Assembly: GCA_947494335.1 (NCBI GenBank) | Contig: CANLUT010000003.1 | Span: forward strand, 261,381 to 325,380 | DNA: 64,000 nt | Direction of reading: 5' to 3' | Origin: Oligoflexales bacterium | GTDB lineage: Bacteria > Bdellovibrionota_B > Oligoflexia > Oligoflexales > RGVZ01 | In this document: positions 1 to 64,000 of the stretch, piece by piece | How positions within the stretch are numbered: the stretch's first letter is position 1 | Layout of the letters: each line of letters begins with the position of its first letter | Program-made: the position numbers and the translations under genes | Notes under the pieces: model-generated | The model's input: only the letters and a program-made list of their open reading frames with translations | What the model was told of the DNA's origin: nothing | Databases searched by the model: none

Positions 1-1
1 G

Positions 2-340
2 ATTTCCCATTCAATTTTTCCCGTCCTTTGCGAGCATGAGGCCAGTAGATCTGAAAGAATCATCCAGGATTGGTTGAGAATTCGTTTGGGCTTTAAAGGC
101 GTCGTTGTTAGTGACGATATGAATATGGGGGCACTCCCGCAGGAAATTGCGGATTGGAAAGATGCTCTCATTGAGGCGGTTGCAGCTGGGTGTGATGCTC
201 TGCTTATATGCCGACATCTGGATCGCTGCTATGCGGCGTTAGATGCGTTGAGAACAGAGGCTAGAAGAAGTGCTGCATTCAACGTACGCCTTGAGGACGC
301 GGCGTGGCGCGTTACCAAAATGCGAAAAACAATTGGCTAA
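2..340 (+). CDS. nagZ: Beta-N-acetylhexosaminidase (NagZ-type, GH3), C-terminal part
   Basis: This is the 3' end of a gene that begins before the window; the frame is open from base 2. It reads HSIFP near the edge, then LGFKGVVVSDDMNMGAL and AVAAGCDALLIC, which match the GH3 NagZ pattern in which the aspartate of SDD(L/M)xM is the catalytic nucleophile. NagZ removes N-acetylglucosamine from muropeptides in the cytoplasm during peptidoglycan recycling. About 112 residues are visible, so the N-terminal barrel is missing only because of the window boundary. The gene converges on the FKBP gene. Confidence 0.85.
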   Translation: MSHSIFPVLCEHEASRSERIIQDWLRIRLGFKGVVVSDDMNMGALPQEIADWKDALIEAVAAGCDALLICRHLDRCYAALDALRTEARRSAAFNVRLEDAAWRVTKMRKTIG

Positions 341-396
341 AAAAATTCACCCTCAACCTGTTGATCAGTTTTAAATGATCATGATTGAGGGTGAAT
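341..396 (-). terminator. Intrinsic terminator between nagZ and the FKBP gene
   Basis: ATTCACCCTCAA at 345-356 pairs perfectly with TTGAGGGTGAAT at 385-396, and TGATCA elements inside add a second stem. On the minus strand the hairpin is followed directly by a run of T (the A run at 339-345 on the plus strand), so it best serves the FKBP gene, which ends at 408. Confidence 0.8.
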
Positions 397-407
397 CTTG
401 GTTCAAA

Positions 408-1124
408 TTACTTCTTAGCAGTAGGCTTCTTTGCTGCGGCGACTTCGATGAGTTCTACGTCAAAAAGCAGAACTGAATTTGCCGGAATGCTAGGTCGCCC
501 TTGCGGACCATAAGCAAGCTCAGAAGGAATGGCGAGTTTGAACTTTGCGCCTGGCTTCATAAGCTGAAGAGCCTCAGTCCACCCAGGAATTACACCGCCA
601 ACTGGAAATTCAGCAGGTTCACCGCGGTCTACAGAGCTGTCAAACTTAGTGCCATCAATGAGTGTACCGGTGTAGTGAACCTTAACTGTATCCTCAGGCT
701 TCGGAGAGTCGCCTTTACCTTCCGCGACAACTTCATACTGAAGGCCGGATTTCGTTACTTTGACATTAGGCTTCTTCTTGTTTTCTTCGAGAAACTTGGA
801 GCCCTTTTCGAGATTTTCTTTGCCCTCTGATTCTTGCTTGGAAGCCATGTTCTCACGCATTTTCATCATGGCAGCCTGCATTTGCTCTTGAGTTAGGCGA
901 GCCGGCTTGTTCTGCAACACATCGTCGATGCTTGCAGCAAGAATAGCTGTATCGATTTTGAGCCCTTGGGACTTCATACCATTACCAATTTGTTGACCGA
1001 TCGCGTATGCGACCTTTTGATCATCCGTGTCTAATTTGACATTGGCGCTTGCTGCTTTTTTAAATTGCTCACATCCTATCAGACCCGCTGCTGCAACCAC
1101 AGCCACAGCCACTACATGCTTCAT
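408..1124 (-). CDS. FKBP-type peptidyl-prolyl isomerase lipoprotein (FkpA/Mip-like)
   Basis: A 238-residue exported prolyl isomerase. The signal peptide ends in a good lipobox (GLIGC), so the protein should be lipid-anchored. Residues of about 30-110 form the helical dimerisation domain (DDQKVAYAIGQQIG), followed by the FKBP fold from about residue 130 (VKVHYTGTLIDGTKFDSS, GVIPGWTEAL, IPANSVLLFDVEL). This is the FkpA/Mip arrangement, which acts as a periplasmic folding catalyst and chaperone. The C-terminus is lysine-rich (AAAKKPTAKK). The start has an AGGGAG ribosome site upstream. The gene is probably transcribed alone and ends at the terminator at 341-396. Confidence 0.9.
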   Translation of the reverse strand: MKHVVAVAVVAAAGLIGCEQFKKAASANVKLDTDDQKVAYAIGQQIGNGMKSQGLKIDTAILAASIDDVLQNKPARLTQEQMQAAMMKMRENMASKQESEGKENLEKGSKFLEENKKKPNVKVTKSGLQYEVVAEGKGDSPKPEDTVKVHYTGTLIDGTKFDSSVDRGEPAEFPVGGVIPGWTEALQLMKPGAKFKLAIPSELAYGPQGRPSIPANSVLLFDVELIEVAAAKKPTAKK

Positions 1125-1238
1125 ATTCAGCTCCCTTGAGGAAATTGTTTCTGACGTAACCTTAGACCAGATGGGCTGATTTGGATAGCGGAACTTTAAA
1201 GATCTAGACCCTAGACCGCGAGCGTTTTAGCGCCAGGC

Positions 1239-2552
1239 TTACCCTTCGGTGGCAAGCTCTTCTTGCTCTTGGGTTTGGCGAACGCGAACACGTTCAATTC
1301 GATGGCGGGCCACCTGCGATACCTCACAAGAGTATGGTCCAATTTGAACCGTCTGACCGACTTTCGGCAGATCGCCCAGCGACTGAATCATATAACCTGC
1401 CACAGTTTCAGCGTCTTGTTCACTCTCTTCGTGAACGTGTTTTGGATCAATTTCAAAATAATCCAGAAACTCGTCCAGGTTCATGAGTCCAAGTACATCG
1501 TAGATGCCGGGTGTTACTTCGATCACCTTAGCTTGTTCTTCATCGTGCTCATCTTGAATTTCACCCACGATTTCTTCCAGCATATCTTCAAGGGTGATCA
1601 AGCCAGCTGTTCCGCCGTACTCGTCGATCACGATGGCCATATGAGTCTTGGTTCTTTTAAGCTCTTTGAAGACGTCCATGATAAGTTTGGATTCGGGGAC
1701 TTGATGCGCTTTACGCATCAGGTGCTGAATTTTTACTGTCTGCAATTTTTCCGGCGTGGCAGCAAACTGCAGGAGGTCTTTAGCCAGCAAAATCCCAACG
1801 ACATTATCAATTTTTTCATCATAGACGGGAATTCGAGCGTGACCGCTCTCGTAAGCAAGTTTGACAGCATCACGCAAAGGAGTGCGCAGCTCCATCGCAA
1901 CGATGTCTGTACGTGGTGTCATGATTTCACGAACTTTGATCTCGTCGAATTCAAAAACGCCAGAAATCATATCTTGCTTAGTTTCCTCAAACACCCCAGC
2001 TTTCTCACCCACGTTTACTAAAAACTCGAGCTCCTCTTCCGTGATCTGCGGGCCTGGCATGTGCTTTGCGCCACCAAAAGTTTCTATAAGTTTGGATGCT
2101 ACATAGCTTAACGCCATCACCAACGGGAAACTAATGCGGTAAGTGAAGTAAATAAACTTCATGGCTGGAAGAGCCAAGGCGTCCGTATATATCTTGCCGA
2201 TCGTTTTGGGGATAATTTCTGAGAAAATGAGGATGAAGAGGGTCGTAAATCCTGTGGCAATTGCCAAGGCTTGATCATTGAAGTGTTTGTGCGCATATTC
2301 GGTTGCAAGTGCAGATGCCAGAATGTTAACTGCCGTGTTGAACATTAATATAGTTGTTAAAACACGGCTCGGGTGTTGAAGCCAAAGATTGAGTTCCTTA
2401 GCTTTTTCGCCCTTAATGTCGAGGAGATGCTTGGCCTTCAGTGAGCCGAGCCCCGTTATGACGGTTTCAGCGCCGGAGAAAAGAAAAGACAAAACGCCGC
2501 AGCTCAAAAAACCTATAATACTCGTACTGTCATTTCTGAAAAAGTCATCCAT
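1239..2552 (-). CDS. CNNM/CorC-HlyC family membrane protein with CBS domains
   Basis: A 437-residue membrane protein of the family annotated as hemolysin or CorC, which includes magnesium/cobalt transport factors. The N-terminal DUF21/CNNM domain (about residues 1-170) carries several hydrophobic helices. Two CBS motifs follow (MTPRTDIVAME and IVIDEYGGTAGLITLEDMLEEIVGEI), then a CorC_HlyC domain in the last 90 residues. It lies 8 bases after ybeY on the same strand, so the two are likely co-transcribed; ybeY next to a CorC gene is a widespread arrangement. Ion specificity cannot be read from the sequence. Confidence 0.88.
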   Translation of the reverse strand: MDDFFRNDSTSIIGFLSCGVLSFLFSGAETVITGLGSLKAKHLLDIKGEKAKELNLWLQHPSRVLTTILMFNTAVNILASALATEYAHKHFNDQALAIATGFTTLFILIFSEIIPKTIGKIYTDALALPAMKFIYFTYRISFPLVMALSYVASKLIETFGGAKHMPGPQITEEELEFLVNVGEKAGVFEETKQDMISGVFEFDEIKVREIMTPRTDIVAMELRTPLRDAVKLAYESGHARIPVYDEKIDNVVGILLAKDLLQFAATPEKLQTVKIQHLMRKAHQVPESKLIMDVFKELKRTKTHMAIVIDEYGGTAGLITLEDMLEEIVGEIQDEHDEEQAKVIEVTPGIYDVLGLMNLDEFLDYFEIDPKHVHEESEQDAETVAGYMIQSLGDLPKVGQTVQIGPYSCEVSQVARHRIERVRVRQTQEQEELATEG

Positions 2553-2560
2553 GGGATTTG

Positions 2561-3169
2561 TTAACGCCGTCCTCTTTTAACTTGTTGCCCGCGTTTTTTT
2601 GCGGTTGGCTTCTTTATTTTGGTTTTTGTTGACGCCCTTGTATTCACCGGGTCAATGCACCCGTGCCAAAGTGGACGCTTGCCTTTGCCTCCGGCGAAAA
2701 TACGCATAAGCTTTGTCTGCTCTGCAAACATGCGTTTTTTTTCCTGAGGTTTCATATGATCATGTCCGACCAGGTGCAAAATCCCATGTACCAATAGAAA
2801 GCATATTTCACGCTGCAGCTTTTCTTTGGACTTATTGACGTTCTCAGAAGCATCGAGAGCTGAAATTACGACGTCACCAAGAGGAAGCGGATTAACTATT
2901 GGCCGAGGTTCTGGCGGGTCTTTCTGGAATTTAAGTGGTCGTTTCCAAGAATATTGCGGAAAGGATAAGACATCGGTTGATTTGTCTTTTTCCAGATACC
3001 TGCGATTGAGTTCCCGCATTGTTTGAGGCGAGACAAATTGCAAACAGACTTCGTAGTGCGCAACCCCAAGTCTGCGGCAAATTTCACTCGCAATGGCGGA
3101 GATTTTTTTGCGGTCAATTTTGAATGCGCGATGATTACTAATGATGTGGACACAACCCGGTTGATTCAC
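2561..3169 (-). CDS. ybeY: Endoribonuclease YbeY with long basic tail
   Basis: YbeY is a single-strand endoribonuclease needed for 16S rRNA 3' maturation and ribosome quality control. The zinc-binding signature HGILHLVGHDH (H-x3-H-x5-H) is intact, and NRRYLEKDKSTDVLSFP matches the conserved central region. The start is GTG with an AGGTGAG ribosome site. At 202 residues it is longer than the usual 150-165. The extra is mostly a C-terminal tail of about 35 residues rich in lysine and arginine, which may bind RNA. It lies between a small unknown gene and the CorC-type gene, all on the minus strand. Confidence 0.93.
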   Translation of the reverse strand: MNQPGCVHIISNHRAFKIDRKKISAIASEICRRLGVAHYEVCLQFVSPQTMRELNRRYLEKDKSTDVLSFPQYSWKRPLKFQKDPPEPRPIVNPLPLGDVVISALDASENVNKSKEKLQREICFLLVHGILHLVGHDHMKPQEKKRMFAEQTKLMRIFAGGKGKRPLWHGCIDPVNTRASTKTKIKKPTAKKRGQQVKRGRR

Positions 3170-3180
3170 AGTTTGCTCAC

Positions 3181-3489
3181 CTAGGATCCAACGCGGGGTT
3201 TGCAGAACTGAATCAACTTCTCATCACCCTCGTCATCTTCAGAAGTTTCTGATTTTATTCTAACAGATCCGGACTTTCCGCAGAGCTCATCGAGGGCACT
3301 AATTCTTGTCGTGCTCCCTCGGCGATCGTTGCTTGGTGCGGTCAGATCACTCACGTTATTTTGCGCCTTTAAGGCAGCAGATTTATCAGCGCGAATAATT
3401 TGTTCAGCATAAGTGACCAACTTTGCAACTGTAAGGACCTCTGGGGCTTTTTTTGCACCCATGGATCTTATTTTTGCGTCTCGATTCAT
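3181..3489 (-). CDS. Small hypothetical protein upstream of ybeY
   Basis: A 102-residue reading frame that ends 11 bases before ybeY. It starts at ATG with a GAGGCG element 10 bases upstream. The first half is alanine/lysine-rich with a helical look (VLTVAKLVTYAEQIIRADKS); the second half is charged and probably disordered (SETSEDDEGDEK). No signal peptide, membrane segment or known motif is visible. PhoH/YbeZ often precedes ybeY, but this protein has no resemblance to it. Its tight packing with ybeY supports a real gene; the function is unknown. Confidence 0.55.
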   Translation of the reverse strand: MNRDAKIRSMGAKKAPEVLTVAKLVTYAEQIIRADKSAALKAQNNVSDLTAPSNDRRGSTTRISALDELCGKSGSVRIKSETSEDDEGDEKLIQFCKPRVGS

Positions 3490-3583
3490 ATGCTATTTAC
3501 GCCTCTTTTCCCGAAAAAATCTTAGCTTTAATTATATCACGAGTGAAAAGTTGGCGCACGGCCTCAGACTCAACATGATGAAA

Positions 3584-4294
3584 TTACGCATCAAACTTAG
3601 TCCATTTACGACCGTACCAAGGGAGGTTCTTCAGTTCAAAGCGGCGTAAAAATAGGCTGGAGAAGTCTCCGTCAGCAAAAACTGGCAGGCTTGCCGTTTC
3701 GCAAAAACCCGCAGACTTTGCATACTCGCAGGCCGTTTGAAAATAAGGTTCCTGATCAGTCTTAAGCCAAAGAAATCCACTGCGTGAGAGTTGGCGATAA
3801 ACAGTTGAGCAGAAAACCTCAGAGTAAAGTCGGTAGTGGGCATGCTTTTTTTTCACCCAAGGATCGGGGAAGAACGTTACAAATCCGTCGACTTCCCCAT
3901 CTTGAAATAATTGACTCAGTCCACCAGCGTTGGCCAAAATAACAAAAATATTTTTGAGGCCTCTTTCTCGCGCTCTTTCTGCCGTATGGATCACACGTTT
4001 AAATGTGATGTCGACGCCAACAAACAGAGCTTCCGGATGGCGTTCCGCCATGTCGCATAAAGTGTGTCCGGTGTGACACCCGATCTCAACGATCAGAGGC
4101 ATTGCTTGGCGATCTCCGGTAACGTTAGTAAATTTCGAGCGCCATTGACCGGGAAACTCACGTAGTCGCGGTCCCATGGCAACAGGTAGGTCTCCTGAGT
4201 TCTGCGCGTTGACAAGTTTTGCAACAAACGCGTTCGAATCGTTGTCCAGTTTGGAGACAATGTCAGCAAAAACATCGGATGATCGTACGGGCAT
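3584..4294 (-). CDS. trmB: tRNA (guanine-N7)-methyltransferase TrmB
   Basis: TrmB methylates G46 of tRNA using S-adenosylmethionine. The sequence shows VEIGCHTGHTLCDMA (SAM motif I), LFVGVDITFKRV, then FVTFFPDPWVKKKHAHYRL, the diagnostic PDPWxKxRHxxRR-type signature in slightly changed form. The frame stays open to 4417, but upstream starts would lie inside RNase P RNA. The ATG at 4294 follows a GAGGATC element and leaves 236 residues, a normal size for the family. No terminator separates it from rnpB, so read-through transcription from rnpB is likely. Confidence 0.9.
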   Translation of the reverse strand: MPVRSSDVFADIVSKLDNDSNAFVAKLVNAQNSGDLPVAMGPRLREFPGQWRSKFTNVTGDRQAMPLIVEIGCHTGHTLCDMAERHPEALFVGVDITFKRVIHTAERARERGLKNIFVILANAGGLSQLFQDGEVDGFVTFFPDPWVKKKHAHYRLYSEVFCSTVYRQLSRSGFLWLKTDQEPYFQTACEYAKSAGFCETASLPVFADGDFSSLFLRRFELKNLPWYGRKWTKFDA

Positions 4295-4315
4295 GTGATC
4301 CTCAATTAGGAGACT

Positions 4316-4780
4316 GCCAGAAGGCACAGATTTCATCAGAACAGCTGTAAGCCGGATTCTGTCATTACTCTCTGGTGAGAGTAGAGACTGCCATTCATCT
4401 GGGATGACTGTTGCCAATCACCTCAAGCGACCTACCCGGGAGACGTCGAGCCGACGTTCGTTCAGATGCACCACCACGATGGATGACTTATCTGAAACCT
4501 TCCTCTGTTTGGTCTTGCTCCGGATGGGGTTTGCCGAGCCAGTTTGTCACCAAACTGCTGGTGAGCTCTTACCTCACCGTTTCACCCTTACCTCCGGTTT
4601 ACTTACATAAACCGGATTGGCGGTATACTCTCTGTTGCACTTTCCGTCGGGTTATCCCCGCCTGGTCGTTAACCAGCATCCTGCTCTGTGGAGTCCGGAC
4701 TTTCCTCCAGTCTGATCTGCTTGCGCAGCGCAAACCAGCGGCAGTCCGCCGTACTGACAAAGTTTTCTGTGCCTTCTGGC
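4316..4780 (-). ncRNA. rnpB: RNase P RNA (class A)
   Basis: On the minus strand the RNA contains the universal core: GGAGGAAAGTCCGGACTCC, then GAGCAGGATGCTGG, GTGCAACAGAGAG, GGTAAGGGTGAAACGG, and near the 3' end GACAGAATCCGGCTTAC. The catalytic core with a usual P1 (TCAGTACGGC pairing with GCTGTTCTGA, one mismatch) spans 4336-4757. Outside it a perfect 15-bp helix, GCCAGAAGGCACAGA at the 5' side and its complement at the 3' side, extends the molecule to 4316-4780. The proposed promoter predicts a 5' end at about 4782, so the extension is probably part of the primary transcript. P2 pairs GACTGCC with GGCAGTC. Confidence 0.95.
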
Positions 4781-4788
4781 TTGGCGGA

Positions 4789-4816
4789 ATCTAAGGGGGG
4801 CTGATTTTAAAGTCAA
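4789..4816 (-). promoter_or_regulatory. Predicted sigma-70 promoter of rnpB
   Basis: On the minus strand TTGACT (4811-4816) and TTAGAT (4789-4794) are separated by 16 bases. Transcription would start near 4782, two bases before the outer closing helix of RNase P RNA. This agreement is the main support. Confidence 0.6.
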
Positions 4817-4866
4817 CTTAAATTCTATTAAAATTCAGGGCGCGAAGCGCTATGGGGTAAGGGTTG

Positions 4867-5190
4867 TCAGGGGCGCCGGCTCAAAGAAAGAATCTTCTCA
4901 TAATCATCGGGACTTACAGGGTCCTCATGATTGGCCATATTGCGTGTTTCAGCGCCGCAAGTCTCACATCTAAATTTGAGAACTAGCCCTTTTTTGGAGT
5001 CGAGCTCGTAGGCGAAGGCTTTCAGCCGGCCTTTGCAGGCGTTGGCTCGGTCGCCGGGGTAGAGATCTACGTGCTTACTCGAAAGGCATTGGTGGCAGTG
5101 ATTGCGACAACCAACCGAGGCTGGCGGTACAAGGGCGCCGCAGTATTCACAGGTAAAGCCGTCATTGTTATGGGTGAACTTTCCCGCCAT
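4867..5190 (-). CDS. RNHCP domain zinc-ribbon protein
   Basis: A 107-residue cytoplasmic protein with the RNHCP signature: FTCEYCGALVPP, then RNHCHQCLSSKHVD, PGDRANACKG, and FRCETCGAETRN. The paired CxxC motifs look like two zinc-binding knuckles. The family is widespread in bacteria and has no established function; the names come from the conserved R-N-H-C-P residues, here RNHCHQC. It sits upstream of rnpB on the same strand, with an AAAGGGG ribosome site before the ATG. It is divergent from the lipoprotein gene at 5393. Confidence 0.88.
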   Translation of the reverse strand: MAGKFTHNNDGFTCEYCGALVPPASVGCRNHCHQCLSSKHVDLYPGDRANACKGRLKAFAYELDSKKGLVLKFRCETCGAETRNMANHEDPVSPDDYEKILSLSRRP

Positions 5191-5392
5191 GTTTAAAACC
5201 CCTTTCTTTCGGCAAGGGTCCTACCACTTTGTTTCAAACTTGTGCCAGATGATTTCTTGAAGGCTTGAGCTAACATGCCGTATTTTAAGCCAATTGGTGC
5301 AAAGTTATGAATATTTTTAGGTGGCACTAAATAAATTTCTTATGTTTTTAACGTGGGTGCCGAAACCCATTATGAGGGGCTGTAGGAGTACC

Positions 5393-6763
5393 ATGATTAG
5401 AGTTTTCACATTTATTCTTGGCGTGTTTGGCGTCCAGCTTATTGTGGCGGGCTGTGGAAGCAGCTCGTCCTCTGATGAGGAGGGCGGCGGAGCTGCATTC
5501 TCCGGTAACATGCAGAACCTTGCTGGAACGATTACCAGCCAATCTGGTACCCCCGCGCAAATGAAGAGTTGGGCGGTGGCTCTTGTAGAACGCGATTCTG
5601 GTGTTGCAAGAGTTGCTGACGCAGATACCTCCGGAATATTGAAATGGAATAAAGTCAGTTTGGACTCCGTTCAAACAGCGTTTTTGTTGTCGCCGGATTA
5701 TCTCGTGCAATCTGTGATGGCAATCCCATCGACAAAAATCAATACGGTAAGACAATATTTTCAAGTTTCCTCCGCGGTTCTTCCTCAGCTCGTCCAGAAG
5801 GGCGCAGCGCTAACCTTCCGCACAACTTCAGGGATCACTGTCATTGATCAAAAGGCGGCAGATACTGATGGCGATGGTAGTCCGGATGGTGTGGGATCCC
5901 TGGGACTGGCGTCGCGCGGACTTGGCTTAGTTGATTCAGACTCTGATGGTACACATAACGAGTATGATATCGACGTCGACGGAGATGGTCTGATTAATGC
6001 CATCGACGGTGATGCTGATGGAGATGGTATATTGGATGTCTTTGACGCAGATGCTAATGCCAACTTGGTAACTGACTCGCAGGAATCTTTAGGAAACGCT
6101 TACTACAATCAGGGCATCGAATATTTCACGGTGAAGTATGAGCAGGGGACCTCAGCCAACACACTGCAGTTTGTTGTGAAGGTGCGTGACGGTCTGACAG
6201 CCACAAGTGTAAAAATCAAAGGCCCTGCAAGCTTGCTTGATGGTTCGACCAATACAGTGGGATCTGGCGGTGCTTGGGACTTAAGCCTGGTAGATGATGG
6301 AGACAATGGCGATGGGGCAGCGCAAGATCTCCTCTATTCGAGAAAGATACAACTCGCAGCAGGTAAAACCCCTCGGGTGAACCAGGTATTATTTGCTCAG
6401 GTGACATTTGGAACTGGCGATTCAGCGTTCACAATTGACTATCCCTGGTTATTCCCAAATCTTGCTCTGAGTGCGATTGCCACATCCTACGATGCGTCTA
6501 AGCGAGAGATTACTTTATCAGGAAATCCATTTGGAGCGGATTCGCAGTCATTTGTTTGGAGTGTTACGATTACAAACTCTAGTGGTCTCAAGGTTTACGA
6601 GTCCTCTCCACTGTCAGGCAGTGTCCGCGCACTCATTATTCCAGCCAATATCATGCAGTCAGGTGCGTCGTACACTTATGAGGCTGTGGCCCAGACTCTC
6701 GATAAAATTCCAGGACTCCCGGCCATGGCTGTGCGGTCTGCAGTTGGCTCCATCTCAAATTGA
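5393..6763 (+). CDS. Lipoprotein with calcium-binding DxDxDG (TSP3-like) repeats
   Basis: The start at 5393 has a TAGGAG ribosome site and gives a clean lipoprotein signal (LIVAGC) followed by a serine/acid linker. An upstream in-frame ATG at 5321 would spoil the signal peptide. Residues of about 156-221 hold a row of DTDGDGSPDG, DSDSDGTHN, DVDGDGLINA and DADGDGILDV repeats, the pattern of thrombospondin type 3 or EF-like calcium loops. The last 250 residues look like beta-sandwich repeats with no clear family match. It is probably a cell-surface or periplasmic, calcium-stabilised protein; the ligand is unknown. Confidence 0.8.
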   Translation: MIRVFTFILGVFGVQLIVAGCGSSSSSDEEGGGAAFSGNMQNLAGTITSQSGTPAQMKSWAVALVERDSGVARVADADTSGILKWNKVSLDSVQTAFLLSPDYLVQSVMAIPSTKINTVRQYFQVSSAVLPQLVQKGAALTFRTTSGITVIDQKAADTDGDGSPDGVGSLGLASRGLGLVDSDSDGTHNEYDIDVDGDGLINAIDGDADGDGILDVFDADANANLVTDSQESLGNAYYNQGIEYFTVKYEQGTSANTLQFVVKVRDGLTATSVKIKGPASLLDGSTNTVGSGGAWDLSLVDDGDNGDGAAQDLLYSRKIQLAAGKTPRVNQVLFAQVTFGTGDSAFTIDYPWLFPNLALSAIATSYDASKREITLSGNPFGADSQSFVWSVTITNSSGLKVYESSPLSGSVRALIIPANIMQSGASYTYEAVAQTLDKIPGLPAMAVRSAVGSISN

Positions 6764-6877
6764 GCAGAATTTTAAGGATCCCGCTCTAGTAATGTCCGAA
6801 GCTACAGCAATGACTTCAGCACATTGATATGCTAAGATCCCCGTCTGACTAATTTTTATACTTAGGGGTTGTCGCCT

Positions 6878-7039
6878 ATGCTTTTTAGCAAAGAAGATTT
6901 CAAAATCAATGACGTCAATGATTTTTTGGAGTTTCTGCCTGTCTTCGTGTTCATCGCGCTGATCGCGCCGCTTGTTATCGCGGCCTATACGCTCGGATTT
7001 ATCATGGACCAGACTGGCTGGTTAGATACTTCGAGCTAA
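6878..7039 (+). CDS. Small 53-residue single-pass membrane protein
   Basis: A short frame starting at ATG 6878, with a TTAGGGG element 8 bases upstream that could act as the ribosome site. It encodes MLFSKEDFKINDVNDF, then a strongly hydrophobic helix of about 25 residues (FLPVFVFIALIAPLVIAAY), then GFIMDQTGWLDTSS. The acidic N-terminus and one membrane segment are clear; no family is recognised. Its last 38 bases overlap the end of ccmG on the opposite strand. Hydrophobic helix, ribosome site and an otherwise empty gap support a gene. Confidence 0.55.
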   Translation: MLFSKEDFKINDVNDFLEFLPVFVFIALIAPLVIAAYTLGFIMDQTGWLDTSS

Positions 7040-7592
7040 TCTCTTCGAGGAGCTGGGTCGTCACTGGCCCGGCCTCTTTATGGACGATCAGTCCATTATG
7101 ATCGATAACAAACGTCTCTGGAACGCCATACACGCCGTAATCAATCGATGTTTTTCCTGAGTCGTCCAATGCCAGCGGATAAGTTTTTCCGTGTAGTTTT
7201 GCAAAATCCCTCGCAGCATCTGCCGTATCTTGAATAGCGATACCCAAAACAATGAAGCCTTTTTCACGGTAGCGTTTCCAGTAAGTCTCAATTTGTAGGG
7301 CTTCTTGCCTGCAACTAACACACCAACTCGCCCAAAAATTCAAGACTACAGGCTTTCCTCTCAACGAGGAAAGTTTGACCTTGTTGTTCTCGACTTTTGG
7401 CAGCCAAGATGAACCTTCTAGTAGTTCAACTTCAAAATCTTTGGCCTCTTTACCAATCAGATTACTTTTCACCGTCGATGGATTTAGTGAGAGGCCTTTA
7501 AACAATATAAATAAAACAGCCAATCCCAATACTGAAATGAGCGCGGTGATGAGCACGTGTTTTTTTGCGATTTGTCTGCGTGCTTTAGTCAT
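7002..7592 (-). CDS. ccmG: Thioredoxin-like protein CcmG/DsbE (TlpA family)
   Basis: A membrane-anchored periplasmic disulfide reductase: one N-terminal helix (VLITALISVLGLAVLFIL), then a TlpA-like thioredoxin fold with the active site WASWCVSCRQEA and the cis-proline region GVPETFVID. In cytochrome c maturation this protein keeps the CxxCH cysteines of apocytochrome reduced before haem attachment. It is the last gene of the ccm operon, and its ATG overlaps the ccmE stop (ATGA). CcmF would normally lie between ccmE and ccmG, but is missing here. Confidence 0.9.
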   Translation of the reverse strand: MTKARRQIAKKHVLITALISVLGLAVLFILFKGLSLNPSTVKSNLIGKEAKDFEVELLEGSSWLPKVENNKVKLSSLRGKPVVLNFWASWCVSCRQEALQIETYWKRYREKGFIVLGIAIQDTADAARDFAKLHGKTYPLALDDSGKTSIDYGVYGVPETFVIDHNGLIVHKEAGPVTTQLLEEISSKYLTSQSGP

Positions 7593-8056
7593 GGTTTTGA
7601 CGTTTGATCTTTGAAAAGGCTTTTTTCGAGGAGCTCTTTGCTCAGGTCGCCGCTATGAGAACCTGGTTTTTTATACTCCTCGGAGTGCTTGACCATGAGT
7701 TTGCGTGAGGTCATGGATTTGCCATCGTTTGTGATGATTCCCTCAACGACCACGCCTTGTCCCTCTTTGAACATGTCAGGCGGTGTGCCTTTGTGGCGGA
7801 TCTTTATTTCGTGGCCTTTTAGGTCTGAGATCGTAAACGCTAAATCAAGAGCTTCAGCTGTCCATTCTACGCTGCCCGGTACCACCATTCCGCCCACTTT
7901 TATGTTTTGGTCTGAAAGCTCAGCCGCCTTCGCCTGTGCTTCGTCAGGGGTAAAGAAATAAACCACATTCGAGGATAGTTGAGTTAAGGCAATGGAAATT
8001 ATCGCGACTGCAATGATGACAATTCCGATCATCCATTTTGTTGATTTCGATTTCAT
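7589..8056 (-). CDS. ccmE: Haem chaperone CcmE
   Basis: CcmE carries haem covalently in the periplasm and delivers it to the ligation complex. The sequence has a single N-terminal membrane anchor (MIGIVIIAVAIISIAL), the VYFFTPDEA motif, KVGGMVVPGSVEW, and a C-terminal HSEEY, which matches the HxxxY motif whose histidine binds haem. At 155 residues it has the normal length. It lies 4 bases after ccmD and overlaps ccmG, so translation is likely coupled. Confidence 0.95.
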   Translation of the reverse strand: MKSKSTKWMIGIVIIAVAIISIALTQLSSNVVYFFTPDEAQAKAAELSDQNIKVGGMVVPGSVEWTAEALDLAFTISDLKGHEIKIRHKGTPPDMFKEGQGVVVEGIITNDGKSMTSRKLMVKHSEEYKKPGSHSGDLSKELLEKSLFKDQTSKP

Positions 8057-8060
8057 CTGG

Positions 8061-8210
8061 TTAATGATCCTTCTTGTTCATGGCGTCCAGATATCGTTCA
8101 AGCCGCCTGCGACTTGCTAGAAGCCAATATGAGTAGCCGATCGTGCAGAGGGCGCCTATAACGTATGCTGCAGCGATGTAGGGTGTAGGGTCAGTTTGTG
8201 GTCCGTACAT
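8061..8210 (-). CDS. ccmD: CcmD-like small membrane protein
   Basis: A 49-residue protein in the exact ccmD position, between ccmC (3 bases) and ccmE (4 bases). It reads MYGPQTDPTPYIAAAYVIG, followed by a membrane helix (ALCTIGYSYWLL) and a basic, amphipathic tail with RRRLERYLDAMNKKD. CcmD proteins have this form: a short N-terminus with PYIxxAY, one helix, then charged residues. In System I it helps release haem-loaded CcmE from the CcmABC complex. Confidence 0.85.
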   Translation of the reverse strand: MYGPQTDPTPYIAAAYVIGALCTIGYSYWLLASRRRLERYLDAMNKKDH

Positions 8211-8213
8211 AGA

Positions 8214-8891
8214 TTAAACCACTCCTCTCAGGGATTTTTCTTCGAGCGATTCCTGTAGACGGATGTTTTGTCTACGTACAAAGATCATTGAAAGACAAAC
8301 AATCACCATAATGGCGATTCCAGATAAAAGCAGTGCGAGCATGTCTCCATCCATCGTTGATCCTCCGCTCCGAAGAATCGTTTGCGGTTGATGAAGTGTT
8401 CGCCACCAGGTCACACTTTTGTAGATAATTGGTACGTCAACCGCAATCATCAAGCCAAGTATAGAGCAGCTGCGTACGCGGGACGGTCCTTCTGGTATTG
8501 CATTGTGAAGTAAAAGCCATCCGCCGTACATGAGTGCAAGTAAAAACGTCGTCGTCAAGCGAGCATCCCACGTCCACCAGGTGCCCCAAGTGGGCTTGCC
8601 CCAGATACTGCCAGTGGCGAGTGTCAAGATAGTGAAAACCAGCCCCACTTCGGTGGCTGCCTTTGACAGATCGAGCTTGGAAGAGTTGGGTGAGCGCAAG
8701 GCCAGGATGCTTGCTACAGCCAGTACAAACGCACTCGTGAAAGCGGCAAATGCCGCCGGTACATGCAAATAAATAATTCTGTAGACGTCACCCTGGGCAT
8801 CATCAACGGGGACCCAAAACCACGCCAGCAACCATTGCACAATCATGGCAATGATGGTTGCGACTAAACTTAAACGAGGCTTGTCAAACAT
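8214..8891 (-). CDS. ccmC: Haem exporter protein CcmC
   Basis: A multi-span membrane protein with the tryptophan-rich haem-handling motif WGTWWTWDARLT, and histidines in IYLHVPAA and LLHNAIPEG positions that ligate haem in the family. CcmC presents haem to CcmE. The ATG at 8891 has an AGAAGGA ribosome site; the frame extends six codons further to a TTG without one. It is about 225 residues long, normal for CcmC. It lies 53 bases after ccmB. Confidence 0.93.
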   Translation of the reverse strand: MFDKPRLSLVATIIAMIVQWLLAWFWVPVDDAQGDVYRIIYLHVPAAFAAFTSAFVLAVASILALRSPNSSKLDLSKAATEVGLVFTILTLATGSIWGKPTWGTWWTWDARLTTTFLLALMYGGWLLLHNAIPEGPSRVRSCSILGLMIAVDVPIIYKSVTWWRTLHQPQTILRSGGSTMDGDMLALLLSGIAIMVIVCLSMIFVRRQNIRLQESLEEKSLRGVV

Positions 8892-8944
8892 GTGTTCCTT
8901 CTCGACCAACCTGTCTCAATGCGTTCGCTCGGACTATAGTTGAG

Positions 8945-9649
8945 TTAGGGGTCTGTATCAACGCTTTCAGAGCCCAAAAGCAAGGTCATGGTCAAATATA
9001 TGGCATCAAAGGCGATCAGCATCGTTGCCCATCCGCGCATCGTATCGTCCCACTTATGGGTGTCAAGCCATTGTATTAATGCCTCGGACGCGCAAAGTAG
9101 GACCGGTATGGACAAAGGGAAATAGAGTAGGGGGAAAATAATTTGCTGACCGTCTGCTCGTAGGGTTATCGCAGCCAATAGAACACCAATCCCCGTAAGG
9201 CCCAGTAACGTCAAGAGACATCCGCCGAGTACGACAGGATCGGTGACAAGCGAAAAATCCTGACCTTGCAAAATAAGTGAGAGTAGCAACGTAAAAAAAG
9301 AGACTCCGGATCCAACTAGCAGAACGTGTAGGAGTTTCGCCAAAATAAATGCTGTCGAGTCAACTGGGCTCAGTCGCAGGTGTTCAAAGACCTTATCCTG
9401 ACGCTCTGCTTCAAACGTTCTGGATAGGGCAATCTGCATAGCAAAAAAAATTGCAAGCAACGATTCGGCGACCATCATTCGCGAGCGTATTTCTGGCGGC
9501 TGTTCAGGAATAGCGAATGAAAATAACAGCAGAATAATAGCGGCAAAGAATACAGGAGTAATAAGTCTCTCTTTTGCGGCGATATCAATTCTGAGGCTAT
9601 GCCTTAAAATAATGAGCGTCGATTGGAGCGATGAGGGATCGTGTGACAT
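8945..9649 (-). CDS. ccmB: Haem exporter protein CcmB
   Basis: The membrane subunit of the CcmAB transporter, 234 residues with six predicted hydrophobic segments. The family signature region is visible around EAERQDKVFEHLRLSPVDS and the following VGSGVSFFTLLLSL. CcmAB uses ATP to release haem-bound CcmE from CcmCD. It starts 2 bases after the ccmA stop, on the same strand. Confidence 0.9.
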   Translation of the reverse strand: MSHDPSSLQSTLIILRHSLRIDIAAKERLITPVFFAAIILLLFSFAIPEQPPEIRSRMMVAESLLAIFFAMQIALSRTFEAERQDKVFEHLRLSPVDSTAFILAKLLHVLLVGSGVSFFTLLLSLILQGQDFSLVTDPVVLGGCLLTLLGLTGIGVLLAAITLRADGQQIIFPLLYFPLSIPVLLCASEALIQWLDTHKWDDTMRGWATMLIAFDAIYLTMTLLLGSESVDTDP

Positions 9650-9651
9650 GT

Positions 9652-10272
9652 TCAGTTCCCTTGCCTCCCGAGCTTAATCGTCTCATGATCTAATCCAATC
9701 ATGAGGCGTTCGTCATGGGTCACAACAATGGCAGCTCCACCTGTTGCAATGTGCCGTTCAAGATTGTTGCGAAACTTTTGACAGGCTGCATCATCAAGTC
9801 CGAATAATGGCTCGTCTAAGATCCATAGCCTTGAGGCCTCGAGGTCGAGCCTGGCTAGTGCCAGTCTACGACGCATACCTGTCGAAAATCTTGAAATCGG
9901 TAGGTTCTCTTGAACCCAGACACCTGAAAGCCCCCAGTCAGATAACGCGGACTCAAGAACTTCATTGGGTAAGTTCCTGCCACGAAGCCTTAGCCAAAAT
10001 TCTAAATTGGCTGTTGCAGATAATGAAGGGATGAGGCCATTGGCGTCAGCAGCTATCCAGCTGGTCCAAGAGCGATAGTCGTTGGGTCCGTCAAAAATGA
10101 TCTCACCTTGAGCGCCTGAGATCAGGCCTGTGATCAGAGAAACTAAAGTACTCTTGCCTGAGCCATTTGCTCCCGCAATGCGAATGAGCGATCGATCACC
10201 AACTTCAAAAGAAAGATTTTCGAAGAGCGGTCGGTTTTTAAAAGCAAATGTTAGTCCCTGAACTTTCAGCAT
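9652..10272 (-). CDS. ccmA: Haem exporter ATP-binding protein CcmA
   Basis: A 206-residue ABC ATPase: Walker A GANGSGKST, signature FSTGMRRRLALARL (in place of the common LSGGQ, as often in CcmA), and Walker B LWILDEPLFGLD. It is the first gene of the ccm operon. About 200 bases upstream separate it from eutC, so a promoter should lie in that gap. Together with CcmB it powers CcmE release in cytochrome c biogenesis. Confidence 0.92.
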   Translation of the reverse strand: MLKVQGLTFAFKNRPLFENLSFEVGDRSLIRIAGANGSGKSTLVSLITGLISGAQGEIIFDGPNDYRSWTSWIAADANGLIPSLSATANLEFWLRLRGRNLPNEVLESALSDWGLSGVWVQENLPISRFSTGMRRRLALARLDLEASRLWILDEPLFGLDDAACQKFRNNLERHIATGGAAIVVTHDERLMIGLDHETIKLGRQGN

Positions 10273-10480
10273 GGCCGGGGAGTATAGCTAAGGAGGTGAA
10301 TGGATGCTACGGGATTGTCCACCGTTTGCCGGGGATTTAAAGATCTAGAAATATTGACTTAATTTCGCAGCAAGGCGGGGTTGTCACATGAGAAGGCGCT
10401 TCATTGGGACGGTCCATTGCCTGAACAGTGAATTCGTCTTCTTGAGCAGAGCTCTGGAAAAAATATAAAGCCTTGATGCC

Positions 10481-11230
10481 TTATTTCTTCGCGAGAGATG
10501 GGTACTCGATTTTAAGATCGACGCCGCTTAGTTGACGGTGAAACGATGTTTTGATGAGATGATCAGCCATGATGGCGGCACCCTCCGGCGATATACCCGA
10601 CGCATGTATGTTTGAAATACAGTTGCGGCAAGCGTCCGTGTTTTCCGCTCGGGGTTTGAATGTATAATAGATGCTGAGTGATTCCGCAGATGCCAGGCCA
10701 GGTCGTTCTCCGATTAGCATCACAACAGATTTTGCTCCCAAAGCTTCGCCGATATTATCGCCAAGTCCGACGCGTGCATATTTAGCTAATACGACGGGGC
10801 CGAGTGATAATCCCGATTGTTTTAACAGTTGCATAAAATGATCGACAAAAGGTTTGCCGTTTTCGTGCACCGCGTGAGCTGAAAGTCCGTCAGCAATCAC
10901 TAGAATTAAATCGCATTGATCGGTCTTTTTCTGTCCAAGCACACTGTCTGACGAGGTATTTAGCGATCGTCCCAAATCAGGATTTAGTAGAAACTCCTGC
11001 TTTGATCGGCATCTCGACTGGACGTCCACAAAGTTTAAATTGGAAGTCTGTAGATACTCTCTCATAGCAGTGAAATCGACTTCACTCCAGACGCTGTCAC
11101 GAGCCTTCGAGTGTGCCAAGCGAAAATTTAGGACTTCGTTCGTGGGTGTGCCATGTCCTGCGCGTCCCAGAGCAATCCGCGCATGAGTAAATCGTTTCAG
11201 AAAAGACCATGGATCATGACTGGATGTCAT
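10481..11230 (-). CDS. eutC: Ethanolamine ammonia-lyase small subunit EutC
   Basis: The light chain of the adenosylcobalamin-dependent lyase that converts ethanolamine to acetaldehyde and ammonia. The start region DPWSFLKRFTHARIALGRAG is diagnostic, and GDNIGEALGAKSVVMLIGERPG plus AENTDACRNCISNI match the conserved core and C-terminal cysteine region. The length of 249 residues is slightly short compared with about 295 in E. coli, as in many short EutC proteins. Its ATG overlaps the eutB stop (ATGA). The 10273-10480 gap downstream holds no gene that I can see. Confidence 0.95.
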   Translation of the reverse strand: MTSSHDPWSFLKRFTHARIALGRAGHGTPTNEVLNFRLAHSKARDSVWSEVDFTAMREYLQTSNLNFVDVQSRCRSKQEFLLNPDLGRSLNTSSDSVLGQKKTDQCDLILVIADGLSAHAVHENGKPFVDHFMQLLKQSGLSLGPVVLAKYARVGLGDNIGEALGAKSVVMLIGERPGLASAESLSIYYTFKPRAENTDACRNCISNIHASGISPEGAAIMADHLIKTSFHRQLSGVDLKIEYPSLAKK

Positions 11231-12627
11231 AGATCACCCGATGGAAGTAGTTTTGTAGCTTGTGTCAAGAATGAGCCTTGAAGCTGTTTGGAATAGGACA
11301 GTCTCCCTTGGTTGTCTGAAAGGCCGAGTCTCTGCATCCAAAGGTCAAATTCAGGGGCGGGCTTTAGCCTTAATGTTTCGCGAATGTATTGAGCGTCGTG
11401 AAATGACGTAGATTGGTAGTTGAGCATGATGTCATCAGCCCCTGGAACGCCCATGAAATAATTACAGCCAGCAACTGCCAGTAGCGTCATCAAATTGTCC
11501 ATATCATCTTGGTCGGCTTGAGCGTGATTGGTGTAACAAACATCGCACCCCATCGGTAAGCGCAGCATTTTGGCACAGAAGTGGTCCTCCAGCCCAGCGC
11601 GTGTAATCTGTTTGCCATCGTAAAGGTATTCCGGTCCAATGAACCCAACTACTGTATTCACTAGGAATGGATTGAACAATCTCGCAACTCCATATGCTCT
11701 AGCTTCAAGGGTTTGCTGATCGACGTTGTGATGCCCGCGGGCTGAAAGACATGATCCTTGGCCGGTTTCAAAGTACATGACCTGGCCTTGGCCTCTTGAT
11801 AAAGATTGACCCGCATCCATGGCTTCTCTCAAGATCGATAAGTTAATGCCGTAGCTCTGATTGGTTTTTTCAGTGCCTGCTATTGATTGAAAAATCAGGT
11901 CCACCGGACAGCCGCGATTAATTGCCTCGATCTGGTTAGTCACATGACCGAGGACGCAGGATTGAGTGGGAATGTCCATGCTTGAGATAATGTGATCAAG
12001 AGTCTTTAGAAGCTCGGTCATACGGTCAATGCTGTCTGTCGCGGGATTTATTCCAATAACAGCGTCTCCGCAACCGTACAGAAGACCGTCAATTGTGGCA
12101 GCAATGATGGCTTTGATGTTATCGGTTGGATGATTTGGCTGCAATCGAATGGCCAGGTGCCCTTTCTTACCAACTGATGAGCGAAACTTTGTTACGACCT
12201 CGATTTTGGCAGCTACAGAGATCAAGTCTTGATTTCTCATGAGCTTGCTTACTGCAGCCAGCATTTCAGGAGTGAGACCCGGAGCAAGCTTGACGAGCTC
12301 CTCGTCAGTAGTTTTTTCTTGGAGCAAATGCTCTCTAAATTGTCCCACAGTCAAATGCGACACGGGGCGAAAAGCATCTTGATCCCAGGAGTCACAGATA
12401 GCCCTAGTCACTTCATCAATTTCGTAAGGAATGAGATGTTCGGAAGCAAAAATCCTGAGCGGGAGATCGGCCATGCAAATTTGTGCTGCAACACGCTCTT
12501 CTTCGCTTTTTGCTGCAATGCCGGCTAGTACGTCTCCTGATCTCAGCGGTGAGGCTTTAGCCATTAAATCGGCGAGGGATGAGAACCGGTAAGTTTTGTT
12601 TCCGATAGATGTTTTAAAAGAGCCCAA
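11227..12627 (-). CDS. eutB: Ethanolamine ammonia-lyase large subunit EutB
   Basis: The heavy chain with the substrate and cobalamin site. Strong family matches include LRSGDVLAGIAAKS, YFETGQGSCLSA, NTVVGFIGPEYLYDG, MGCDVCYTNHAQADQDD and CNYFMGVPGADDIMLNYQ. The start is TTG, with only a weak AGAAAG site, but the alignment of the N-terminus with EutB supports it. The length of 466 residues is normal. No microcompartment, aldehyde dehydrogenase, EutA or transporter gene is near, so the pair appears to work as a plain cytoplasmic ethanolamine catabolic enzyme. Confidence 0.95.
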   Translation of the reverse strand: MGSFKTSIGNKTYRFSSLADLMAKASPLRSGDVLAGIAAKSEEERVAAQICMADLPLRIFASEHLIPYEIDEVTRAICDSWDQDAFRPVSHLTVGQFREHLLQEKTTDEELVKLAPGLTPEMLAAVSKLMRNQDLISVAAKIEVVTKFRSSVGKKGHLAIRLQPNHPTDNIKAIIAATIDGLLYGCGDAVIGINPATDSIDRMTELLKTLDHIISSMDIPTQSCVLGHVTNQIEAINRGCPVDLIFQSIAGTEKTNQSYGINLSILREAMDAGQSLSRGQGQVMYFETGQGSCLSARGHHNVDQQTLEARAYGVARLFNPFLVNTVVGFIGPEYLYDGKQITRAGLEDHFCAKMLRLPMGCDVCYTNHAQADQDDMDNLMTLLAVAGCNYFMGVPGADDIMLNYQSTSFHDAQYIRETLRLKPAPEFDLWMQRLGLSDNQGRLSYSKQLQGSFLTQATKLLPSGDL

Positions 12628-12733
12628 ATTAAAAATCTTTCTAGCAATCAGTTAGTATTCGCAGTGACCCGTGATTCTGTCACTGTGCTAGAATATCACG
12701 AAATTTGTTTTGCTCATTAACGGAAGGTGTTAA

Positions 12734-13786
12734 TTGAGGGAAAAAAATCAAAGATTATCTCTACGGCACTTGGTACTTCGTCTTCTTGTGATAATGACGA
12801 TTCAAGTCCCCTGCTCATTTGCAGTCCCGGAATCCGACCTCTTGAAGACCTGGAGAGATATCTATGGTGATTGGCAAAAGACGAATTGCGTTTGGCTTCG
12901 CTATGAGTCCAGTAGTGGAAAAAAGACGGGATTCGCACGATGCGGAGTTGGAAATAAGCCGGTAGTGATCCTACCGGGGTATAGTGAGCCGGCGCTAAAG
13001 TACATGGAAGCGGTTTACGATCTAATTAAAGCGGATACGGGCCTCGGTCCTTTTTATGTTTGGGAGTTACCAGGGCAGGGAACCAGTGATCGACTGGGTC
13101 CGACAGCTTATTTGGTCCATGTTGACACTCCAGACAGGTACATCGATGACTTTCTAAGATTTATGGAGAAAGAGGTCAGGTCTAGATATTCATCAAAGCC
13201 AATTCTTGTGGCTCATTCTACAGGTGCCCTCATTGCTTTCAATGCAGCCGCACGGCGGTCGGGTGATATCTCTAGGATCGTTGCGCTATCGCCGTTAGTC
13301 CGGCCCGCCCTTCCTTTGCCAAGTAGCATTGTCGGTTTGATTGCTCAATTCTATAGATGGTTTGGATTTGGTTCCTCCTCCGTATGGGGGCAATCGTCTA
13401 AGCCTGTTGAAGATCAAAGGTACGCTACAAATAAATCGACAGATTCTAGCGTCAGGTGGAGCATTTCACATAGTGTCTTAGTTGAAAACCCGAATCTTTT
13501 CAGCCACGGCGTTAGCTGGGATTGGCTTTCATCGGTATTGGATCGAGGAGATGATATTCTCGCCAATTATAGATACATAAATCTTCCGGTGACGATCATG
13601 AAACCGGAATCAGATTTTTATGTCAGTGGAGCGGCATCTGACGCTTTCTGTAAAAATCTCGCCGACTGCTCATCGACAATAATTGCTGGGAATATGCACG
13701 AACTGCTGCAGCTATCTGACAGTAAGCGAAACGTGGTTATGAGTGCAATTCTTAATAAAATAAGTTCAGTACCTGATAGCAACTAA
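12734..13786 (+). CDS. Exported alpha/beta hydrolase (lysophospholipase-like)
   Basis: A 350-residue protein with an N-terminal signal peptide (hydrophobic LVLRLLVIMTIQV then CSFAVPESD). The hydrolase fold shows the oxyanion region VVILPGYSEP, the nucleophile elbow VAHSTGALIAF with serine in A-H-S-T-G, and a late histidine in GNMHELLQ. This is the layout of monoglyceride lipases and lysophospholipase L2-type enzymes. The start is TTG with a GGAAGG ribosome site. It precedes a phospholipid methyltransferase-like gene, which fits a role in lipid turnover, but the substrate is not shown by the sequence. Confidence 0.78.
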   Translation: MREKNQRLSLRHLVLRLLVIMTIQVPCSFAVPESDLLKTWRDIYGDWQKTNCVWLRYESSSGKKTGFARCGVGNKPVVILPGYSEPALKYMEAVYDLIKADTGLGPFYVWELPGQGTSDRLGPTAYLVHVDTPDRYIDDFLRFMEKEVRSRYSSKPILVAHSTGALIAFNAAARRSGDISRIVALSPLVRPALPLPSSIVGLIAQFYRWFGFGSSSVWGQSSKPVEDQRYATNKSTDSSVRWSISHSVLVENPNLFSHGVSWDWLSSVLDRGDDILANYRYINLPVTIMKPESDFYVSGAASDAFCKNLADCSSTIIAGNMHELLQLSDSKRNVVMSAILNKISSVPDSN

Positions 13787-13924
13787 TCTATCACTCTTGT
13801 GCCTATAAACGCATTTGTTGTCATTTCATGCACGGTTCTGATTTTGCTAGTTGCATGGCGCTTTCTCAGATAAAGATTTCTGTCGGTTGTTATTCGCCAA
13901 GCCAACCACCTGCGGAGGTTTTTG

Positions 13925-14506
13925 ATGAGAACACACGAAGACCAGTTTTTATTTCTGAATGAATTCATACGCCATCCGCTGCGAGTGGCAGCTGTTCAGC
14001 CATCATCCGAGGCCTTCGTCAACGATCTGCTAGCGGGTGTGTCCTTTGAGAAAGATGGTGTGTTTGTTGAGTATGGTGCTGGAACAGGGGTTGTGTCCGC
14101 GGAGATCTGCAGGCGAATGTCAAACGGATCATTTTGTGTTGCAGTCGAGCCCAATAAGTCGTTCTGTGATTTTTTGAATAATGTTGATAGTCGGATGCGT
14201 GTCATCTGTGACTTTGCAGAAAACGCAAGCGAGAAGATACTTGAGCTCTACGGTCCTGCAGATGTTATTCTGGCAGGGTTACCGTTTTCACTTATGTCTG
14301 AGGAGACAATATCTGTCATTCTAAAAGAAGCTAAGAATCTCCTCGTTTCAGATGGCGAGTTGCGCTTATTTTTCTATGCGCACTCTCTTTTAGTTCCTAA
14401 AGTTCAAAGGATGTTGGATTCAGTGTTTGAGGTATTTTCTCTGACTTGGACCAGCGTCTCGTGGAATAATATTCCCCCAATGGCGGTTGTTCGCTGTCTA
14501 AATTAG
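13925..14506 (+). CDS. Phospholipid N-methyltransferase-like (PmtA type) methyltransferase
   Basis: A soluble SAM-dependent methyltransferase of 193 residues. It begins FLNEFIRHPLRVAAVQPSS, which is typical of PmtA-like and KsgA-related phosphatidylethanolamine methyltransferases, then VEYGAGTGVVSAEI (SAM motif I), VAVEPN, and ILAGLPFSLM. PmtA enzymes convert phosphatidylethanolamine stepwise to phosphatidylcholine. The ATG at 13925 has a GCGGAGG ribosome site. The 138-base gap to the hydrolase holds no gene. The substrate is inferred from family resemblance only. Confidence 0.75.
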   Translation: MRTHEDQFLFLNEFIRHPLRVAAVQPSSEAFVNDLLAGVSFEKDGVFVEYGAGTGVVSAEICRRMSNGSFCVAVEPNKSFCDFLNNVDSRMRVICDFAENASEKILELYGPADVILAGLPFSLMSEETISVILKEAKNLLVSDGELRLFFYAHSLLVPKVQRMLDSVFEVFSLTWTSVSWNNIPPMAVVRCLN

Positions 14507-14525
14507 TGCTTACCGAAGGGGAGAA

Positions 14526-15683
14526 TTAGTCGAGTACCTTTTCACCCCGCATATCTAAAGATGTAGCGAAACTAAATCCGTCAGGAATGCTGATTCCTAC
14601 ATACATTTCCTTTAAATCGTCCCATGAAACCGAGTAGAACCCTGAGGATCCATCGTATCGGCCCCAGGTATTTTCGATTTTGAGACGTTCGATTCGTGAT
14701 TTTGAATCAAGGCGGTAACCAACGATATTAACGACATGACCGTCAATATGTCCGACCAGTGGTTTTTGGATCACGGTCATGATTCCATTTTTGATGCGGA
14801 TTCCAGAGTCGCTCCAGTTGACTGAGAGTAAAACACTGCGTCCCGAGGAAATTTCATGAACGATCGCTTTTTCAATATTTTCCCAGCTGGTTAAAAATCC
14901 GTTTTGAACCGTCTGAAGGTGTTCCTTAGTTGGTTTGCTTGGATAATGTGGCTTGGCCAGGTAAATTACATATGCTTCAGGATCTTCTGGAGCAAACGTT
15001 TTAGCAAATTCCAAAGGAGATGTTTTCTTGCCATCGAACATAAACCAGGTGGGTTGGTGAACGTTATATGTTTTTAAAAGAGATTTGAAATGACTCTCTG
15101 CAGATGCCAGCAGGGGTTTTGTGTCTTTGCCCTGGATGTTGTGTTCTTTAAACTTTTGGCGATACTGCAGGGCGATTTCGTTCAACTCAACTGCCATCTG
15201 ACCCCACTTGTTCGCTGGTTGTGACCAAGTTTTTTCCGGCATAACTCCGTAACGTCGAGCGAGTTGCCGAACTTCATTCATTTCTCCTCCGGATTCTAAC
15301 TCTGCTGAGATAACTTTTGCGCCTTGAATAATACGATAAAATCTCTCATGAAGGCTCGACATCATCATGTGTTCAGCTGATAAGGCGAGGCCCTTGCCGG
15401 TTTTCTTGTAGTGGGCAAACTCAAGTTCCTTGATTCCCGCCTGTAGCCAGCAGGTATTCAGCCAGTTTGTCAGGCGCCTCGATACATCGGGCAGTTCCTT
15501 GGTCATCCTGAATTCCGGAAGATGGCTTTTCGAGTTTTCCGAGCGCTTAACAGGGTCTTTTTCAGAGCCTGAAAGGACAGATGGCGAAGTTATCTGTGTT
15601 CCGCGACATCCACTTAAAAGGGACAAGATCAGAAGGGAGTGGCTGAGTCTATTTTTTAATTGTGGGACGCTTTGAAAGGTCAT
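14526..15683 (-). CDS. Papain-like (C1B, bleomycin hydrolase type) cysteine peptidase lipoprotein
   Basis: The chosen ATG follows AGGAG, and the signal peptide ends in SLLSGC, a strong lipobox. The papain triad is recognisable: cysteine in LNTCWLQAG (like RCWxF in bleomycin hydrolase), histidine in HVVNIVGYRLD and asparagine in IENTWGRYDG. The DALSAEHMM-like stretch (LALSAEHMMMS) also fits the C1B family. C1B peptidases are normally cytoplasmic aminopeptidases; this one should sit in the envelope. It follows an outer-membrane protein gene by 14 bases, so the two are likely one operon. Confidence 0.8.
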   Translation of the reverse strand: MTFQSVPQLKNRLSHSLLILSLLSGCRGTQITSPSVLSGSEKDPVKRSENSKSHLPEFRMTKELPDVSRRLTNWLNTCWLQAGIKELEFAHYKKTGKGLALSAEHMMMSSLHERFYRIIQGAKVISAELESGGEMNEVRQLARRYGVMPEKTWSQPANKWGQMAVELNEIALQYRQKFKEHNIQGKDTKPLLASAESHFKSLLKTYNVHQPTWFMFDGKKTSPLEFAKTFAPEDPEAYVIYLAKPHYPSKPTKEHLQTVQNGFLTSWENIEKAIVHEISSGRSVLLSVNWSDSGIRIKNGIMTVIQKPLVGHIDGHVVNIVGYRLDSKSRIERLKIENTWGRYDGSSGFYSVSWDDLKEMYVGISIPDGFSFATSLDMRGEKVLD

Positions 15684-15697
15684 CAAAACTCCTGTGA

Positions 15698-16876
15698 TCA
15701 CATGGATCCAAGATCAATATAGATAATGGCGGTAGTTCTGCGCTCGATCTCGCGATGATTGTTGATCCCAATATCAACAGCATTGGTCGAGGCTTCAACT
15801 CCGATTAGTCCTAGGTTCAGATGAGCCCCAGCACTCCATCCTGCATCATTGCCCCCAACACGAAGACCCAGAGGGCTTTTGCTATATCCATCCCCGAGCA
15901 GAAGTTCGAGGCCCCCGCGAATTTTTTTGCGAGCCGCCATGTGTTTTTGCGTGAGATATCCTCCCTCGAGGATAAAATTAAGGCGCCCAATTTTTCCAAG
16001 AGCTGGTGATATTGAGAATCCCGCTGTTAGGTCCTCATCATAGGTAAGAGGCTCGTCTTCCGAGTTAGTAGCTGTGTTTTGCGTATTTCCAAGGTTTCGC
16101 GCAACCAGTGAGAATGCCGGGTTCGCTGCCTTCGGGATTCGAATTGTGATTCCTGCATTCAGTGATTTTGCAGCGAATTCACTTCGATTTTCTTTGAGAA
16201 TTTTTTTTCGCTGATAAGAGTCGACCATATCGACGTAGTCGAATGTGCCTGATGTTTCTTCAATAGTACCGTAAGCTTGCGAGACCCCGAGCAACACGCG
16301 CTTTGACTTGTCTGAGGCCGAGGCGCCCAGCATTATGCCACTAAATGACCGGTATCGTAATTTTACTTGTCCTGAGTCGTCACCTACCGGAACAGCGGCG
16401 AGCTGATGATCGACTACAGGGACTATGGCGGTATTACCGATAAAAAGACCTAGGGGCACAATCGACGCGCGCGCAAACTGCCGCTTACCGGAGTGGGCAT
16501 CGATAATCGCTGCTCCTGTATTAGCGTCATTTTGGGCCTGTTGCGCATTAAATTCAGAGCGTACAGTGCCAGCATTCTGATTGAGACTACCGGCCGCGTA
16601 TGGAAAATAGAGTGATTTGACCATTGATGATCCATCACTTTTGCTGTTGAGACCGAGTCCAGCAATACTAGCCGGGTTGTAGTACAGAGCGTCAAGGCGA
16701 TCGGCAAGAGTGCTGAGAGCACCGCCCAGTCCTGCAGCCCGGCAAGAGGCAAAGGGAGATGGATCAAGCACAGTATCCGTATTAGGCAAGGAAGATGTAC
16801 TTGTTTGCGCGTATGCGAACTGCGACAAGCCAGCAAAAAATAGCCAGATGCTAACTTTTCCAGTTATTGGTTCCAA
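15698..16876 (-). CDS. Outer-membrane beta-barrel protein (PorV/FadL-like)
   Basis: A 392-residue protein with a signal peptide ending AYAQ. The conserved start of the barrel, CRAAGLGGALSTLADRLDALYYNPASIAGL, matches the FadL/PorV/PorQ type in which a YNPA element follows the first strand. The rest alternates hydrophobic and polar residues and ends in an aromatic-rich strand (RRTTAIIYIDLGSM). The start is TTG with a strong GAGGAGGGG site. It probably shares a transcript with the C1B lipoprotein. The cargo is unknown. Confidence 0.78.
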   Translation of the reverse strand: MEPITGKVSIWLFFAGLSQFAYAQTSTSSLPNTDTVLDPSPFASCRAAGLGGALSTLADRLDALYYNPASIAGLGLNSKSDGSSMVKSLYFPYAAGSLNQNAGTVRSEFNAQQAQNDANTGAAIIDAHSGKRQFARASIVPLGLFIGNTAIVPVVDHQLAAVPVGDDSGQVKLRYRSFSGIMLGASASDKSKRVLLGVSQAYGTIEETSGTFDYVDMVDSYQRKKILKENRSEFAAKSLNAGITIRIPKAANPAFSLVARNLGNTQNTATNSEDEPLTYDEDLTAGFSISPALGKIGRLNFILEGGYLTQKHMAARKKIRGGLELLLGDGYSKSPLGLRVGGNDAGWSAGAHLNLGLIGVEASTNAVDIGINNHREIERRTTAIIYIDLGSM

Positions 16877-17026
16877 ACGTCCCCTCCTCGTGGCCTTTTA
16901 AAGGGCCAGGTTAGGTATCGGGGAGCTTGTTAAAAACTATAGGGAAAATGGCAAAATAACCGCATTAATACAGTGATTACGGGTATTTAGGAGTTATAAA
17001 ACAGCTGCTGAGATGGTCGTCCAAGT

Positions 17027-17680
17027 CTATTTTTTAAGTTCAGAGCGCAACACCATCCAAATTTCGAAGTATTTCCAAGCAGGCGGTACATCATGCCCCT
17101 GTTCGTGATCAGGTCGTAAAATTAGATCACCGGTGGCAGTCAGGAGGCGTCGAACCTCCGCATTTTGTTCCAGCTTAGACTTCATCGCATGGTAAATAAT
17201 CTTGTAGTGGTCGCCTTTTTCCGGCGTGCGATAGGTCATCTTTTTGCCCTGATAAGTGACCCAATTGATGTTCATCGCTTTCATATTTTGTTCTGCGAGG
17301 TTGCCGGCATGCTTTGCTTCAAAGCCCGTCATTTTCGCAACTTGATCTCGCGTAAACTTCCAAACCAGTCTTGGAAATTTCAAGCGTTCATCCTCTGCTC
17401 CTTCAGGATATTTCATCATTTGCCAGAAGCCTTCGATGCCTGGATATTTTTTACCGTCAAGCTCAATAGGGGTTGCTGCAAAGTTCGAAAGAATTCCAAG
17501 CTCAGTTCTCTTGGATAAAATCACCTCACCTGGTTTTGCTTGCTGGGGAAGTATCTCCCATGATGCAGCATCGCTTCGCGGGACCGGCTGCCACCACGCG
17601 GCAGGATAATTCGTTTTCTGAATACCTTTTCCCATTGCTGGTAAAGATAAAGATGCCGCAAGTAATATGACAAGTTTCAT
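17027..17680 (-). CDS. Exported NADAR-domain protein (YbiA-like fold)
   Basis: After a signal peptide (MKLVILLAASLSLPAMG) the protein reads ILSNFAATPIELDGKKYPGIE and GFWQMMKYP, which is the opening signature of NADAR/YbiA proteins. It continues with NLAEQNMKAM, an alpha-helical middle, and the ending VRRLLTATGDLIL. The ATG at 17680 has a CAGGAG ribosome site; the frame extends 13 codons further without one. NADAR proteins act on riboflavin intermediates or remove ADP-ribose from guanine in nucleic acids, all in the cytoplasm. Export of the domain is unusual. Its length of 217 residues fits one domain plus a signal. Confidence 0.75.
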   Translation of the reverse strand: MKLVILLAASLSLPAMGKGIQKTNYPAAWWQPVPRSDAASWEILPQQAKPGEVILSKRTELGILSNFAATPIELDGKKYPGIEGFWQMMKYPEGAEDERLKFPRLVWKFTRDQVAKMTGFEAKHAGNLAEQNMKAMNINWVTYQGKKMTYRTPEKGDHYKIIYHAMKSKLEQNAEVRRLLTATGDLILRPDHEQGHDVPPAWKYFEIWMVLRSELKK

Positions 17681-17930
17681 GATTGCAAGAACTCCTGGAC
17701 TACTAGAACGGACGTACACAAGTTTTTTTGAACAAAAAAAACAGCGAAAACTTTAAATATTCCTAAACGATACTGCGTCGATTGAAAAACATACTAAAAA
17801 TGCATTGATTTCGATGGGATCACAAAGGCTTATACATTTAACAGCGGTTTTTTTGAAGGTCGCATGAATTCGGCTTACCATAGTAGAAGACCTTTCATCA
17901 TCAAAAATCATAACCTTTTACGGGGTCATC

Positions 17931-20408
17931 ATGAAGCCAACTGCAACTGGTCGATTACGAATTGCATCAATTTTTGCCATGATTTTGGCCTTTGTTGCTG
18001 TCAGTTACGCTTGTAAGCCACGAACAGACGCCTCCCGGGTTCAGGGTGATGAATTATCTGGACGTGGGTCCTATCCGATTTGGTCTTATGATGCAGGGCC
18101 GAACCCTAAAACGGACATTGGCAACGAACTAATCAATCTCCAAGCAAACATTCCTTACTTCCCCGGTCTCTCGTATGCCATCTTTGGTGATCAAATGTTT
18201 CGTCCAGCATTTGGTCCAGTTTTGTGGCGTATGCTCCAAGAGCCAAACAGTGTAAAGATTCTTTTCATTGGTCAGGATGCTACCCATATCGCTGAGGCTG
18301 CTGGCCGCACGGCGACCGCAGGATTCGGTGGGCGTGCGCAAGATCTAGCGAAATATTTTGGTGTTGGCTCGAGCGCTGCTTTCATCAACACATTCCCTTA
18401 TACCATTCGCTGGCAGTACTCATTTTTTGATGCTCCCATCGTTAATGGTGCGTCTGGAAGCGAGAAGCTATCGTACGGATCACTAACTTCAAATCCTGTT
18501 TGGTTGCTATCTCAAGATCTTGAAAGTCCGATCGTCAAGTGGCGCAATCAGTTGATTTCCTGGATTATCAAAAATAATAAAAAGTCTCTGAAGATGATCG
18601 TTTTGTTCGGTGGTGCAGCACGAGACACCATGGGCACATTCATTACAGCAAATGGCGGAACGGTTGGTAGTCGCTACGATGCGGCAGAACTGGCGAATAT
18701 CAAGGTGCCAGAATTTCAATATGTCTATAGCGGCGGTAACACTCAGGCTATAAGCCCATTGACGGCTGACGGAAAAGATCTTTACCGAGAGTTCAATGGT
18801 CAAGCCCCGAACTACGAAGATGAACCCAAGATGAACGAGTTGCGCTCGAGATTCCAGCAGGATTTCAATGCCAACCCGTCACGCTGGACCCAGAAAATGG
18901 TTTTCTCGCGCGGCGGCGTTAAGGGAAGTGGCGTGATTCATCCGGCCCAAATTGGTGGCTACGATGTAAACCGAAAAATGATGGTCAATGGTAAACAGAC
19001 AATTTCTCTCAAAGGTATGAAGCTACAGGATGGAACTTTGATCGATGGCGATTTACTTGTCACCCAGTTACCACACCCGACTGCATTGAGTAGCATGACG
19101 GATACAGATGCTTCCGCTGCTGTAAAAAATGGAATCAAGCCGCTTGAGCCGTACAGCAGATCTGGCTGGAAGATTGAGCCAGATCGTGGATTTTCGAGTG
19201 CGTTTACAGAAGGCAAAGACTACCGCTATGCAAGAGCTTCGATGGGAACAGAGTACTATGATTTCGGAGCTCCGAATTCGCGTATGGTGAATGTATCGTC
19301 GGCATCTCGCATGTCTACGAATGTGATTGTCTTCGGTACGCGCGACAAAGTTAGTTTTGATCAGGAGGCGATCAAGTCGATGACGTACGCAACTCCGTCG
19401 TCTTATCCGCCTAATAGCGAAGTTTGGCTGACTAAACCGAATAGTACCGATGGTTCTCGTAACCAAAGCCTGAAAAATCGTCGCTACGCATTTGATCCGG
19501 GGCCTCCTGAAGAATTTGCAAAATTGATGAAAACATCTCTACCAAAAGACGAAAACTTCATCCGCAAGCGCGACGATAACGGTGATTATGCGCACTACCG
19601 CGGTACCTTTAACGCTCCACGTGTTTTGATCGTCGCTGATCCAGACGGTTATGACGATCTGATTACGGCAAGAGCGCTCACTGGAACTCGGGGCCAGTAT
19701 CTGCAGTCATTAATGGATAGCATGGGTGTTGGTACAAATTATCTCGTCATTAAAACGGCGCCCTACGGTCAGGATCCCGATTGGCAAGATACATTCAATG
19801 CTACTAAGCCTTATAGAGAAGCGCTGCTTAAGAAGATCGTTTCGTCCCATAAGCCTGAACTGGTGCTAACAGACGGGCCCTTTGCAAAAGCAGAAGTGGC
19901 ACGAATTCTTACAGCAAATAGCTTAACCGTTGTAAACATCGAGCGTAGTGGCAATGCTAACAGTAGTGGTATTGAACAAGCAGTCGCTCAAATCAAAAAA
20001 ATTCCAGCTTTTAGCCGTGCATCTTTCTCGGGGAAGATGACAGATATTCCTCGTCTACACATGACATATTATGCTCGTGCATGGGAAGGCACATCGGGTG
20101 ACCGCGTGATTGCATCGCCAGATCCTAAGTATGCTGGGAAGGCTTACGCATTTGTAGCGCCGCGTTGGGCTTATCAACAGAAGTATTCCATGCCAGCGAA
20201 TGAAATTGCAGGCTGTGAGAAATTATTCATGAAAGCAGTTCAGGCAAAAGTTCGTCTGGGTGGTGAGCCAATCGTTAAAATGTCTGAGCGCTTACGCACT
20301 GGTGTAGTTCCGGCTAGTCCTTGTCAGGGGCTAAGTCGTGAGGATACATCATCGGTCGAAGTCGATACGATAAGTTCAGTAGAAGAGACCAGGCCTGAGC
20401 GACTTTGA
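17931..20408 (+). CDS. Exported protein with two uracil-DNA-glycosylase-like domains
   Basis: An 825-residue protein with a signal sequence ending SYAC (residue 28), so either a lipoprotein with a weak lipobox or a secreted protein. The first domain (about 60-420) has KILFIGQDATH (residues 109-119, compare GQDPYH), KMIVLFGGAARD (compare VVFLLWG), and LPHPTALS (380-387, compare HPSPLS). These are the three hallmark segments of uracil-DNA glycosylase, in order. A second domain (about 560-700) has VLIVADPDGYDD then GTRGQYLQSLMDSMG, like family 4/5 enzymes. Catalysis and target are unknown. It starts with an ACGGGG site and ends at a clear terminator. Confidence 0.7.
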   Translation: MKPTATGRLRIASIFAMILAFVAVSYACKPRTDASRVQGDELSGRGSYPIWSYDAGPNPKTDIGNELINLQANIPYFPGLSYAIFGDQMFRPAFGPVLWRMLQEPNSVKILFIGQDATHIAEAAGRTATAGFGGRAQDLAKYFGVGSSAAFINTFPYTIRWQYSFFDAPIVNGASGSEKLSYGSLTSNPVWLLSQDLESPIVKWRNQLISWIIKNNKKSLKMIVLFGGAARDTMGTFITANGGTVGSRYDAAELANIKVPEFQYVYSGGNTQAISPLTADGKDLYREFNGQAPNYEDEPKMNELRSRFQQDFNANPSRWTQKMVFSRGGVKGSGVIHPAQIGGYDVNRKMMVNGKQTISLKGMKLQDGTLIDGDLLVTQLPHPTALSSMTDTDASAAVKNGIKPLEPYSRSGWKIEPDRGFSSAFTEGKDYRYARASMGTEYYDFGAPNSRMVNVSSASRMSTNVIVFGTRDKVSFDQEAIKSMTYATPSSYPPNSEVWLTKPNSTDGSRNQSLKNRRYAFDPGPPEEFAKLMKTSLPKDENFIRKRDDNGDYAHYRGTFNAPRVLIVADPDGYDDLITARALTGTRGQYLQSLMDSMGVGTNYLVIKTAPYGQDPDWQDTFNATKPYREALLKKIVSSHKPELVLTDGPFAKAEVARILTANSLTVVNIERSGNANSSGIEQAVAQIKKIPAFSRASFSGKMTDIPRLHMTYYARAWEGTSGDRVIASPDPKYAGKAYAFVAPRWAYQQKYSMPANEIAGCEKLFMKAVQAKVRLGGEPIVKMSERLRTGVVPASPCQGLSREDTSSVEVDTISSVEETRPERL

Positions 20409-20430
20409 TTTGATTTGGCCCAAGAACAAT

Positions 20431-20465
20431 AAAACCCGCTCCAATCGGAGCGGGTTTTCATTTTG
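20431..20465 (+). terminator. Bidirectional intrinsic terminator
   Basis: AAAACCCGCTCC (20431-20442) pairs perfectly with GGAGCGGGTTTT (20447-20458) around a 4-base loop, and T-rich sequence follows on both strands. It separates the convergent genes that end at 20408 and 20475. Confidence 0.92.
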
Positions 20466-20474
20466 TGAATACTA

Positions 20475-21371
20475 TTAATCCAAATTGAAAACAGTCTTTA
20501 CCGCGCAGTGATCAGAGATGGTGTCGTTATATCTCTGGAGGGTTCTGCGATCAGATTGGTTGCAAGGGCCAATGATGTGATGAAAGCTGACTTTATCTGC
20601 TAAGGTCCCAGTGATCCAGGCACGATCAAATTTCGCAGGTTCATAGCTTTCGTGAGTCGTTGCCCAGGAAAATTTTTCAGGAGATGGGACTTCTTCCATT
20701 TGGCTTCCTGCAAGGATTCTGGAGAAGTTTTCTGGGTCATCGCCGTATGTGTTGAAGTCGCCAACGATTGTTACCGGAAGAGTTTCGCTATCGCGCTTAA
20801 TATATTTGGAAATGACTTCCATCTGTCGGAGTCTCGTCGATGAAAAATCTGGAGCAGACTTCAAGTGAACGGCGAAAAGATGCATGACGGCTTTCCCGCC
20901 ACTGGTTTTGACGATTCCGTGAACTGCTGGTCGAAGCTCTCCATTGAGATCGACTTCGTCTAAAGTATAGGATTTTGAACCGGGAGCTTTTTCAAATTTT
21001 AAATGAGGCTTGACGCAAACGACTACGTGTTGATGCTCGGGGTCCCTGTGATTGTATGAGTAACAGTTGTAGCGCTTTTCAAGTAGGACGTCAGACAGCA
21101 ACTTAACGTCGACGATTTCCTCAAATGCCAGGACGTCAGCCATCAGGCCGCTGTCAGTCATGTGTTTGCGAATAGTTTGTATTCTAATCTCGTCTCTGGA
21201 GGCTTTGTTTTGAGATGTGTTGTGTTCTTTGGATCCAAACCAACGAAGGTTGAATTGAGCAAGACTAATTTGCTCTTTTCCGCCGTCAGATCGGGATGCT
21301 TTGGCGGAATACCCGCCACTCATGGTCATGGCTAGGAAGGTGAAGAGTAAATGGGACAACTTGAGTTTCAT
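20475..21371 (-). CDS. Exported endonuclease/exonuclease/phosphatase family protein
   Basis: The ATG at 21371 follows AAGGAG and gives a signal peptide (HLLFTFLAMTMSGGYSAKAS). The EEP fold is shown by LAQFNLRWFG (catalytic asparagine), ADVLAFEEIVD (metal-binding glutamate), LFAVHLKSA, TIVGDFNTYGDD and ISDHCAVKTVF. All key residues are present, so an active phosphodiesterase is likely. DNase I-like nucleases and sphingomyelinase-type enzymes share the fold, so the substrate is open; the Y/W/FG insert and the context favour a nuclease. It is 298 residues long. Confidence 0.85.
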   Translation of the reverse strand: MKLKLSHLLFTFLAMTMSGGYSAKASRSDGGKEQISLAQFNLRWFGSKEHNTSQNKASRDEIRIQTIRKHMTDSGLMADVLAFEEIVDVKLLSDVLLEKRYNCYSYNHRDPEHQHVVVCVKPHLKFEKAPGSKSYTLDEVDLNGELRPAVHGIVKTSGGKAVMHLFAVHLKSAPDFSSTRLRQMEVISKYIKRDSETLPVTIVGDFNTYGDDPENFSRILAGSQMEEVPSPEKFSWATTHESYEPAKFDRAWITGTLADKVSFHHIIGPCNQSDRRTLQRYNDTISDHCAVKTVFNLD

Positions 21372-21656
21372 GCAGGCTCCTTCTGCAGTTAGCGGCATCG
21401 CACCACAACGCCCGCATTCCATGCGGACTATTAAAAACACAACTTTGATTGACTCTTACTAAATAGTGTAACGCTTATTTTGGAGCTTGGAAATATTAAA
21501 AATTGTAACAGAATAGAATAATAAATTCGATCTCTTAGCGACAATAAGAATTATGACGAAAGTTTAATCCGTAAGCGAACATCAGCAACTGCCATATCGC
21601 TTTTACCAGAGAGTAAAGCCATACGGCAGTTGTATGTTAGTCAATGGCGACTTGAT

Positions 21657-23183
21657 TCAGTCTTCAAAGAACTCTTCTTTTTTAAGCAGAGGGAAAAGGA
21701 TGACGTCCCTGATGCTAGGGCTATTTGTCAAAAGCATACACAAACGGTCGATACCAATTCCTTCTCCGGCTGCCGGCGGCATTCCGTATTCGAGTGCGCG
21801 GACGTAATCATAGTCAACATCACAGGCTTCCTCGTCACCGCTAGCCTTGGCTTCTGCTTGTTCTGAGAAGCGTTCAAGCTGATCAGTGGGGTTGTTAAGC
21901 TCATTAAAGGCATTGGCGATTTCCCAGCCATTCACAAATAATTCAAAACGGTCTACGACATCGGGGTTCTTGTCGTTGCGTCGCGCCAGAGGTGATATCT
22001 CGGTTGGGAAGTCAGTAATAAATGTTGGCTGCACGAGACCGCCCTCGGCGAACTCTTCAAAACAAAGAACCATCAGCTTGTCAGCAGATAGTTTCGTAAG
22101 AGTTTTCTCATCGTGACCCTTTGCTTTCAGTTTTTGAATCATCGACGCCGGTTGTCGTGTTTCTGCTTCCGTTAAACCGGTCGAAGCGACAACCGCCTCG
22201 CGCATGGTCATACGCTTAAATGGCATTGCGAAGCTGATTTCTCGCTCGGCAAAGGTCACCGACTCTTTGTTATATAGATGACGAACAAGCCCGTTTAGCA
22301 ACTCCTCAGTCAGTCGCATGTGATCTTCATAAGTGGCCCAGGCCTCATAGAACTCGATCGACGTGAACTCGGGATTGTGCTTGATGGAAAGGCCTTCGTT
22401 GCGAAAACAACGGTTCATCTCAAAGACTTTGTTAAACCCGCCCACAAGCAGTCGCTTCAAATGAAGTTCAGGCGCGATGCGCATGAATAGCTCCATATCT
22501 AAGGCGTTGTGGTGGGTCAAAAATGGCTTGGCAGTTGCTCCCCCGGCGACGGAGTGCATCATCGGCGTTTCAACTTCGAGATAGCCACGGTCGTAAAAGA
22601 AATCACGAATATATCGCACAATCATGCTGCGCTTGCGCAGCGTGTCCCGGCTCTCGGCGTTCATAGTCATGTCGACATAGCGCATGCGGTAACATAGCTC
22701 TGCATCTGTTAGACCATGAAACTTTTCAGGAAGCGGACGAATAGATTTGGTGACAAGTTTGAATTCTTTGGCGTGGATGGCCAATTCGCCTTTTCCGGTG
22801 CGGAACATATGGCCGCGCGCCCATATAAAATCGCCGTAGTCCAAGAGCTTGTATTCGGCAAAATCAGCCTCGGAGAGATCGTTTTTACTCACATAAATTT
22901 GCATTCGTCCCACGCCGTCATCGCAGTCGATAAAGGCAGCTTTTCCAAAGTCGCGTACCAGCATGGCTCGACCCGCTAGCGCATAATCTGTGGAGATGCC
23001 GGCAAGTTCTTCTTTGGTCTGAGCATCGTGGCGTTTGCGTAGCTCAACAGACGAAACGTTCGGCTTTAAATTTGTCTTGTAAGACAAAGAGCCCATCTCC
23101 ATCATCTTGGCACGTTTATCCAAACGCGCATCGATCTGTTCTGAAAACGTGTCGGTCCATTGCTTGACGAATTTTTCACGCAT
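21657..23183 (-). CDS. lysS: Lysine-tRNA ligase (class II)
   Basis: LysS charges tRNA-Lys. It has an N-terminal OB-fold (VRDFGKAAFIDCDDGVGRMQIYVSK), then class II motif 1 (RSMIVRYIRDFFYDRGYLEVETP), motif 2 (EMNRCFRNEGLSIKHNPEFTS in parts) and motif 3 (GIGIDRLCMLL). The DYDYVRALEYGMPPAAGEG stretch is characteristic of LysS. The ATG at 23183 with AAGAGGATC gives 508 residues; upstream codons are not needed. The 285 bases downstream (21372-21656) hold no gene; a 7-bp imperfect hairpin at 21587-21631 lacks a T run. Confidence 0.96.
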   Translation of the reverse strand: MREKFVKQWTDTFSEQIDARLDKRAKMMEMGSLSYKTNLKPNVSSVELRKRHDAQTKEELAGISTDYALAGRAMLVRDFGKAAFIDCDDGVGRMQIYVSKNDLSEADFAEYKLLDYGDFIWARGHMFRTGKGELAIHAKEFKLVTKSIRPLPEKFHGLTDAELCYRMRYVDMTMNAESRDTLRKRSMIVRYIRDFFYDRGYLEVETPMMHSVAGGATAKPFLTHHNALDMELFMRIAPELHLKRLLVGGFNKVFEMNRCFRNEGLSIKHNPEFTSIEFYEAWATYEDHMRLTEELLNGLVRHLYNKESVTFAEREISFAMPFKRMTMREAVVASTGLTEAETRQPASMIQKLKAKGHDEKTLTKLSADKLMVLCFEEFAEGGLVQPTFITDFPTEISPLARRNDKNPDVVDRFELFVNGWEIANAFNELNNPTDQLERFSEQAEAKASGDEEACDVDYDYVRALEYGMPPAAGEGIGIDRLCMLLTNSPSIRDVILFPLLKKEEFFED

Positions 23184-23369
23184 AATGACGATCCTCTTAA
23201 GAGCTTGAAGGGTGCACCATATCAAAGTCAGGATGCATAAAGCCACCAAAAGCTAAATATGTTAGACTGATAGGGTTCAATAAGGACGTTCTTGAGCCTT
23301 CTGGCTTTGGAAGTTTAAGTGTTCTGTCTAAAATATAAACAAAAGCCTGCCGATTAGGTGCTTCTTATT

Positions 23370-24146
23370 ATGATTGATGCCCACGCCCATCTTTCAGATC
23401 CAAGACTCGGAGCGGACATGATTCTGCTAGCCGATCAATTGAAGTCATTGGGCCTTGAACGCGTTGTTCTTGGAGGCGTAGACCCTAAGGAGTGGCTATT
23501 TCAGGCAAAACTAAAAAAAGCCAGGCCGACATTTATTTCCCCGGTGGTGGGAATTCACCCGTGGACGGTTCGCGATCACGATGAGTCTGAGTTGGAGGCG
23601 ATGTTTCGCACCCTTGAAAATTCAATCACAGGTGCCGACGCGATTGGGGAGGTTGGACTGGATTTTCATCCAAAAAGAACCACTGAGCAGTTGGATAAGC
23701 AGTCACGGTGGTGTCTGCGCCAATTAGAGCTTGCGCAAAGGGTCGGGTTGCCTGTGGTGCTGCATGTGGTTCAAGGCCATGACGTTATGCAGAGCCTCCT
23801 AAAGAATGTGTCGATTAAGGGTGCTTTGGTGCATGGATTTCGGGGGTCGTCAGAGGTTGCAAAATTTTATCTTGCGCGTGGGTTCGTTCTATCTTTGGGC
23901 CAGCGTTCGTTTAGAGGGCTGGAGTACGATGATTATCGATGGTTGCCGCAGTCCGGGTTTGTGTTGGAAAGTGATGCGCCACCTTTGGCTAAAGACGTTT
24001 CCAATATCAATGCGGTCAGCCATGAATGGTTGAAGTCTTTAGATGAAGCGGCCGCATTTCTGGCTGCTATGTGGTCATTATCAAAGGCAGACGTTTGGAG
24101 ACTTGCTGCGCAAAATCTTGCGCGCATGATACCTGAGCCGTATTGA
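23370..24146 (+). CDS. tatD: TatD family metal-dependent hydrolase
   Basis: A 258-residue TIM-barrel hydrolase with the metal ligands of the TatD family: IDAHAHLSD (HxH), GEVGLDFH (glutamate), LHVVQGHD and VHGFRGS (histidines), and LESDAPP (aspartate). TatD enzymes have 3'-5' DNA exonuclease activity and remove damaged ends. The ATG at 23370 opens the HxH motif within four residues, as is normal. It stops one base before the stop of the M28 peptidase gene on the other strand. Confidence 0.85.
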   Translation: MIDAHAHLSDPRLGADMILLADQLKSLGLERVVLGGVDPKEWLFQAKLKKARPTFISPVVGIHPWTVRDHDESELEAMFRTLENSITGADAIGEVGLDFHPKRTTEQLDKQSRWCLRQLELAQRVGLPVVLHVVQGHDVMQSLLKNVSIKGALVHGFRGSSEVAKFYLARGFVLSLGQRSFRGLEYDDYRWLPQSGFVLESDAPPLAKDVSNINAVSHEWLKSLDEAAAFLAAMWSLSKADVWRLAAQNLARMIPEPY

Positions 24147-25433
24147 TTATTTTGTCAGACCGTAGACTGTGTTTGCTGCGGCGCGCGTCATTTTTTCCAT
24201 GTACGTCCAATTGACCTTTTGGACCGTGTCGCAGGTCCGGTGATAGCAGGGATTGCCATCGCCACCGAAAAAATTTTGGCTCACAACAATAGCCGGCCGG
24301 TCGTACTCCCAAAAAACGGCATGATCACTGCGGTTAGTGCAGGCGTCTATTTTTTTCAATGGGATGCCGTCCCGGCTGATGGTCTGCAGCAATGCCTGGC
24401 TTAATGAGGGAGAAGTGTTCTCGTTGCAGTCGATAGTGTGAAACGCACCATCATTGTCACTGTCATAGCCGGTCATTTCTATATTTATAAGGTTGATTTT
24501 GGGCATTTCACCCGATTTATTCAGGTCGCGAGCGTAAGCCGTACTACCAACGAGGCCACGCTCTTCTTCGTCAAAAGCGACAAATCTTATAGTTCGGCGA
24601 AGATCTTTACCGGCAAGAGCGCGTGCAATGGTCAATGATGAAATGGTCCCTGACCCGTCATCGTCTGCGCCGGCGGTTTGAACTGTATCCAGGTGGCCTG
24701 AAACCATAATGATTTGATCATCAACGGGGTTTGCTGGGCGTTTTTCGGCGACTAAGTTGACACCAGAACTATAACGATGCTCTGAAACCTGGAATCCTAG
24801 GGCTTCGTAGGCTGTCTTCAACCATGCACGGGCCTTCGTCTTGTTGTCAACAGAGGCTCTATTGGTCAAAGTGTATTGCTGCCCGTCAATGACAATGGGG
24901 CGGGCACCAGAAAGTGACTCTAGGTCCTCGCGCATGCGAAGTGGGTCAATGTCTAGGCCTTTAATTGGTGTTGAGAGAATAGATAGATTTGATACCGATT
25001 CAGGTGACTTTTGAGCAGATGGATTCTTGATCTCGGATAAATCAATTTTCCTGGGGTGAGCCATCAAACCGAATCTACTTGCTAAGAGAAATGCTTCGCG
25101 TTCGTCGCGAGCTGAAAAAACAACGACTCTGCCACTGCGGAATATTTCCGACGCTATTTTCGTAGCGTCCGCGTTGTCGATCTCGACAACGAAAAGATCT
25201 TCATGATCTGGCAGCTCAAAAGTATGGCCACCCGCGACAATGCTTTGGCTTGGGGCTACAACGATTCGCTCATGATCGGTGGCCAATCGCGCAAAAAATG
25301 GAGTCTCGTCTTGTTTGCTGACGACTTTGATAGAAACTTTTTCGTGAGACCGTGACGTCATCTGTCCACAACCAGATGCCAGCACCGTTAATCCCAGGAT
25401 CCAAAGTGGTAATAATTGAAACATGAGCTGCAT
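24147..25433 (-). CDS. M28 family zinc aminopeptidase lipoprotein
   Basis: A lipoprotein (lipobox VLASGC) of 428 residues. The C-terminal half is an M28 peptidase: MVSGHLDTVQTAGADDDGSG (zinc histidine and aspartate), FDEEERGLVGS (catalytic and zinc glutamates), a later aspartate in IEMTGYDSDNDG, and CYHRTCDTV (zinc histidine). The N-terminal 150 residues lack a clear domain. It is likely anchored in the envelope and digests peptides from outside. It is convergent with tatD without any spacer. Confidence 0.88.
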   Translation of the reverse strand: MQLMFQLLPLWILGLTVLASGCGQMTSRSHEKVSIKVVSKQDETPFFARLATDHERIVVAPSQSIVAGGHTFELPDHEDLFVVEIDNADATKIASEIFRSGRVVVFSARDEREAFLLASRFGLMAHPRKIDLSEIKNPSAQKSPESVSNLSILSTPIKGLDIDPLRMREDLESLSGARPIVIDGQQYTLTNRASVDNKTKARAWLKTAYEALGFQVSEHRYSSGVNLVAEKRPANPVDDQIIMVSGHLDTVQTAGADDDGSGTISSLTIARALAGKDLRRTIRFVAFDEEERGLVGSTAYARDLNKSGEMPKINLINIEMTGYDSDNDGAFHTIDCNENTSPSLSQALLQTISRDGIPLKKIDACTNRSDHAVFWEYDRPAIVVSQNFFGGDGNPCYHRTCDTVQKVNWTYMEKMTRAAANTVYGLTK

Positions 25434-25658
25434 GATTGAATCGGCCCTTCGGGGAATGAATGAAGTTAAGCTTGAGGGTAGCCCATTTATGTAAATGATT
25501 CCAATAAATTGACGAGGTCTGGTGGGCTCTCAGTGACGTCATTGAACGTGGGCTAGAAGGCGTCCTATGCAAAAGGGCTAGCGGTCCAGTCATGGTCTGA
25601 TGTAAGTAGGCGCCCCTGGGGAATATCTAATTTTATACGAGGCTTATGAGCGTTTAAC

Positions 25659-26597
25659 ATGTCCTTTGATGCGCCAAAATCGAGTCATAATAAAGATAAT
25701 GAGGGTGCTGAAAGCGCAGTTGGGCGAGATCGCCGATTTGAGCGACTGGCGCGTCTTGTGGACTATGATGGTATTGTTAAGCTTCGCCATGCCCACGTGA
25801 TGATTGTTGGTCTAGGCGGCGTGGGTTCTTGGTGTGCCGAGGCCATTGTTCGCAGTGGCGTTGGGACTGTGACGCTCATTGATTTTGACAAGGTCTCGAT
25901 CAATAACTTCAACCGTCAAATGCCAGCCTTGGAGACCACTGTGGGTGTTTCCAAAGCTAAAGCCCTTTATGAGCGTTTGAAACTCATTAATCGTCATTGC
26001 AACATCATTGTGAAGGAAGAACAGGTTGATCGTTTTGATATTGGTCGCATTTTCGACCGTAAGGTTGATTTTGTGATCGATGCAATCGATCAACTCGGTA
26101 ACAAGTGTGCGCTCATCAATTACTGCGTTAGAAAAAATATCAAGATTGTGACGTCCGTTGGAGCAGGTGGACGACTTGATCCGACCCAGATTCGAGTGGT
26201 CGATTTATCTGAGACAAAAGATGACAGTCTTGCACGCATGGTCCGAATTTACTTACGTAAACGCCACATGTTCCCGAGAACCGGCCGCTTTTACGTGCCG
26301 ACGGTCATTAGTCTTGAACCATTACGAATTCCTGTGGAGCCTAAGTTTCCTGAGGATGCTGAAGACATCACACCTCAGGAGCTGGCGGCCTTGGATCCTG
26401 TGAGCAAAGATCGTCGTAAGATGATCATGGGTACAGCCGCCTTTGTTACCAGTTGTTTTGGGATGACTTGTGCCTCGGTGGCCGTACGAACAATTCTTGG
26501 GGAGAAAATACCCGGATTAAAGAATCGCCCGGGAAGTTTTCGTTTACCCAAAGAACCGCCACTTCCGCTTCCTGAGTATGACGGTGAGCCTGTTTGA
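25659..26597 (+). CDS. tcdA: tRNA threonylcarbamoyladenosine dehydratase TcdA
   Basis: TcdA (CsdL) cyclises the N6-threonylcarbamoyl group of A37 in tRNA using ATP. The E1-like Rossmann fold is evident: VMIVGLGGVGSWCAEA, LIDFDKVSINNFNRQ, then VIDAIDQLGNKC. The C-terminal PGSFR tail and TCASVAVRTI fit the family. Residues 1-20 before RFERLARL are polar. No csdA/csdE partner lies nearby. The gene has its own upstream gap of 225 bases and leads to tyrS 86 bases later. Confidence 0.92.
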   Translation: MSFDAPKSSHNKDNEGAESAVGRDRRFERLARLVDYDGIVKLRHAHVMIVGLGGVGSWCAEAIVRSGVGTVTLIDFDKVSINNFNRQMPALETTVGVSKAKALYERLKLINRHCNIIVKEEQVDRFDIGRIFDRKVDFVIDAIDQLGNKCALINYCVRKNIKIVTSVGAGGRLDPTQIRVVDLSETKDDSLARMVRIYLRKRHMFPRTGRFYVPTVISLEPLRIPVEPKFPEDAEDITPQELAALDPVSKDRRKMIMGTAAFVTSCFGMTCASVAVRTILGEKIPGLKNRPGSFRLPKEPPLPLPEYDGEPV

Positions 26598-26683
26598 TCT
26601 GTAAATGCATTTGTCGGAATAATGTCTGGCAACTTAGACTGCGTTTCTATTATGATTTAGCTGTATGTCATTAACCTGATCCG

Positions 26684-27919
26684 ATGGATAGACTCATGAA
26701 TTATATCGAGCTTTTGAAGTCCCGTAATATGCTCTCCCAAGTGGCCCATCCTGAGGAGATGGTAGAGCATTTGTCGTCAGGTAAAAGATCGGCTTACGCT
26801 GGCTTTGATCCGACAGCAGAAAGTCTGCATGTCGGTAATTTAATGCCTATTATGGCTCTGCGCCGCTGGCAGCAGTCAGGACACAAAGCTGTGGTCTTGA
26901 TGGGCGGAGCTACGGCAATGATTGGAGATCCATCCGGAAAAACCGAAATGCGTCAGATGCTGACTGTTGAATTGATCGATAGCCGTATCGAAAAGCTCAA
27001 GAAGCAGTTTGGACGATTCCTTGACCTTTCATCCGACAACTTTGCGATGACGAACAATGGCGACTGGTTTCGCGATATGAAATACCTTCCGCTGCTGCGA
27101 GAGATCGGCGCTGACTTTACGGTAAACAGGATGCTTGCAGCTGAGTGCTTTAAACAGCGTTATGAAAAGGGTCTAAGCTTTCTTGAGTTCAATTACATGA
27201 TTCTTCAAAGTTATGACTTTCTGCATCTGAATCGCTCCTTGGGCGTAACCGTGCAGGTTGGTGGCGACGATCAGTGGAGTAACATGATTGGTGGTATGGA
27301 TTTGATTCGCCGGAAAGAGCGGAAACAGGCATTTATCTGTACCGTGCCTCTTTTGGTGAACTCAGCTGGCAAGAAAATGGGAAAAACGGAAGAGGGCGCA
27401 GTCTGGCTTGATCCAGATATGACCAAGCCATACGATCTTTTTCAGTATTTCCGCAATGTGGAAGATGACATGGTGGAAACATGCCTCTTTTATTTTACCG
27501 ATCTTCCAGTTGACGAGGTGCGTCGACTTGGCGGCATGAAAGACGCCGCAATCAATGAGTCAAAGACAATCTTAGCTTATGAAGTGACGAAGCTCATCCA
27601 CGGAGAGAACGACGCTGTAAAAGCTCGAGATCAGGCAAAAAGTCTTTTTAGTGGGGCAGGCGGTGGCGATGCACCCGTGGTCGAGATTTCACGCGCCACG
27701 TTTGGCAGCGCCATGCCAATTTTGGACGTGTTGGTGGTGACAAAGATTTGCGAATCTAAGAGTGAGGCGCGCCGTCTGGTCGAGCAAGGTGGTCTAACGA
27801 TTGATGACGTCAAGATCACCGATTTTAAATACATGCTTGATGCTGGAAAATTCGCTGACGGTTCCGGTGCGCTGATTCGCAAAGGTAAAAAGCATTATTT
27901 TAAATTGGTTTTGCGGTAA
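26684..27919 (+). CDS. tyrS: Tyrosine-tRNA ligase
   Basis: TyrS charges tRNA-Tyr. The class I HIGH motif appears as HVGNL, the KMSKS loop as KKMGKTEEG, and YDFLHLNRSLGVTVQVGGDDQWSN is the tyrosine-binding region. An S4 RNA-binding domain ends the protein (SKSEARRLVEQGGLTIDD). The ATG at 26696 is an equally good start; neither has a strong ribosome site. The length of 411 residues is normal. Confidence 0.96.
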   Translation: MDRLMNYIELLKSRNMLSQVAHPEEMVEHLSSGKRSAYAGFDPTAESLHVGNLMPIMALRRWQQSGHKAVVLMGGATAMIGDPSGKTEMRQMLTVELIDSRIEKLKKQFGRFLDLSSDNFAMTNNGDWFRDMKYLPLLREIGADFTVNRMLAAECFKQRYEKGLSFLEFNYMILQSYDFLHLNRSLGVTVQVGGDDQWSNMIGGMDLIRRKERKQAFICTVPLLVNSAGKKMGKTEEGAVWLDPDMTKPYDLFQYFRNVEDDMVETCLFYFTDLPVDEVRRLGGMKDAAINESKTILAYEVTKLIHGENDAVKARDQAKSLFSGAGGGDAPVVEISRATFGSAMPILDVLVVTKICESKSEARRLVEQGGLTIDDVKITDFKYMLDAGKFADGSGALIRKGKKHYFKLVLR

Positions 27920-27931
27920 CTGGATTACCGA

Positions 27932-28813
27932 TCAAAGGCATTTTCTTAGTTGATTAGCTATATTCTTCGGAATGCTTTCACTGACTTCGTCAGCTGTAAA
28001 TGCAGAGACATCAAAATCTTGTCCCAGCTGGGGTCGGCCGCCTGCACTTGCTGCTGTGGACCGTATTGACTCCCATTGTTGTACTGCATTCGGAAATGGT
28101 GGCTCCGGACTGGGTGATTTGTTGCCACCAGTTTTTGGAGTTGCAGTGTAGATAAAAGTGAGGCGCATGTCACTTTCGGATAGCACGCTAAGAATATCCT
28201 TTGGATCATAGTTTCTGACGGCATTTGCAGCACCTGCTGGGGTGCCATCATGTGAGAAAGCGTCTGTGACCAAAAACATTACTTTAATCGAGTCTTTGTT
28301 GTTTCGAGCCAGGCTTAGACCCCGTGCGGCAGCCATTAGTCCTGCCTCGGAAGAGTCGCCACCTTGGAATACGGCGTTGAATTTCTCGCTGATCATCTGT
28401 TTAACCGACTGAAAATTACTCGACATCGGTGATTCGAACTGGATGACGTCTTCAAAAGCGATCAAACCAAAGCGCACAGTTGGTACCTTACCTAGACCTT
28501 CAATGGTCATGTTCGACAGGTTTTCTGCCAAATTTGAAAATGCGGCGTTTACCCTTTCGCTCTGAGGTTTCATACTTCCGCTAACATCCATGGCTAAAAT
28601 GAAGTCGATAGCCGGAGCCTTTTTTAAACAAAGTCCTTCTCCGTCGGTAGAGATCAGATCTCCGCCCTTCCCAGTTGATGGTTTGCAGTTGTTATCTCCT
28701 TTTTTGCATTTTGTTTGTGATAATCCGCCGGCACTGAAATTGCCCTCTGCGCACGCAGCCATAATGCCTGCTGCGGTGATGATGGCTAAAAAGGTTTGCG
28801 GCTTGATCATCAT
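27932..28813 (-). CDS. von Willebrand factor A domain lipoprotein
   Basis: A probable lipoprotein (signal ending IMAAC) of 293 residues. After a cysteine-containing linker (CKKGDNNCKPSTGKGG) comes a vWA domain with the complete MIDAS start DVSGSM, the middle threonine region FQGGDSSEAGL, and LVTDAFSHDG. vWA domains bind partner proteins through a metal ion. It follows the caspase-like gene by 8 bases on the same strand, so the two products probably act together. It converges on tyrS with a 12-base gap. Confidence 0.85.
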   Translation of the reverse strand: MMIKPQTFLAIITAAGIMAACAEGNFSAGGLSQTKCKKGDNNCKPSTGKGGDLISTDGEGLCLKKAPAIDFILAMDVSGSMKPQSERVNAAFSNLAENLSNMTIEGLGKVPTVRFGLIAFEDVIQFESPMSSNFQSVKQMISEKFNAVFQGGDSSEAGLMAAARGLSLARNNKDSIKVMFLVTDAFSHDGTPAGAANAVRNYDPKDILSVLSESDMRLTFIYTATPKTGGNKSPSPEPPFPNAVQQWESIRSTAASAGGRPQLGQDFDVSAFTADEVSESIPKNIANQLRKCL

Positions 28814-28821
28814 TAGTTCCG

Positions 28822-29997
28822 TTATTCGCCAGTTATTGTTCTCAGAAGCGCCCCCCAGATATCCCTTTCAGAGTCATCAGATTGTCCAGCTGGAGGATTA
28901 GATGGAGTGGTGGCAACGGGCGGAGGTCCCTGCGGAGGTAAAGGATTGTTGCCAACAGTTACCACAGTACCGCCTGGAGCTGATGTCGGGGGTACCGGGG
29001 TAGGGGACGGCTGCTGATTGGACGTTACCGGCGGTCCTGGATCGATCGGGACCTGTGCGTTGTTACTAGCTTGTCCTTGCGATATGTTATCCCTACGATC
29101 AAATCGCTCTTGCAGCAAGGACTCAGGCATCACCTTCCAGACTGGCGTGTGGGATCCACCGGAGTTCATCACGGTAATTTGCTTGGACCGCTCGAGAATT
29201 TGTTGCAGCGTGGCTCCTTTGCCGGCTCTAATGGCTTCAAGCCAAGAGGATGTAAAAACACCGCCAATACTGTCGCCAGCATCTAGTGATTCTTCACTGG
29301 GCTTAGCTGCGGCCAAGACCAAGCCTTGGTCAAAGGTTGGCGAGCGGCCTGACGCTACAGCTCCACCTGAACCCGCGTTGCCCGCTCCTGCAGGAAAAAG
29401 ACCACTGTCAGGATCTGACGCCAGCGACGATATAAAGTTTTCGATTGAAAAATCCTTTGATGATGATGACAAAAAAACGGCCTGAGATCCAACGGCGCTC
29501 TGCCCGCTGTAGCAGGCGTCGATGACGCTTATGAATCTTTTAAATTTTTTTCCCGCGACATTGCTGCCAAGAATATTTGTAACTTCGCGTAACGTGATTG
29601 ATCCATATCCTTGCGTCGCTAACGCACCGTCCTCAGATCCATGACCGCTGAAATAGAAGAAAACGGTTGAATTAGGTGAGAGTCGAGATGAAATCTCTCT
29701 GGCTTTCGACAAAATCTGGCTTCTGGTCGCATTATTGATGACCTCGACTTGATAGCCGAGATCGTTTTGCTTGATCATGTTTGAAACATTAATGACATCT
29801 CGGGCAACGCCGCCTAAGTCATTGGGGCTGCCGACGATCAAAGCGATGTTGGTTGAGTTACGATCTGCAACTGTGAACTTTTCCCGAGATGACGCCTCCC
29901 CGGGACGACGGCAACTCATTTGCAGGGAAACCAGCGCGAGAAGAGTCAGTCGCAGTGGCCAACGGTTAAGAGAGGTAGTTACCAAATGAAGATGCAT
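28822..29997 (-). CDS. Exported caspase-like (C14) peptidase with proline-rich tail
   Basis: The ATG at 29997 follows AGGGGG. The signal ends SLQMSC (weak lipobox, cysteine 29). The caspase/metacaspase fold is shown by NIALIVGSPNDL (first strand), FFYFSGHGSED with catalytic His119, and FISVIDACYSGQSA with catalytic Cys162. The middle, about 180-300, continues the fold; the last 80 residues are rich in proline and probably extend from the membrane. Bacterial caspase-like proteases usually act inside the cell in regulated cell death. Export and pairing with a vWA lipoprotein indicate a different role, perhaps envelope processing. Confidence 0.83.
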   Translation of the reverse strand: MHLHLVTTSLNRWPLRLTLLALVSLQMSCRRPGEASSREKFTVADRNSTNIALIVGSPNDLGGVARDVINVSNMIKQNDLGYQVEVINNATRSQILSKAREISSRLSPNSTVFFYFSGHGSEDGALATQGYGSITLREVTNILGSNVAGKKFKRFISVIDACYSGQSAVGSQAVFLSSSSKDFSIENFISSLASDPDSGLFPAGAGNAGSGGAVASGRSPTFDQGLVLAAAKPSEESLDAGDSIGGVFTSSWLEAIRAGKGATLQQILERSKQITVMNSGGSHTPVWKVMPESLLQERFDRRDNISQGQASNNAQVPIDPGPPVTSNQQPSPTPVPPTSAPGGTVVTVGNNPLPPQGPPPVATTPSNPPAGQSDDSERDIWGALLRTITGE

Positions 29998-30151
29998 TGT
30001 CGGCCCCCTAAAAAAGTTATCGTCAGGCAACTAACGGAACTTTATCTGTATTGAAAGATTGTTTTAATATAATGAATTTATTGTGTTTATTGAGCTCGTG
30101 GAGGCCAGATTAGATCCTCTAGCTTGGAGATCCCAGGTCCACAATGGGCAG

Positions 30152-31126
30152 CTATTTTTTCGTAGGAAGCAGGTATTTCATGCACGGGATCAGAGCGTAG
30201 ACATAGAGATAATCGTCAGTGTGGTGACATTCCAAGCGACCTTTAGAATAGTCACCTGGGGGGTAGTCATAGACGTAACGACAGGTGCCCTTTTTTCCAG
30301 GTGGCATAGCGCCACTACTTACAAAGTTTTCAACATTCATTTCAAAACCACGGCCAGAATTCATCGTCCAAGGTTCTGGCTCGTCTTTTAGTTTTTCTTT
30401 ATCCTCAGATGTAGTTGGCTCTTCTGGTTTCTTATCTCCATGTCCGCCACCATGACCACCGTCATCTTTTTTCTCTTCATGCCCGCCGCCGTGTCCGCCA
30501 CCATGACCACCGTCATCTTTTTTAGGTTCAGGAGGTGGAGTTTCAATTTTTTCTTTCTTGGTTAGTGGTGTGTCAATGTCGGGAAACCGAATGATCCATT
30601 TTTGGTTGTTGAATTTTGTAAGAGTAATTTTGCGCAAAGTTCCGTTATCTCGACCTAGCGCTGCGGTACAGCTTTTGAAAAACTCAGGTAAGCTGGTTTC
30701 GGTATTAAATTTCGAGCCGGCTGGCAAAACTTTGGCGATTGTGTAAGGCGTACTCCAGCTGACGGGGGTTCCAAAGTCTTGGGGAGAGGTCTTTATGGAC
30801 CATGAAATTGAGGCATGCTCAGCGTCCAAGTCTTTTAAGAACCATTTAAGACTGGTTGTTCTGCAAATGTTCTGATCGGGACGATTTTTGTCAGTTGTCA
30901 CCACGAAGCATTGCCCTTTTGGAGGGCTCAATTTTATCCATCCGTAAAGCTGTTCAGGTTTTTTTGTTGTCACTGCATTCGAAGCTGTCAGGCTGCGATC
31001 GATTTCAATATTGGAACCAGGCTGCGGAGAAATATATTTGCTGAGAACTGCGATACGTTCCGATAAGGGTGCGTTCGGTGGAATCATTGCTGCAGCAAAC
31101 ATGAAGCGTGAAAGACTATTACCCAT
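30152..31126 (-). CDS. Unknown protein with His-Gly metal-binding repeats
   Basis: I do not recognise this 324-residue protein. The N-terminus (MFAAAMIPPNAPLSERIAVL) is weakly hydrophobic and not a convincing signal peptide. The middle carries GGHGGGHGGGHEEKK and GGHGGGHGDKK, probable binding sites for nickel, copper or zinc. The C-terminal 70 residues have several cysteines (GTCRYVYDYP, LECHHTDD, IPCMKYL) suggesting disulfides, hence an exported location. It follows the beta-propeller gene by 2 bases. The same His-Gly motif is found in the thioredoxin-like protein at 32649. Confidence 0.7.
   Translation of the reverse strand: MGNSLSRFMFAAAMIPPNAPLSERIAVLSKYISPQPGSNIEIDRSLTASNAVTTKKPEQLYGWIKLSPPKGQCFVVTTDKNRPDQNICRTTSLKWFLKDLDAEHASISWSIKTSPQDFGTPVSWSTPYTIAKVLPAGSKFNTETSLPEFFKSCTAALGRDNGTLRKITLTKFNNQKWIIRFPDIDTPLTKKEKIETPPPEPKKDDGGHGGGHGGGHEEKKDDGGHGGGHGDKKPEEPTTSEDKEKLKDEPEPWTMNSGRGFEMNVENFVSSGAMPPGKKGTCRYVYDYPPGDYSKGRLECHHTDDYLYVYALIPCMKYLLPTKK
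30441..30472 (-). repeat. 32-base direct repeat, copy 1
   Basis: This 32-base stretch is identical to 30492-30523. Both lie within the gene at 30152 and encode KKDDGGHGGGH; the spacing is 51 bases (17 codons), so it is an in-frame duplication. Confidence 0.9.
30492..30523 (-). repeat. 32-base direct repeat, copy 2
   Basis: The second perfect copy of the repeat at 30441-30472, which doubles the His-Gly metal-binding motif of the encoded protein. Slipped-strand changes in copy number would keep the reading frame. Confidence 0.9.
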
Positions 31127-31128
31127 AA

Positions 31129-32154
31129 TTAATTTTCCGCTGACCGACTCTTGTCAGATGTGGCGTTCGAGTTGTCACCCATATCAAAACCCATGACGTT
31201 GAGGTCTTTTGAGCCGTCAGTCGTATAAAAAATACTTTTGCCATCGGGGTGCCAAGCTGGCCAACGCTCTGCAGTATGCTGCGTTGCAGTTAGAAACGAC
31301 CCCTTTTGCCCTGGCGATGTGATTTTTATGTCGTAATCAGATGGTTTATTTCCCACCATGCGCCCTCCAGCATAAACCAGCATGTTTTTCTCTGGGTGCC
31401 ACCGGGGGTCACGCCCCCAGTCCAGAAACTCTGGTTTTGCGCCGGTTGCGCTCGTGTAAATTTTTCCAGAGCGAGTGGCCCATGCGGCCATGGAACCATC
31501 AGGTGAAATGTCGAAGGATTCAATGCCCGAGTCATCATCTTGAAGTTTTTGCATCACAAAACCGCCGTCTGTAACGAAAGTTGCGCCTTTTTGTGCCATA
31601 ACCCATTTACCAAGGTCTTTGCGTTGGGCCTTTTGCCAGAAGGCAAGCCTGTTATCTGGAAACAATAACTTCTTACTCTTAATGCCCTTCTCATACATCA
31701 ACAGGAGACGGTTATCGCGAGGATCAAACGTTAACAAACCACTGGATCCATTGAAGGAGTCGATTTCGATATTTTTGTTGAGGACGACATCCCAGGCTCG
31801 GATTCGACTGACAGTCTTTCCTGCCTCTGCTGTCAATTCACGGTAGAATAAACGATTTCCGTCAGGCGACCAGAAAAACGATGCACCGACGTGACGCCCA
31901 CTTGGTTCCATGACTTTGCCCGTCTTAGTGTTTAAAATTCTGATCCCCGCAATACTAGACGGAATAAATGCAATATGTTTTGCGTCGATATTTGGTTTGA
32001 TGAAGGACAAGCCGGTGTCAAGCTGCATCCAATTTTTCGTCGCAGGAGCTACCTGAATCGAGTTGGAATTTATTGTGAGGGCCATCAAGCGGGGTGTTGA
32101 TATGACCAGTATGCTTGCTGAGAGAACGTAGACAGCTTTCAGGAGGACGTGCAT
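31129..32154 (-). CDS. Exported beta-propeller (TolB-like PD40 repeat) protein
   Basis: A 341-residue protein with a signal peptide (VYVLSASILVISTPRLMA). It contains repeated WD40-like/PD40 blades: FFWSPDGNRLFYRE, FDISPDGSMAAWATRSG, PRWHPEKNMLVYAGG and PAWHPDGKSIFYTTDGS. This is the TolB-type propeller, which binds other envelope proteins. No Pal-binding N-terminal TolB domain is seen, so it is not TolB itself. It is co-transcribed with the His-Gly repeat gene (2-base gap) and has an AAGGATC ribosome site. Confidence 0.82.
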   Translation of the reverse strand: MHVLLKAVYVLSASILVISTPRLMALTINSNSIQVAPATKNWMQLDTGLSFIKPNIDAKHIAFIPSSIAGIRILNTKTGKVMEPSGRHVGASFFWSPDGNRLFYRELTAEAGKTVSRIRAWDVVLNKNIEIDSFNGSSGLLTFDPRDNRLLLMYEKGIKSKKLLFPDNRLAFWQKAQRKDLGKWVMAQKGATFVTDGGFVMQKLQDDDSGIESFDISPDGSMAAWATRSGKIYTSATGAKPEFLDWGRDPRWHPEKNMLVYAGGRMVGNKPSDYDIKITSPGQKGSFLTATQHTAERWPAWHPDGKSIFYTTDGSKDLNVMGFDMGDNSNATSDKSRSAEN

Positions 32155-32325
32155 TGTTGAGATCCTTCTGCTTAAAAGACCCTGAGATCATCGTATCTTA
32201 AATACATTATAGCAGCTTTTACACACCCAATCACCCAAGTGATTTCAGGATGTTACGCTGCCAGCGCTTGTTTTTCTAAGGAAATCTCACAAAATACCGT
32301 TAAAGAAAGGGTCTGAGGAGGGTTT

Positions 32326-32640
32326 ATGCGTATATGGGGAGTGCTGTTTCTAGCCATGGTCATTGCGAGTCCACAGCTAGTCGCTAAAGAGACCAAGAAA
32401 AAGGGTGGCGGTGGTGATCGAGAGCGCGTAATCAAGCGCGAGGGTCGCTCGAAGACTGGTTCCAAAACAAAAATCGATTTTGAGGACACGGATATCGGCG
32501 GTGCAGTGAAAACTCCCTATGGATCTATGCTCACCAACACCAAGTCGAACAAGAATTTTGACATGGTTCCGATCAGGACCGATTGGCGGCCAGAAATGCT
32601 TCAGTCTGCATCATCACTCGATGCAGGTCGCTCGCGCTGA
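32326..32640 (+). CDS. Small exported basic protein of unknown function
   Basis: A 104-residue protein with a good signal peptide (IWGVLFLAMVIASPQLVAK). The mature part begins with a lysine/glycine/arginine-rich stretch (ETKKKGGGGDRERVIKREG), then IDFEDTDIGGAVKTPYGSML. A similar short 'DFEDxxIxGxxxxPxGxxL'-like element occurs, from memory, in envelope proteins of deltaproteobacteria, but I cannot name the family. It has a GAGGAGGG ribosome site. It is divergent from the propeller gene and converges on the TlpA-like gene. Confidence 0.65.
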   Translation: MRIWGVLFLAMVIASPQLVAKETKKKGGGGDRERVIKREGRSKTGSKTKIDFEDTDIGGAVKTPYGSMLTNTKSNKNFDMVPIRTDWRPEMLQSASSLDAGRSR

Positions 32641-32648
32641 TGATCTGA

Positions 32649-33269
32649 TTAGAGAGCCGTAATTTTGCCAAGGGTGACATCAATCTTTTCGATGTCGCTC
32701 TTTTTTGTTTTGATAAATCGATCGACCATCAAACCCCATCGGTCAGATAAATAAATACTCGGCAGTTCTGGATTTTTAAATGCCTTCAAGAGATCGTTAT
32801 TGGCCATGACAGCCTTGGCTGTGGTTTTATGCTCATTTAAGAAACCTGCAGCATCCTCTTTTGTATCGTGGGCAAAAACAAAATAGATATCCGTATTGTT
32901 AGCGGCGTACTTTCTTGCGAGCTGGTTGAATTCCCCCATGAGAACCTGACAGGGGTCACACCAACTTGCGACAAATATGATGACCGCAGCCCGTCCCTTC
33001 TCGGGCTTAAATTCTATGGATTCGCCCGAGCCGACCAAGTCAGCTTTGAAACCTGGAAATTTTGTGACTTTCCCTGGGTTATACTCCCTCTTGGGCCCCT
33101 GCGGTAATTGCGGTTCGGCAGGGGCATCGCCATGTCCACCTCCGTGGGGATCTGCCTTTTTTTCTTCGGCGTGTCCTCCGCCATGAGCGTCAGCTTTCTT
33201 AGGTTCGCTGCTAGCGAATGCGACGCAGGAAAACATAAACGACAATGCTAGGCAGCAGTGAATTCGCAT
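32649..33269 (-). CDS. Exported thioredoxin-like (TlpA) protein with His-Gly motifs
   Basis: A 206-residue protein. After the signal peptide (LALSFMFSCVAFA) comes a linker with two histidine-glycine motifs, ADAHGGGHAEEKK and ADPHGGGHGD. A TlpA/AhpC-type thioredoxin fold follows, with active site FVASWCDPCQVLM and the cis-proline region PELPSIYLSD. It probably reduces or isomerises disulfides in the periplasm, perhaps with a metal bound on the linker. The match of this linker to that of the protein at 30152 suggests both handle the same metal or were built from one module. Confidence 0.83.
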   Translation of the reverse strand: MRIHCCLALSFMFSCVAFASSEPKKADAHGGGHAEEKKADPHGGGHGDAPAEPQLPQGPKREYNPGKVTKFPGFKADLVGSGESIEFKPEKGRAAVIIFVASWCDPCQVLMGEFNQLARKYAANNTDIYFVFAHDTKEDAAGFLNEHKTTAKAVMANNDLLKAFKNPELPSIYLSDRWGLMVDRFIKTKKSDIEKIDVTLGKITAL

Positions 33270-33329
33270 GGTGGTGATATTCCTCTTGGTGTCTTATAAT
33301 TAAGTCTACCATGAACTCTGCAAGCTGGT

Positions 33330-34556
33330 ATGACAATGGCAACTGACATCAAGAAAAAGTTATTGGATGAATGGACTTTTTCCTGGCCAATTATGAATGT
33401 TCTGATTGGGGGCCGGTCCTCAATCGACCTGCCCGAAATTCAGATTGCGGGACTTGACGAGGCGACAACCTTCCTTAAAAGCTATGGTTATGATCCTGAT
33501 AAAACTCATGATGCACGTCTCATGCATGCCGCAATTTGTGAGGCGATTAGTTTTATTGAACGATGGTTAATGCCAAAAGAGTGGAAGGGGGGAAACCACC
33601 CCCCCGATGACGTGTTGCTATGCAGTGATGCTAGGAATCTTCTGTTGTGGGCGTGCGACCGAACGGCTGAAAATCAACGGCGAAGGATTTGGAGTTGCGC
33701 CGTTTTGCGAGTGATGCACACGATTGCTCACATCGAAGGTGCATTCCGGTACTCGTCTATTGATGTTGCCCGTGATGAAATCGTGGCGCGTATCCAGTCG
33801 GTTGTTGCTCACGATGAGCGCGGCGATGCTTGGGTTCAATTTGATGACCAGCGTATCAGGTTGTACAAGCTTGAATGGAAAACGCAAAAATCACGAGATT
33901 CGGTTCTTTTAAAACTTCTTCATAAGCGAGCAAATGTGGCTGAGACAATTTACGATATGCTGGGTGTGCGTTTCATCGCAGAGCATCAGAGCGATGTCAT
34001 GCAAATTGTAAAGCTCCTGCAAAAAAGCCACGTAATTAGTTTTCCAAACGCCATACCGTCTCGCAGTCGAAACTCAATTATTGATCCTGATGCTTTTTGT
34101 GCGTTGGTTGAACAACTACGGTCAGATTATATGATGGGAAAACTTTCGAGTGAGGAATTTCAGATTCGGATGGAGTCCATGGAGCTTCCCCCACCGGAAG
34201 TTGATAAAGAAAATCTCCACAGTGGAACGGAGTATCGCGCGATCCAAATGACCTGTCGGCAATTGATTCGCGCTCCAAGGCCTTTGACGACACTTCGTAA
34301 GAGCTTGCAGAACGAACTCGAGAAAATGCCGCTTGGCAACGTGTTCTCTCGTCACTTAGCGGAACTAGTTAGTGTATTAAGAAATATTTCCCGTCTTTCC
34401 GGTGATGATGAATTTTCATTTTTCCCATTTGAGATCCAGGTCATGGAGAAAAGCGCTTGGAGCATAAATACGACAGGAAAAGCGTCACATACCAAGTACA
34501 AAAAATCTCAGCTGAGAGCAGCGCGACGTCGCGTGTTAAATGAAATTCTGACTTAG
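33330..34556 (+). CDS. Divergent RelA/SpoT synthetase-like protein
   Basis: A 408-residue cytoplasmic protein. Its central and C-terminal parts align with the (p)ppGpp synthetase domain. Lys187, Ser191 and Lys195 keep the K-x3-S-x3-K spacing; IYDMLGVRFIAEHQSDV (Asp209) matches the DLIGIR segment with its metal-binding aspartate; EYRAIQ resembles GYQSIH. FEIQVMEKSAW then GKASHTKYKK (Glu368, His387, Tyr390, Lys391) matches EVQIRT and AAHWxYK with identical spacing. Differences are ME instead of RT and Q instead of H. There is no HD hydrolase domain. I think it belongs to the unassigned TIGR04552-type family, from memory. Confidence 0.68.
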   Translation: MTMATDIKKKLLDEWTFSWPIMNVLIGGRSSIDLPEIQIAGLDEATTFLKSYGYDPDKTHDARLMHAAICEAISFIERWLMPKEWKGGNHPPDDVLLCSDARNLLLWACDRTAENQRRRIWSCAVLRVMHTIAHIEGAFRYSSIDVARDEIVARIQSVVAHDERGDAWVQFDDQRIRLYKLEWKTQKSRDSVLLKLLHKRANVAETIYDMLGVRFIAEHQSDVMQIVKLLQKSHVISFPNAIPSRSRNSIIDPDAFCALVEQLRSDYMMGKLSSEEFQIRMESMELPPPEVDKENLHSGTEYRAIQMTCRQLIRAPRPLTTLRKSLQNELEKMPLGNVFSRHLAELVSVLRNISRLSGDDEFSFFPFEIQVMEKSAWSINTTGKASHTKYKKSQLRAARRRVLNEILT

Positions 34557-34558
34557 TG

Positions 34559-35032
34559 TCACGATTGTTTAATAAGTCTTTTAGCGTGTTCGTGGGAGAC
34601 TGGTTGCACGCTTAAACGTTGCCCTGGGCGAAGCAGGGCCAACTCGCTCAGGTCGGGGATACCGCGGATTTCTGCGAGGGTGATCGGCCTTGTAAAGCGC
34701 TTTTTGACTTTTACATCCACCATGACCCAAGGGTTATTGCCTTTTTTTGCAGATTTTTCGTCATAATAGTCGCTAGAGGGATCCATCGCGGTTGGATCGG
34801 GGTAGGCCTCTCGTACAACCTCTGCCAAGCCCATGATTGCAGGTTCTGCGCAGGATGAGTGATAAAAAAATACTTGATCGCCAATTTTGAATTCGTCGCG
34901 CATAAAGTTTCGCGCTTGATAATTACGAACACCCTCCCACGATCCAGTCTGCTGCGGCGCACGTTCCAAATCGTCCCAGCTGTACGTGTCGGGTTCAGAT
35001 TTCATCAACCAGTACTTCAATGGATTCCTCAC
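34559..35032 (-). CDS. EVE domain protein
   Basis: A 157-residue protein with the full EVE pattern: YWLMKSEPDTYSWDDLE, GSWEGVRNYQARNFMRDEFKIGD in order, FFYHSSCAEPAIMGLAEVV, and DPSSDYYDEKS. EVE is a PUA-like domain that reads modified bases such as 5-methylcytosine derivatives. The frame starts at GTG 35032; a TTG at 35020 with a GAGG site before it would give the same protein four residues shorter. It converges on the RelA-like gene with a 2-base gap. Confidence 0.92.
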   Translation of the reverse strand: MRNPLKYWLMKSEPDTYSWDDLERAPQQTGSWEGVRNYQARNFMRDEFKIGDQVFFYHSSCAEPAIMGLAEVVREAYPDPTAMDPSSDYYDEKSAKKGNNPWVMVDVKVKKRFTRPITLAEIRGIPDLSELALLRPGQRLSVQPVSHEHAKRLIKQS

Positions 35033-35155
35033 ACGTTCAGTGGATTTGCTAGCGTGCCAAAACTGTCTAGTTCGAGATTTCTTGGCTCAGCGGAAAGTTT
35101 ATCGCAAGTGCCTTTTAAGCTCCATCTGCTATCAGTGTCCCTTGAAATAGACGTT

Positions 35156-35201
35156 GACCCCCCACCCTTGCGGGCGGGGGGCTAAGGTGCGGGGGTCTTT
35201 T
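35156..35201 (+). other. Strong GC-rich hairpin with T run (terminator-like)
   Basis: GACCCCC (35156-35162) pairs with GGGGGTC (35191-35197), and inside it CACC-TT pairs with AA-GGTG, giving about 13 pairs with single-base bulges, followed by TTTT. No plus-strand gene ends shortly upstream, so it may terminate a short RNA or be part of the structured region that extends to 35417. Confidence 0.6.
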
Positions 35202-35290
35202 GGACCTGTCTTGTAGTGAGGATCTAGTGGAGGGACTGTCTTGACGCCCTGTTTTTGATCAGGCTTGGCAAGAGATTGTTTGAAGTGTCC

Positions 35291-35417
35291 TCTAAAGATC
35301 CTTCGCGAAGTCTCAAGCGGCCTTAGCCTAAAACATGGCTAGTGATGGGCCATTCCTTTGGAGCTGCTGAGCAGCGCCAACTTGAGAGGATTCGGTAAAG
35401 TCCCAAAAATCTTTAGA
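35291..35417 (+). ncRNA. Candidate structured RNA upstream of the lolC operon
   Basis: A 9-bp helix (TCTAAAGAT at 35291-35299 with ATCTTTAGA at 35409-35417) closes a multibranch element. Within it CTCAAG (35312-35317) pairs with CTTGAG (35381-35386), enclosing a hairpin with TAGCC/GGCTA arms (about 35320-35351) and another with GCTG/CAGC (about 35360-35377). A further hairpin lies just upstream (TCTTG 35239-35243 with CAAGA 35269-35273). The layout suggests a riboswitch leader or small RNA; no known family was recognised. The rest of the 35033-35513 gap holds no coding frame that I can support. Confidence 0.4.
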
Positions 35418-35513
35418 TTAATCTTTAAATTTATTTATTAAAAACAATAAATTCGAGGGGTTAAAAGCACTTGGCGAATCAGATTTCAGGCGGTATCGTG
35501 GAGTCTTTGAAGT

Positions 35514-36872
35514 TTGCGATTCTTATTTGGAAGTAGGCCCATTGTGACCAGATTTGACGACCGTCCAAAGCCAGGATTTGCATCATGGATATGGTGGCTT
35601 GCTTGGAGGCAGCTCAGTATTCGTCGGCAAGGCGCGGGTTTATCCTTTATGACGGTCGTCTCAATTGCCGGCGTGTCGATTGGGGTTGGCGCACTGGTCT
35701 TAGTCCTTTCTGTGATGGGCGGATTCGAGGCTGATCTGCGTCGGAAAATGCTTTCTGGTGAGCCGCACATGGAGATCATTGCAGCCAACAATCCAGTTGC
35801 AGGATTTAGTCTTAAGGAGCACTCGCTCGAGGACTTCAAGCGGCGTTTCGCAGGCGTAAAGAATATCGAGCCATTCATCTCCACAGATGTAGTCTTGAAG
35901 CGACGCAGTTTTGTGAACTCAGCGACCATTATCGGTGTGCGACCGGAGTCCGAAGGTACAAACTTATGGGCTTTCGATGGTGCTTTCAGTGAAGGCGTCA
36001 TGGCGGACCTTTTTAAACTTCAAAAGCCGATGCTTCCTCAAAGTCCGGATGTCATCTTAGACCTCCCCGGCATTGCCCTTGGCGATCAATTGGCACTTCA
36101 GATCGGGGCTGAAGTTGGTGATGAAATCACGGTGTTAAGTCCGCAGGCCTCCTCTAGTTCTGCATTGGCTGGGGGCACCTTAGCGCGACGATTCGTTGTG
36201 ATCGGCAAGCTCAGCACGGGACTTTTTAATTACGACGGGAAGTGGGGCGTCGTTTCCATCGATGAAGCGCGCTATTTTATGCCGGATTTTGATCAATCTT
36301 TGGTGGAAGATCAGTACGTCACAGGCGTGGCCATGAATGTGCCCGATCCCATGAAAATGGATCCCTATGTGGAGAAGGCTAAAAAATGGTCAGATCTGTC
36401 TGCCAAAACCTGGCAAATTACAAATAAGTCATTGCTCTTTGCCCTCAAACTGGAGAAATTCACCATGGGTTCAATACTTATGTTGATTGTGTTGGTGGCC
36501 GCCTTCTCTATCAGTGGGACCATGATTATGACGGTCTTTCACAAGCGTGGGCAGGTGAGTATCTTGCGCTCGTTGGGCATGACTCGCAAAGAAATTGCGG
36601 GGCTCTTTTTAGCGCACGGTTTCACAATTGGCACAGTTGGTGTTCTCATCGGTTTGTTCGTGGGTGTAGGGCTCTGTTATTTGATTAAAAACACCCACAT
36701 GTTTCCTCTTCCCGAGGGGACATACTATCTCCGGATGTTGCCCGTGAGGTATCTGCCGGTTGAGTATGGAGTGATATGTATTTGCGCCTGGTTGTTTGCT
36801 TTATTGGCATCAACATATCCAGCCATGGCGGCTGCAGGGCAAAACCCAAGTGATGGAGTAAGGTGCGAATGA
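35514..36872 (+). CDS. lolC: Lipoprotein-releasing ABC permease LolC/LolE type
   Basis: A membrane protein of about 450 residues with the FtsX/LolCE topology: one helix near the N-terminus (VVSIAGVSIGVGALVLVLSVMG), a large periplasmic domain, then three helices at the C-terminus (MGSILMLIVLVAAFSISGTMI and two more). Motif LRSLGMTRKEI is the coupling region. With LolD it extracts lipoproteins from the inner membrane. The frame may start at TTG 35514 or, with a better GGAAGTAGG site, at GTG 35544. Only one LolC/E gene is present, so a homodimer is likely. Confidence 0.92.
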   Translation: MRFLFGSRPIVTRFDDRPKPGFASWIWWLAWRQLSIRRQGAGLSFMTVVSIAGVSIGVGALVLVLSVMGGFEADLRRKMLSGEPHMEIIAANNPVAGFSLKEHSLEDFKRRFAGVKNIEPFISTDVVLKRRSFVNSATIIGVRPESEGTNLWAFDGAFSEGVMADLFKLQKPMLPQSPDVILDLPGIALGDQLALQIGAEVGDEITVLSPQASSSSALAGGTLARRFVVIGKLSTGLFNYDGKWGVVSIDEARYFMPDFDQSLVEDQYVTGVAMNVPDPMKMDPYVEKAKKWSDLSAKTWQITNKSLLFALKLEKFTMGSILMLIVLVAAFSISGTMIMTVFHKRGQVSILRSLGMTRKEIAGLFLAHGFTIGTVGVLIGLFVGVGLCYLIKNTHMFPLPEGTYYLRMLPVRYLPVEYGVICICAWLFALLASTYPAMAAAGQNPSDGVRCE

Positions 36873-37573
36873 CTTTCGCAACGTCACAATCTGCGATTCG
36901 ACTGGATGGTGTTCGAAAAGAGTACACCATAGAGGCAACGCGTGTTGAGGCGCTGCGCGGTGTTTCGGTGGATATTCCTGAGGGCGCCATGGTTGCGGTG
37001 ACGGGCAAAAGTGGCGCAGGCAAGAGCACACTTCTTCATGTGATTGGAACGTTGGACCGGCCCACAACGGGACAGGTTTTTATAAATGGTGTTGATGTTT
37101 CCTCCATGAACGACAAGACACTTAGCCGATTCAGAAATCAAAGTGTTGGATTTGTCTTTCAGATGAATAATTTATTGCCCGAGTTCTCCGCGGTGGAAAA
37201 CGTTATGATGCCGGGAATCATCGCTGGCCTTCCTACGACGGAACTGCGTAAACGGGCTGTCAAACTTCTAGAGTCCGTGGGGCTCGGTGAGCGCGTTGAA
37301 CACAAGCCGGGTGAGCTTTCTGGTGGTGAGCAGCAAAGGGTGGCCATTGCACGAGCATTGATGATGTCGCCTCCGATTTTGGTCGCAGACGAGCCAACCG
37401 GTAACCTCGATCGAAAGACCAGTTTGATGATTCAGGATCTTCTATTGGAGCTTGTGCGAAACCATCGCATGACTTTGCTTCTTGTGACCCATGATATGGA
37501 ATTGGCCTCTCGTCTTCCTTCGCAAATCGTGATGGAAGATGGATTGGTCGTACATGACGGAGTGGTGCATTGA
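36869..37573 (+). CDS. lolD: Lipoprotein-releasing ATPase LolD
   Basis: A 234-residue ABC ATPase of the MacB/LolD type: Walker A GKSGAGKST, Q-loop FVFQMNNLLPEFSAVENV, signature LSGGEQQRVAIARAL, Walker B LVADEPTGNLD. It powers the LolC/E permease. The ATG at 36869 overlaps the permease stop (ATGA) and has a TAAGG site, which indicates coupled translation. The next gene, bamA, overlaps its end by 4 bases. Confidence 0.95.
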   Translation: MTFATSQSAIRLDGVRKEYTIEATRVEALRGVSVDIPEGAMVAVTGKSGAGKSTLLHVIGTLDRPTTGQVFINGVDVSSMNDKTLSRFRNQSVGFVFQMNNLLPEFSAVENVMMPGIIAGLPTTELRKRAVKLLESVGLGERVEHKPGELSGGEQQRVAIARALMMSPPILVADEPTGNLDRKTSLMIQDLLLELVRNHRMTLLLVTHDMELASRLPSQIVMEDGLVVHDGVVH

Positions 37574-39885
37574 AAATTTTAGTTCGCCATCTAATTTTAT
37601 TTCTATCGATCGTGTTGATGACAGGGTCGCTCGTCTTTGCTGCTGACGAAACCATTGAAGATATCGTGGTTAGGGGGAATGGACGTGTCGAGTCAGATGC
37701 AATTTTGACGATTATTAAGTCACGCCGCGGGGGCAAGCTATCAGATGCGGTCGTGCGGGAAGACATGCAAACCTTGTACGACCTTGGTTACTTCAGTGAC
37801 CTTCGTTTCTTCAAAAAAGCCTCGGGCTCCGGCGTTGTTTTGGTAATCCAAGTTGCAGAAAAGCCAGCTATCACATCGATCGTCTACGAGGGGATGAATG
37901 AAGTAAAGGAAGACGATGTAAAGGAAAAGATTGAAAGTAAGCTGTACACGATTGTCAATGAATCCAAGATCACGAACGATTTACGCGTCATCGAGAAAGT
38001 TTATGCGGAAAAAGGGTATTATCTCGCAAGAGTCAGTTATGCGCTTGATAAAGCAGGCGCCAATGAGGTGACGATTCGTTACATTGTTGACGAAGGTGGC
38101 ACAGTTCAGGTTTCAGATGTTTCGATCGTCGGTAACGACTATTTCTCAGATGCTGAGCTTATTCAAAAGATGGCCAGTCAGCCTCTAACAAGATCATCAA
38201 ACTACGGCTCAGGCGGTCTTTTCAAGGATGATTTCGTTCGTAATGACCTCGGTTTGTTGCAGTATATTTATAAAGATCAGGGATTTGCTGAAGTACAAGT
38301 GGCAAAACCCAGCCAAATCATGGACCCGGACCGAAAGTTTGTCCGGCTTACGTATAAGGTGGAAGAGGGACTTCAATATAATGTTGGTACGATCGACCTC
38401 TCCGGAGATCTGCTGTTCCCCAAAGATGATTTGATCAAAGCCATGAAATTGAAGGATGGAGGACTGTTTCGTTACAGTTACTTCACCCGTGATATTGATG
38501 TCATGAAAGATAAATACGGTGACCTGGGCTACGCTTATGCGGACATTAATCCGATCGTGACTTTTGATAAAGATAAGCGTTTGGCAAACATTAACTATGA
38601 GATCGCCAAAGGTGAAAAAATCTATTTCGGCGAAATGACGATTATCGGTAACACAAAAACTCGCGATAACGTGATGCGCCGTGAATTCAAGGTCAATGAT
38701 GCCGAGCTCTATAATTCAACTGGACTGACTGACACCAAGAAAGAATTGGGGCGCCTTGGCTATTTCGAGGACATTCAGATTCTCAACGAGCGTAATCCTG
38801 GTGATGAAACTATTTTGGATCTTAAGGTCAAGGTCAAGGAAAAGCCCACCGGACAGCTCCAGGCAAGTGTTGGGTACACGCCCCCACAGGGCGGTGTGAG
38901 ATCAGGATTATTTGGTCAGGGTGCCTACGACGAGCAAAACCAGTCCGGCTATGGGTACACGAGCAGTCTTCACGGAAAATGGGACGGTGATCGAAACTAC
39001 AATTTCGATCTAGGTTTCACCAATCCACGGGTCAACGATTCACATTGGACGGCTGGTTCAAACCTAGAGTACTCGCATCAGATTGAGCAGATAATCTCTG
39101 ACGTCGAAACAGCCGAGAAACGTTACGGGGCAAGTGTATTTGTCGGGAGAAAGCTTTTTGAGCAGGTGTCCGGACAAGCTACTTACCGCCTTCTTAAGAC
39201 GGAACAGACGAGCGATCAATATCTCAATGAGAAGTTCAAAATGCGCGGCTTACAAAGCTCGATGATATTCTCGTTGTTCCGAAATGTCAGAGATAACAAC
39301 ATCGCGCCGACGGAAGGTAGTGAGCTTTCCTTGCGTCACAAAATTACTGGCGGTCCGATACTTGGTGGAGATTACAGGTTTCAAGAAACGTCATTTGATG
39401 CAGCCTACTATCTGCCGCTTGATTTCTCTGACACATTCCGCACCTACTTCAAGCTTTCCGGTAATTTGTCTTACATCTATAGCTATCTTGGCTCCCAAGT
39501 GCCGTTCGTTGAGCGGTACCGTTTAGGTGGATATAATGATTTGCGTGGATATAAATTCGAATCCATCGGTCCGAAATTCTATATGATGCGTGCCCCCGGA
39601 TATGAGCCTGGTGAGTACAATCGCGGTGGTGATAAAAAGTTATTATTCCAATTTGAGTACTTCGTGCCGTTGCTCCCTGAGGCGGGAATTAAGGCATTAG
39701 CTTTTGCAGACTGGGGTCGCGTATATGACGATAACGAACTCGTCTCAATGAAGGGTTTGTACCGTGACGTTGGTTTTGGTTTTAGGTGGCAGACGCCAAT
39801 TGCGCCGTTTAGGTTTGAGTGGGCCTATCCTGTGATTGACGGCAAGCTGGGTGACCCTCAGCCAATATTTAGTATCGGGTTCTGA
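37570..39885 (+). CDS. bamA: Outer-membrane protein assembly factor BamA
   Basis: A 771-residue Omp85 protein with a signal peptide (ILFLSIVLMTGSLVFA). Five POTRA domains span about residues 25-350 (start IEDIVVRGNGRVESDAIL; last one KIYFGEMTIIGNTKTRDNVMRREF), followed by the 16-strand barrel. The conserved loop-6 element appears as LGGYNDLRGYKFESIGP, and the protein ends in FSIGF, a classic C-terminal beta-signal. It inserts barrel proteins in the outer membrane. It starts at TTG overlapping the lolD stop (TTGA). Confidence 0.97.
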   Translation: MKILVRHLILFLSIVLMTGSLVFAADETIEDIVVRGNGRVESDAILTIIKSRRGGKLSDAVVREDMQTLYDLGYFSDLRFFKKASGSGVVLVIQVAEKPAITSIVYEGMNEVKEDDVKEKIESKLYTIVNESKITNDLRVIEKVYAEKGYYLARVSYALDKAGANEVTIRYIVDEGGTVQVSDVSIVGNDYFSDAELIQKMASQPLTRSSNYGSGGLFKDDFVRNDLGLLQYIYKDQGFAEVQVAKPSQIMDPDRKFVRLTYKVEEGLQYNVGTIDLSGDLLFPKDDLIKAMKLKDGGLFRYSYFTRDIDVMKDKYGDLGYAYADINPIVTFDKDKRLANINYEIAKGEKIYFGEMTIIGNTKTRDNVMRREFKVNDAELYNSTGLTDTKKELGRLGYFEDIQILNERNPGDETILDLKVKVKEKPTGQLQASVGYTPPQGGVRSGLFGQGAYDEQNQSGYGYTSSLHGKWDGDRNYNFDLGFTNPRVNDSHWTAGSNLEYSHQIEQIISDVETAEKRYGASVFVGRKLFEQVSGQATYRLLKTEQTSDQYLNEKFKMRGLQSSMIFSLFRNVRDNNIAPTEGSELSLRHKITGGPILGGDYRFQETSFDAAYYLPLDFSDTFRTYFKLSGNLSYIYSYLGSQVPFVERYRLGGYNDLRGYKFESIGPKFYMMRAPGYEPGEYNRGGDKKLLFQFEYFVPLLPEAGIKALAFADWGRVYDDNELVSMKGLYRDVGFGFRWQTPIAPFRFEWAYPVIDGKLGDPQPIFSIGF

Positions 39886-39954
39886 TGCGCTGATTCCGGT
39901 ATGGGATTGCGTCGATAAAGTCTTATTGAACTAGAAGTTATGGAGAATTTAAAA

Positions 39955-40464
39955 ATGAAGGCACTGGTTAAGATTTTTGTCTGTGGGATTATCGCTTTGA
40001 ATGCGACGCAGGTGTTAGCATCGAAGTTTGGCGTCATTGATATGCAGGCTGTGATTTTGAACGTTGAAGAAGGTAAGTCCGCACGTGCCGATCTGGAGAA
40101 AAAGATCAAAGGCAAGGAAGTCGAATTCAACAAGCGTCGCGACGAGCTGGATAAGATGAACAAGGACTGGCAGAGCCAATCGGCTCTTATGAGCGAAGAG
40201 GCCAGAATTTCTAAACAAAAGGAATTCCAAGAAAAGTTTCTCGCGCTTCGTAACGACGAGATGGCATTTAGAGAAGCCGTCAAGAACGACGAGCAGAAGG
40301 CTACGCAGGGCATCGCTGTCAAGGTAGAGGGCATCGTTCAGAAGATGGCCAAGGACAAGGGTCTAGATGCGGTTTTTGAGGTCAACAATGCTGGACTTCT
40401 GTACTTGAGTCAGCCTGTTGATTTAACTAAGGATGTGATTTCGGCGTACGGCAAGAAAAAGTAA
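39955..40464 (+). CDS. skp: Periplasmic chaperone Skp/OmpH
   Basis: A 169-residue exported chaperone that escorts unfolded barrel proteins to BamA. A signal peptide (IFVCGIIALNATQVLA) precedes the conserved FGVIDMQAVI start, then a long charged coiled coil (about residues 55-125, with ARADLEKKIKGKEVEFNKRR) and a C-terminal segment LDAVFEVNNAGLLYL that closes the trimer body. The ATG at 39955 follows GGAG. Its place directly after bamA is the usual one. Confidence 0.92.
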   Translation: MKALVKIFVCGIIALNATQVLASKFGVIDMQAVILNVEEGKSARADLEKKIKGKEVEFNKRRDELDKMNKDWQSQSALMSEEARISKQKEFQEKFLALRNDEMAFREAVKNDEQKATQGIAVKVEGIVQKMAKDKGLDAVFEVNNAGLLYLSQPVDLTKDVISAYGKKK

Positions 40465-40491
40465 TTCAGAGGCACGCCAGGAGGCAAGGTC

Positions 40492-40926
40492 ATGGATGTC
40501 AAAATGCCAATGGATGTTGTGGCAATTCAGCGCGCAATTCCCCATCGCTATCCCTTTTTATTTATTGACCGCGTATTGGAAGCTAAGCCTTTCGACTCAA
40601 TCGTCGCGCTTAGAAATATCACGATTAGCGACCCAGCACTTCAAGGCCACTTTCCTGGTAACCCGATTGTTCCGGGTGTTGTTATTGTTGAAGGAGCTGC
40701 CCAAGCGGCTGCCGTGCTCGGTGCACTGAGCAAAGGCGGGTTGACCGAATGTTTGTTTACCGAAATTACTGAAGCTCGTTTTCGTAAACCGGTCGTCCCG
40801 GGTGACGTGCTGAAATACGAAATAAAGCTGACAAAGCACCGTGGTGCATTTTCTTGGTTCGATGCTCTGATGTCTGTAGACGGCTCAGAGGTTGCCGTTG
40901 TGAAGTTTAGCGCCCTGATGAAGTGA
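40492..40926 (+). CDS. fabZ: 3-hydroxyacyl-ACP dehydratase FabZ
   Basis: FabZ dehydrates 3-hydroxyacyl-ACP in fatty-acid synthesis. The hot-dog fold is shown by IPHRYPFLFIDRV (catalytic histidine) and GHFPGNPIVPGVVIVEGAAQAA (catalytic glutamate). The 144-residue length is normal. It is 27 bases after skp; lpxD is normally found between the two but is absent. FabZ and LpxA compete for the same substrate, which fits their 6-base spacing here. Confidence 0.96.
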   Translation: MDVKMPMDVVAIQRAIPHRYPFLFIDRVLEAKPFDSIVALRNITISDPALQGHFPGNPIVPGVVIVEGAAQAAAVLGALSKGGLTECLFTEITEARFRKPVVPGDVLKYEIKLTKHRGAFSWFDALMSVDGSEVAVVKFSALMK

Positions 40927-40932
40927 GAGTCT

Positions 40933-41727
40933 ATGACCAGTAAGAATACGGATACATTGATTCACCCAACCGCCATTGTCGAAAAAGGGGCTCAGTTGGG
41001 TGCTGGCGTCAAGGTCGGCCCATACTCAGTGATTGGCTCGAAGGTCGTTATTGGTGATCGCACCGAAATTCAATCGCACGTTGTGATCAGCGGGCGTGTG
41101 AAGTTAGGTTCAGAAAACCTGATTTCATCCTTTGCTAGCATCGGTTCGCGTCCTCAGGATCTAAAGTTCAAAGGCGAGGATAGTGAGCTGATTATCGGCG
41201 AGCGCAACATGTTTCGCGAGTATTGTAACGTCTCCCTTGGAACAGAGGGTGGTGGCGGTAAGACGGTTGTTGGCAATGAAAACCTCTTTATGGTTTACAC
41301 CCATATCGCACACGATTGTGTCGTGGGGAATCGGGTCATTGCCGCAAACAATGTCGCGCTGGCTGGGCATGTAGTGATTGACGATGGCGCGGTATTGGGC
41401 GGATTGTCTGGCGTTCATCAGTTTTGTCGTGTCGGGACTTTGGCAATGATTGCGGCCGGGGCTAAAGTTGTCCAGGACGTTGTACCTTACGGTATGGTCC
41501 ATGGAGACCGTGCCCGAATGAATGGTCTCAATGTCGTTGGTTTAAGACGTCTTGGTATTAGTAACTCAGATCTGCAGGTGATCAAGTCAATGTATCACCT
41601 CGTGTTTGATTCTAATCTGACGCTTGATGATGCTCTTGAGAAAATTAGAGGCGAAGTTCGTGATTGTGAATTTCGCGCCAAGTGGCTCGACTTTTTGAAA
41701 AGTAGCGAGCGAGGAATATGTCGCTAA
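40933..41727 (+). CDS. lpxA: UDP-N-acetylglucosamine acyltransferase LpxA
   Basis: LpxA performs the first step of lipid A synthesis. Hexapeptide repeats form a left-handed helix (IHPTAIVEKGAQLGAGVKVGP and following), with the catalytic histidine in VYTHIAHDCVVG and the substrate loop in FKGEDSELIIGERN. The C-terminal part (LNVVGLRRLGIS) matches the family helical domain. Its length of 264 residues is normal. It overlaps lpxB by 10 bases. Confidence 0.97.
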   Translation: MTSKNTDTLIHPTAIVEKGAQLGAGVKVGPYSVIGSKVVIGDRTEIQSHVVISGRVKLGSENLISSFASIGSRPQDLKFKGEDSELIIGERNMFREYCNVSLGTEGGGGKTVVGNENLFMVYTHIAHDCVVGNRVIAANNVALAGHVVIDDGAVLGGLSGVHQFCRVGTLAMIAAGAKVVQDVVPYGMVHGDRARMNGLNVVGLRRLGISNSDLQVIKSMYHLVFDSNLTLDDALEKIRGEVRDCEFRAKWLDFLKSSERGICR

Positions 41728-42899
41728 AGACGAACAAGTCTTATCTGATCTCGGCTGGGGAGTTGTCCGGTGATCTGCTAGCGGCAGATTTGGTGCACGC
41801 ACTGCGCTCACTGTCTCAAGAATTGGAGCCTTACGGCGTTGTTGGGGAGGCGATGCAGCGGGCTGCGGTCAGTCCTATCGCTTACACTTCTGAATTGTCT
41901 GTTATGGGGCTTGTGGAAGTTGCCAGGAAAGTTACTGAGATCCGCATGGTGGAGCAACGGATTTTGGCTTGGGTAGATCGCTTTAATCCAGCCTTTGCCG
42001 TCCTGGTTGATTTCCCCGGCTTTCACTTTCGTTTGGCCGAGCAGTTACACTTGCGAAAAATTCCCGTCTATCAATATGTAGCTCCCAAAGTTTGGGCGTG
42101 GGGGCAAAGTCGTGTGGAGCTTCTACGCCAGCATTTTGCTGGCGTCATGGGTGTTCTTCCCTTCGAAGAGGAGTTTTTTCTTCGTCACGGAGTGAATTAC
42201 GTTTATGTGGGATCACCGCATTTGGACAGAATGAACAAAATAAGTTTGGATCAGTCTAGTTTGAGGTTTACTCCTGGTCGTAAGATATACGCGTTTCTTC
42301 CTGGAAGCCGAATGAACGAGTTGAAGTTGATTCTTCCGATCATGGACCGGATTCGGCGTGAGATTTTGCGAAAAGATCCGGAAGCTTTGTGTGTGATTCC
42401 ATTGGCTTCAGGAATGGATTGGACGGACGTTGCGCCAATCTTGGATTTGGATCCTGGGGCTAAAAAATCTGAGAGTCGCTGGGAGAGTGGCGGCTTTGTT
42501 TGGTTTGATGGTTGGTCTCTTGAGCTACTGAAGGTTGCTCATAGTGCTGTGGTGGCATCGGGGACAGCCACACTTGAGTGTGCCTTGGCTGGAACGCCAA
42601 TGTCCGTGGTTTATGTCATGAACGATTTGTCTTACTCCGTTGCGAGTCGATTAGTGGATTTGCGTTGGTTTAGTCTGGTCAACTTGTTAATGAACGAAGA
42701 AGTTGTGAAAGAACACATTCAAACGATTGATCATCACGCAGTGGCCGAGGAGGCAGTGATCCTGGCGAATGACACGTTACCCCGCAGACAGATGCTGAAT
42801 AAATTTGATTTATTGGCGTCGCGTTTGCAGCCGGGTGCGGCGGAGCACGCTGCGTCATGGCTCGCGCGAGATCTTCGTGCTCGAGGTATGAAATTGTGA
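41718..42899 (+). CDS. lpxB: Lipid A disaccharide synthase LpxB
   Basis: LpxB (GT19) joins UDP-2,3-diacylglucosamine and lipid X. The hallmark start ISAGELSGDLLAADLV is present, with FPGFHFRLAE, YVAPKVWAWGQSRV, FLPGSRMNELK and SGTATLECALAGTPM. The length of 393 residues is normal. It overlaps the previous gene by 10 bases and the next by 4, so translation is coupled. Confidence 0.97.
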   Translation: MSLKTNKSYLISAGELSGDLLAADLVHALRSLSQELEPYGVVGEAMQRAAVSPIAYTSELSVMGLVEVARKVTEIRMVEQRILAWVDRFNPAFAVLVDFPGFHFRLAEQLHLRKIPVYQYVAPKVWAWGQSRVELLRQHFAGVMGVLPFEEEFFLRHGVNYVYVGSPHLDRMNKISLDQSSLRFTPGRKIYAFLPGSRMNELKLILPIMDRIRREILRKDPEALCVIPLASGMDWTDVAPILDLDPGAKKSESRWESGGFVWFDGWSLELLKVAHSAVVASGTATLECALAGTPMSVVYVMNDLSYSVASRLVDLRWFSLVNLLMNEEVVKEHIQTIDHHAVAEEAVILANDTLPRRQMLNKFDLLASRLQPGAAEHAASWLARDLRARGMKL

Positions 42900-44737
42900 C
42901 GGATGATCGGCACAAGGCACTATATAAATTCCTTCGGGATTTTGTGCTACGTCCAGTCATGTCGCAGCGATTGGTGCTAGCGACCATCTTCGTCTCTTTG
43001 CTTCTCCTGGCGCTGACTCAAGCTTCTTTTCTGGTGCTCGTAAAAGGTTTTTTAGCGGCTTTTTTTACTGATACATCCAAAGACTCGGTATCTTTTGCAT
43101 CGCTTTTGCCCGCATCTTTGCAGGTCGCGTTCCCGCAGATTGCAGCTGCTCGTTTGGAGCGCTCAGAATTTGTGATTTTGATTCCTTTTGCGATACTTCT
43201 CGCCGGGTTTATCAAGGCTGCGGCATCATATGTATATAATTTAGGTGTCGTGCGTCTTTCTTTGAAAGTGGCTCAGAATTATCGAGAGATCGTCTTTCAG
43301 GCAGTTCTGACCCTGCCATGGTTGGATTCGGCAAGACGGAGTCCTGGGGAGTGGATGTCAGTCATCATGGCTGATGCTGTCTTTATTCAAGCACGCTTGG
43401 CAGACTTTTCGACTGCTTTCATAAAAGATGGTGTGTTGATTTTGTCTTGTTTGGTGACGCTGGCATTTATCCATTGGCCAGCGGCACTGGTTTTGTTGCT
43501 CGTTAGTCCGTTTATTGCGTGGCAGATGGGGCGCGCGGGCAAACGTATTTCCTGGTACACCGAGGCTTTTCAGCGTGAATTGGGTGTTCTATCCGGACAG
43601 CTTTTGGGAATTCGCGAACGGTTTCGATTCATGAGAGCGCAGCACGGAGAAGGATTCGAGATTGCGCAGTTTAGACGCAAGAATCTGTCTTATCTGAGTA
43701 TGATGAACGGATCGATTTTCATTCGCGCGATTGTTGCTCCAGGTATGGAGTGGATCGGTTTTTTGATTTTTTCTGGATTCATCTACGCATGGACAAGAAA
43801 GATTTCGGGATTTACGGTTGAGCCAGGAGAGGCGATTCAATTTTTTGTAGCCTTAGGATTGATACTGAAGCCTGTTCGCGAACTCGGAGAGCAGGTAGCT
43901 CGCTGGAGCGAGACCATTGGGGGGCTAAGACGATCAATGGAGGTCGTTCAGGGCTCGCACCTGACAGCTGAGCATTCTTTTGCTGCTGGTTCTGTTGGTC
44001 ACAATACTATTTCGAAATTGCCCGGGTCCATCCAAATTTCACACATTGAAGTGACATATGGTGGAAGGCGCGCCTTAAACGCTTCTGATTTGACTCTAAG
44101 AAGAGGAACATCAGTAGCCGTCATCGGACCAAGTGGTTCAGGTAAAAGTACGCTAATAAAATCCCTGGCCGGGTTGATCAGACCGGCCATATGGGAGTCT
44201 GATTATGATTGGCGTAGTCTTGTTTCTTCTTCTGCGTTGGTGAGTCAGCAGCCCTTTCTATTCAAGGATTCACTAGTCAATAATCTTGTCTATGGTTTGT
44301 CACCGGAGCAGCGAAATTCTCTGACAGAGGCTGAAATAATGTCCGCTCTAGCGACGGTGAACCTAGCAGATTGGATTGTTAGCGAGCAACGCTCCCTTGA
44401 TTCGGAGTTCAATCCAGTTCAAACCAGTTTGTCAGGGGGGCAGATTCAAAGACTTGTGATCGCGCGAGCGATTTTACGGCAGCCGGATGTTTTGTTGCTT
44501 GATGAGGCGACCTCTGCAGTCGATGCCGCAACGGAGCAGGATATTTCGGAGCGATTAATAGCGAAAAATCGCGATCGTAATGGGCTGATGCTAGCTGTTA
44601 CCCATCGCCTCCGTTGGCTGGGTCTGTATGATGAGGTGTGGTTTGTTGAAGACGGAAAGCTGGTTTTCAAAGGCAGACATCAGGATTTAATGTCTAATGA
44701 TCGCTACCGTGCGTTTTGCACAAGTGGCGGTGAATGA
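42896..44737 (+). CDS. msbA: MsbA-type ABC exporter
   Basis: A fused ABC exporter of about 613 residues: six-helix membrane domain (about 1-330) and an ATPase with GPSGSGKST (Walker A), SLSGGQIQRLVIARAI (signature) and VLLLDEATSAVD (Walker B). Its position between lpxB and lpxK strongly suggests it flips lipid A core. The GTG at 42896 overlaps the lpxB stop (GTGA) and has a GAGG site; the frame extends 13 codons further. The symbol rests on context as much as on sequence. Confidence 0.85.
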   Translation: MTDDRHKALYKFLRDFVLRPVMSQRLVLATIFVSLLLLALTQASFLVLVKGFLAAFFTDTSKDSVSFASLLPASLQVAFPQIAAARLERSEFVILIPFAILLAGFIKAAASYVYNLGVVRLSLKVAQNYREIVFQAVLTLPWLDSARRSPGEWMSVIMADAVFIQARLADFSTAFIKDGVLILSCLVTLAFIHWPAALVLLLVSPFIAWQMGRAGKRISWYTEAFQRELGVLSGQLLGIRERFRFMRAQHGEGFEIAQFRRKNLSYLSMMNGSIFIRAIVAPGMEWIGFLIFSGFIYAWTRKISGFTVEPGEAIQFFVALGLILKPVRELGEQVARWSETIGGLRRSMEVVQGSHLTAEHSFAAGSVGHNTISKLPGSIQISHIEVTYGGRRALNASDLTLRRGTSVAVIGPSGSGKSTLIKSLAGLIRPAIWESDYDWRSLVSSSALVSQQPFLFKDSLVNNLVYGLSPEQRNSLTEAEIMSALATVNLADWIVSEQRSLDSEFNPVQTSLSGGQIQRLVIARAILRQPDVLLLDEATSAVDAATEQDISERLIAKNRDRNGLMLAVTHRLRWLGLYDEVWFVEDGKLVFKGRHQDLMSNDRYRAFCTSGGE

Positions 44738-45732
44738 TGAGTGTACTGCTTAGGATCCTTTCGAGATTGTTCGGTGTGATCGTACGAATTCGTAACCGCT
44801 TGTACGATAGAGGGTACCTTCAGTCAGTTCGCCTACCTGGCAAGGTGATTTCGGTCGGCAATGTGGCTATTGGTGGTACGGGTAAATCGCCCGTGGTGAT
44901 TGACATTGCCAGAAAGATTGTCGAAGCAGGTGGTGTCCCCGCGATATTGACACGAGGTTATCGAAGTGGTTTGGCTGCAAGTGAGTGGCAGGTTTTGTTG
45001 GATAGCAAAGTTGCTGCAGGCGTGAATCGTGCGGATGTCATCGCCGATGAGGCCATAATGCAGTCGTCCTCTCTGCCGAGTGTGCCAGTGATTGTAGGTC
45101 GTAAGCGACTAGAGGCGGCTAGGAATTTTATCAACAGCTGCCCTCAGTTCAATGTTACCCATTGGATTTTGGATGATGGTTTTCAGCACCGACAAATCAC
45201 GCGAGACGTTGACGTGGTCTTGTTGGATGCGAGAACACCTTACGGTGAATTGATTCCAGCTGGTAGATTTCGAGAACCGCTCGCGTCTCTGAAGCGCGCT
45301 CATGTTGCGGTGATGACCAAGGCGGAGAGGGTCACTCAAACGGAAACTCTACGACGCGATATTCAGGCCGCAAACTCCAACTGTGAGATCATGGAGGCTA
45401 GGTTTGTGACCGACCCACCCCGATTGGTCTCGGGAGCTTCAACTCAAAGTCCAATGAAGTGGGGCCTAGTTGCCGGCATAGCAAATCCCAATGACTTTGG
45501 GGCGTCTGCGAAAGATCATGGTGTTGTCGCAGTGGATAGCTGTTTTGTTCAAGATCATCACCCATTTCCTCAAGATAAGCTGGAGAGTTTCACCGCCACG
45601 TGCGACGCCTTGCTGACAACAGAAAAGGATTTTGCAAGGTCCAGCTCGGTATTTAGACGTCTAAAAATTCCCGTGTACGTACTTCCGCTTCGCGTGGAAT
45701 GGGTGGGTGGCAGCCCTCGTTTTTTAGCCTAA
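44734..45732 (+). CDS. lpxK: Tetraacyldisaccharide 4'-kinase LpxK
   Basis: LpxK phosphorylates the 4' position of lipid A precursor. It has an N-terminal membrane-associated helix, the P-loop SVGNVAIGGTGKSP, LTRGYRSG, and the LDDGFQHRQITRDVD signature with the catalytic DD pair. The length of 332 residues is normal. It overlaps the exporter's stop codon and is the last gene of the operon; no clear terminator follows. Confidence 0.95.
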   Translation: MMSVLLRILSRLFGVIVRIRNRLYDRGYLQSVRLPGKVISVGNVAIGGTGKSPVVIDIARKIVEAGGVPAILTRGYRSGLAASEWQVLLDSKVAAGVNRADVIADEAIMQSSSLPSVPVIVGRKRLEAARNFINSCPQFNVTHWILDDGFQHRQITRDVDVVLLDARTPYGELIPAGRFREPLASLKRAHVAVMTKAERVTQTETLRRDIQAANSNCEIMEARFVTDPPRLVSGASTQSPMKWGLVAGIANPNDFGASAKDHGVVAVDSCFVQDHHPFPQDKLESFTATCDALLTTEKDFARSSSVFRRLKIPVYVLPLRVEWVGGSPRFLA

Positions 45733-45814
45733 ATTAACCAGTTTTTTTAGTGGCTTATCTTGAGGGCTCAGGAATATCTCAAAAAATACCGATTCCTGTC
45801 CAGCAGGAGAGGCG

Positions 45815-46360
45815 ATGTTTTTTGGCTTTTTTATTCATAGTGTTCGTATGTTGTTGGTCTTTTTGGGGCTGACGGGATTGATGTCGTCTTGCGGACGGTC
45901 CAAGCAAAAAGTTGACATAGGCGTCGGTAGCACCATGAGCAGCGGCACACTTGATGTGAGTGATCCCAACTGCAAGAAGGCGGCTTGCCCTAAGGTTGAA
46001 TTTCAGTTGGTTAATGACTCTAACAAGGACCTGTCTCAGGAAACTTTGACGGGCTCCGTGGGTGTTGATGTCAATTGGAAATTTCAGGTAAAGTCCGAGG
46101 CCACATCTGGTCGAATTCGAATTGCACTTATTGAAGCCCCCATTTGGCTCACGTCTGCTGCTGGCGCAGAGCCCGGTTCTATTGTGGCTTCTGGAAAGCC
46201 GACAGAGACTGCCACAAATGCGAGTTTTGTTGTGTTAGCTCGCGATATAGGCCGCTGTAAGGCTATGGAGAAAGTTACGAAATCCTGCGCTGACGTCAAA
46301 ACACCGTTCGAAGCTTACGATAAGCTCTTTAATATCAAGTTTTCGATTACAGGAAATTAA
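45815..46360 (+). CDS. Lipoprotein of unknown function
   Basis: A 181-residue protein whose signal peptide ends LMSSC, a plausible lipobox. The ATG has a strong GCAGGAGAGG site. The mature part contains cysteine pairs (PNCKKAACPK and later RCKAMEKVTKSCADV) and beta-rich sequence such as VDVNWKFQVKSEATSGRIRIAL, suggesting a small sandwich domain with disulfides. I recognise no family. It lies between the lipid A operon and the guanine deaminase gene, with short gaps on both sides. Confidence 0.75.
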   Translation: MFFGFFIHSVRMLLVFLGLTGLMSSCGRSKQKVDIGVGSTMSSGTLDVSDPNCKKAACPKVEFQLVNDSNKDLSQETLTGSVGVDVNWKFQVKSEATSGRIRIALIEAPIWLTSAAGAEPGSIVASGKPTETATNASFVVLARDIGRCKAMEKVTKSCADVKTPFEAYDKLFNIKFSITGN

Positions 46361-46400
46361 GCTACTCTCGGATATTAGCCAATTCGGGAGTGATGAGTAA

Positions 46401-47720
46401 ATGAGCGGTCTGGAAAGCCGAACCACGATTCATCGTGCTGGAGACATTTGGACGGTCGTTAAGGTTGATGGGCGTGCGGTCCTGAAATCTTACAAGTCGG
46501 CAGCTATGGTCGTGAATGACGACGGGACAATTCTCAGTATTGGCAACTTCGATGATTTATCTCAGAAACATCCGTCTGCGTCGTTGATAGATCATGGATC
46601 GTCGACATTGGTTCCTGGATTTGTTGACGCCCATCTACACTGTCCGCAGCTGGATGTGATCGGGTCGGGTGGATATCATTTACTGGACTGGCTTGAGCAG
46701 TATGTGTTTCCGGCAGAGGGCAAATTTGCTGCGCTTGACGTAGCTGTCCGCGGTGCGAAAAGATTGAGTCGGGAGCTGGTTCGACACGGAGTTACGACTG
46801 CGGCCGTCTTTTCAAGCGTGCATGCTCACGCAGCCGAAGCGCTATTTCAAAATTTCGAACGCACCGGTCTGCGACTTGTGACAGGTAAGACATCAATGGA
46901 TATTGGTGCGCCGAAAAATGTCACGGAATCCGTTGAAGCAGATATAGAAGCCCAAGAAAAACTCATTGCCACTTGGCATGGCCGTCATGATCGACTTTTT
47001 TATGCCATCACTCCACGGTTCGCGTTGAGTTGCTCGCGCCCCATGATGAAGGCCCTGCAGGAATTAAAGGAGCGGCATCCGACTTGTTACGTGCAAACCC
47101 ATATCAGCGAGAATGTTCACGAAGTAAAAGATGTTTTAGCTGAGTGGAAAGAGTTTGATGATTACCTTTCAGTTTATGAAGAGCATGGACTGATCGGTAA
47201 CAAAACACTTTTGGCCCATGGTATTTATTTGACTGATTCCGAGCTGGCTCGGCTGTCTCGCAGCAAGACCTCAATTGTGCACTGCCCGACCTCAAATACA
47301 TTCTTGGGCAGTGGCTTGTTCAATATGGAGCGATCAACGGCCATGGGTGTCAATGTTTGTTTGGCGTCAGATATCGGAGCTGGAACTGGATTGTCTCCTT
47401 GGCAAACAATGCTTGAGTGTTACAAGGTTCAAGCATTGCAAGGGCATCTCGTGACTGCTGATGAATTACTTTATCGTGGCACACTGGCGGGCGCTGAAGC
47501 GTTGGGCCTTGATAACAGGCTGGGCAGCCTTGAGGTGGGCAAACAGGCTGACTTTGTGGTCTTACACACCGAACATAATGAACTCTTGAGTGAGAGGCTT
47601 AGGGTGGCAAAAGACCCTGCCGAACGATTGTTCGCCTGTGTAACCATGGGTGATGATCGGATGGTCCATGCTGTCTATGTTGCTGGGCGACAGATTTCTC
47701 AAGGGCAGCATCGGCATTGA
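46401..47720 (+). CDS. guaD: Guanine deaminase
   Basis: GuaD converts guanine to xanthine. The amidohydrolase barrel has the zinc ligands in VPGFVDAHLHCPQLD (HxH), QTHISEN, LAHGIYLTD and LASDIGAGTG. The PQ after HLHC and the GYHLLDWLEQYVFPAE sequence are specific for guanine deaminase rather than for other members. The length of 439 residues is typical. GGGAGTGATGAG precedes the ATG. Confidence 0.93.
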   Translation: MSGLESRTTIHRAGDIWTVVKVDGRAVLKSYKSAAMVVNDDGTILSIGNFDDLSQKHPSASLIDHGSSTLVPGFVDAHLHCPQLDVIGSGGYHLLDWLEQYVFPAEGKFAALDVAVRGAKRLSRELVRHGVTTAAVFSSVHAHAAEALFQNFERTGLRLVTGKTSMDIGAPKNVTESVEADIEAQEKLIATWHGRHDRLFYAITPRFALSCSRPMMKALQELKERHPTCYVQTHISENVHEVKDVLAEWKEFDDYLSVYEEHGLIGNKTLLAHGIYLTDSELARLSRSKTSIVHCPTSNTFLGSGLFNMERSTAMGVNVCLASDIGAGTGLSPWQTMLECYKVQALQGHLVTADELLYRGTLAGAEALGLDNRLGSLEVGKQADFVVLHTEHNELLSERLRVAKDPAERLFACVTMGDDRMVHAVYVAGRQISQGQHRH

Positions 47721-47803
47721 TTTAGTCTCGTGTTCGACTGCATTCACAGTTCACAGGAAGTTGTGCTAACATAAGGTCCTATTGATCAAGGGAGTCTTCG
47801 CTC

Positions 47804-48277
47804 ATGAAAATTGATATTGGTATCTCTGAATCCAGTCGTAAAAAGACTTGCCAAGGCCTAGGTAAGCTCCTGGCTGACAGCTACATTTTGTATCTTAAGA
47901 CCCACAACTTTCATTGGAATGTTGAGGGGCCGATGTTCAACACTCTGCACACCATGTTTATGGATCAGTACACAGAGCTCTGGAACGCCTTGGACTTGAT
48001 CGCTGAGCGCATTCGTGCGCTGGGTAGCTATGCTCCGGGCTCCTACAAAAAATACTCTCAGCTGTCCTCGATCTCTGAAGCTGATGGTCATGTGACGGCT
48101 AAAGAGATGATTAAGCAGTTGCTAGAGGGCCACGAGGCTGTCGCGAAAACAGCGCGCACGGTTCTGCCCACCGCAGAAGAGGGTGGCGATGAAGCAACGA
48201 TTGATTTGCTGGTTCAACGTCTTCAGATCCACGAAAAAACAGCGTGGATGCTTCGTTCGATGCTTGCGAAGGATTGA
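47804..48277 (+). CDS. dps: Dps family DNA-binding ferritin
   Basis: Dps stores iron by oxidising it with peroxide and protects DNA. The intersubunit ferroxidase site is intact: [17 protein letters not shown] with the histidine pair, then [17 protein letters not shown] with the aspartate and glutamate. The length of 157 residues is normal. The short N-terminus ([14 protein letters not shown]) has some lysines. An AAGGGAG site precedes the ATG. A terminator lies 25 bases downstream. Confidence 0.93.
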
Positions 48278-48295
48278 TCAGAAAAGATAGTCGAT

Positions 48296-49432
48296 TTAAC
48301 TTTGAGCTCCGCTATCGCGGAGCTCAAGTGTTTTAAGCAGGATCATCGCTAGGACAATCATGAACGCGGGCAGCCAGAATGCGGTACCAAAGCCTGCCAG
48401 ATCAGCGAGTTTACCCACCACGAAATTCATCAGGGCCAACATCGCTTGCATCGAGGCAAGCATCCAAATAATCATGCTGCGGTCGCGCTCGGGAAAGCGC
48501 AGGCTGACCCACGTGACATAAAGTGGGAAGAATGGCCCAAAGACTCCCGCAAATGGAAGTAACCATAACCATCCAGTGATGCGAGCTAGGACAAAACAAA
48601 CGAGGGAGCAAAAAAGGCTAACCCAAATCAAACTGCGGTGATACCGAGGCTTGGCCCAAAGCACACAGGCGATACGCGTGACAAGCATCACCCCAAAAAA
48701 CATCGACGTATAAAAGGATGCGTCCTTGATATCGAGGTTGTAAGCCTGGACCAGAAACGCCGGCATCCAGGTGGATGTTAAAACTTCACCAATGACGTAA
48801 GCGACTAGGACGCTGATTGATAAACCGTGCAGAGCTCCTATCGACATCGGCTGTTTTTGAGTGGAGTTGGTTTCAGATGTTGATGACGGACGCACTTTCA
48901 AAAAAATAAGACTGGCAAGAGCCACAGCTACGGGCGCAGTCCAGGCGAACAGTGACTGCCAGTTCTCGGGATTGGTCAGCACAACGCCAGCGATCCACGG
49001 CGCAAAAAAAGAACTGAGTCCATAAAGAGAGTGTAACGCCGACATCATCTGTCCGCGGCGTTCCGCGTCAAAGCTTGATTGGACAAGGATATTACTCAAC
49101 GTTCCCATGGTCGAAATTGATCCGCCTAGGAGCGCGCCCCAAAGAAAAAGTGACAACGATGTTGAGACTAAGAGGGTAGCCGTGCAGATAAGTGCTGAAT
49201 AGATCAATACCGATACACCAACACGACGAAGTGACCACCGATTGAGTAGTGGCATCAATAACCAGGTGCTGACCATCGCGACCAGATTGCCAAGAGAAAT
49301 GATCATGGCCGCCGATCCGTAGTCCATTGCCATAAGCTTGGTAATGGCAGGCAGTAAAGGGCCACGCATGTTATCAATCCATGAGCCTAGGCATAAAAGC
49401 CCTGCTCCGGAAATGAATATTGGCCAGCGCAT
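48296..49432 (-). CDS. MFS transporter
   Basis: A 12-helix transporter of about 378 residues. The start of the first half (FISGAGLLCLGSWIDNMRGPLLPAI) and a motif A-like loop (LMPLLNRWSLRRVGV) fit the major facilitator superfamily; a second region begins GALHGLSISVLVAYVIGEVL. The pattern resembles fucose/hexose-type or FsrB-like members, but the substrate is not evident. The frame extends to a TTG at 49450; the ATG at 49432 was chosen, both with weak ribosome sites. It is divergent from the monooxygenase gene. Confidence 0.85.
   Translation of the reverse strand: MRWPIFISGAGLLCLGSWIDNMRGPLLPAITKLMAMDYGSAAMIISLGNLVAMVSTWLLMPLLNRWSLRRVGVSVLIYSALICTATLLVSTSLSLFLWGALLGGSISTMGTLSNILVQSSFDAERRGQMMSALHSLYGLSSFFAPWIAGVVLTNPENWQSLFAWTAPVAVALASLIFLKVRPSSTSETNSTQKQPMSIGALHGLSISVLVAYVIGEVLTSTWMPAFLVQAYNLDIKDASFYTSMFFGVMLVTRIACVLWAKPRYHRSLIWVSLFCSLVCFVLARITGWLWLLPFAGVFGPFFPLYVTWVSLRFPERDRSMIIWMLASMQAMLALMNFVVGKLADLAGFGTAFWLPAFMIVLAMILLKTLELRDSGAQS
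48302..48336 (+). terminator. Intrinsic terminator of dps
   Basis: TTGAGCTCCGC (48302-48312) pairs perfectly with GCGGAGCTCAA (48317-48327) around a 4-base loop, followed by GTGTTTT. It lies inside the last codons of the MFS gene on the opposite strand. Confidence 0.75.
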
Positions 49433-49521
49433 GTGTGATGGATCTTTCAAGGCGATGCGTCGTTGAATCTAAGGCACCATAATGACATGGGAAATTGTCC
49501 CGTGCAATGACTTTAGGTTTC

Positions 49522-49550
49522 TTGACAGGCCTCACGCGCGGGCGTAAGGT
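49522..49550 (+). promoter_or_regulatory. Sigma-70-like promoter next to the monooxygenase start
   Basis: TTGACA (49522-49527), a perfect -35 box, is followed after 17 bases by TAAGGT (49545-49550). Transcription would begin near 49557, two bases before the ATG at 49559. Confidence 0.5.
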
Positions 49551-49558
49551 CATCCCCT

Positions 49559-50776
49559 ATGCAATTCGATCTTTTTCACAGTATTGGCAGGATTGATACC
49601 CTTAAACCTGTTCCGCAAGACAGAGCGATTTTTCGTGCGTTTTTGGACCAGTGTGTTCTCGGAGAGTCATTGGGTTTTCCGACCATGTGGGTGGCTGAGT
49701 CCCACTTTTCAAGTGAAGTTCAGAAGTCGAATGCTCGTCCTGTGATTCCTAATTACCATGGGGAAGTTGGCCTTAATGCCGACTCCTGTCAGTTGGCTCA
49801 TCTTGTTTTTGCAAAAACTAAAAAAATCGCATTTGGAACAGCCATTCATAACATCGTGGGCGGCAACGGTGGACCGTTGGCTTCAGCTGATCGAATTCGA
49901 AGTCTCGCGTTCTATAACTCTTTGCAAGATAACCCAAGAAAGCTCCATATCGGTGTCGCGGCAGGGAGGTTTCCTTATATCAATGCCCCCTTTGGGATTG
50001 TCCCCCGTAACAAAGTCGAACAAGTTCTATGGCCTCAGTATCAGCGACTGATTTTCGTTGAGGCCTTGGAGATATTCTTGCGACTAAGCCGCAGTGAAAC
50101 TATTTCTTGCCAGGACATTACCAGCTGGACGATAGACCGTGCCATGTTCAAAAGTGATGATGACTTTAAAGTGGCGATGAATCAGATAGGTGCCACTGAT
50201 GCAGGGGTGCCCTACGAGCGACGCTGGACGTTTGAAACGCTAAAACTGATTCCCGAGATGTCTCAAAACGAGTTAAGCGGGTGGATGAATTTTGTTTTGG
50301 GATCTCACGATCCGATGGCTAGGGATCACGGCTTGAAATTTGCAGATTTGGATGTCTTTAATCTGTCGTTTACACCGCCCCATGAACTGGCAAAAATACA
50401 TGACGACATGTATGTGAAATATAAAGAGAGCGGACGTACATGGCATCGTTCCCGATTGCCACGCACCGTTCTCATTTTTGTCGATAAATCACCCAAGGTC
50501 GCAGCAGAAAAAGCGGAGCGCTGCTTTGACACCTACATCGAAGCCATGCGTGGTACCGTTGTTTTGCCACCGAAAGAGGAACTGATGAGTCGGGCGCTGA
50601 TTGGTGATCCAGCCATGATCCGCGATCAGTTGCACCCTGAAAATCTCCGGGCATTTCATAAAGATGATCGATTGATGCTTTGGTTTGAGTTCAATCAGAT
50701 TGACCATGAAGATATTTTGCAGCAGATGAGACTCTTTGCGGAGAACGTAATGCCCTACGTTGCGTCAAATCCATGA
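49559..50776 (+). CDS. Luciferase-like monooxygenase
   Basis: A 405-residue flavin-dependent oxidoreductase of the bacterial luciferase-like family. Typical parts are the N-terminal strand QFDLFHSIGRI, the GESLGFPTMWVAESHF segment, FGTAIHNIVGGNGGPLASADRIR, and KLHIGVAAGRFPY. Whether FMNH2 or F420 is used cannot be read. It overlaps the asparaginase gene by 4 bases. The substrate is unknown; the context offers no clue. Confidence 0.85.
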   Translation: MQFDLFHSIGRIDTLKPVPQDRAIFRAFLDQCVLGESLGFPTMWVAESHFSSEVQKSNARPVIPNYHGEVGLNADSCQLAHLVFAKTKKIAFGTAIHNIVGGNGGPLASADRIRSLAFYNSLQDNPRKLHIGVAAGRFPYINAPFGIVPRNKVEQVLWPQYQRLIFVEALEIFLRLSRSETISCQDITSWTIDRAMFKSDDDFKVAMNQIGATDAGVPYERRWTFETLKLIPEMSQNELSGWMNFVLGSHDPMARDHGLKFADLDVFNLSFTPPHELAKIHDDMYVKYKESGRTWHRSRLPRTVLIFVDKSPKVAAEKAERCFDTYIEAMRGTVVLPPKEELMSRALIGDPAMIRDQLHPENLRAFHKDDRLMLWFEFNQIDHEDILQQMRLFAENVMPYVASNP

Positions 50777-51750
50777 ATGATCTGATCCACGCTAAGCCCA
50801 TATTTGCATTTACGCGACGTGATATTACCGAGGTTGTTGTTCACGGTATTGTAGCGTTAAAACATCAAGGGCAGCCTCTTGTCGCCGAGGATGCGTCGTC
50901 AGTTATAGTGACTCGGTCTTTACTAAAGCCCTGGCAAGCGATGGCAACGGGTGGGTATGACCGAACCAAGTCTTTCTGGTCGATGTGCATTGCTTCGCAC
51001 AGTGGACTGACAACCCATCTCGAGAGTCTTAAAGAGTTAATTCGAGAGACACATGCATCAGAGTCGGATCTCGTTTGTCCGCGAACATTTCCATTAGACG
51101 CAGGCGTTTCGGCAACCATGCGCCAGTCGGGTGTTCCGGCATCGAGACTTCACCATCCTTGTGCCGGTAAGCACCTTCTGATGCTTGCTGCTGCTCGCAA
51201 AGAAAATACGGCTGTTGAGAATTACTGGCATGAAGATCACCCGGTACAAAAGCGTATCCAAGCCCTTGTGGGTCGTGAAGCCAGTGAAAAATTGACATGG
51301 GTGACCGACAGCTGTGGCCTTCCGGTTGCAGCAATGCCTGTGCGGGCATTGATGAATATGTACGAGCGATTTGCTCTCGACTCATCGGAAGCAGCGAGTG
51401 ACTTGAAGGCATTGTGGTTGGAGTATCCACGCCTTGTCGGTGGAGCTAGACGATTGGATTCAGATATTGTGGAGATTGGTTCTCGCCACCTTATTGCAAA
51501 AGAAGGTGCAGATGGTCTTCTTGCGGTTCAGACTCTTCCAATCCCTGGAGAGATGATTTCTGGATGCTTTGTTAAAATTTCGTCTGGCTATAACACTGCT
51601 CATTTAGGTATTGCTTTGTGGTGTCTTTTGTCGTCGCGTAATGACTTAAACGCTCCTCTTGTAGCGCTTCGTGACTATTTACGGAGTCGCCTGGAAGAGT
51701 GGGTTCCTAAGGATCAAAAGCTGCAAATTCTATACAGGCCACCCACATGA
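50773..51750 (+). CDS. Asparaginase (AnsA/asparaginase II Pfam family)
   Basis: A 325-residue protein of the bacterial asparaginase II type found in rhizobia. Evidence is the SVIVTRSLLKPWQAMA start, IASHSGLTTHLESL, the HPCAGKHLLMLAA block, VTDSCGLPVAAMPVRAL and a late AKEGADGLLAVQ. It hydrolyses asparagine to aspartate in that family. The ATG overlaps the monooxygenase stop, and its own stop overlaps the next gene, so the three are translationally coupled. Confidence 0.85.
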   Translation: MNDLIHAKPIFAFTRRDITEVVVHGIVALKHQGQPLVAEDASSVIVTRSLLKPWQAMATGGYDRTKSFWSMCIASHSGLTTHLESLKELIRETHASESDLVCPRTFPLDAGVSATMRQSGVPASRLHHPCAGKHLLMLAAARKENTAVENYWHEDHPVQKRIQALVGREASEKLTWVTDSCGLPVAAMPVRALMNMYERFALDSSEAASDLKALWLEYPRLVGGARRLDSDIVEIGSRHLIAKEGADGLLAVQTLPIPGEMISGCFVKISSGYNTAHLGIALWCLLSSRNDLNAPLVALRDYLRSRLEEWVPKDQKLQILYRPPT

Positions 51751-52706
51751 GCATGACCCGTAAAGAGTTTGTCGTTCAAGCATCGCAATCTGAGATGCGC
51801 ATTGATCTATTCCTTGCAGCCATGTTGCCAGATCTTTCTCGCAGGAAAGTTAGGCAGATCTTGGACGTTGGCGGATGCTACGTGAATAATAAAAGAATGC
51901 ATATTGCGTCCAGAAAGGTCAACTCTGGTGATAAAGTTCGCGTGGAATTTAGTTTAGAGGGATTAAAAAAATCTCGGCAGAAATTATTTGCGTTCGCGGA
52001 TGCTGATATTCTCTATGACGATCATCAGGTAATCGCAGTTAATAAGCCGCCCGGTTTGCCCAGCCAAGCCACCCGCGATCAAGATATCATGCATGCCGAA
52101 GTTTGTCTTCGTGAGTGGCTCAAGACTAAAAATCGACCAAATGAAAAATTGATTTTGCTTCACCGCCTGGATAAAGAGACATCCGGCGTTCTGTTATTCG
52201 CGACAAATGCCAACACAGCAACATGGATTACAGACCAGTTTCGTCAGCGAACCTTAAGTAAAACCTATTGGGCGCTATGCCGTGGCATACCCAAGACAAG
52301 TAAATTTGAACAGCAGTGTTATTTGTCAGATATTGATAAAAAAACAGGAATGGTGAGGCCAGTGCAGAGCGGTGGCAAGCAGAGCAAGACGCAGTTTGAA
52401 GTGCGAAATGTTGCTGCTGAGGCAGGTGTCAGCTGGATCGTTTGCTATCCGGAGACGGGCCGAAGTCACCAGATACGTGTCCATTTGGAGATGCTCGGAT
52501 TTCCGATCCTTGGAGATAAGCGATATGGGCAGGGCATAAGAGCACAGGTATCCGACCAAATTTCGTCCTTATCCGCTCAGCATCATATGCTTCATGCGCG
52601 CAGTTTGCAGTTTTCTCCGGCGCCAAACATCTCTGATGTCACAGTTCAAGCGTCCCCCCCTGAGTCCTTTGCGGCAATAGTGGAGTTATTGAAAATAAAT
52701 AGCTAA
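51747..52706 (+). CDS. RluD-type pseudouridine synthase
   Basis: A 319-residue enzyme with an N-terminal S4 domain (MRIDLFLAAMLPDLSRRKVRQIL) and a RluA-superfamily catalytic domain. The active-site aspartate is in LLHRLDKETSGVLLFA, followed by the conserved GRSHQIRVHLEMLGFPILGD. It isomerises uridines in rRNA or tRNA. The N-terminal S4 domain points to RluD or RluC-type; the exact target is uncertain. It is the last of three overlapping genes. Confidence 0.9.
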   Translation: MSMTRKEFVVQASQSEMRIDLFLAAMLPDLSRRKVRQILDVGGCYVNNKRMHIASRKVNSGDKVRVEFSLEGLKKSRQKLFAFADADILYDDHQVIAVNKPPGLPSQATRDQDIMHAEVCLREWLKTKNRPNEKLILLHRLDKETSGVLLFATNANTATWITDQFRQRTLSKTYWALCRGIPKTSKFEQQCYLSDIDKKTGMVRPVQSGGKQSKTQFEVRNVAAEAGVSWIVCYPETGRSHQIRVHLEMLGFPILGDKRYGQGIRAQVSDQISSLSAQHHMLHARSLQFSPAPNISDVTVQASPPESFAAIVELLKINS

Positions 52707-52919
52707 CCACTGGGTCGCTTCGCAGTGCCGTCGGTCAGTTTTAAGCGCCGACAGAGCCCTGCCCGCTGATTTGGTTCATATAGATAAAAATTTGGAAAAA
52801 TCCCGTCATTTCAGCGTCTGCGACGCTGTTGGCGAGGCTCCGTATTCCTTCCATTCATGATCAGACTGAAGCGGCTCGGTAAATTGCCGATGAGGATCCG
52901 CAAGCATGGATTATTTTGG

Positions 52920-54011
52920 ATGAAAATGAATATGTCTGACTCGCCATTAAAACAGAAACAGGCCGGTGTTTACATCAATGCAAACGACATTGATGTGACT
53001 GACGCTAGTCTTGATCCCACTTTAAGTAAGGTTTGGACAGATGAAACCACCGGCGAGATTGCGGTTTCGGTTGAGCGAGTTCTTTTTGACAGTTTACTGG
53101 ATGTTGCCGCCAGATATTTGGAGCCTAATGGGTTTTCTTTGAATCTAGAAAATCTATTGGCGACGATTGACAGTATGCGATTAGGAGTTTTTGCGTCTGT
53201 AGCCTCCAAAAATGGACCTGATGGCCGTGCGGTTGCGAAGAGATTGATTCCAGGTCTTTACATGCATTTGCCGCGTGTCAAAACAGTTGGCCCGACGCTA
53301 ACCCGTTTTTATGATGAAATTGGACGCTACGAACGCGAATTGGCGCGACTTCAGGATATTGAAGCGAAGGCAAGAAAAATTGCAGAGGTTTCAGCAAAAG
53401 ATGAAACAGGGCGCGCTGCCATCGAAGCTCTGCAAAGTGAAAACCAGGCCCTTCGTGCAGAGTTAGGACGACTTTCATCACGATTGAATTTGGCTGAACA
53501 AGCCCTCAAATCGTCTGCCGCAGAGACAGACGGTGATGTGATGCCAAATGGTATCCGTAGCTGCGTGATACGAGCTGTTCGCCCTGCTGAGGGGACGGTG
53601 CTGCTGAAATCTGGTGAACAACAGTTTAGCTGCCCTCTTCGACGTCTAGATGGGGTTCCATCTTTGAACGCTCGTGGCCTAGCCTATTATGAGGGCGGTG
53701 TTCTTAAATCCGTTATGATTTTCGATCCTGCACCGGCACCATTCGAGTTTCAATTGGCAGATGTCATGGCTGTGGAGGGCCGAAAGATCAAGGTTCGCTA
53801 CTCAGACCGCCGGGAAGGTTTGTTGACGATGGCTGCTGATCAAGCGGTTCCCGGCGTCGGTGTTCGAATTATTGCAAAGCTTGCGACTGGTTTTCTAGTC
53901 GACATATTACCGGTCGCCGTTGCGGGTGACAGCGTCATTGCAGATATGGTTTTTGATGAGCAAACCAAGCGTCAATTGCATGAAGAATTTGCGGAGGGTC
54001 TCAATGATTGA
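52920..54011 (+). CDS. Coiled-coil protein encoded with the MotAB-like pair
   Basis: I do not recognise this protein. From the ATG at 52920 it has 363 residues, with no signal or membrane segment. Residues of about 129-200 form a coiled coil (RYERELARLQDIEAKARKIA and SENQALRAELGRLSSRLN). The C-terminal half contains two beta-rich repeats (IRAVRPAEGTVLLKSG and DVMAVEGRKIKVRYSDRREG) that look like small barrels. The frame is open to 52857, and ATG codons at 52926 and 52932 are alternatives. It overlaps the motA start by 8 bases, which ties it to the stator. Confidence 0.75.
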   Translation: MKMNMSDSPLKQKQAGVYINANDIDVTDASLDPTLSKVWTDETTGEIAVSVERVLFDSLLDVAARYLEPNGFSLNLENLLATIDSMRLGVFASVASKNGPDGRAVAKRLIPGLYMHLPRVKTVGPTLTRFYDEIGRYERELARLQDIEAKARKIAEVSAKDETGRAAIEALQSENQALRAELGRLSSRLNLAEQALKSSAAETDGDVMPNGIRSCVIRAVRPAEGTVLLKSGEQQFSCPLRRLDGVPSLNARGLAYYEGGVLKSVMIFDPAPAPFEFQLADVMAVEGRKIKVRYSDRREGLLTMAADQAVPGVGVRIIAKLATGFLVDILPVAVAGDSVIADMVFDEQTKRQLHEEFAEGLND

Positions 54012-54783
54012 AGGCTTAAAAGAGCGCAAATACGTACAGACCGCTAAAAAGCGGACTGCGCCTATCAGTTTACTTGTGGCGACGGTTATTTTTGCTTTAG
54101 TTGTGATGGCCAGCATTGGAGTTGGTAAAGGCAAGTCCCTTGTTGATATTCGGGGCTTATTGATAGTTATCGGCGGAACTGTTGCCAGTCTGGTGTTCCA
54201 ATTTGATCTTATGGTGTTGTTGAAGAGTTTCATGATGGTAGGGCGATCATTTGCTGGTACTCCCGATCGTGAAGTTCAACGGGCGATGCGTGATATTGAC
54301 CGGGCGATAATTGAAGGACAATCACTGACGCAAATTAAGCGGTCAGATGAGCTCACCGGAGAAATATTAGCCGATGTGATCCATATGTATAATCGAGGTC
54401 TGACCTATGATGAAATCGACGCCTTTGTTACCGGTCGCGTTCAGGACGAGTATTTCGAGAGAGAAATGGCCACAGCGATGCTTCAAAAGGCATCAATTGT
54501 TGCGCCATCATTCGGCTTATTTGGAACAGTTATCGGTCTGGTTCAAGTGATGCAGTCCATGTCGTCGCCAGGTCAAATCGGTCCTGCGATGTCCTTAGCT
54601 CTCATGACAACTGCTTACGGCGCCGGACTGGCTAGTTTACTATTTACCCCGCTCGCAGGACGCCTTGAACACCATAATCATATTTACTTGGAATGTCACA
54701 AACAGCTTCTAAGTAAAATCGGTATTCTTATGAAGCGCGACGATCAAAGCTTGGAAACGGTGCGTGAGGTGGTGGCGGCGTGA
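54004..54783 (+). CDS. motA: MotA/PomA-like stator protein
   Basis: A 259-residue four-helix membrane protein of the MotA/ExbB/TolQ superfamily, closest to MotA/PomA. Helices are near ISLLVATVIFALVVMASI, LIVIGGTVASLVFQF, VAPSFGLFGTVIGLVQVMQ and PAMSLALMTTAYGAGLASLLF. The cytoplasmic part between helices 2 and 3 holds EVQRAMRDIDRAI, as in motor stators. It lacks the long C-terminal tail of ZorA. The GGAGG site lies in the previous gene. With MotB it should form a proton or sodium channel. No flagellar genes are near. Confidence 0.9.
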   Translation: MIEGLKERKYVQTAKKRTAPISLLVATVIFALVVMASIGVGKGKSLVDIRGLLIVIGGTVASLVFQFDLMVLLKSFMMVGRSFAGTPDREVQRAMRDIDRAIIEGQSLTQIKRSDELTGEILADVIHMYNRGLTYDEIDAFVTGRVQDEYFEREMATAMLQKASIVAPSFGLFGTVIGLVQVMQSMSSPGQIGPAMSLALMTTAYGAGLASLLFTPLAGRLEHHNHIYLECHKQLLSKIGILMKRDDQSLETVREVVAA

Positions 54784-55436
54784 GACTTCGTGATTTAGAA
54801 AATGCTCAAGTCAGGAGTAAAGAGTCTCCTGTGAATGCATTTTATCTGAGTTTAAGCGACCTCATGACGCTTCTTTGCGTTTTTTTTGCAGTTTTAGTGG
54901 GTATGAGTCGTGTGGATGTTGGCTCTTTTGAGAAAATGAAGACCTCTGTAACTGGTGACTCTAAAGGCACACTGGTTGAGCTGGAGCGAGACCTCAAAAG
55001 TATCGCCAAAGGCCAGAAGGGCGTATCAGTTCGACTTGGGCAGGATGGAGTTCACCTGGATTTTGAAAGTGCAGCGCTGTTCGATACTGGCTCAGCGGTT
55101 CTTCGGTCAGGAAGTCTCGATCCGGCATCACCACTGTTGAAGAGAATTCTTTCAACTAAATACGTTCTGGACATCGAAGGTCATACGGATGACGTGCCAC
55201 TTTACCGTAAAGACAAGGTGAAGGATGGTGAGGAAATCGAAACAAACTGGACGTTAAGTGGGCGTAGGGCTAGCAGTGTGGTCAACTGGCTCATCAATTT
55301 CGGATTTAGTGAGTCCCGACTGCGAATTGTCGGTTATGCGTCGACAATGCCGAAAGTTGACGTGGGAGACTTGTCGGGAAATCGTTTGGAAGGTGCACGT
55401 TCGGAGAATCGACGTGTGTCGATCTTGGTTCGATAA
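54780..55436 (+). CDS. motB: MotB-like stator protein with OmpA domain
   Basis: A 218-residue protein: one N-terminal helix with the ion-carrying aspartate (Asp27 in LSLSDLMTLLCVFFAVL) and a C-terminal OmpA-like peptidoglycan-binding domain (FDTGSAVL, LDIEGHTDDVPL, LSGRRASSVVNWLI, GARSENRRVSILV). It is shorter than flagellar MotB (about 300), with a reduced linker. It starts at GTG overlapping the motA stop. Its stop is 14 bases before the helicase gene. Confidence 0.9.
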   Translation: MRLRDLENAQVRSKESPVNAFYLSLSDLMTLLCVFFAVLVGMSRVDVGSFEKMKTSVTGDSKGTLVELERDLKSIAKGQKGVSVRLGQDGVHLDFESAALFDTGSAVLRSGSLDPASPLLKRILSTKYVLDIEGHTDDVPLYRKDKVKDGEEIETNWTLSGRRASSVVNWLINFGFSESRLRIVGYASTMPKVDVGDLSGNRLEGARSENRRVSILVR

Positions 55437-55450
55437 GGCAGGAGCTGTGA

Positions 55451-58400
55451 ATGGGTGCTGAAAGATTGCTGAAATCTGAATCGATTGAAGACGGCCTCTC
55501 GCTAAACGTTGGGCGAGGGTTTCGATTTACCCTGACCAGACAACACGATGATTCTGGATTCGAAAATTACATTATTGAGAACACCAGTAAGAAGCAGTTT
55601 CTTCGCATTCCTCGTTTTATCTTTGAAATTTTTAGATCGTCACTACAACAAGTACTTCGCTCGGATGATGCGGTAGAGGAGTCTATCAGTTTTAAAGGTA
55701 AGGTGAAGTTTCGGATTGAAGTCTTGCCGGACGGATACTCTATCACTGCCGTGGATAAGCGTGAAGGTGCAGACGGCCAGCTGACGCTCAATCGCGAGGC
55801 TGCCGAGGCTTTAGCAGGTCTTTTGCATGATCCTCGTGTTCGGCATGGAAGTGACGTTCTTAGTCGCATCTTGGCTTATCATAGATTGTTTAAATTCACG
55901 TTTGCTGAGGGAAGTGACAGCCTTAACAGTGGGCTAGCTCTGCGGTCTGATGTTCTCAGTCAGGTTGAAGACTATATTCCTCCTGTCGGGCAGCGGGCAG
56001 GACAAGTAAAGCTAAATGCAGATGATAAGGCTCTAGCTTTGAAAATTAGAAGTCACCGTCCTAGCAGTGACGATAAGCCGAAAGACCTTAAATCATTCAA
56101 AAGCCGTCTTGGTGAACGAAGTGCCGCGAAAGCTTGGGCGGTTGATTATCAAGCTTTATTTGGATCACAGGATCAGCGTTCAGCTGATCGTCAACCGAAA
56201 GTTAACACAGCTGATAGCGGACGGCGTGATGGAGCAGCCAAGCATGTTTGGGAACTCCCTATTCTTGCTTCTGAGGTTCGCTCAATGCGGGGAAAGACCT
56301 TACGATGTGAGCTTTCCGCGGAAGATGTTCATGAGATGCGGGAGACGTTTTTGACGGGAAGCGACACGGAGTTTTTTGTCGGATTTGATTTGATTGACGT
56401 GATTTTCAAAAGCTCATCCGGGAAACTCAAGACATTTAGATTTCCATTGTACTATGCGCCTGTGAGTATTTCTGAGTCGGGTCGGCAAATTCTCCTGGAT
56501 GGAGAAGCTGAATCGCGCATCTATTTAAATCATCTAGCTCTTGCGACCCTTGTGCAATCTTTTTCCGGAGAGTCCAATCTTGAAGCGGCTGTAGATCAAT
56601 TTTTCCGGACTATTTTGTCCCAGCGTATTGATCATGATGGACGCGTGGGACGTATATATTTATCAAGACAGTTGCCAGTCGCTGACGAAATATTTCATCG
56701 TACGCGTGAGATTATTCTTGGTAATCCAGGTGAAAACGGCAAAGGCGGCCTTCTGTCATCAATGAATATTGTCGGGGCAGAGTGCGACACGGAACGCGTT
56801 TGTGTGTACAAGGCGTCTAAGATTGTGGGCCCTCTGCAGCGATCGCTTGAGATGGATCTTGAGATGATGCAGGATCTCGCTCATCGAAGCCCTGAGAAGT
56901 TTGCGCGTACATTGCCAGGCCGTTTTCTAAGTACGACCTTTAAGGACGTGACCAAATCGGCTCGTCTGTTCTGTGATCGTTCGATGACACCAGTTTTCCG
57001 TCCGCAGAGTACTCGGAAGTTGATGGATCGCCTCAATGCTCATGATGTCGTTTTGCTGGAAGGGCCACCGGGAACTGGTAAAACTTTCACAATTATGAAC
57101 CTTCTTATTCACGCCGTATGCACTGGCCAAAGGGTTTTGATTGTCAGTGACGCTGATGCGGCGCTGCACGCTCTCAACGAGAAGATTCTCGAGTATCTTG
57201 AATCAGGAGCTCATGATCATGGAAGTGACCCCGTTGCGATCTGGAAGCGGGCTGTTCAGATGGTTGATAAGCTGGCGGGTGGTCATTCTGATTTAAGTGT
57301 ATGGTGCCGCACTATCGAGACATCATTGGGTTTAGCCGATAATCGCGAGTTTACGGGCCAAGCAGCAGTGAAAGCAGTCGACCCAAAGGTTATTGAATCA
57401 ATAGATCATGAAATTCAACGTGTGAAAGCCATGATTGCTAAGGTGATGGATGCTCGTATTGGGCCAAAGACCGATTTGCGGCGTCGCGTCAGTCCTAAGC
57501 GAGGGCATGCCACAACGGTGGATGATATCCAGGCCTTTGTATCCTTTTTGAAGTTTATGGGTGGGCGCAGTGAGACGACCAAATCTTCGAAATTAGCACG
57601 GATCATGGTCCGAGATTTTGTACTAGGACGAGAGTATCTCAGCCAAGCAAAAGACAAGGATATGTACGAGATCTTTGCGATACCGGACCGAGTCACTTCG
57701 GATCATATTGATTATATTGAGCAGGCTTTGAAAACAGTTAAGAAACTGCTCGTCTTAAAACCAAAATCCATGGATGAGCTGACAAAGGTGATCGGTTCTC
57801 CTTCAGATAGCCGCGTAAATCGACACCTGTTTGATATTTGGTCGAAGATTTTTCCAATTGGCGATAGTGGGCTTAAGCAGGCTATCCGTATGGTCAAGAG
57901 TATCATTCGCTTCCCGGGCAAATCCCATTTACGAAAGCTGGAATCACTGCTGTCGTCACAGCTAAAGATACTGAGGGCTTTTGATGCGTTTGAGAAGGGC
58001 GTGTGGCGTCAACTACAAATTATTCATGAGGCACTAGGTCCGTCTTTTAGAGGTGCAGTTCCTCTGTCGTTAGAGGTCTGCAGATTTGCCACCTCGTCAA
58101 GTTTTACCTTTGGGCATGCCGTGGATAGCATGCCAAGTGTTCAAGAGCTTCTTGAGCAACTCCAAGATTTGGATCGTCGAAGATCAGAAGAAGTGCGTAA
58201 AACATTTATAGCGAAATTGGCGGCTATCGTTTCTTCAGCTCATGCATCGAAGCAAGGGCAGAGTAATGCCCTCACGGTTATAGGGGGAATGCTGCATGGC
58301 TTGAAAGGGCAAGCATCTCTTGATGCCTCCAGCGGTTCTTGGCGTGAATTACAGGAGAAACTGATCAGTACGTTTCCTGTCTGGATGTGTCGTAAGCAAG

Positions 58401-59737
58401 CTGTTTCGTTCTTATTTCCTTGTAAGGCTAAGCTCTTTGATCTTGTGATAGTGGATGAAGCGACCCAGTGCCGCGTCGACGATGCCCTGCCATTGATGCT
58501 GAGGGCCCGCAAGTTTATGGTTGTTGGAGACGACAAGCAGACAGTTTTGGCCAAAAATAGTGTAATCGATGATTACTTGTTCACAGAATTTAATTTGGAC
58601 GAGCATTTACGCGGCACCCAGGCTCGCGGAATTAAGGGTGGTGGCAGCCATATCTTTGGGCTTGTGAAAGGGATTAAGGAAGCAAGTGTCATGCTTGATG
58701 AGCATTACCGTTGTCCGCCCGATATCATCGAGTATTCAAATCGATATGTCTATAATAGCGAGTTGAAGGTGATGCAGTGGCGTCGTGCTGGTGAACCTCG
58801 AGCGATGACGATTGACTGGTCAGAACGGGGTAAGTCCGATAGTCAACGTCTCGAGACTGGTCAGTATAAAGGTATCGAGACAGATATGGTGGATCGCTAT
58901 CTCGACTGGGTGGCTAACAAAATTAAAGAGATTGAAAAGGAGACCGGACGCCGAATCAATATGGAGACGGATGTCGCGCTTGTGTACTTCCTACTTAAAA
59001 ATGAACCATATATCAGATCAAAGAAATCTGCCTTCTTGGAAAAACTGGGTCGCGGGACGGATGTACTAGATGGTGCGGGCGCAGCACTTCAGGGCAAGGA
59101 GCGCCCCTATATTTTTTATCTTTGGGACATCAATCGTGGAAACATGATGGCCTTTCGGCATGGGGACGATCCTGATAAGCGTAAAGGTGAATTAAACGTT
59201 TTGATGAGTCGTCCCAAACGTAGAGCCTATCATTACTTGCATAAGAGATTTGACGAATTAGACCATGAGCGTGCAAGTATCTCTGACTTCCTGTGGCGCG
59301 CATGGCGTAAGCAGGACGAGGGAGAGCAGAAGAAAGAGTTTGTTGAGCGAACCAGGGCACCTGGCCCTGAATTCTTTCCTTGGCGTCGATCATCAGGGCA
59401 GCTGATGATTGCCGTGCTGGATCATGTGTTAAAGAAGTCGGCTGTTCAACTGGATCAATCTCGTATTCAGACAGGTGTTGTAGTCGGGGATCCGCGCTTT
59501 AAAATAGATGTTGTCGTTGGCCCGAAAGACTCGCGCCATTCAAGTATCGGCCTTGTAGATCTCTGTGGGTTTGACTGGCATGAGCGTTGTGCAGACGATA
59601 TCGTGGACTATTATTTCCAGCTCTGCCGCGCTGAGCCAAAAATTAAGCCAATTTTTCTCTTTATCCACGAGATCGCAGATCAACGATCTCGGGGGTTTAG
59701 CCGTCTCATGCATTGGGCCTTTGGCCAAAAAAATTAA
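55451..59737 (+). CDS. Large SF1 (Upf1-like, DUF4011-type) helicase with Vsr-like C-terminus
   Basis: A 1428-residue protein. Residues of about 320-380 (FRFPLYYAPVSISESG then LDGEAESRIYLNHLAL) resemble the N-terminal module of DUF4011 helicases. The helicase core has Walker A EGPPGTGKT (Lys544), DEATQ (1002-1006), GDDKQ (1026-1030), DEHYRCP and the motif VI-like GELNVLMSRPKRR. More than 450 residues separate Walker A and B. The last 100 residues (FKIDVVVG, LVDLCGFDWHERC) resemble a Vsr/PD-(D/E)XK nuclease with a changed active site. It follows motB by 14 bases. Helicases of this type occur in anti-phage defence, for example Hhe. Confidence 0.82.
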   Translation: MGAERLLKSESIEDGLSLNVGRGFRFTLTRQHDDSGFENYIIENTSKKQFLRIPRFIFEIFRSSLQQVLRSDDAVEESISFKGKVKFRIEVLPDGYSITAVDKREGADGQLTLNREAAEALAGLLHDPRVRHGSDVLSRILAYHRLFKFTFAEGSDSLNSGLALRSDVLSQVEDYIPPVGQRAGQVKLNADDKALALKIRSHRPSSDDKPKDLKSFKSRLGERSAAKAWAVDYQALFGSQDQRSADRQPKVNTADSGRRDGAAKHVWELPILASEVRSMRGKTLRCELSAEDVHEMRETFLTGSDTEFFVGFDLIDVIFKSSSGKLKTFRFPLYYAPVSISESGRQILLDGEAESRIYLNHLALATLVQSFSGESNLEAAVDQFFRTILSQRIDHDGRVGRIYLSRQLPVADEIFHRTREIILGNPGENGKGGLLSSMNIVGAECDTERVCVYKASKIVGPLQRSLEMDLEMMQDLAHRSPEKFARTLPGRFLSTTFKDVTKSARLFCDRSMTPVFRPQSTRKLMDRLNAHDVVLLEGPPGTGKTFTIMNLLIHAVCTGQRVLIVSDADAALHALNEKILEYLESGAHDHGSDPVAIWKRAVQMVDKLAGGHSDLSVWCRTIETSLGLADNREFTGQAAVKAVDPKVIESIDHEIQRVKAMIAKVMDARIGPKTDLRRRVSPKRGHATTVDDIQAFVSFLKFMGGRSETTKSSKLARIMVRDFVLGREYLSQAKDKDMYEIFAIPDRVTSDHIDYIEQALKTVKKLLVLKPKSMDELTKVIGSPSDSRVNRHLFDIWSKIFPIGDSGLKQAIRMVKSIIRFPGKSHLRKLESLLSSQLKILRAFDAFEKGVWRQLQIIHEALGPSFRGAVPLSLEVCRFATSSSFTFGHAVDSMPSVQELLEQLQDLDRRRSEEVRKTFIAKLAAIVSSAHASKQGQSNALTVIGGMLHGLKGQASLDASSGSWRELQEKLISTFPVWMCRKQAVSFLFPCKAKLFDLVIVDEATQCRVDDALPLMLRARKFMVVGDDKQTVLAKNSVIDDYLFTEFNLDEHLRGTQARGIKGGGSHIFGLVKGIKEASVMLDEHYRCPPDIIEYSNRYVYNSELKVMQWRRAGEPRAMTIDWSERGKSDSQRLETGQYKGIETDMVDRYLDWVANKIKEIEKETGRRINMETDVALVYFLLKNEPYIRSKKSAFLEKLGRGTDVLDGAGAALQGKERPYIFYLWDINRGNMMAFRHGDDPDKRKGELNVLMSRPKRRAYHYLHKRFDELDHERASISDFLWRAWRKQDEGEQKKEFVERTRAPGPEFFPWRRSSGQLMIAVLDHVLKKSAVQLDQSRIQTGVVVGDPRFKIDVVVGPKDSRHSSIGLVDLCGFDWHERCADDIVDYYFQLCRAEPKIKPIFLFIHEIADQRSRGFSRLMHWAFGQKN

Positions 59738-59889
59738 AAATCGGGCAAATAAGGGTTGATCTGCCGGACATTTGTGGATACAAACCCGGACGTCAACAAG
59801 ACATTGTTATGTGCTTTAACCTGTATAAGCCATTGATCGGAATGGTGTATCTACCGGGCGCCGCAAATGCCCGTCTATAGGAGTGAGAG

Positions 59890-60480
59890 ATGAGAATGTT
59901 CCCTCGGATTTTGTTGTGTTCTGTATTGGCCTCTAGTTTAACCCTCGTATCCTGTGGATCCCGCGACGACGGCAGTATGCTTGCCGGTGATCGTAACAGC
60001 AAAGATGATCAAAGATCTGAAGAAGGCAATGATCACAACGACTCTGGAAAGGCGAAAGGCCGTTTTCCAAAGGCTCCCCACAAAGAGATGACCCCTGGCT
60101 CGCTATGCGAGAAAGGGAACAAAACCCGTTACCCAGAAAAAGTAAAGTACTGTGAGCGTGATGTTAACACTGAGACAAAGCGCCAAATTTTCGTAACCTA
60201 CGATAAAGAGTTTGGTTACCAGACCACCCAGATGGAGCGTAGTAGCTTCAAGATCGATCACCTTGTTCCGTTATGCTTGGGTGGAAGTAACGAGATTGAT
60301 AATCTCTGGCCGCAGCACGTCAGTGTCTATGAAAATACTGACCCGCTGGAGCCATTCTTGTGTGAGGTTTTGTCAGCTGGCCGCATTAAGCAGGCAGAAG
60401 CTGTTGAGCTGATTTTAACGATCAAAGAAGATCCTGAAACTGCTCCGGATGAGCTTCGTAAGCTAGAATCCCGCTTCTAA
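59890..60480 (+). CDS. HNH nuclease lipoprotein
   Basis: A 196-residue protein with a lipoprotein signal (SLTLVSCGS) and a charged, probably flexible linker to about residue 65. The HNH fold is shown by SSFKIDHLVPLCLGGSNEID followed by NLWPQ, the DHxxPLxxGGxNxxxNLWPQ-type motif with metal-binding residues. A disulfide between CEKGNKTRYP and YCERDV is likely. It probably degrades DNA at the cell surface or in the periplasm. A GAGTGAGAG element precedes the ATG. It ends at a clear terminator. Confidence 0.83.
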   Translation: MRMFPRILLCSVLASSLTLVSCGSRDDGSMLAGDRNSKDDQRSEEGNDHNDSGKAKGRFPKAPHKEMTPGSLCEKGNKTRYPEKVKYCERDVNTETKRQIFVTYDKEFGYQTTQMERSSFKIDHLVPLCLGGSNEIDNLWPQHVSVYENTDPLEPFLCEVLSAGRIKQAEAVELILTIKEDPETAPDELRKLESRF

Positions 60481-60496
60481 GAGTTGCTAAGACGAT

Positions 60497-60545
60497 GACG
60501 TCAGACTTTGTCCCTATTGACGGGAAGTCTGGCGTTGTTTTTTTC
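60497..60545 (+). terminator. Intrinsic terminator after the HNH nuclease gene
   Basis: ACGTCAGACTT (60498-60508) pairs with AAGTCTGGCGT (60525-60535, one G-T pair), and GTTTTTTTC follows on the plus strand. The gene on the other strand ends at 60544. Confidence 0.88.
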
Positions 60546-62757
60546 ATTGAAGCGTTGCATCGCAGCTGTTAGTTCCGCCAGGTCCACTAACCTGAAAACT
60601 GACGTTCGTGGTTTCCGACGCTTTGCATGGCAGCTCTGGCCAAGACTGAGCCTCATTTAGATGAAAAGCCCGCTCCGATGTCAGTGCATAGCCCGACTCT
60701 GTTGACGTAAATTTGCTGATCCACCATTTTCCCGAGGCCGTCATCCCTAGTAGTTCAGGTTTGCCGTCGCCATCCATATCCAGATTGGTGACATTCTTCC
60801 AATTTATCTGCGATGCCCAAGCACCAAAAATCTGATCGCTGTTGGATAAACCGAGGGATGAGCCAAGTTTGATGTACCATTTGGCAGTGGCTTGGATCCT
60901 ACCGATGATATCTGCATAACCATCTCCGGTAAAATCAGCGGATAGAATATCAACATAGTTTTGTGATGGACTCCAGGTCCCTGATAATTGGATTTTAAAC
61001 GAAAGCGCTTTGGGGCGGGCCAGTAGCAAGAACCACTCGCCTGTGATTGCCGAGCGTCCTACGATATCGATTTTGCCATCACCGTTAAAATCCTGGGCGT
61101 GAATATTCACCCAGGGTTTTTTTGCTTGTGGCCAGGCCCCCCAAACTTTCGGAGCCGCGACACTTTGATCAGGGCGTACGAGTGTCACCACCCATTGTCC
61201 CAGCTCATTAAGTTCCGCTTTATCAATGGTCTTGTCTCCGTTGAAGTCTGCATTCAGTTTGGTTGAGTTTGCATTTGGATTAGCCATCGTGAAAATCTTT
61301 GAGCTTTCTCCGTCCCATGCAATGGCCTGTCCTTGAAATTCAAAGTTATCAATTGGTCCCGAGCTCTTATCCCTCTTCAGGGACACCAGACAGCGCTCTG
61401 TTTGAGCAATTCGCCTGATTTCAATGAGGCATTTTGGGGCGATGACACCTGGGATAGGTGCGCTTTCGCAAGATACTCCTTCGCTAGACGAACCTTGCAG
61501 AGACGCTGACATGACCGTGGGGGTATTCGATTTACATGTAGCTATCGTTTCCCAGAGGTCAAGTTTCGCAGTCCAAGGGCTAATCAAGGTAGCACTTGTT
61601 TTCGGAGTACCGATGACTTTATCCCCTGATCCTTTTACGGTCACGCTGCACTTTCCGCCCTCATCAACTCGCGTTGCTGCGATCGAACAATGGGGGCGAG
61701 CGTGGCCTGCATATTCATAGGGACCAAATCTAAGCTGATATTTAGGATCGGTATCGCCAAAGCCAGAAATGATTCTTTGAATGTCAGCAGCATAATTGGC
61801 CGTTCGTGTTCCTTCGCCTGGGCCGCCCATTGTTACTTGACTCAGTAGATAGGGTGAAATGCCATTTTCATCCCTATAGATGGCAATAGACGGGGACGAT
61901 GAGTCGCCAGGAATCATATTTTCATAAAATTTGGCGTAGGTTTTAAGTAGTTCGGAATCTAATGATCCAAAGACTGGATTCCAAAATCTGGCATTCCTGT
62001 CACTAAGCCTCCCGGGAGCTGCCAAAACAAGCAGTGCTTTGGAATCCTGATCTATGCGAAGAACAGGGCATTCAACCACCGGCAGATTTGCGTAAACGAG
62101 ATCGTCAGGTTTTACGAGCTTCATCGGCGTGATGCTTCCCGGTAAATCTTGATCAAGTCTGACAACGGTGATGTCAACACCGTAATCGGAGGGGTCATCA
62201 TTACCGACGTATCTTAATCCAGAAACCCTGCGTTCAATCAGACGATTGTCTGGGGTGAGAAAGCGCACAGTTCCTCCAACCGAGGGATGATAGCCATAAT
62301 GCTTGATGTAAAGAACATGTTTCGGAGTAATAGCAACGCCACGCGGTCCGTTGAATATGTGCGTGACTGCCGCAAGATTAAGGCCATGTATCCAGCTTGA
62401 AGTAAGGTGTTTTGAGGTGTCGCGCCATACTTTTGATGTTTCAGGATTGGCCTGCGCTATTCTTTGATTGATTTCAGAAGAACAGCGCTCATACCAAGTG
62501 GTATTTGCTGATGTCGATGAAGCCGACAGATTCATCTTATCGGTGGCGATGGAATCCTTCTGCTCGGCCTCAGACGGGCTCTTCATCGTTGGCGGAAAGG
62601 TGTGATGATCGACACAGCCGACTTCCGGTCGGTCCTGGCAGAAATATTTTCCTTCGTTATGCGGCTGAGCATCTGATTTTGTCGGGCTCAACCTAGATCC
62701 TGACTGCTTACATGACGCAAGGACGCTGATAAAAATAAAAAGAATTTTAAATTTCAC
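60544..62757 (-). CDS. Trypsin-like lipoprotein with FG-GAP/VCBS repeats
   Basis: A lipoprotein (VLASC lipobox) started at GTG 62757 with AGGA upstream. Residues of about 80-320 look like a trypsin-type fold: GVAITPKHVLYIKHYG (histidine), YGVDITVVRLD (aspartate) and IPGDSSSPSI (serine; compare GDSGGP). The C-terminal third has repeats of calcium-loop FG-GAP type: LNADFNGDKTIDKAEL, IHAQDFNGDGKIDIVGRS, LSADFTGDGYADIIGR, LDMDGDGKPELLGM. Together they suggest an exported protease with an adhesive propeller. It is 737 residues long and ends at the HNH terminator. Confidence 0.78.
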   Translation of the reverse strand: MKFKILFIFISVLASCKQSGSRLSPTKSDAQPHNEGKYFCQDRPEVGCVDHHTFPPTMKSPSEAEQKDSIATDKMNLSASSTSANTTWYERCSSEINQRIAQANPETSKVWRDTSKHLTSSWIHGLNLAAVTHIFNGPRGVAITPKHVLYIKHYGYHPSVGGTVRFLTPDNRLIERRVSGLRYVGNDDPSDYGVDITVVRLDQDLPGSITPMKLVKPDDLVYANLPVVECPVLRIDQDSKALLVLAAPGRLSDRNARFWNPVFGSLDSELLKTYAKFYENMIPGDSSSPSIAIYRDENGISPYLLSQVTMGGPGEGTRTANYAADIQRIISGFGDTDPKYQLRFGPYEYAGHARPHCSIAATRVDEGGKCSVTVKGSGDKVIGTPKTSATLISPWTAKLDLWETIATCKSNTPTVMSASLQGSSSEGVSCESAPIPGVIAPKCLIEIRRIAQTERCLVSLKRDKSSGPIDNFEFQGQAIAWDGESSKIFTMANPNANSTKLNADFNGDKTIDKAELNELGQWVVTLVRPDQSVAAPKVWGAWPQAKKPWVNIHAQDFNGDGKIDIVGRSAITGEWFLLLARPKALSFKIQLSGTWSPSQNYVDILSADFTGDGYADIIGRIQATAKWYIKLGSSLGLSNSDQIFGAWASQINWKNVTNLDMDGDGKPELLGMTASGKWWISKFTSTESGYALTSERAFHLNEAQSWPELPCKASETTNVSFQVSGPGGTNSCDATLQ

Positions 62758-62937
62758 GTGATTCGTCCTGCAGAATGCTGTCCAACTTAATCTGAGCTGA
62801 TTATGTTGGTTTTGGCGCCGATTGGCGATTTCCAAGCCATTTGATTGACGTTAGAATTTTAGCATGGCACGGGGAAATAAGGTAAAATAAAGGCGTGGAT
62901 TCTGTTTTTTTGTGCTCATTTCAAAGGAAATTTTTAG

Positions 62938-63438
62938 GTGCGTTCCAAGCTTCTAGTTGTATTTAGGCAGATATTAATTTTTAGCGCTGTGGTGCTTTTG
63001 GTGGGGCAGTGGCAATCGAGAAATTTGCCAACTGGTCTATCTCCTCAGGTAAAAGCTCAGGACCTTTCGGGAAATACGGTTGAGTTTCCCAATAAGGGAA
63101 TGGTTTCTATTATCTACTTTTTTGCTCCCTGGTGCGGAGTCTGCCGAGTTAGTATGCCTAACTTAAACGTTCTCAAAGAGTATTTTCCTGAAATCGCTAT
63201 CACTGCGGTGGCCTTTGATTTCGAATCAGCAGATGAGGTGCAGAAATTTTCAAAAGAGGTAGGTGTAACACCTCCTGTATTGCTTGGTGAGGAATCGGCA
63301 AGACGTCTTTGGCAAGTGACAGCTTACCCAACCTACGTTGTTCTTGATAAGGATGGTGTCATTCGCGGTAGCTCAGTCGGATATTCCTCCCAGGTGGGGA
63401 TGATCATTAGGCTGCTATGGGCAAAAATTTTATCCTAA
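62938..63438 (+). CDS. Membrane-anchored thioredoxin-like protein (TlpA/ScsD type)
   Basis: A 166-residue protein with an N-terminal helix (FRQILIFSAVVLLVGQW) and a thioredoxin fold: FFAPWCGVCRVSM (active site), then VTAYPTYVVLDKDG with the cis-proline. It faces the periplasm. The family includes suppressors of copper sensitivity (ScsD) and TlpA reductases. The start is GTG with an AAAGGA site. It precedes the DUF1704 gene by 9 bases. Confidence 0.85.
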   Translation: MRSKLLVVFRQILIFSAVVLLVGQWQSRNLPTGLSPQVKAQDLSGNTVEFPNKGMVSIIYFFAPWCGVCRVSMPNLNVLKEYFPEIAITAVAFDFESADEVQKFSKEVGVTPPVLLGEESARRLWQVTAYPTYVVLDKDGVIRGSSVGYSSQVGMIIRLLWAKILS

Positions 63439-63447
63439 GAAGGTTTC

Positions 63448-64000
63448 ATGGACGCAACAGAGCAATTCGTCGAGTTTGACAAAACGTTGGTTGCTGCAGC
63501 CAAGGGTATCAAGGTGCTAAGCGCTCTTGGTTGGGGTGAGCAGACAGCTCATGAATTTCTACATGGTTGGCGAAACGGAAATGTTCAGCTGCCGCAGGTT
63601 GAGTATCCAAAGTTTGACTATAGTGAGCAAAGGCAAATTTTAAAAACGATCATTGACCGCGCAAGTAGTGATCATCCGGTCGGCGTCTATTTGGCTGAGA
63701 CCGCTCACAGTTATTACGTTGCTGCGCAGATGCTGGAAGGACTTGGGACAGCAGCATTTCGAGAGTGCAGCGAGGCTTTGTACGGCAGGCCAGACGAGTC
63801 TTTGGGAACACTATCAAATCTCGAACTTGCAGATGACTTCATCCGGATCACAAATGACTTTGCTGCTGTCATAGATTTTAATGACGATACGGGAGTGTTG
63901 CCTAGCACTGAGACGGCTAGGAAGATCAAGTCCAGAGCTGATGATTTCTTCCAAGATTATAAAATCAAAGTGCTTGTGGACGAGGAATTAACAAGTAAGG
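63448..64000 (+). CDS. DUF1704 (QEGLA-type, KIAA0895-like) protein, N-terminal part
   Basis: The gene runs past the window end. The visible 184 residues start MDATEQFVEFDKTLVAAAKG and include QLPQVEYPKFDYSEQRQIL, DHPVGVYLAETAHSYYVAAQ and LVDEELTSK, which match the DUF1704 family of zinc-metallopeptidase-like proteins. The HExxH active site would lie further downstream. An AGAAGG site precedes the ATG. The function of the family is not well established. Confidence 0.78.
   Translation, partial: MDATEQFVEFDKTLVAAAKGIKVLSALGWGEQTAHEFLHGWRNGNVQLPQVEYPKFDYSEQRQILKTIIDRASSDHPVGVYLAETAHSYYVAAQMLEGLGTAAFRECSEALYGRPDESLGTLSNLELADDFIRITNDFAAVIDFNDDTGVLPSTETARKIKSRADDFFQDYKIKVLVDEELTSK

Follow-up and report, generated by a model that had tools for sequence, protein, structure and literature searches.

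The open reading frame at positions 17027-17680 of the 64,000-nucleotide stretch of DNA analyzed here (the window) codes for a member of a distinct family of exported NADAR-fold proteins, and on balance we favor the reading that these are N-glycosidases that act extracytoplasmically on nucleic acid or nucleotides. The family keeps the NADAR fold, a Glu and a Lys matched to catalytic residues of known NADARs, and predicted Sec signal peptides. The features of the gene are as follows:

17027..17680, minus strand: exported NADAR-fold protein of 217 aa, as predicted from the open reading frame, homologues and fold
17692..17696, minus strand: Shine-Dalgarno-like AGGAG, read from the sequence, 11 nt before the ATG
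17630..17680, minus strand: signal peptide, residues 1-17 with a predicted cleavage site, called by an in-house rule and conserved as a feature in homologues
17510..17614, minus strand: family-specific extension, residues 23-57 (YPxxWWxPVP...WEILPQxA...SKR), ahead of the NADAR core, defined by conserved rows
17030..17509, minus strand: NADAR core, residues 58-217, with E83 and K90 matched to the catalytic Glu and Lys and D191-H192 near the last-strand position

Start of the gene and its export signal

The frame runs from an ATG at 17680 to a stop at 17029-17027 on the minus strand, in agreement with the coordinates that had been proposed for it, and the ribosome site said to match this start is the AGGAG, at a spacing that is usable, if slightly long. 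The open frame reaches 17719 and makes an upstream GTG available; the ATG was preferred because of the AGGAG and because a textbook signal peptide opens there. The N-terminus, MKLVILLAASLSLPAMG followed by KG after the predicted cleavage, has one Lys and an uncharged h-region with a mean Kyte-Doolittle hydropathy of 2.97, and A-M-G would be a plausible cleavage site at the end of the peptide.

Export is conserved across the family

Signal peptides were called with an in-house rule, not SignalP, that requires an ATG, a positive n-region, an uncharged h-region with a mean hydropathy of at least 1.9 and finally either a lipobox or a small-x-small site. The rule was run on the upstream DNA in its true frame and, as a control, in the two other frames. 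Removal of near-identical copies reduced 132 homologues to 129, and L045 and one piece of L007 were then left out for want of an N-terminus. Among the remaining 127, signal peptides were called for 105 in the true frame, compared to 0 and 2 in the shifted frames, and the same test on an earlier set of 94 homologues gave 77 in the true frame and 0 and 1 in the shifted ones. Since the signal peptide is conserved in the true frame and near absent in the shifted frames, chance was ruled out as its source. The 105 signal peptides comprise 67 of type I (with a signal peptidase I site) and 38 of the lipoprotein type. When the 22 uncalled proteins were inspected by eye, 21 did show a hydrophobic stretch, alongside a start codon other than ATG, a lack of positive charge or a cropped sequence, and L022, which lies near a contig end, was the sole homologue without such a stretch.

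For comparison, among 27 canonical NADARs the strict rule accepted no protein and a relaxed one accepted a single protein; these 27 are the proteins in which the motif was found among 29 (30 loci drawn from 46 NADAR places, with L192 omitted because its N-terminus is missing). A comparison with neighboring ORFs was dropped as a specificity control, given that the permissive rule also called 244 of 478 of them, and for this reason it is the frame-shift control that carries the weight. On a tree of 126 rows the lipoprotein (SPII) label needs 18 changes when uncalled rows are counted as a third label, and at least 11 of these changes are forced by well supported branches. The repeated changes of this label suggest that export has been kept while its route has changed.

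The export signal would be an artifact if the start had been misannotated and the protein were cytoplasmic, beginning past the hydrophobic stretch. There is an in-frame ATG just after the stretch in 13 of the 127 homologues, including the window gene, but none in the other 114, and the hydrophobic stretch with its lipobox or cleavage site is conserved in the true frame only. We give this explanation almost no credence, and the original prediction withstood its own proposed check, namely whether homologues begin past the stretch or are devoid of it. Sec export of the family is, in contrast, well supported by sequence, and with it both the signal peptide that the original prediction had read from this single gene and the envelope location that it had drawn from it.

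Fold and family identity

The label NADAR held by homology and by fold but not by database cut-offs. The window protein matched PF08719 (NADAR) with an E value of 0.0021 and 18.7 bits, under the cut-off of 35.1; PF08010 (phage gp30.3) with 1.1e-7 and 32.2 bits, under the cut-off of 36; and TIGR02464 with 1.4e-6 and 28.6 bits, under the NCBI cut-off of 73.7. Its best PHROGs match was phrog_652 (E 3e-13), PADLOC gave a marginal match only (E 0.0011), and the sole meaningful sequence match in the PDB was YbiA (2b3w). Within A1, a set of 44 homologues, matches at E≤0.01 were obtained for all 44 proteins with PF08010 and for 40 with PF08719.

An AlphaFold2 model built from 44 homologues (pLDDT 94.1, pTM 0.86) has the NADAR (YbiA) fold, as modeled, with five core helices and two small sheets. 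With this model a structural aligner returned the NADAR of P. nicotianae (8bau, Z 11.8), E. coli YbiA (2b3w, Z 11.3) and the NADAR of G. lovleyi (8bat, Z 10.4), and no other real structure matches, the next row being at 2.9. Foldseek likewise returned YbiA (E 1.3e-5), the P. nicotianae NADAR-ADP-ribose complex and viral NADAR models. We regard the NADAR identity as settled because the fold matches NADAR structures, and the window protein is filed as a NADAR-fold relative rather than as a curated member of PF08719. A search of its own genome with PF08719 gave no canonical NADAR over the threshold, and this blank reflects a family too divergent for that model and not its absence.

The extension and the active site

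The extension ahead of the core sets the family apart. Its positions W29, W41, E42 and K57 are kept in 127 of 127 rows, and the WE..P motif occurs in 114 of 127 family rows versus 0 of 27 canonical NADARs. The mature part is also Cys-poor, a point in favor of the exported-enzyme reading: 90 of 129 family rows have no Cys from residue 25 on, versus 6 of the 27 canonical NADARs. C151 and C197 (window numbering) are found only together, in four rows of the 129 (L029, L122, L157 and L158), and this pair is likely to form a disulfide.

The mechanistic residues of the E. coli C7 NADAR are given as E88, K95 and D171, the last with a Glu as its counterpart in YbiA and a His in phage proteins, in PMC11543638. 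E83 of the window protein, present in 128 of 128 rows, matches the Glu of the distal ribose site (E88 in E. coli C7, E43 in P. nicotianae) and was aligned with YbiA. K90 follows seven residues later, the same spacing as for K95 (E. coli C7) and K50 (P. nicotianae), and is found in 125 of 128 rows. D191 (128/128) and H192 (127/128) are at most one or two places away from the last-strand catalytic position, where alignments differ, and the catalytic acid of that strand may be either of the two, with no firm assignment by sequence.

This uncertainty in aligning the last-strand residue, together with the Leu that replaces K90 in 3 of 128 rows, would suit a catalytically altered protein that binds without cleaving, for example a nucleic-acid binding lipoprotein. 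The near-complete retention of all four residues is, on the other hand, what would be expected of an active site, and we consider a mere binder very unlikely.

Relation to known NADARs

E. coli YbiA (TIGR02464), a riboflavin-intermediate N-glycosidase of the cytoplasmic type that also has guanine-ADPr hydrolase activity, shares the fold and the matched Glu and Lys with the window protein. Unlike the window protein it has neither a signal peptide nor the WW/WEILPQ extension, and the window protein does not retain the last-strand Glu of YbiA at the aligned place. The phage gp30.3 NADARs represent the best Pfam family for the exported proteins, but they work in the infected cell. The DarT1-linked NADAR antitoxins (BC4488 type, 8bat) have the same fold, and they too have an N-terminal extension before the core, although its sequence differs. 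The exported proteins differ from them further by their export and in that no DarT linkage was seen at the loci examined.

Distribution

A scan of the genome collection gave 46 loci with 43-65% identity to the window protein, from Bdellovibrionota, Planctomycetota, Verrucomicrobiota, Acidobacteriota, Ignavibacteriota and other phyla, with the proviso that a few MAG labels (e.g., Streptomyces griseus) look doubtful. The family was found in 54 of 129 genomes of the class of a Bacteriovoracaceae carrier and in 43 of 143 genomes of the class of a Bdellovibrionaceae carrier, and in 5 of 343 genomes of the phylum of a Phycisphaerae carrier. The window's own class yielded 2 carriers among 58 genomes, one of them with a fragment. 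As judged by these searches, the family is common in two classes of Bdellovibrionota and turns up sporadically in other phyla. One of the 37 carrier genomes searched, which represent all but nine of the 46 loci, has a canonical NADAR above the PF08719 cut-off. No close homologue was found among 50,697 phage records (four weak matches), a viral collection searched with A1 yielded no relative, and the matches from phages and plasmids were all of the gp30.3-like or YbiA kind.

Several individual members deserve mention. Eight genomes (G131, G132, G133, G134, G148, G149, G151 and G196) have two exported NADAR copies, and several of these genomes pair a copy of type I with one of the lipoprotein type, in different clades of the tree. 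The fragment L002 (genome G019) has 68 residues at 46% identity and one stop, and is perhaps a decayed gene; L007, as deposited in its assembly, is split by a stop. At L108 (331-1860, plus strand) a signal peptide and NADAR are fused to a C-terminal domain of ~280 aa (GHVAVEL ... GGGCSAFG), and at L036 (4989-6002, plus strand) the NADAR is followed by a Cys-rich tail of ~100 aa (KCPPCPPPNQCKPC). Neither the L108 domain nor the L036 tail matched a Pfam family over the cut-off.

Neighboring genes

Two genes near the NADAR gene in the window are of interest:

17931..20408, plus strand: predicted exported protein of 825 aa with two UDG-superfamily folds, divergent from the NADAR gene, identified by profile and structure matches
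20475..21440, minus strand: predicted exported protein of the Exo_endo_phos family (PF03372, E 7.7e-7), a possible loose partner

The 825 aa protein has an N-terminal export signal of its own, as far as can be read from its sequence, and no Pfam family. A profile of its family matched BdiUNG at positions ~73-148 (E 1.6e-4). Its structure model (pLDDT 76.7) has the UDG fold, as predicted: Foldseek matched the model to BdiUNG (E 2.1e-9), and residues 503-749 aligned with BdiUNG at Z 19.2 over 230 residues. The first UDG-like domain contains GQDxTH ... HPTxLS, which we take to be UDG motifs. By eye, relatives of the 825 aa protein seem to carry export signals too.

Relatives of the UDG-fold gene were found in the neighborhood of the NADAR gene at 8 of 95 loci and at 3 of 36 loci from a second class (11 of 131 in all), with varying placement, up- or downstream and on the same or the opposite strand. 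In one class the NADAR gene is present in 28 of 31 genomes with a UDG-fold gene versus 26 of 98 without (p 2e-10, uncorrected for kinship), and in the 12 of these 28 two-gene genomes in which both genes were placed, the two are neighbors in 6 and separated in the other 6. Of 56 genomes in the window's own class, 3 carry the UDG-fold gene, and in two of these the NADAR gene is absent.

Two further kinds of exported enzyme recur beside the NADAR gene. An Exo_endo_phos_3 gene of the nuclease type (EEP), its product predicted to be exported, lies immediately upstream at 14 of 95 loci, ending no more than ~20 nt from the NADAR frame or overlapping it, and a type I phosphodiesterase / nucleotide pyrophosphatase gene (PF01663, E 7e-86), whose product is lipoprotein-like by eye, adjoins it at 9 of 95. 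These neighbors are confined to one clade of 30 rows, with the exception of L155 and of weak, distant matches at L124 and in the window, where the product of 20475-21440 weakly matches the profile of the nuclease from the NADAR gene run of relatives (4e-6). Neither gene was found at the 36 loci from the second class, and none of the three partners (UDG-fold, EEP, phosphodiesterase) was found at the loci examined in carriers outside Bdellovibrionota. Of the proposed set, the window holds only the NADAR gene, the UDG-fold gene and the more distant EEP gene. Nucleotide pyrophosphatase and nuclease families are broad.

Other candidate neighbors were rejected: clusters from 28 and 19 loci were antisense ORFs and chained ABC transporters, and neighbors of the tpiA/secG/gmk type at four loci (three from Phycisphaerae and one from a MAG labeled Alphaproteobacteria) were judged to be synteny of relatives. 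Elsewhere in the window, 14526-15701 (minus strand) codes for a papain-like protein (Peptidase_C1_2) with an N-terminal hydrophobic stretch resembling a lipoprotein signal.

A possible role in nucleic acid processing

The bond that NADARs cut joins ribose to an exocyclic nitrogen. The exported NADAR would hydrolyze such a bond in the periplasm or at the cell surface, and that of predators might do so inside the prey. With an extracytoplasmic site and with nuclease, UDG-fold and pyrophosphatase partners, the simplest common denominator is the processing of nucleic acid or nucleotides, and the substrate would be modified nucleic acid or nucleotides, those of the prey in the case of predators. 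We propose that an exported EEP nuclease would open the nucleic acid, after which the NADAR and the exported UDG-fold protein, as N-glycosidases, would take off modified bases or ADP-ribose adducts, the exported type I phosphodiesterase / nucleotide pyrophosphatase would split the freed ADP-ribose or dinucleotides, and clean nucleotides would become available for uptake.

Predatory bacteria use secreted nucleases to break prey DNA down to nucleotides, which they then recycle (PMC7925074 and PMC12546842). The secreted predator nucleases (Bd0934 and Bd3507 among them) resemble the exported NADARs in being exported nucleic-acid enzymes, partly from the same bacterial groups, and differ from them in that no N-glycosidase is described in the part of PMC7925074 that was accessible. 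Two exported N-glycosidase folds would make sense if modified bases were cleaned away before nucleotides were reused. More specifically, it is possible, though we propose it only tentatively, that base excision takes place outside the cytoplasm, above all in predators, with NADAR, tandem-UDG protein, nuclease and pyrophosphatase cleaning foreign or prey nucleic acid; ADP-ribose, uracil or other modified bases would then be stripped before uptake and reuse of the nucleotides. As some carriers are bacteria with no known predatory habit, a wider version of the proposal would be extracellular scavenging of nucleic acid.

A different kind of recovery would be the scavenging of small ribosyl-N compounds, such as riboflavin intermediates or NAD breakdown products, as nutrients and with no nucleic acid damage involved. 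YbiA cleaves riboflavin intermediates (PMC11543638), and the phosphodiesterase that adjoins some of the NADAR genes could act on NAD or ADP-ribose. This explanation leaves the recurrent UDG-fold partner unaccounted for, however, and we consider it unlikely.

The original prediction had offered two substrates for an envelope NADAR. Of these, ADP-ribosylated nucleic acid would fit the setting of exported UDG-fold protein, nuclease and nucleotide pyrophosphatase. The other, the product of an ADP-ribosylating toxin, found no direct support: DarT was present in just 5 of 39 carrier genomes and absent from that of the window, and no ADP-ribosyltransferase was recognized among the recurrent neighbor clusters examined. 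These observations also bear on the idea of an exported antitoxin or shield that removes ADP-ribose attached by hostile toxins outside or entering the cell. Secreted guanine-modifying toxins (ScARP and Scabin) do exist, but the known NADAR substrates are cytoplasmic nucleic acids, and such a shield seems to us rather improbable.

Implications

The accessible NADAR literature discusses cytoplasmic or virion roles, with NADARs treated as damage-control enzymes and antitoxins of the cytoplasm, and a search of it, in the portions available, returned no report of an exported NADAR; a literature search likewise returned no report of an exported UDG in predators. The exported branch, as delineated by its sequences, is a widespread sister family of an enzyme type known only inside cells, where ADP-ribose or sugar is removed by it from nitrogen bases. 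Its breadth would mean that the reach of NADAR chemistry extends beyond the cytoplasm, to places where we know of no endogenous NADAR substrate. The recurrent link to UDG-fold proteins gives rise to the testable idea that these bacteria rid extracellular or prey nucleic acid of modified bases, and it names candidate genes in tractable predators.

Follow-up and report, generated by a model that had tools for sequence, protein, structure and literature searches.

The window, by which we mean the whole 64,000-nucleotide stretch of Oligoflexales DNA analyzed here, carries at 17,931–20,408 a single open frame for an 825-residue protein in which the uracil-DNA glycosylase (UDG) fold is predicted twice. 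A NADAR-like gene and a nuclease gene lie on either side of it, and the three genes together occupy a site that is empty in three congeners. The features are as follows:

16,877–21,656, no strand assigned: three-gene insert between a membrane-protein-like gene (15,698–16,876) and lysS (21,657–23,249), empty in three congeners
17,027–17,719, reverse strand: predicted exported NADAR/YbiA/gp30.3-like protein, 230 residues (PF08010, 1.3e-7, below cut-off)
17,931–20,408, forward strand: predicted exported tandem UDG-fold protein, single open frame, 825 residues
17,931–18,017, forward strand: predicted signal sequence, residues 1–29, with SYAC at its end, possibly of lipoprotein type
18,066–19,232, forward strand: first UDG-fold domain, residues 46–434, with a long insertion ahead of motif B (AF2, 5gn2)
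18,270–18,287, forward strand: motif A GQDATH, residues 114–119 (alignment of 57 homologues)
18,387–18,389, forward strand: Asn153, conserved in 57/57, at the position of the Asn in the BdiUng motif VNTF
19,071–19,091, forward strand: motif B PHPTALS, residues 381–387 (H382 in 56/57, P383 in 57/57)
19,428–20,330, forward strand: second UDG-fold domain, residues 500–800, best aligned over 517–749 (5gn2; PF03167 in homologues)
19,635–19,658, forward strand: ADPDGYDD, residues 569–576 (D570 in 57/57)
19,752–19,754, forward strand: Lys608, at the UDG Asn position (K in 29/57, R in 24/57)
20,049–20,078, forward strand: PRLHMTYYAR, residues 707–716, probably equivalent to motif B (R708 in 54/57)
20,475–21,440, reverse strand: predicted exported endonuclease/exonuclease/phosphatase (EEP, DNase I-like), 321 residues (PF03372, 7.7e-7)

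The frame opens at ATG 17,931, and the N-terminus of its product, MKPTATGRLRIASIFAMILAFVAVSYAC, reads as a signal sequence; because the next in-frame start falls within the hydrophobic stretch, the signal cannot be cleanly removed by choosing another start. Inspection revealed signal-like N-termini across the tandem-UDG family, and 49 of 59 passed a crude hydropathy test, most of the failures coming from upstream starts called in error or from values close to the threshold. The sequence-only reading had proposed an envelope or exported tandem UDG, citing a signal sequence, the motifs GQDATH, VLFGGAA and HPTALS in UDG order and a second UDG-like start. All of these are present in the 825-residue frame (GQDATH at 114–119, VLFGGAA at 224–230, HPTALS at 382–387, VADPDGYDD at 568–576 and GTRGQYLQ at 585–592), and the motif matches are far above chance level; the signal sequence recurs in homologues. 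That reading would have fallen had the folds been predicted as something else or had the true start lacked the signal, and neither proved to be the case: both halves are predicted to be UDG, with 5gn2 as the best match, and no signal-free start was found. Export is thus well supported as a prediction, in the absence of localisation data. A family-1 Ung with GQDPYH and HPSPLS is encoded on another contig of the same genome, so the tandem protein is not the housekeeping copy.

Profile comparison with the PDB gave a sole meaningful match for each half, and in both cases it was 5gn2, the structure of BdiUng (Blr0248), the broad-specificity UDG of Bradyrhizobium diazoefficiens (E 8e-5 for the first half, 9e-6 for the second). 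By structure, the first half folded alone (AF2, pLDDT 87.4) matched 5gn2 with a Z-score of 15.5 over 203 residues, and the second half, in the full-length AlphaFold model, with 16.9 over 228 residues; family-4 UDG, UdgX and SMUG1 ranked next. The Pfam UDG profile PF03167 matched the second half in 14 of 20 family members, several above the cut-off. The window protein alone had no match in Pfam, NCBIfam or PADLOC, PF03167 being reached only through family-wide scans, and a PHROGs search returned a single match at chance level. As modelled, both halves are UDG folds. Since the direct hhalign comparison of the two was weak (E about 0.01–0.02), though in register, their common origin rests on the match of each to BdiUng, which has in common with the window protein the GQD motif, the VNT motif and the LGG/FGG strand. 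BdiUng is a single 272-residue chain, whereas the window protein is a tandem with a signal sequence and a long insertion in its first domain.

Among the 57 aligned homologues, GQ(D/E), Asn153 and His382-Pro383 of the first half are each conserved in at least 56; acid 116 of motif A is Asp in 34 and Glu in 22, one or the other in 56. Its GQD, N and HPTALS resemble, in order, the GQDPYH, N123 and HPSPLS of family-1 Ung, although motif A of that family, GQDPY, is not itself matched, the first half having GQD[GA]T in its place and the second ADPxGYDD. In family-1 UDG, the Tyr of motif A keeps thymine out; here, this position is mostly Thr or Ala, and Thr118 in the window protein. Conservation of the catalytic residues favours an enzyme, an activity that is inferred from the alignment and not observed. 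Weak PstS matches within the first-half insertion (E 0.07) were attributed to chance.

The second half follows its own rules. Across the 57 homologues its strict set comprises Asp570, GxxGQ, Lys/Arg608, Pro611 and Arg708, and because this set is as strict as that of the first half, the domain is not a decayed copy. In 53 of 57, a Lys or an Arg stands in place of the catalytic Asn of the second UDG motif, which BdiUng has. By its residues, the second half is a UDG-fold domain and not a canonical UDG. Assignment of Arg708/His710 as the motif B equivalent is inferred from their order only, and the domain could be a binder.

Both neighbours are also predicted to be exported, so that signal sequences are found on all three partners. 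The NADAR-like protein falls under the Pfam cut-offs for NADAR and gp30.3 (31.9 bits against 36 and 18.5 against 35.1), and its family profile matches YbiA (2b3w) at 1.2e-7. It has the LSNF...E..WQ..K core of the superfamily that includes YbiA, T4 gp30.3 and the DarT-linked NADAR proteins: S78, N79, E96, W99 and Q100 are conserved in 46 of 46 sequences and K103 in 43. In the last strand, where the superfamily would have an acid or His, position 223 varies (E, K, D or Q; V in the window), and D204-H205 is invariant. Unlike those relatives, the protein is predicted to be exported and is below the Pfam cut-offs, and no DarT-like gene was noted alongside. The EEP protein scores 29.5 bits against PF03372, above the cut-off of 24.5, and its N, E, H, GDFN and SDH columns are invariant.

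Nineteen relatives of the tandem protein from public genomes align over their full length at 42–52% identity, except L021, which ends at a contig end. Nearly all are titled Bdellovibrio-, Bacteriovorax- or Oligoflexia-type bacteria, and they too begin with signal sequences; the scan was built on patterns taken from close relatives and does not rule out members in other phyla. Two loci (L022 and L023) are relatives from the window organism's own order. A divergent branch of about 640–890 residues (L106–L128, for example L107 and L113) forms its own clade of 23 tree rows, and the Glu-for-Asp exchange in motif A (22/57 homologues) may belong to it. No tandem-UDG relatives were found in viral contigs, phage records or plasmids, which leaves a phage origin without support.

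Within 368 genomes of one phylum, the tandem UDG occurs in 80, the NADAR-like gene in 110 and both in 72; the NADAR-like gene thus accompanies 72 of 80 carriers and 38 of 288 non-carriers (Fisher p about 1e-38, uncorrected for relatedness). In at least 10 genomes other than that of the window, the two lie at most 3 kb apart, arranged in several different orders. A broad EEP profile matches 202 of the 368 genomes, making EEP presence uninformative, and we therefore used adjacency alone: EEP and NADAR-like genes are paired head to tail, separated by −12 to 47 bp, in 14 genomes, and the tandem UDG is present in every one of them. The order in L012 is tandem UDG, EEP nuclease, NADAR-like gene; L107, L108 and L109 have the same three genes in other orientations. 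In L103, an exported S1/P1 nuclease (7892–8833) takes the EEP slot between the tandem-UDG and NADAR-like genes; a nuclease adjoins the tandem UDG in only part of the family. Genome G019 has a NADAR-like fragment that is broken and contains a stop codon, and a different contig holds a relative of the window EEP (L048 and L145); these may be what is left of the same gene set, in the same order.

In three congeners, lysS adjoins the membrane-protein-like gene, the order is otherwise conserved, and the three-gene set is absent from the site; the exact junctions of the insert were not fixed by alignment. The tandem UDG, the NADAR-like gene and this EEP gene are also absent from all nine other genomes of the window's family. 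In the tree, the window protein pairs with a Bacteriovoracaceae copy (support 98) and not with copies of its own order. Gain of the set from the Bacteriovoracaceae direction is the simplest reading, with loss in relatives not excluded.

Other features of the neighbourhood were also recorded. A second stretch, 10,273–15,697, is missing from congeners, its flanks (9652–10,272 and 15,698–16,876) being adjacent in L158, L159 and L160; it contains an exported alpha/beta hydrolase, a methyltransferase-like gene, a C1-peptidase-like lipoprotein and an ORF that, by eye only, is like the ethanolamine ammonia-lyase large subunit. The exported papain-type protein at 14,526–15,701 is C1/bleomycin-hydrolase-like with Pfam matches, a bleomycin-hydrolase type being unusual outside the cytoplasm. 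Downstream, a lipoprotein containing a von Willebrand factor A domain (27,932–28,813) lies near a TatD-type nuclease gene (23,358–24,146) and an M28 peptidase lipoprotein (24,147–25,433).

What such a protein does is a matter of inference, and to our knowledge, no activity is known for any member of the tandem-UDG family. UDGs usually work in the cytoplasm or nucleus, which speaks for an ordinary cytoplasmic repair enzyme with a mis-called start; this reading is largely refuted, and we leave it only the slightest chance, given signal sequences common to divergent homologues and both partners, a next start that lies inside the hydrophobic stretch and an ordinary Ung elsewhere in the genome. A more serious competitor, though in our view an unlikely one, holds that the UDG folds now serve free nucleotide-like ligands instead of DNA: together with the NADAR-like protein they would dismantle nucleotides, NAD or ADP-ribose derivatives outside the cytoplasm, and the second domain would mainly bind. 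Lys/Arg608 in place of Asn and the conserved Arg708 would suit a phosphate, the long first-domain insertion is absent from ordinary UDGs, and NADAR enzymes use ribosyl-phosphate substrates (PMC11543638); the first domain, however, retains the whole UDG catalytic set, and EEP and S1/P1 nucleases as neighbours point to polynucleotides.

If polynucleotides are the target, the DNA attacked might be that of a living opponent. An enzyme delivered into prey or competitor cells, where abasic sites and a nuclease would wreck their DNA, is quite improbable on present evidence. In its favour, most carriers in the genome contigs searched bear titles of Bdellovibrio/Bacteriovorax-type bacteria, among which predators are common, and the partner nuclease is exported, but no delivery domain or link to a secretion system was seen and ordinary DNA contains little uracil. 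Alternatively, the set might act in the envelope to keep out foreign DNA, modified phage genomes for example, with glycosidases stripping unusual bases and the nuclease destroying the DNA, an idea to which the relationship of the NADAR-like protein to T4 gp30.3 and the movement of the three genes as a unit lend some weight. No PADLOC model was matched, however, and no recognised defence genes were found among the immediate neighbours scanned, and we regard a barrier role as very improbable.

The sequence-only reading offered two functions, action on foreign or prey DNA and binding of another nucleotide-like ligand. Neither is excluded; an exported nuclease and a NADAR-like N-glycosidase beside the tandem UDG favour action on nucleic acid. 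We consider the tandem UDG most likely to belong to an extracytoplasmic kit for DNA digestion and base removal, its catalysis, substrate and any role in predation being inferred. That it is itself an extracytoplasmic nucleic-acid-processing enzyme, where export too is inferred, we hold tentatively, a little short of an even chance. This reading is supported by the twofold UDG fold and the first-domain catalytic residues kept in a family diverged to below 45% identity; by co-occurrence and adjacency with the NADAR-like gene, the head-to-tail EEP/NADAR-like pairs and the S1/P1 nuclease in the L103 slot; and by signal sequences on three partners, the empty site in congeners and the separate Ung. 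It is weakened by the rarity of uracil in normal DNA, which leaves no obvious benefit in removing it outside the cell, by replacement of the catalytic Asn in the second domain and by the nuclease being a neighbour in some family members only.

In the mechanism we envisage for this kit, the exported nuclease, acting outside the cytoplasm, would cut or open foreign DNA, while the first UDG domain would hydrolyze the N-glycosidic bond of unwanted bases, such as uracil and other deaminated bases. Since Thr118 stands where family-1 UDG has its thymine-excluding Tyr, 5-substituted pyrimidines are possible further substrates. The second domain, through Lys/Arg608 and Arg708, may hold or cleave a phosphate-bearing substrate. 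By analogy with its relatives, whose substrates are ADP-ribosylated guanine or intermediates of riboflavin (PMC11125620, PMC11543638), the NADAR-like protein may remove ribosyl adducts.

In Bdellovibrio-type predators, which re-use prey nucleotides directly, such a kit would clean these ahead of uptake. Bdellovibrio degrades prey DNA and apparently builds the nucleotides into its own DNA at once (PMC7925074), and titles cited in PMC7529429 record uptake of intact nucleoside monophosphates; removal of damaged bases beforehand is a natural hypothesis. The secreted Bdellovibrio nucleases Bd0934 and Bd3507, thought to digest prey DNA, are similar in general kind to the nuclease partner described here, but unlike the window set, they are not described as having a glycosylase partner in the literature consulted (PMC7925074). 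That an exported tandem UDG, an exported NADAR-type N-glycosidase and an exchangeable exported nuclease perform base excision outside the cytoplasm in Bdellovibrio-type bacteria, ridding prey DNA of bases that are damaged or modified ahead of nucleotide uptake, is a realistic possibility that we would nonetheless call unlikely. Clean-up before re-use fits less readily with the window organism itself, a relative of Oligoflexales that is not known to be a predator.

These findings suggest a previously unrecognised kit, composed of a tandem UDG, a base-glycosidase-like protein and a nuclease, for processing foreign DNA beyond the cytoplasm. DNA glycosylases are familiar as repair enzymes of the cytoplasm or nucleus; a conserved exported one, linked to exported N-glycosidase-like and nuclease genes with which it moves as a set, would, if the reading is true, represent an extracytoplasmic branch of base removal, with a bearing on how predators that build their genomes from prey nucleotides avoid damaged ones.

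What the first reader, a model, noticed from the sequence alone, without database searches (positions are those of the whole stretch)
52920..59737. Stator-helicase operon resembling a new type of Zorya-like system
Four plus-strand genes are tightly linked (8-base overlap, 4-base overlap, 14-base gap): a coiled-coil protein with two beta-rich repeats, MotA-like, MotB-like, and a 1428-residue SF1 helicase with a Vsr-like end. No flagellar gene is near. Known Zorya systems combine a MotA/MotB-type stator (ZorA/ZorB) with DNA-acting effectors such as a SNF2 helicase or an HNH nuclease. Here the effector is of Upf1/DUF4011 type, the MotA protein lacks the ZorA tail, and a separate coiled-coil protein may replace that tail. 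This is inference from gene order; a link to motility is the alternative.
Basis: partly seen in the sequence, partly recalled or inferred. Interest (0 to 1): 0.9.

Follow-up and report, generated by a model that had tools for sequence, protein, structure and literature searches.

The report
Stator-plus-helicase four-gene cassette
A four-gene unit, always in the same order, pairs an ion-driven membrane motor of flagellar type with a large nucleic-acid helicase, occurs even in bacteria without flagella, and may be a new motor-driven defence system.

Summary
The four plus-strand genes are there with the stated overlaps, and they form a real cassette. The same order (coiled-coil protein, MotA-like, MotB-like, helicase) recurs in 15 of 58 genomes of the class and in Gammaproteobacteria and Myxococcota MAGs. 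I found 16 complete copies, about six cut by contig ends and no exception. No true helicase orthologue stands alone.
It is not flagellar. Four class genomes and one gammaproteobacterial MAG carry it without recognisable FliG, and no flagellar gene adjoins it.
It is not a member of Zorya. MotA matches no ZorA model and belongs with PomA/MotP/MotA, the ZorA tail is absent, and the helicase is UPF1-like with no DUF4011 domain. So the plan resembles Zorya but was built independently on a flagellar-lineage stator.
Most likely mechanism (inferred): a peptidoglycan-anchored, ion-driven 5:2 motor activates a soluble coiled-coil/OB-barrel adaptor and then a helicase. The helicase ends in a PD-(D/E)XK-like domain without the canonical lysine.
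Defence is the leading guess (about 0.5), not shown. Distribution is patchy across phyla and the helicase core resembles defence helicases. Against it, the flanks are housekeeping genes, the cassette is fixed at one site in its genus, and none was found on plasmids or phages.

The parts
52932..54011 (+). P1: soluble adaptor, 359 aa. alpha/beta N-domain (aa 1-112), coiled coil (121-194), two five-strand barrels (208-265, 272-327). Invariant G67..N71-x-E73-N74 and P114/G120/Y127/E129
   Evidence: alignments; AF2 model, pLDDT 79; weak Foldseek matches to EF-P OB domains and Mpa/ARC coiled-coil-OB; no consistent TM helix
53292..53513 (+). coiled coil of P1 (aa 121-194)
   Evidence: helices 121-156, 158-194
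54004..54783 (+). MotA/PomA-type stator A subunit, 259 aa, no C-terminal tail
54780..55436 (+). MotB-type stator B subunit, 218 aa: one TM helix with invariant Asp27, short 34-38 aa linker, OmpA-type peptidoglycan-binding domain
54858..54860 (+). codon of the invariant channel aspartate (MotB Asp27, aligned with the E. coli MotB TM aspartate)
55451..59737 (+). UPF1/SMUBP2-like SF1 helicase, 1428 aa
57059..57085 (+). Walker A EGPPGTGKT (aa 537-545), invariant in all homologues
58454..58462 (+). motif II DEA (aa 1002-1004), part of VDEATQC / VDEAGQC
59393..59734 (+). C-terminal domain (aa ~1315-1428), predicted PD-(D/E)XK-like; invariant D1353, D1370, Q1390, R1393; no Lys at D1370+2

Best explanation
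The locus is a self-contained four-gene machine. MotA and MotB form a 5:2 ion-driven motor of flagellar (PomA/MotP) lineage, anchored to peptidoglycan by MotB. A soluble coiled-coil/OB-barrel protein (P1) docks on the rotating cytoplasmic face of MotA in place of FliG or of the ZorA tail. It relays the motor's state to a UPF1-like helicase with a restriction-endonuclease-like C-terminal domain, which then acts on nucleic acid near the membrane. The most likely purpose is defence: MotB senses a disturbance of the envelope, such as phage penetration, ion flow rotates MotA, and P1 and the helicase are engaged against incoming DNA or RNA. Shown here: the genes, the conserved order, intact channel and ATPase residues, independence from flagella, and relationship to PomA/MotA rather than ZorA. 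Inferred: 5:2 assembly (from family), P1 as adaptor, coupling, and defence.
For: Strict linkage across three phyla: every orthologous helicase (>700 bits) whose contig reaches far enough has P1-MotA-MotB upstream; the other 75 recovered helicases score at most 115 bits and none has a MotA neighbour. Trees of the stator/P1 genes and of the helicase agree at all well-supported nodes. Channel Asp27 and MotA P173/T209/P222 equivalents are invariant, as are helicase motifs; nonsynonymous divergence is low while synonymous sites are near saturation. Present without recognisable FliG in G023-G026 and in gammaproteobacterial G058. Patchy: 15/58 in class, 2/41 in a gammaproteobacterial order, 1/369 in its class, 2/195 Myxococcota; absent at the same site in the sister genus. 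P1 is the least conserved part (mean identity 0.29 against 0.43-0.54), as expected of a sensor or adaptor. Helicase core resembles defence helicases ProA and Hhe. Zorya sets the precedent that a peptidoglycan-bound stator directs DNA-acting effectors (PMC11890865).
Against: No defence-island context: flanks are housekeeping genes or, in G038, a Tad pilus locus. Fixed at one site in the genus, with local base composition. None in viral contigs, phages or plasmids, each collection searched with only one or two of the four proteins. No direct evidence that P1 touches MotA or the helicase. The C-terminal domain lacks the usual catalytic lysine and its fold matches are not significant. Resemblance to defence helicases is confined to the generic SF1 core.
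Confidence: 0.5

Rival explanations
1. A housekeeping, non-defence machine: the stator uses ion flow to pull or position a helicase at the envelope, for instance in DNA uptake, chromosome handling or RNA turnover near the membrane.
For: Stable site in the genus, strong purifying selection and housekeeping flanks; little mobile-element or defence-island signal.
Against: Very patchy elsewhere (2/195 and 1/369 genomes); missing from the sister genus at the same site; no linkage to competence or replication genes noticed in the flanks.
Confidence: 0.3
2. An accessory stator of flagellar or gliding motility that happens to be co-transcribed with a helicase.
For: MotA/MotB are nearest to flagellar PomA/MotP/MotD; 11 of the 15 cassette-bearing genomes of the class, including this one, have FliG.
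Against: Four class genomes and G058 carry it without recognisable FliG; strict linkage to a helicase and to P1 across phyla; MotB linker of 34-38 aa, shorter than the E. coli plug-linker (criterion from PMC12505986).
Confidence: 0.07
3. A true but highly diverged Zorya type whose ZorA tail has been split off as a separate gene (P1).
For: Same logic and a stator next to a nucleic-acid helicase; MotB matches ZorB models at 2e-12; P1 carries a coiled coil.
Against: The cassette MotA profile scores 71-91 bits on the genome's other MotA proteins and about 0 on ZorA; no ZorA structure or PADLOC ZorA model matches, and the ZorA_1 family does not hit the cassette in any genome; MotB scores far better on flagellar MotD (99 against 45 bits); P1 shows no ZorA similarity.
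Confidence: 0.08

Closest known systems
Zorya (types I-III; ZorAB plus ZorCD, ZorE or ZorFG)
   Same: A MotAB-like stator with a peptidoglycan-binding B subunit, encoded with DNA-acting proteins; short B subunit; no flagellum needed.
   Different: A subunit is of PomA/MotA lineage and has no cytoplasmic tail; effector is a UPF1-like SF1 helicase, not an SNF2 helicase, HNH nuclease or ZorF/G; an extra soluble coiled-coil/OB protein opens the operon.
Flagellar stators MotAB/PomAB/MotPS/MotCD (FIT, TGI4 subgroup of PMC12505986)
   Same: MotA collinear with PomA over profile positions 20-224 against PomA 3-207; channel prolines, threonine and Asp conserved.
   Different: Linked to a helicase; occurs without FliG; short MotB linker without a long plug region.
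Anti-phage helicases Hhe, ProA, PDC-S37 and relatives
   Same: Very large UPF1-like SF1 core split by a long insert; matches to the core at about 1e-15 to 1e-23.
   Different: Far below family cut-offs; no DUF4011 domain; N-terminal 530 aa matches no Pfam family; always tied to a stator.
SMUBP2/IGHMBP2, UPF1, DNA2
   Same: Closest solved helicase cores.
   Different: Eukaryotic; no stator; different flanking domains.

Membership tests
Zorya | A subunit homologous to ZorA | tested here: not met
   No PADLOC or NCBIfam ZorA match; no solved ZorA chain at E<=10 while PomA gives 5e-26; cassette profile scores ZorA-like proteins of the class at about 0 bits
Zorya | Long C-terminal cytoplasmic tail on ZorA | tested here: not met
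   MotA 257-307 aa in all cassettes against 445-578 aa for ZorA-like proteins in the class
Zorya | ZorB: one TM with acidic residue plus peptidoglycan-binding domain | tested here: met
   MotB_plug and OmpA domains, Asp27 invariant, ZorB models match at 2e-12, though flagellar MotD scores higher
Zorya | ZorC/ZorD, ZorE or ZorF/ZorG effector | tested here: not met
   Helicase and P1 match none of these in PADLOC
Zorya | Anti-phage activity | not testable with these tools
   needs plaque assays
Flagellar stator | PomA/MotA-type A subunit with conserved channel residues | tested here: met
Flagellar stator | Occurs with a flagellar rotor (FliG) | tested here: not met
   G023-G026 and G058 have the cassette but no recognisable FliG
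Flagellar stator | Charged MotA residues that contact FliG (E. coli R90, E98) | tested here: inconclusive
   Not conserved in cassettes, but not in this genome's other MotA proteins either
UPF1-like SF1 helicase | Walker A, motif II and later SF1 motifs intact | tested here: met
DUF4011 (Hhe-type) helicases | N-terminal DUF4011 domain | tested here: not met
   No Pfam hit in the N-terminal 530 aa of 16 homologues beyond noise
PD-(D/E)XK nuclease | Fold plus D...(D/E)xK active site | tested here: inconclusive
   alpha-beta3-alpha-beta topology, D1353/D1370/Q1390/R1393 invariant, but no Lys at D1370+2 and no significant fold match

The most novel reading that the evidence does not exclude
A second, independent invention of stator-powered immunity: a flagellar-lineage ion motor uncoupled from motility and wired through a separate soluble adaptor to a UPF1-like helicase, so that envelope damage is turned by rotation into action on nucleic acid.
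Probability: 0.4. Interest if true: 0.9.

Novelty: new variant of a known kind. Interest (0 to 1): 0.75.

Why it matters
Zorya is so far the main example of a proton-driven rotary motor directing a DNA-acting defence protein. This cassette appears to reach the same plan from a different motor lineage, with the adaptor as a separate soluble protein, which makes the open question of how rotation is passed to an effector easier to test by genetics and structure. It also shows stators of flagellar type in genomes without a recognisable rotor, which matters for the view that this stator group is strictly flagellar (PMC12505986).

Tried and rejected
Flagellar link: rejected by FliG-negative carriers. 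Zorya membership: rejected on the A subunit and effector. DUF4011 and Vsr assignments: no support. Defence-island context: not found; the SNF2 gene next to the G025 copy matches ZorD and DpdE but is probably a housekeeping SNF2 ATPase (inference), and the genes after the G038 copy are a Tad pilus locus. Mobile carriage: none in viral contigs, plasmids or phages. The 'Bacteroides' MAG copy (L056) groups with the gammaproteobacterial copies and its neighbour is a LigA that looks proteobacterial to me, so I treat the contig as mis-binned and do not count Bacteroidota. Literature searches found no description of such an operon; the main Zorya structure paper in Nature was not in the library. A try at fetching the E. 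coli E24377A Zorya locus by remembered position missed it.

Full report
What is there. The window holds four co-directional genes with an 8-base overlap, a 4-base overlap and a 14-base gap, exactly as reported. P1 (359 aa from 52932) has no Pfam family; the next two are a MotA_ExbB protein and a MotB_plug/OmpA protein; the fourth is a 1428-aa SF1 helicase. The gene upstream is a pseudouridine synthase and the one downstream a small HNH-like predicted lipoprotein; neither is flagellar or an obvious defence gene.

It is a real unit. A search with P1 alone found homologues in 14 of 43 genomes of the order, and a profile found 15 of 58 in the class (the phylum search drew the same 58 genomes). In every locus whose contig reaches far enough the order is P1-MotA-MotB-helicase. 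A scan of 84,980 species genomes with the helicase profile returned five full-strength orthologues outside the class, in two Gammaproteobacteria MAGs, a Cellvibrionaceae MAG, a Myxococcales MAG and a MAG labelled Bacteroides. The other 75 recovered helicases score at most 115 bits against more than 700, and none has MotA beside it. A second Myxococcota genome carries the full cassette. In all I count 16 complete cassettes, about six cut by contig ends, and no exception. One copy (G034) has its helicase split by a frameshift, which may be an assembly error.

Distribution. All six genomes of the genus carry it. Where the contig shows it, the copy lies beside the same gene neighbourhood: pseudouridine synthase and asparaginase genes upstream, or the HNH-like lipoprotein gene downstream. 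The sister genus keeps the upstream neighbours but has other genes at that place. Elsewhere the cassette sits in unrelated contexts. It is rare: 2 of 41 genomes in the order of the gammaproteobacterial carrier, 1 of 369 in its class, 2 of 195 Myxococcota. Stator/P1 and helicase trees agree at supported nodes, and the gammaproteobacterial and myxobacterial copies are no deeper than copies from different families of the class. This fits a cassette that moves rarely and as a unit. I found none in viral contigs, phages or plasmids, each searched with only one or two of the four proteins.

Not a flagellar part. FliG_C was sought in the class. Eleven carriers have a strong FliG. G023 has no match at all, and G024, G025 and G026 have only weak matches that I do not take for FliG. 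Of the MAGs outside the class, G058 and G062 have none. These are draft genomes, so each single absence is soft, but they fall in two families of the class and in another phylum.

Not Zorya by descent. No PADLOC or NCBIfam ZorA model matches the MotA protein. Against solved structures its profile gives 95 bits for PomA, 19 for TolQ and nothing for ZorA up to E=10. The class itself contains ZorA-like proteins of 445-578 aa; the cassette profile scores them at about zero, while other MotA proteins of the same genome score 71-91. In the tree the ZorA proteins are split off with 97/95 support, though long branches make its fine structure unsafe. The A subunit has no tail. Published work shows that the ZorA tail is essential in Zorya I and II and that type III carries ZorF and ZorG (PMC11890865, PMC8565338).

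The parts. MotB keeps the channel aspartate, a 34-38 aa linker (52 aa in E. coli MotB by the same alignment) and an OmpA-type domain. MotA keeps the channel prolines and threonine. P1 has no consistent transmembrane helix. Its model (pLDDT 79) shows an alpha/beta domain, a long coiled coil and two five-strand barrels, with weak fold matches to EF-P OB domains and to the coiled-coil-OB part of the Mpa/ARC ATPases (E about 1e-3). P1 is the least conserved of the four. The helicase has intact Walker A and motif II and a core closest to SMUBP2 and UPF1. Its first 530 residues match no family. Its last 110 residues are predicted (pLDDT 84) to fold as alpha-beta3-alpha-beta, with invariant Asp1353, Asp1370, Gln1390 and Arg1393. 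The best Foldseek matches are not significant but include the nuclease-fold proteins Card1, TnsA and a VRR-NUC domain (that these share the restriction-endonuclease fold is from my own knowledge). The lysine expected two residues after Asp1370 is missing throughout, so nuclease activity is uncertain.

How it probably works. Steps shown: intact ion-channel residues, peptidoglycan-binding domain, intact ATPase motifs, fixed operon, selection to keep the proteins. Steps inferred: 5:2 assembly and rotation (from the family), P1 docking on MotA, relay to the helicase, action on nucleic acid, and defence as purpose. I put about 0.5 on the whole chain and 0.3 on a housekeeping role. Gene context speaks against defence more than for it: only 2 of 108 flanking ORFs could be traced to PADLOC models, one of them a generic SNF2 match, and base composition is local. 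The patchy cross-phylum spread and the parallel with Zorya speak for it.

Novelty. I found no description of this operon in the papers searched. In plan it is a stator-plus-effector system like Zorya; by descent and parts it is not Zorya. I therefore call it a new variant of a known kind, with a real chance that it is a separate invention.

Noticed in passing
L154 (G007), L155 (G004), L156 (G014): Tailed ZorA-like genes (445-578 aa) followed by ZorB-like genes occur elsewhere in the class; G007 has both such a pair and the stator-helicase cassette. No known Zorya effector was identified beside them.
   Followed up: partly
L005 (own genome C1:125809-126132): A second MotA/MotB-like pair, the closest paralogue of the cassette stator in this genome (91 bits), with a similarly short MotB linker of 30 aa; it lies near a ClpS-like gene rather than an obvious flagellar gene.
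   Followed up: no
L027:3938-4537: A gene matching PADLOC candidate defence model PDC-S05 (5e-84) lies just downstream of the cassette in G037, on the opposite strand.
   Followed up: partly
L026:7194-17751: In G038 a Tad/Flp pilus gene cluster (RcpC, T2SSE, T2SSF) directly follows the cassette in the same direction.
   Followed up: partly
L028:4400-8658: The helicase of the G034 copy is split into two overlapping ORFs by a frameshift; an extra 211-aa gene without Pfam match overlaps its stop codon.
   Followed up: no
window 59890-60480: A 196-aa predicted lipoprotein with a weak HNH nuclease match, kept downstream of the cassette in several genomes of the genus.
   Followed up: no
window 60544-62835: A 763-aa minus-strand protein with FG-GAP repeats and a lipoprotein-like start; a match to a TcdB middle-region model is in the repeat part only.
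   Followed up: no
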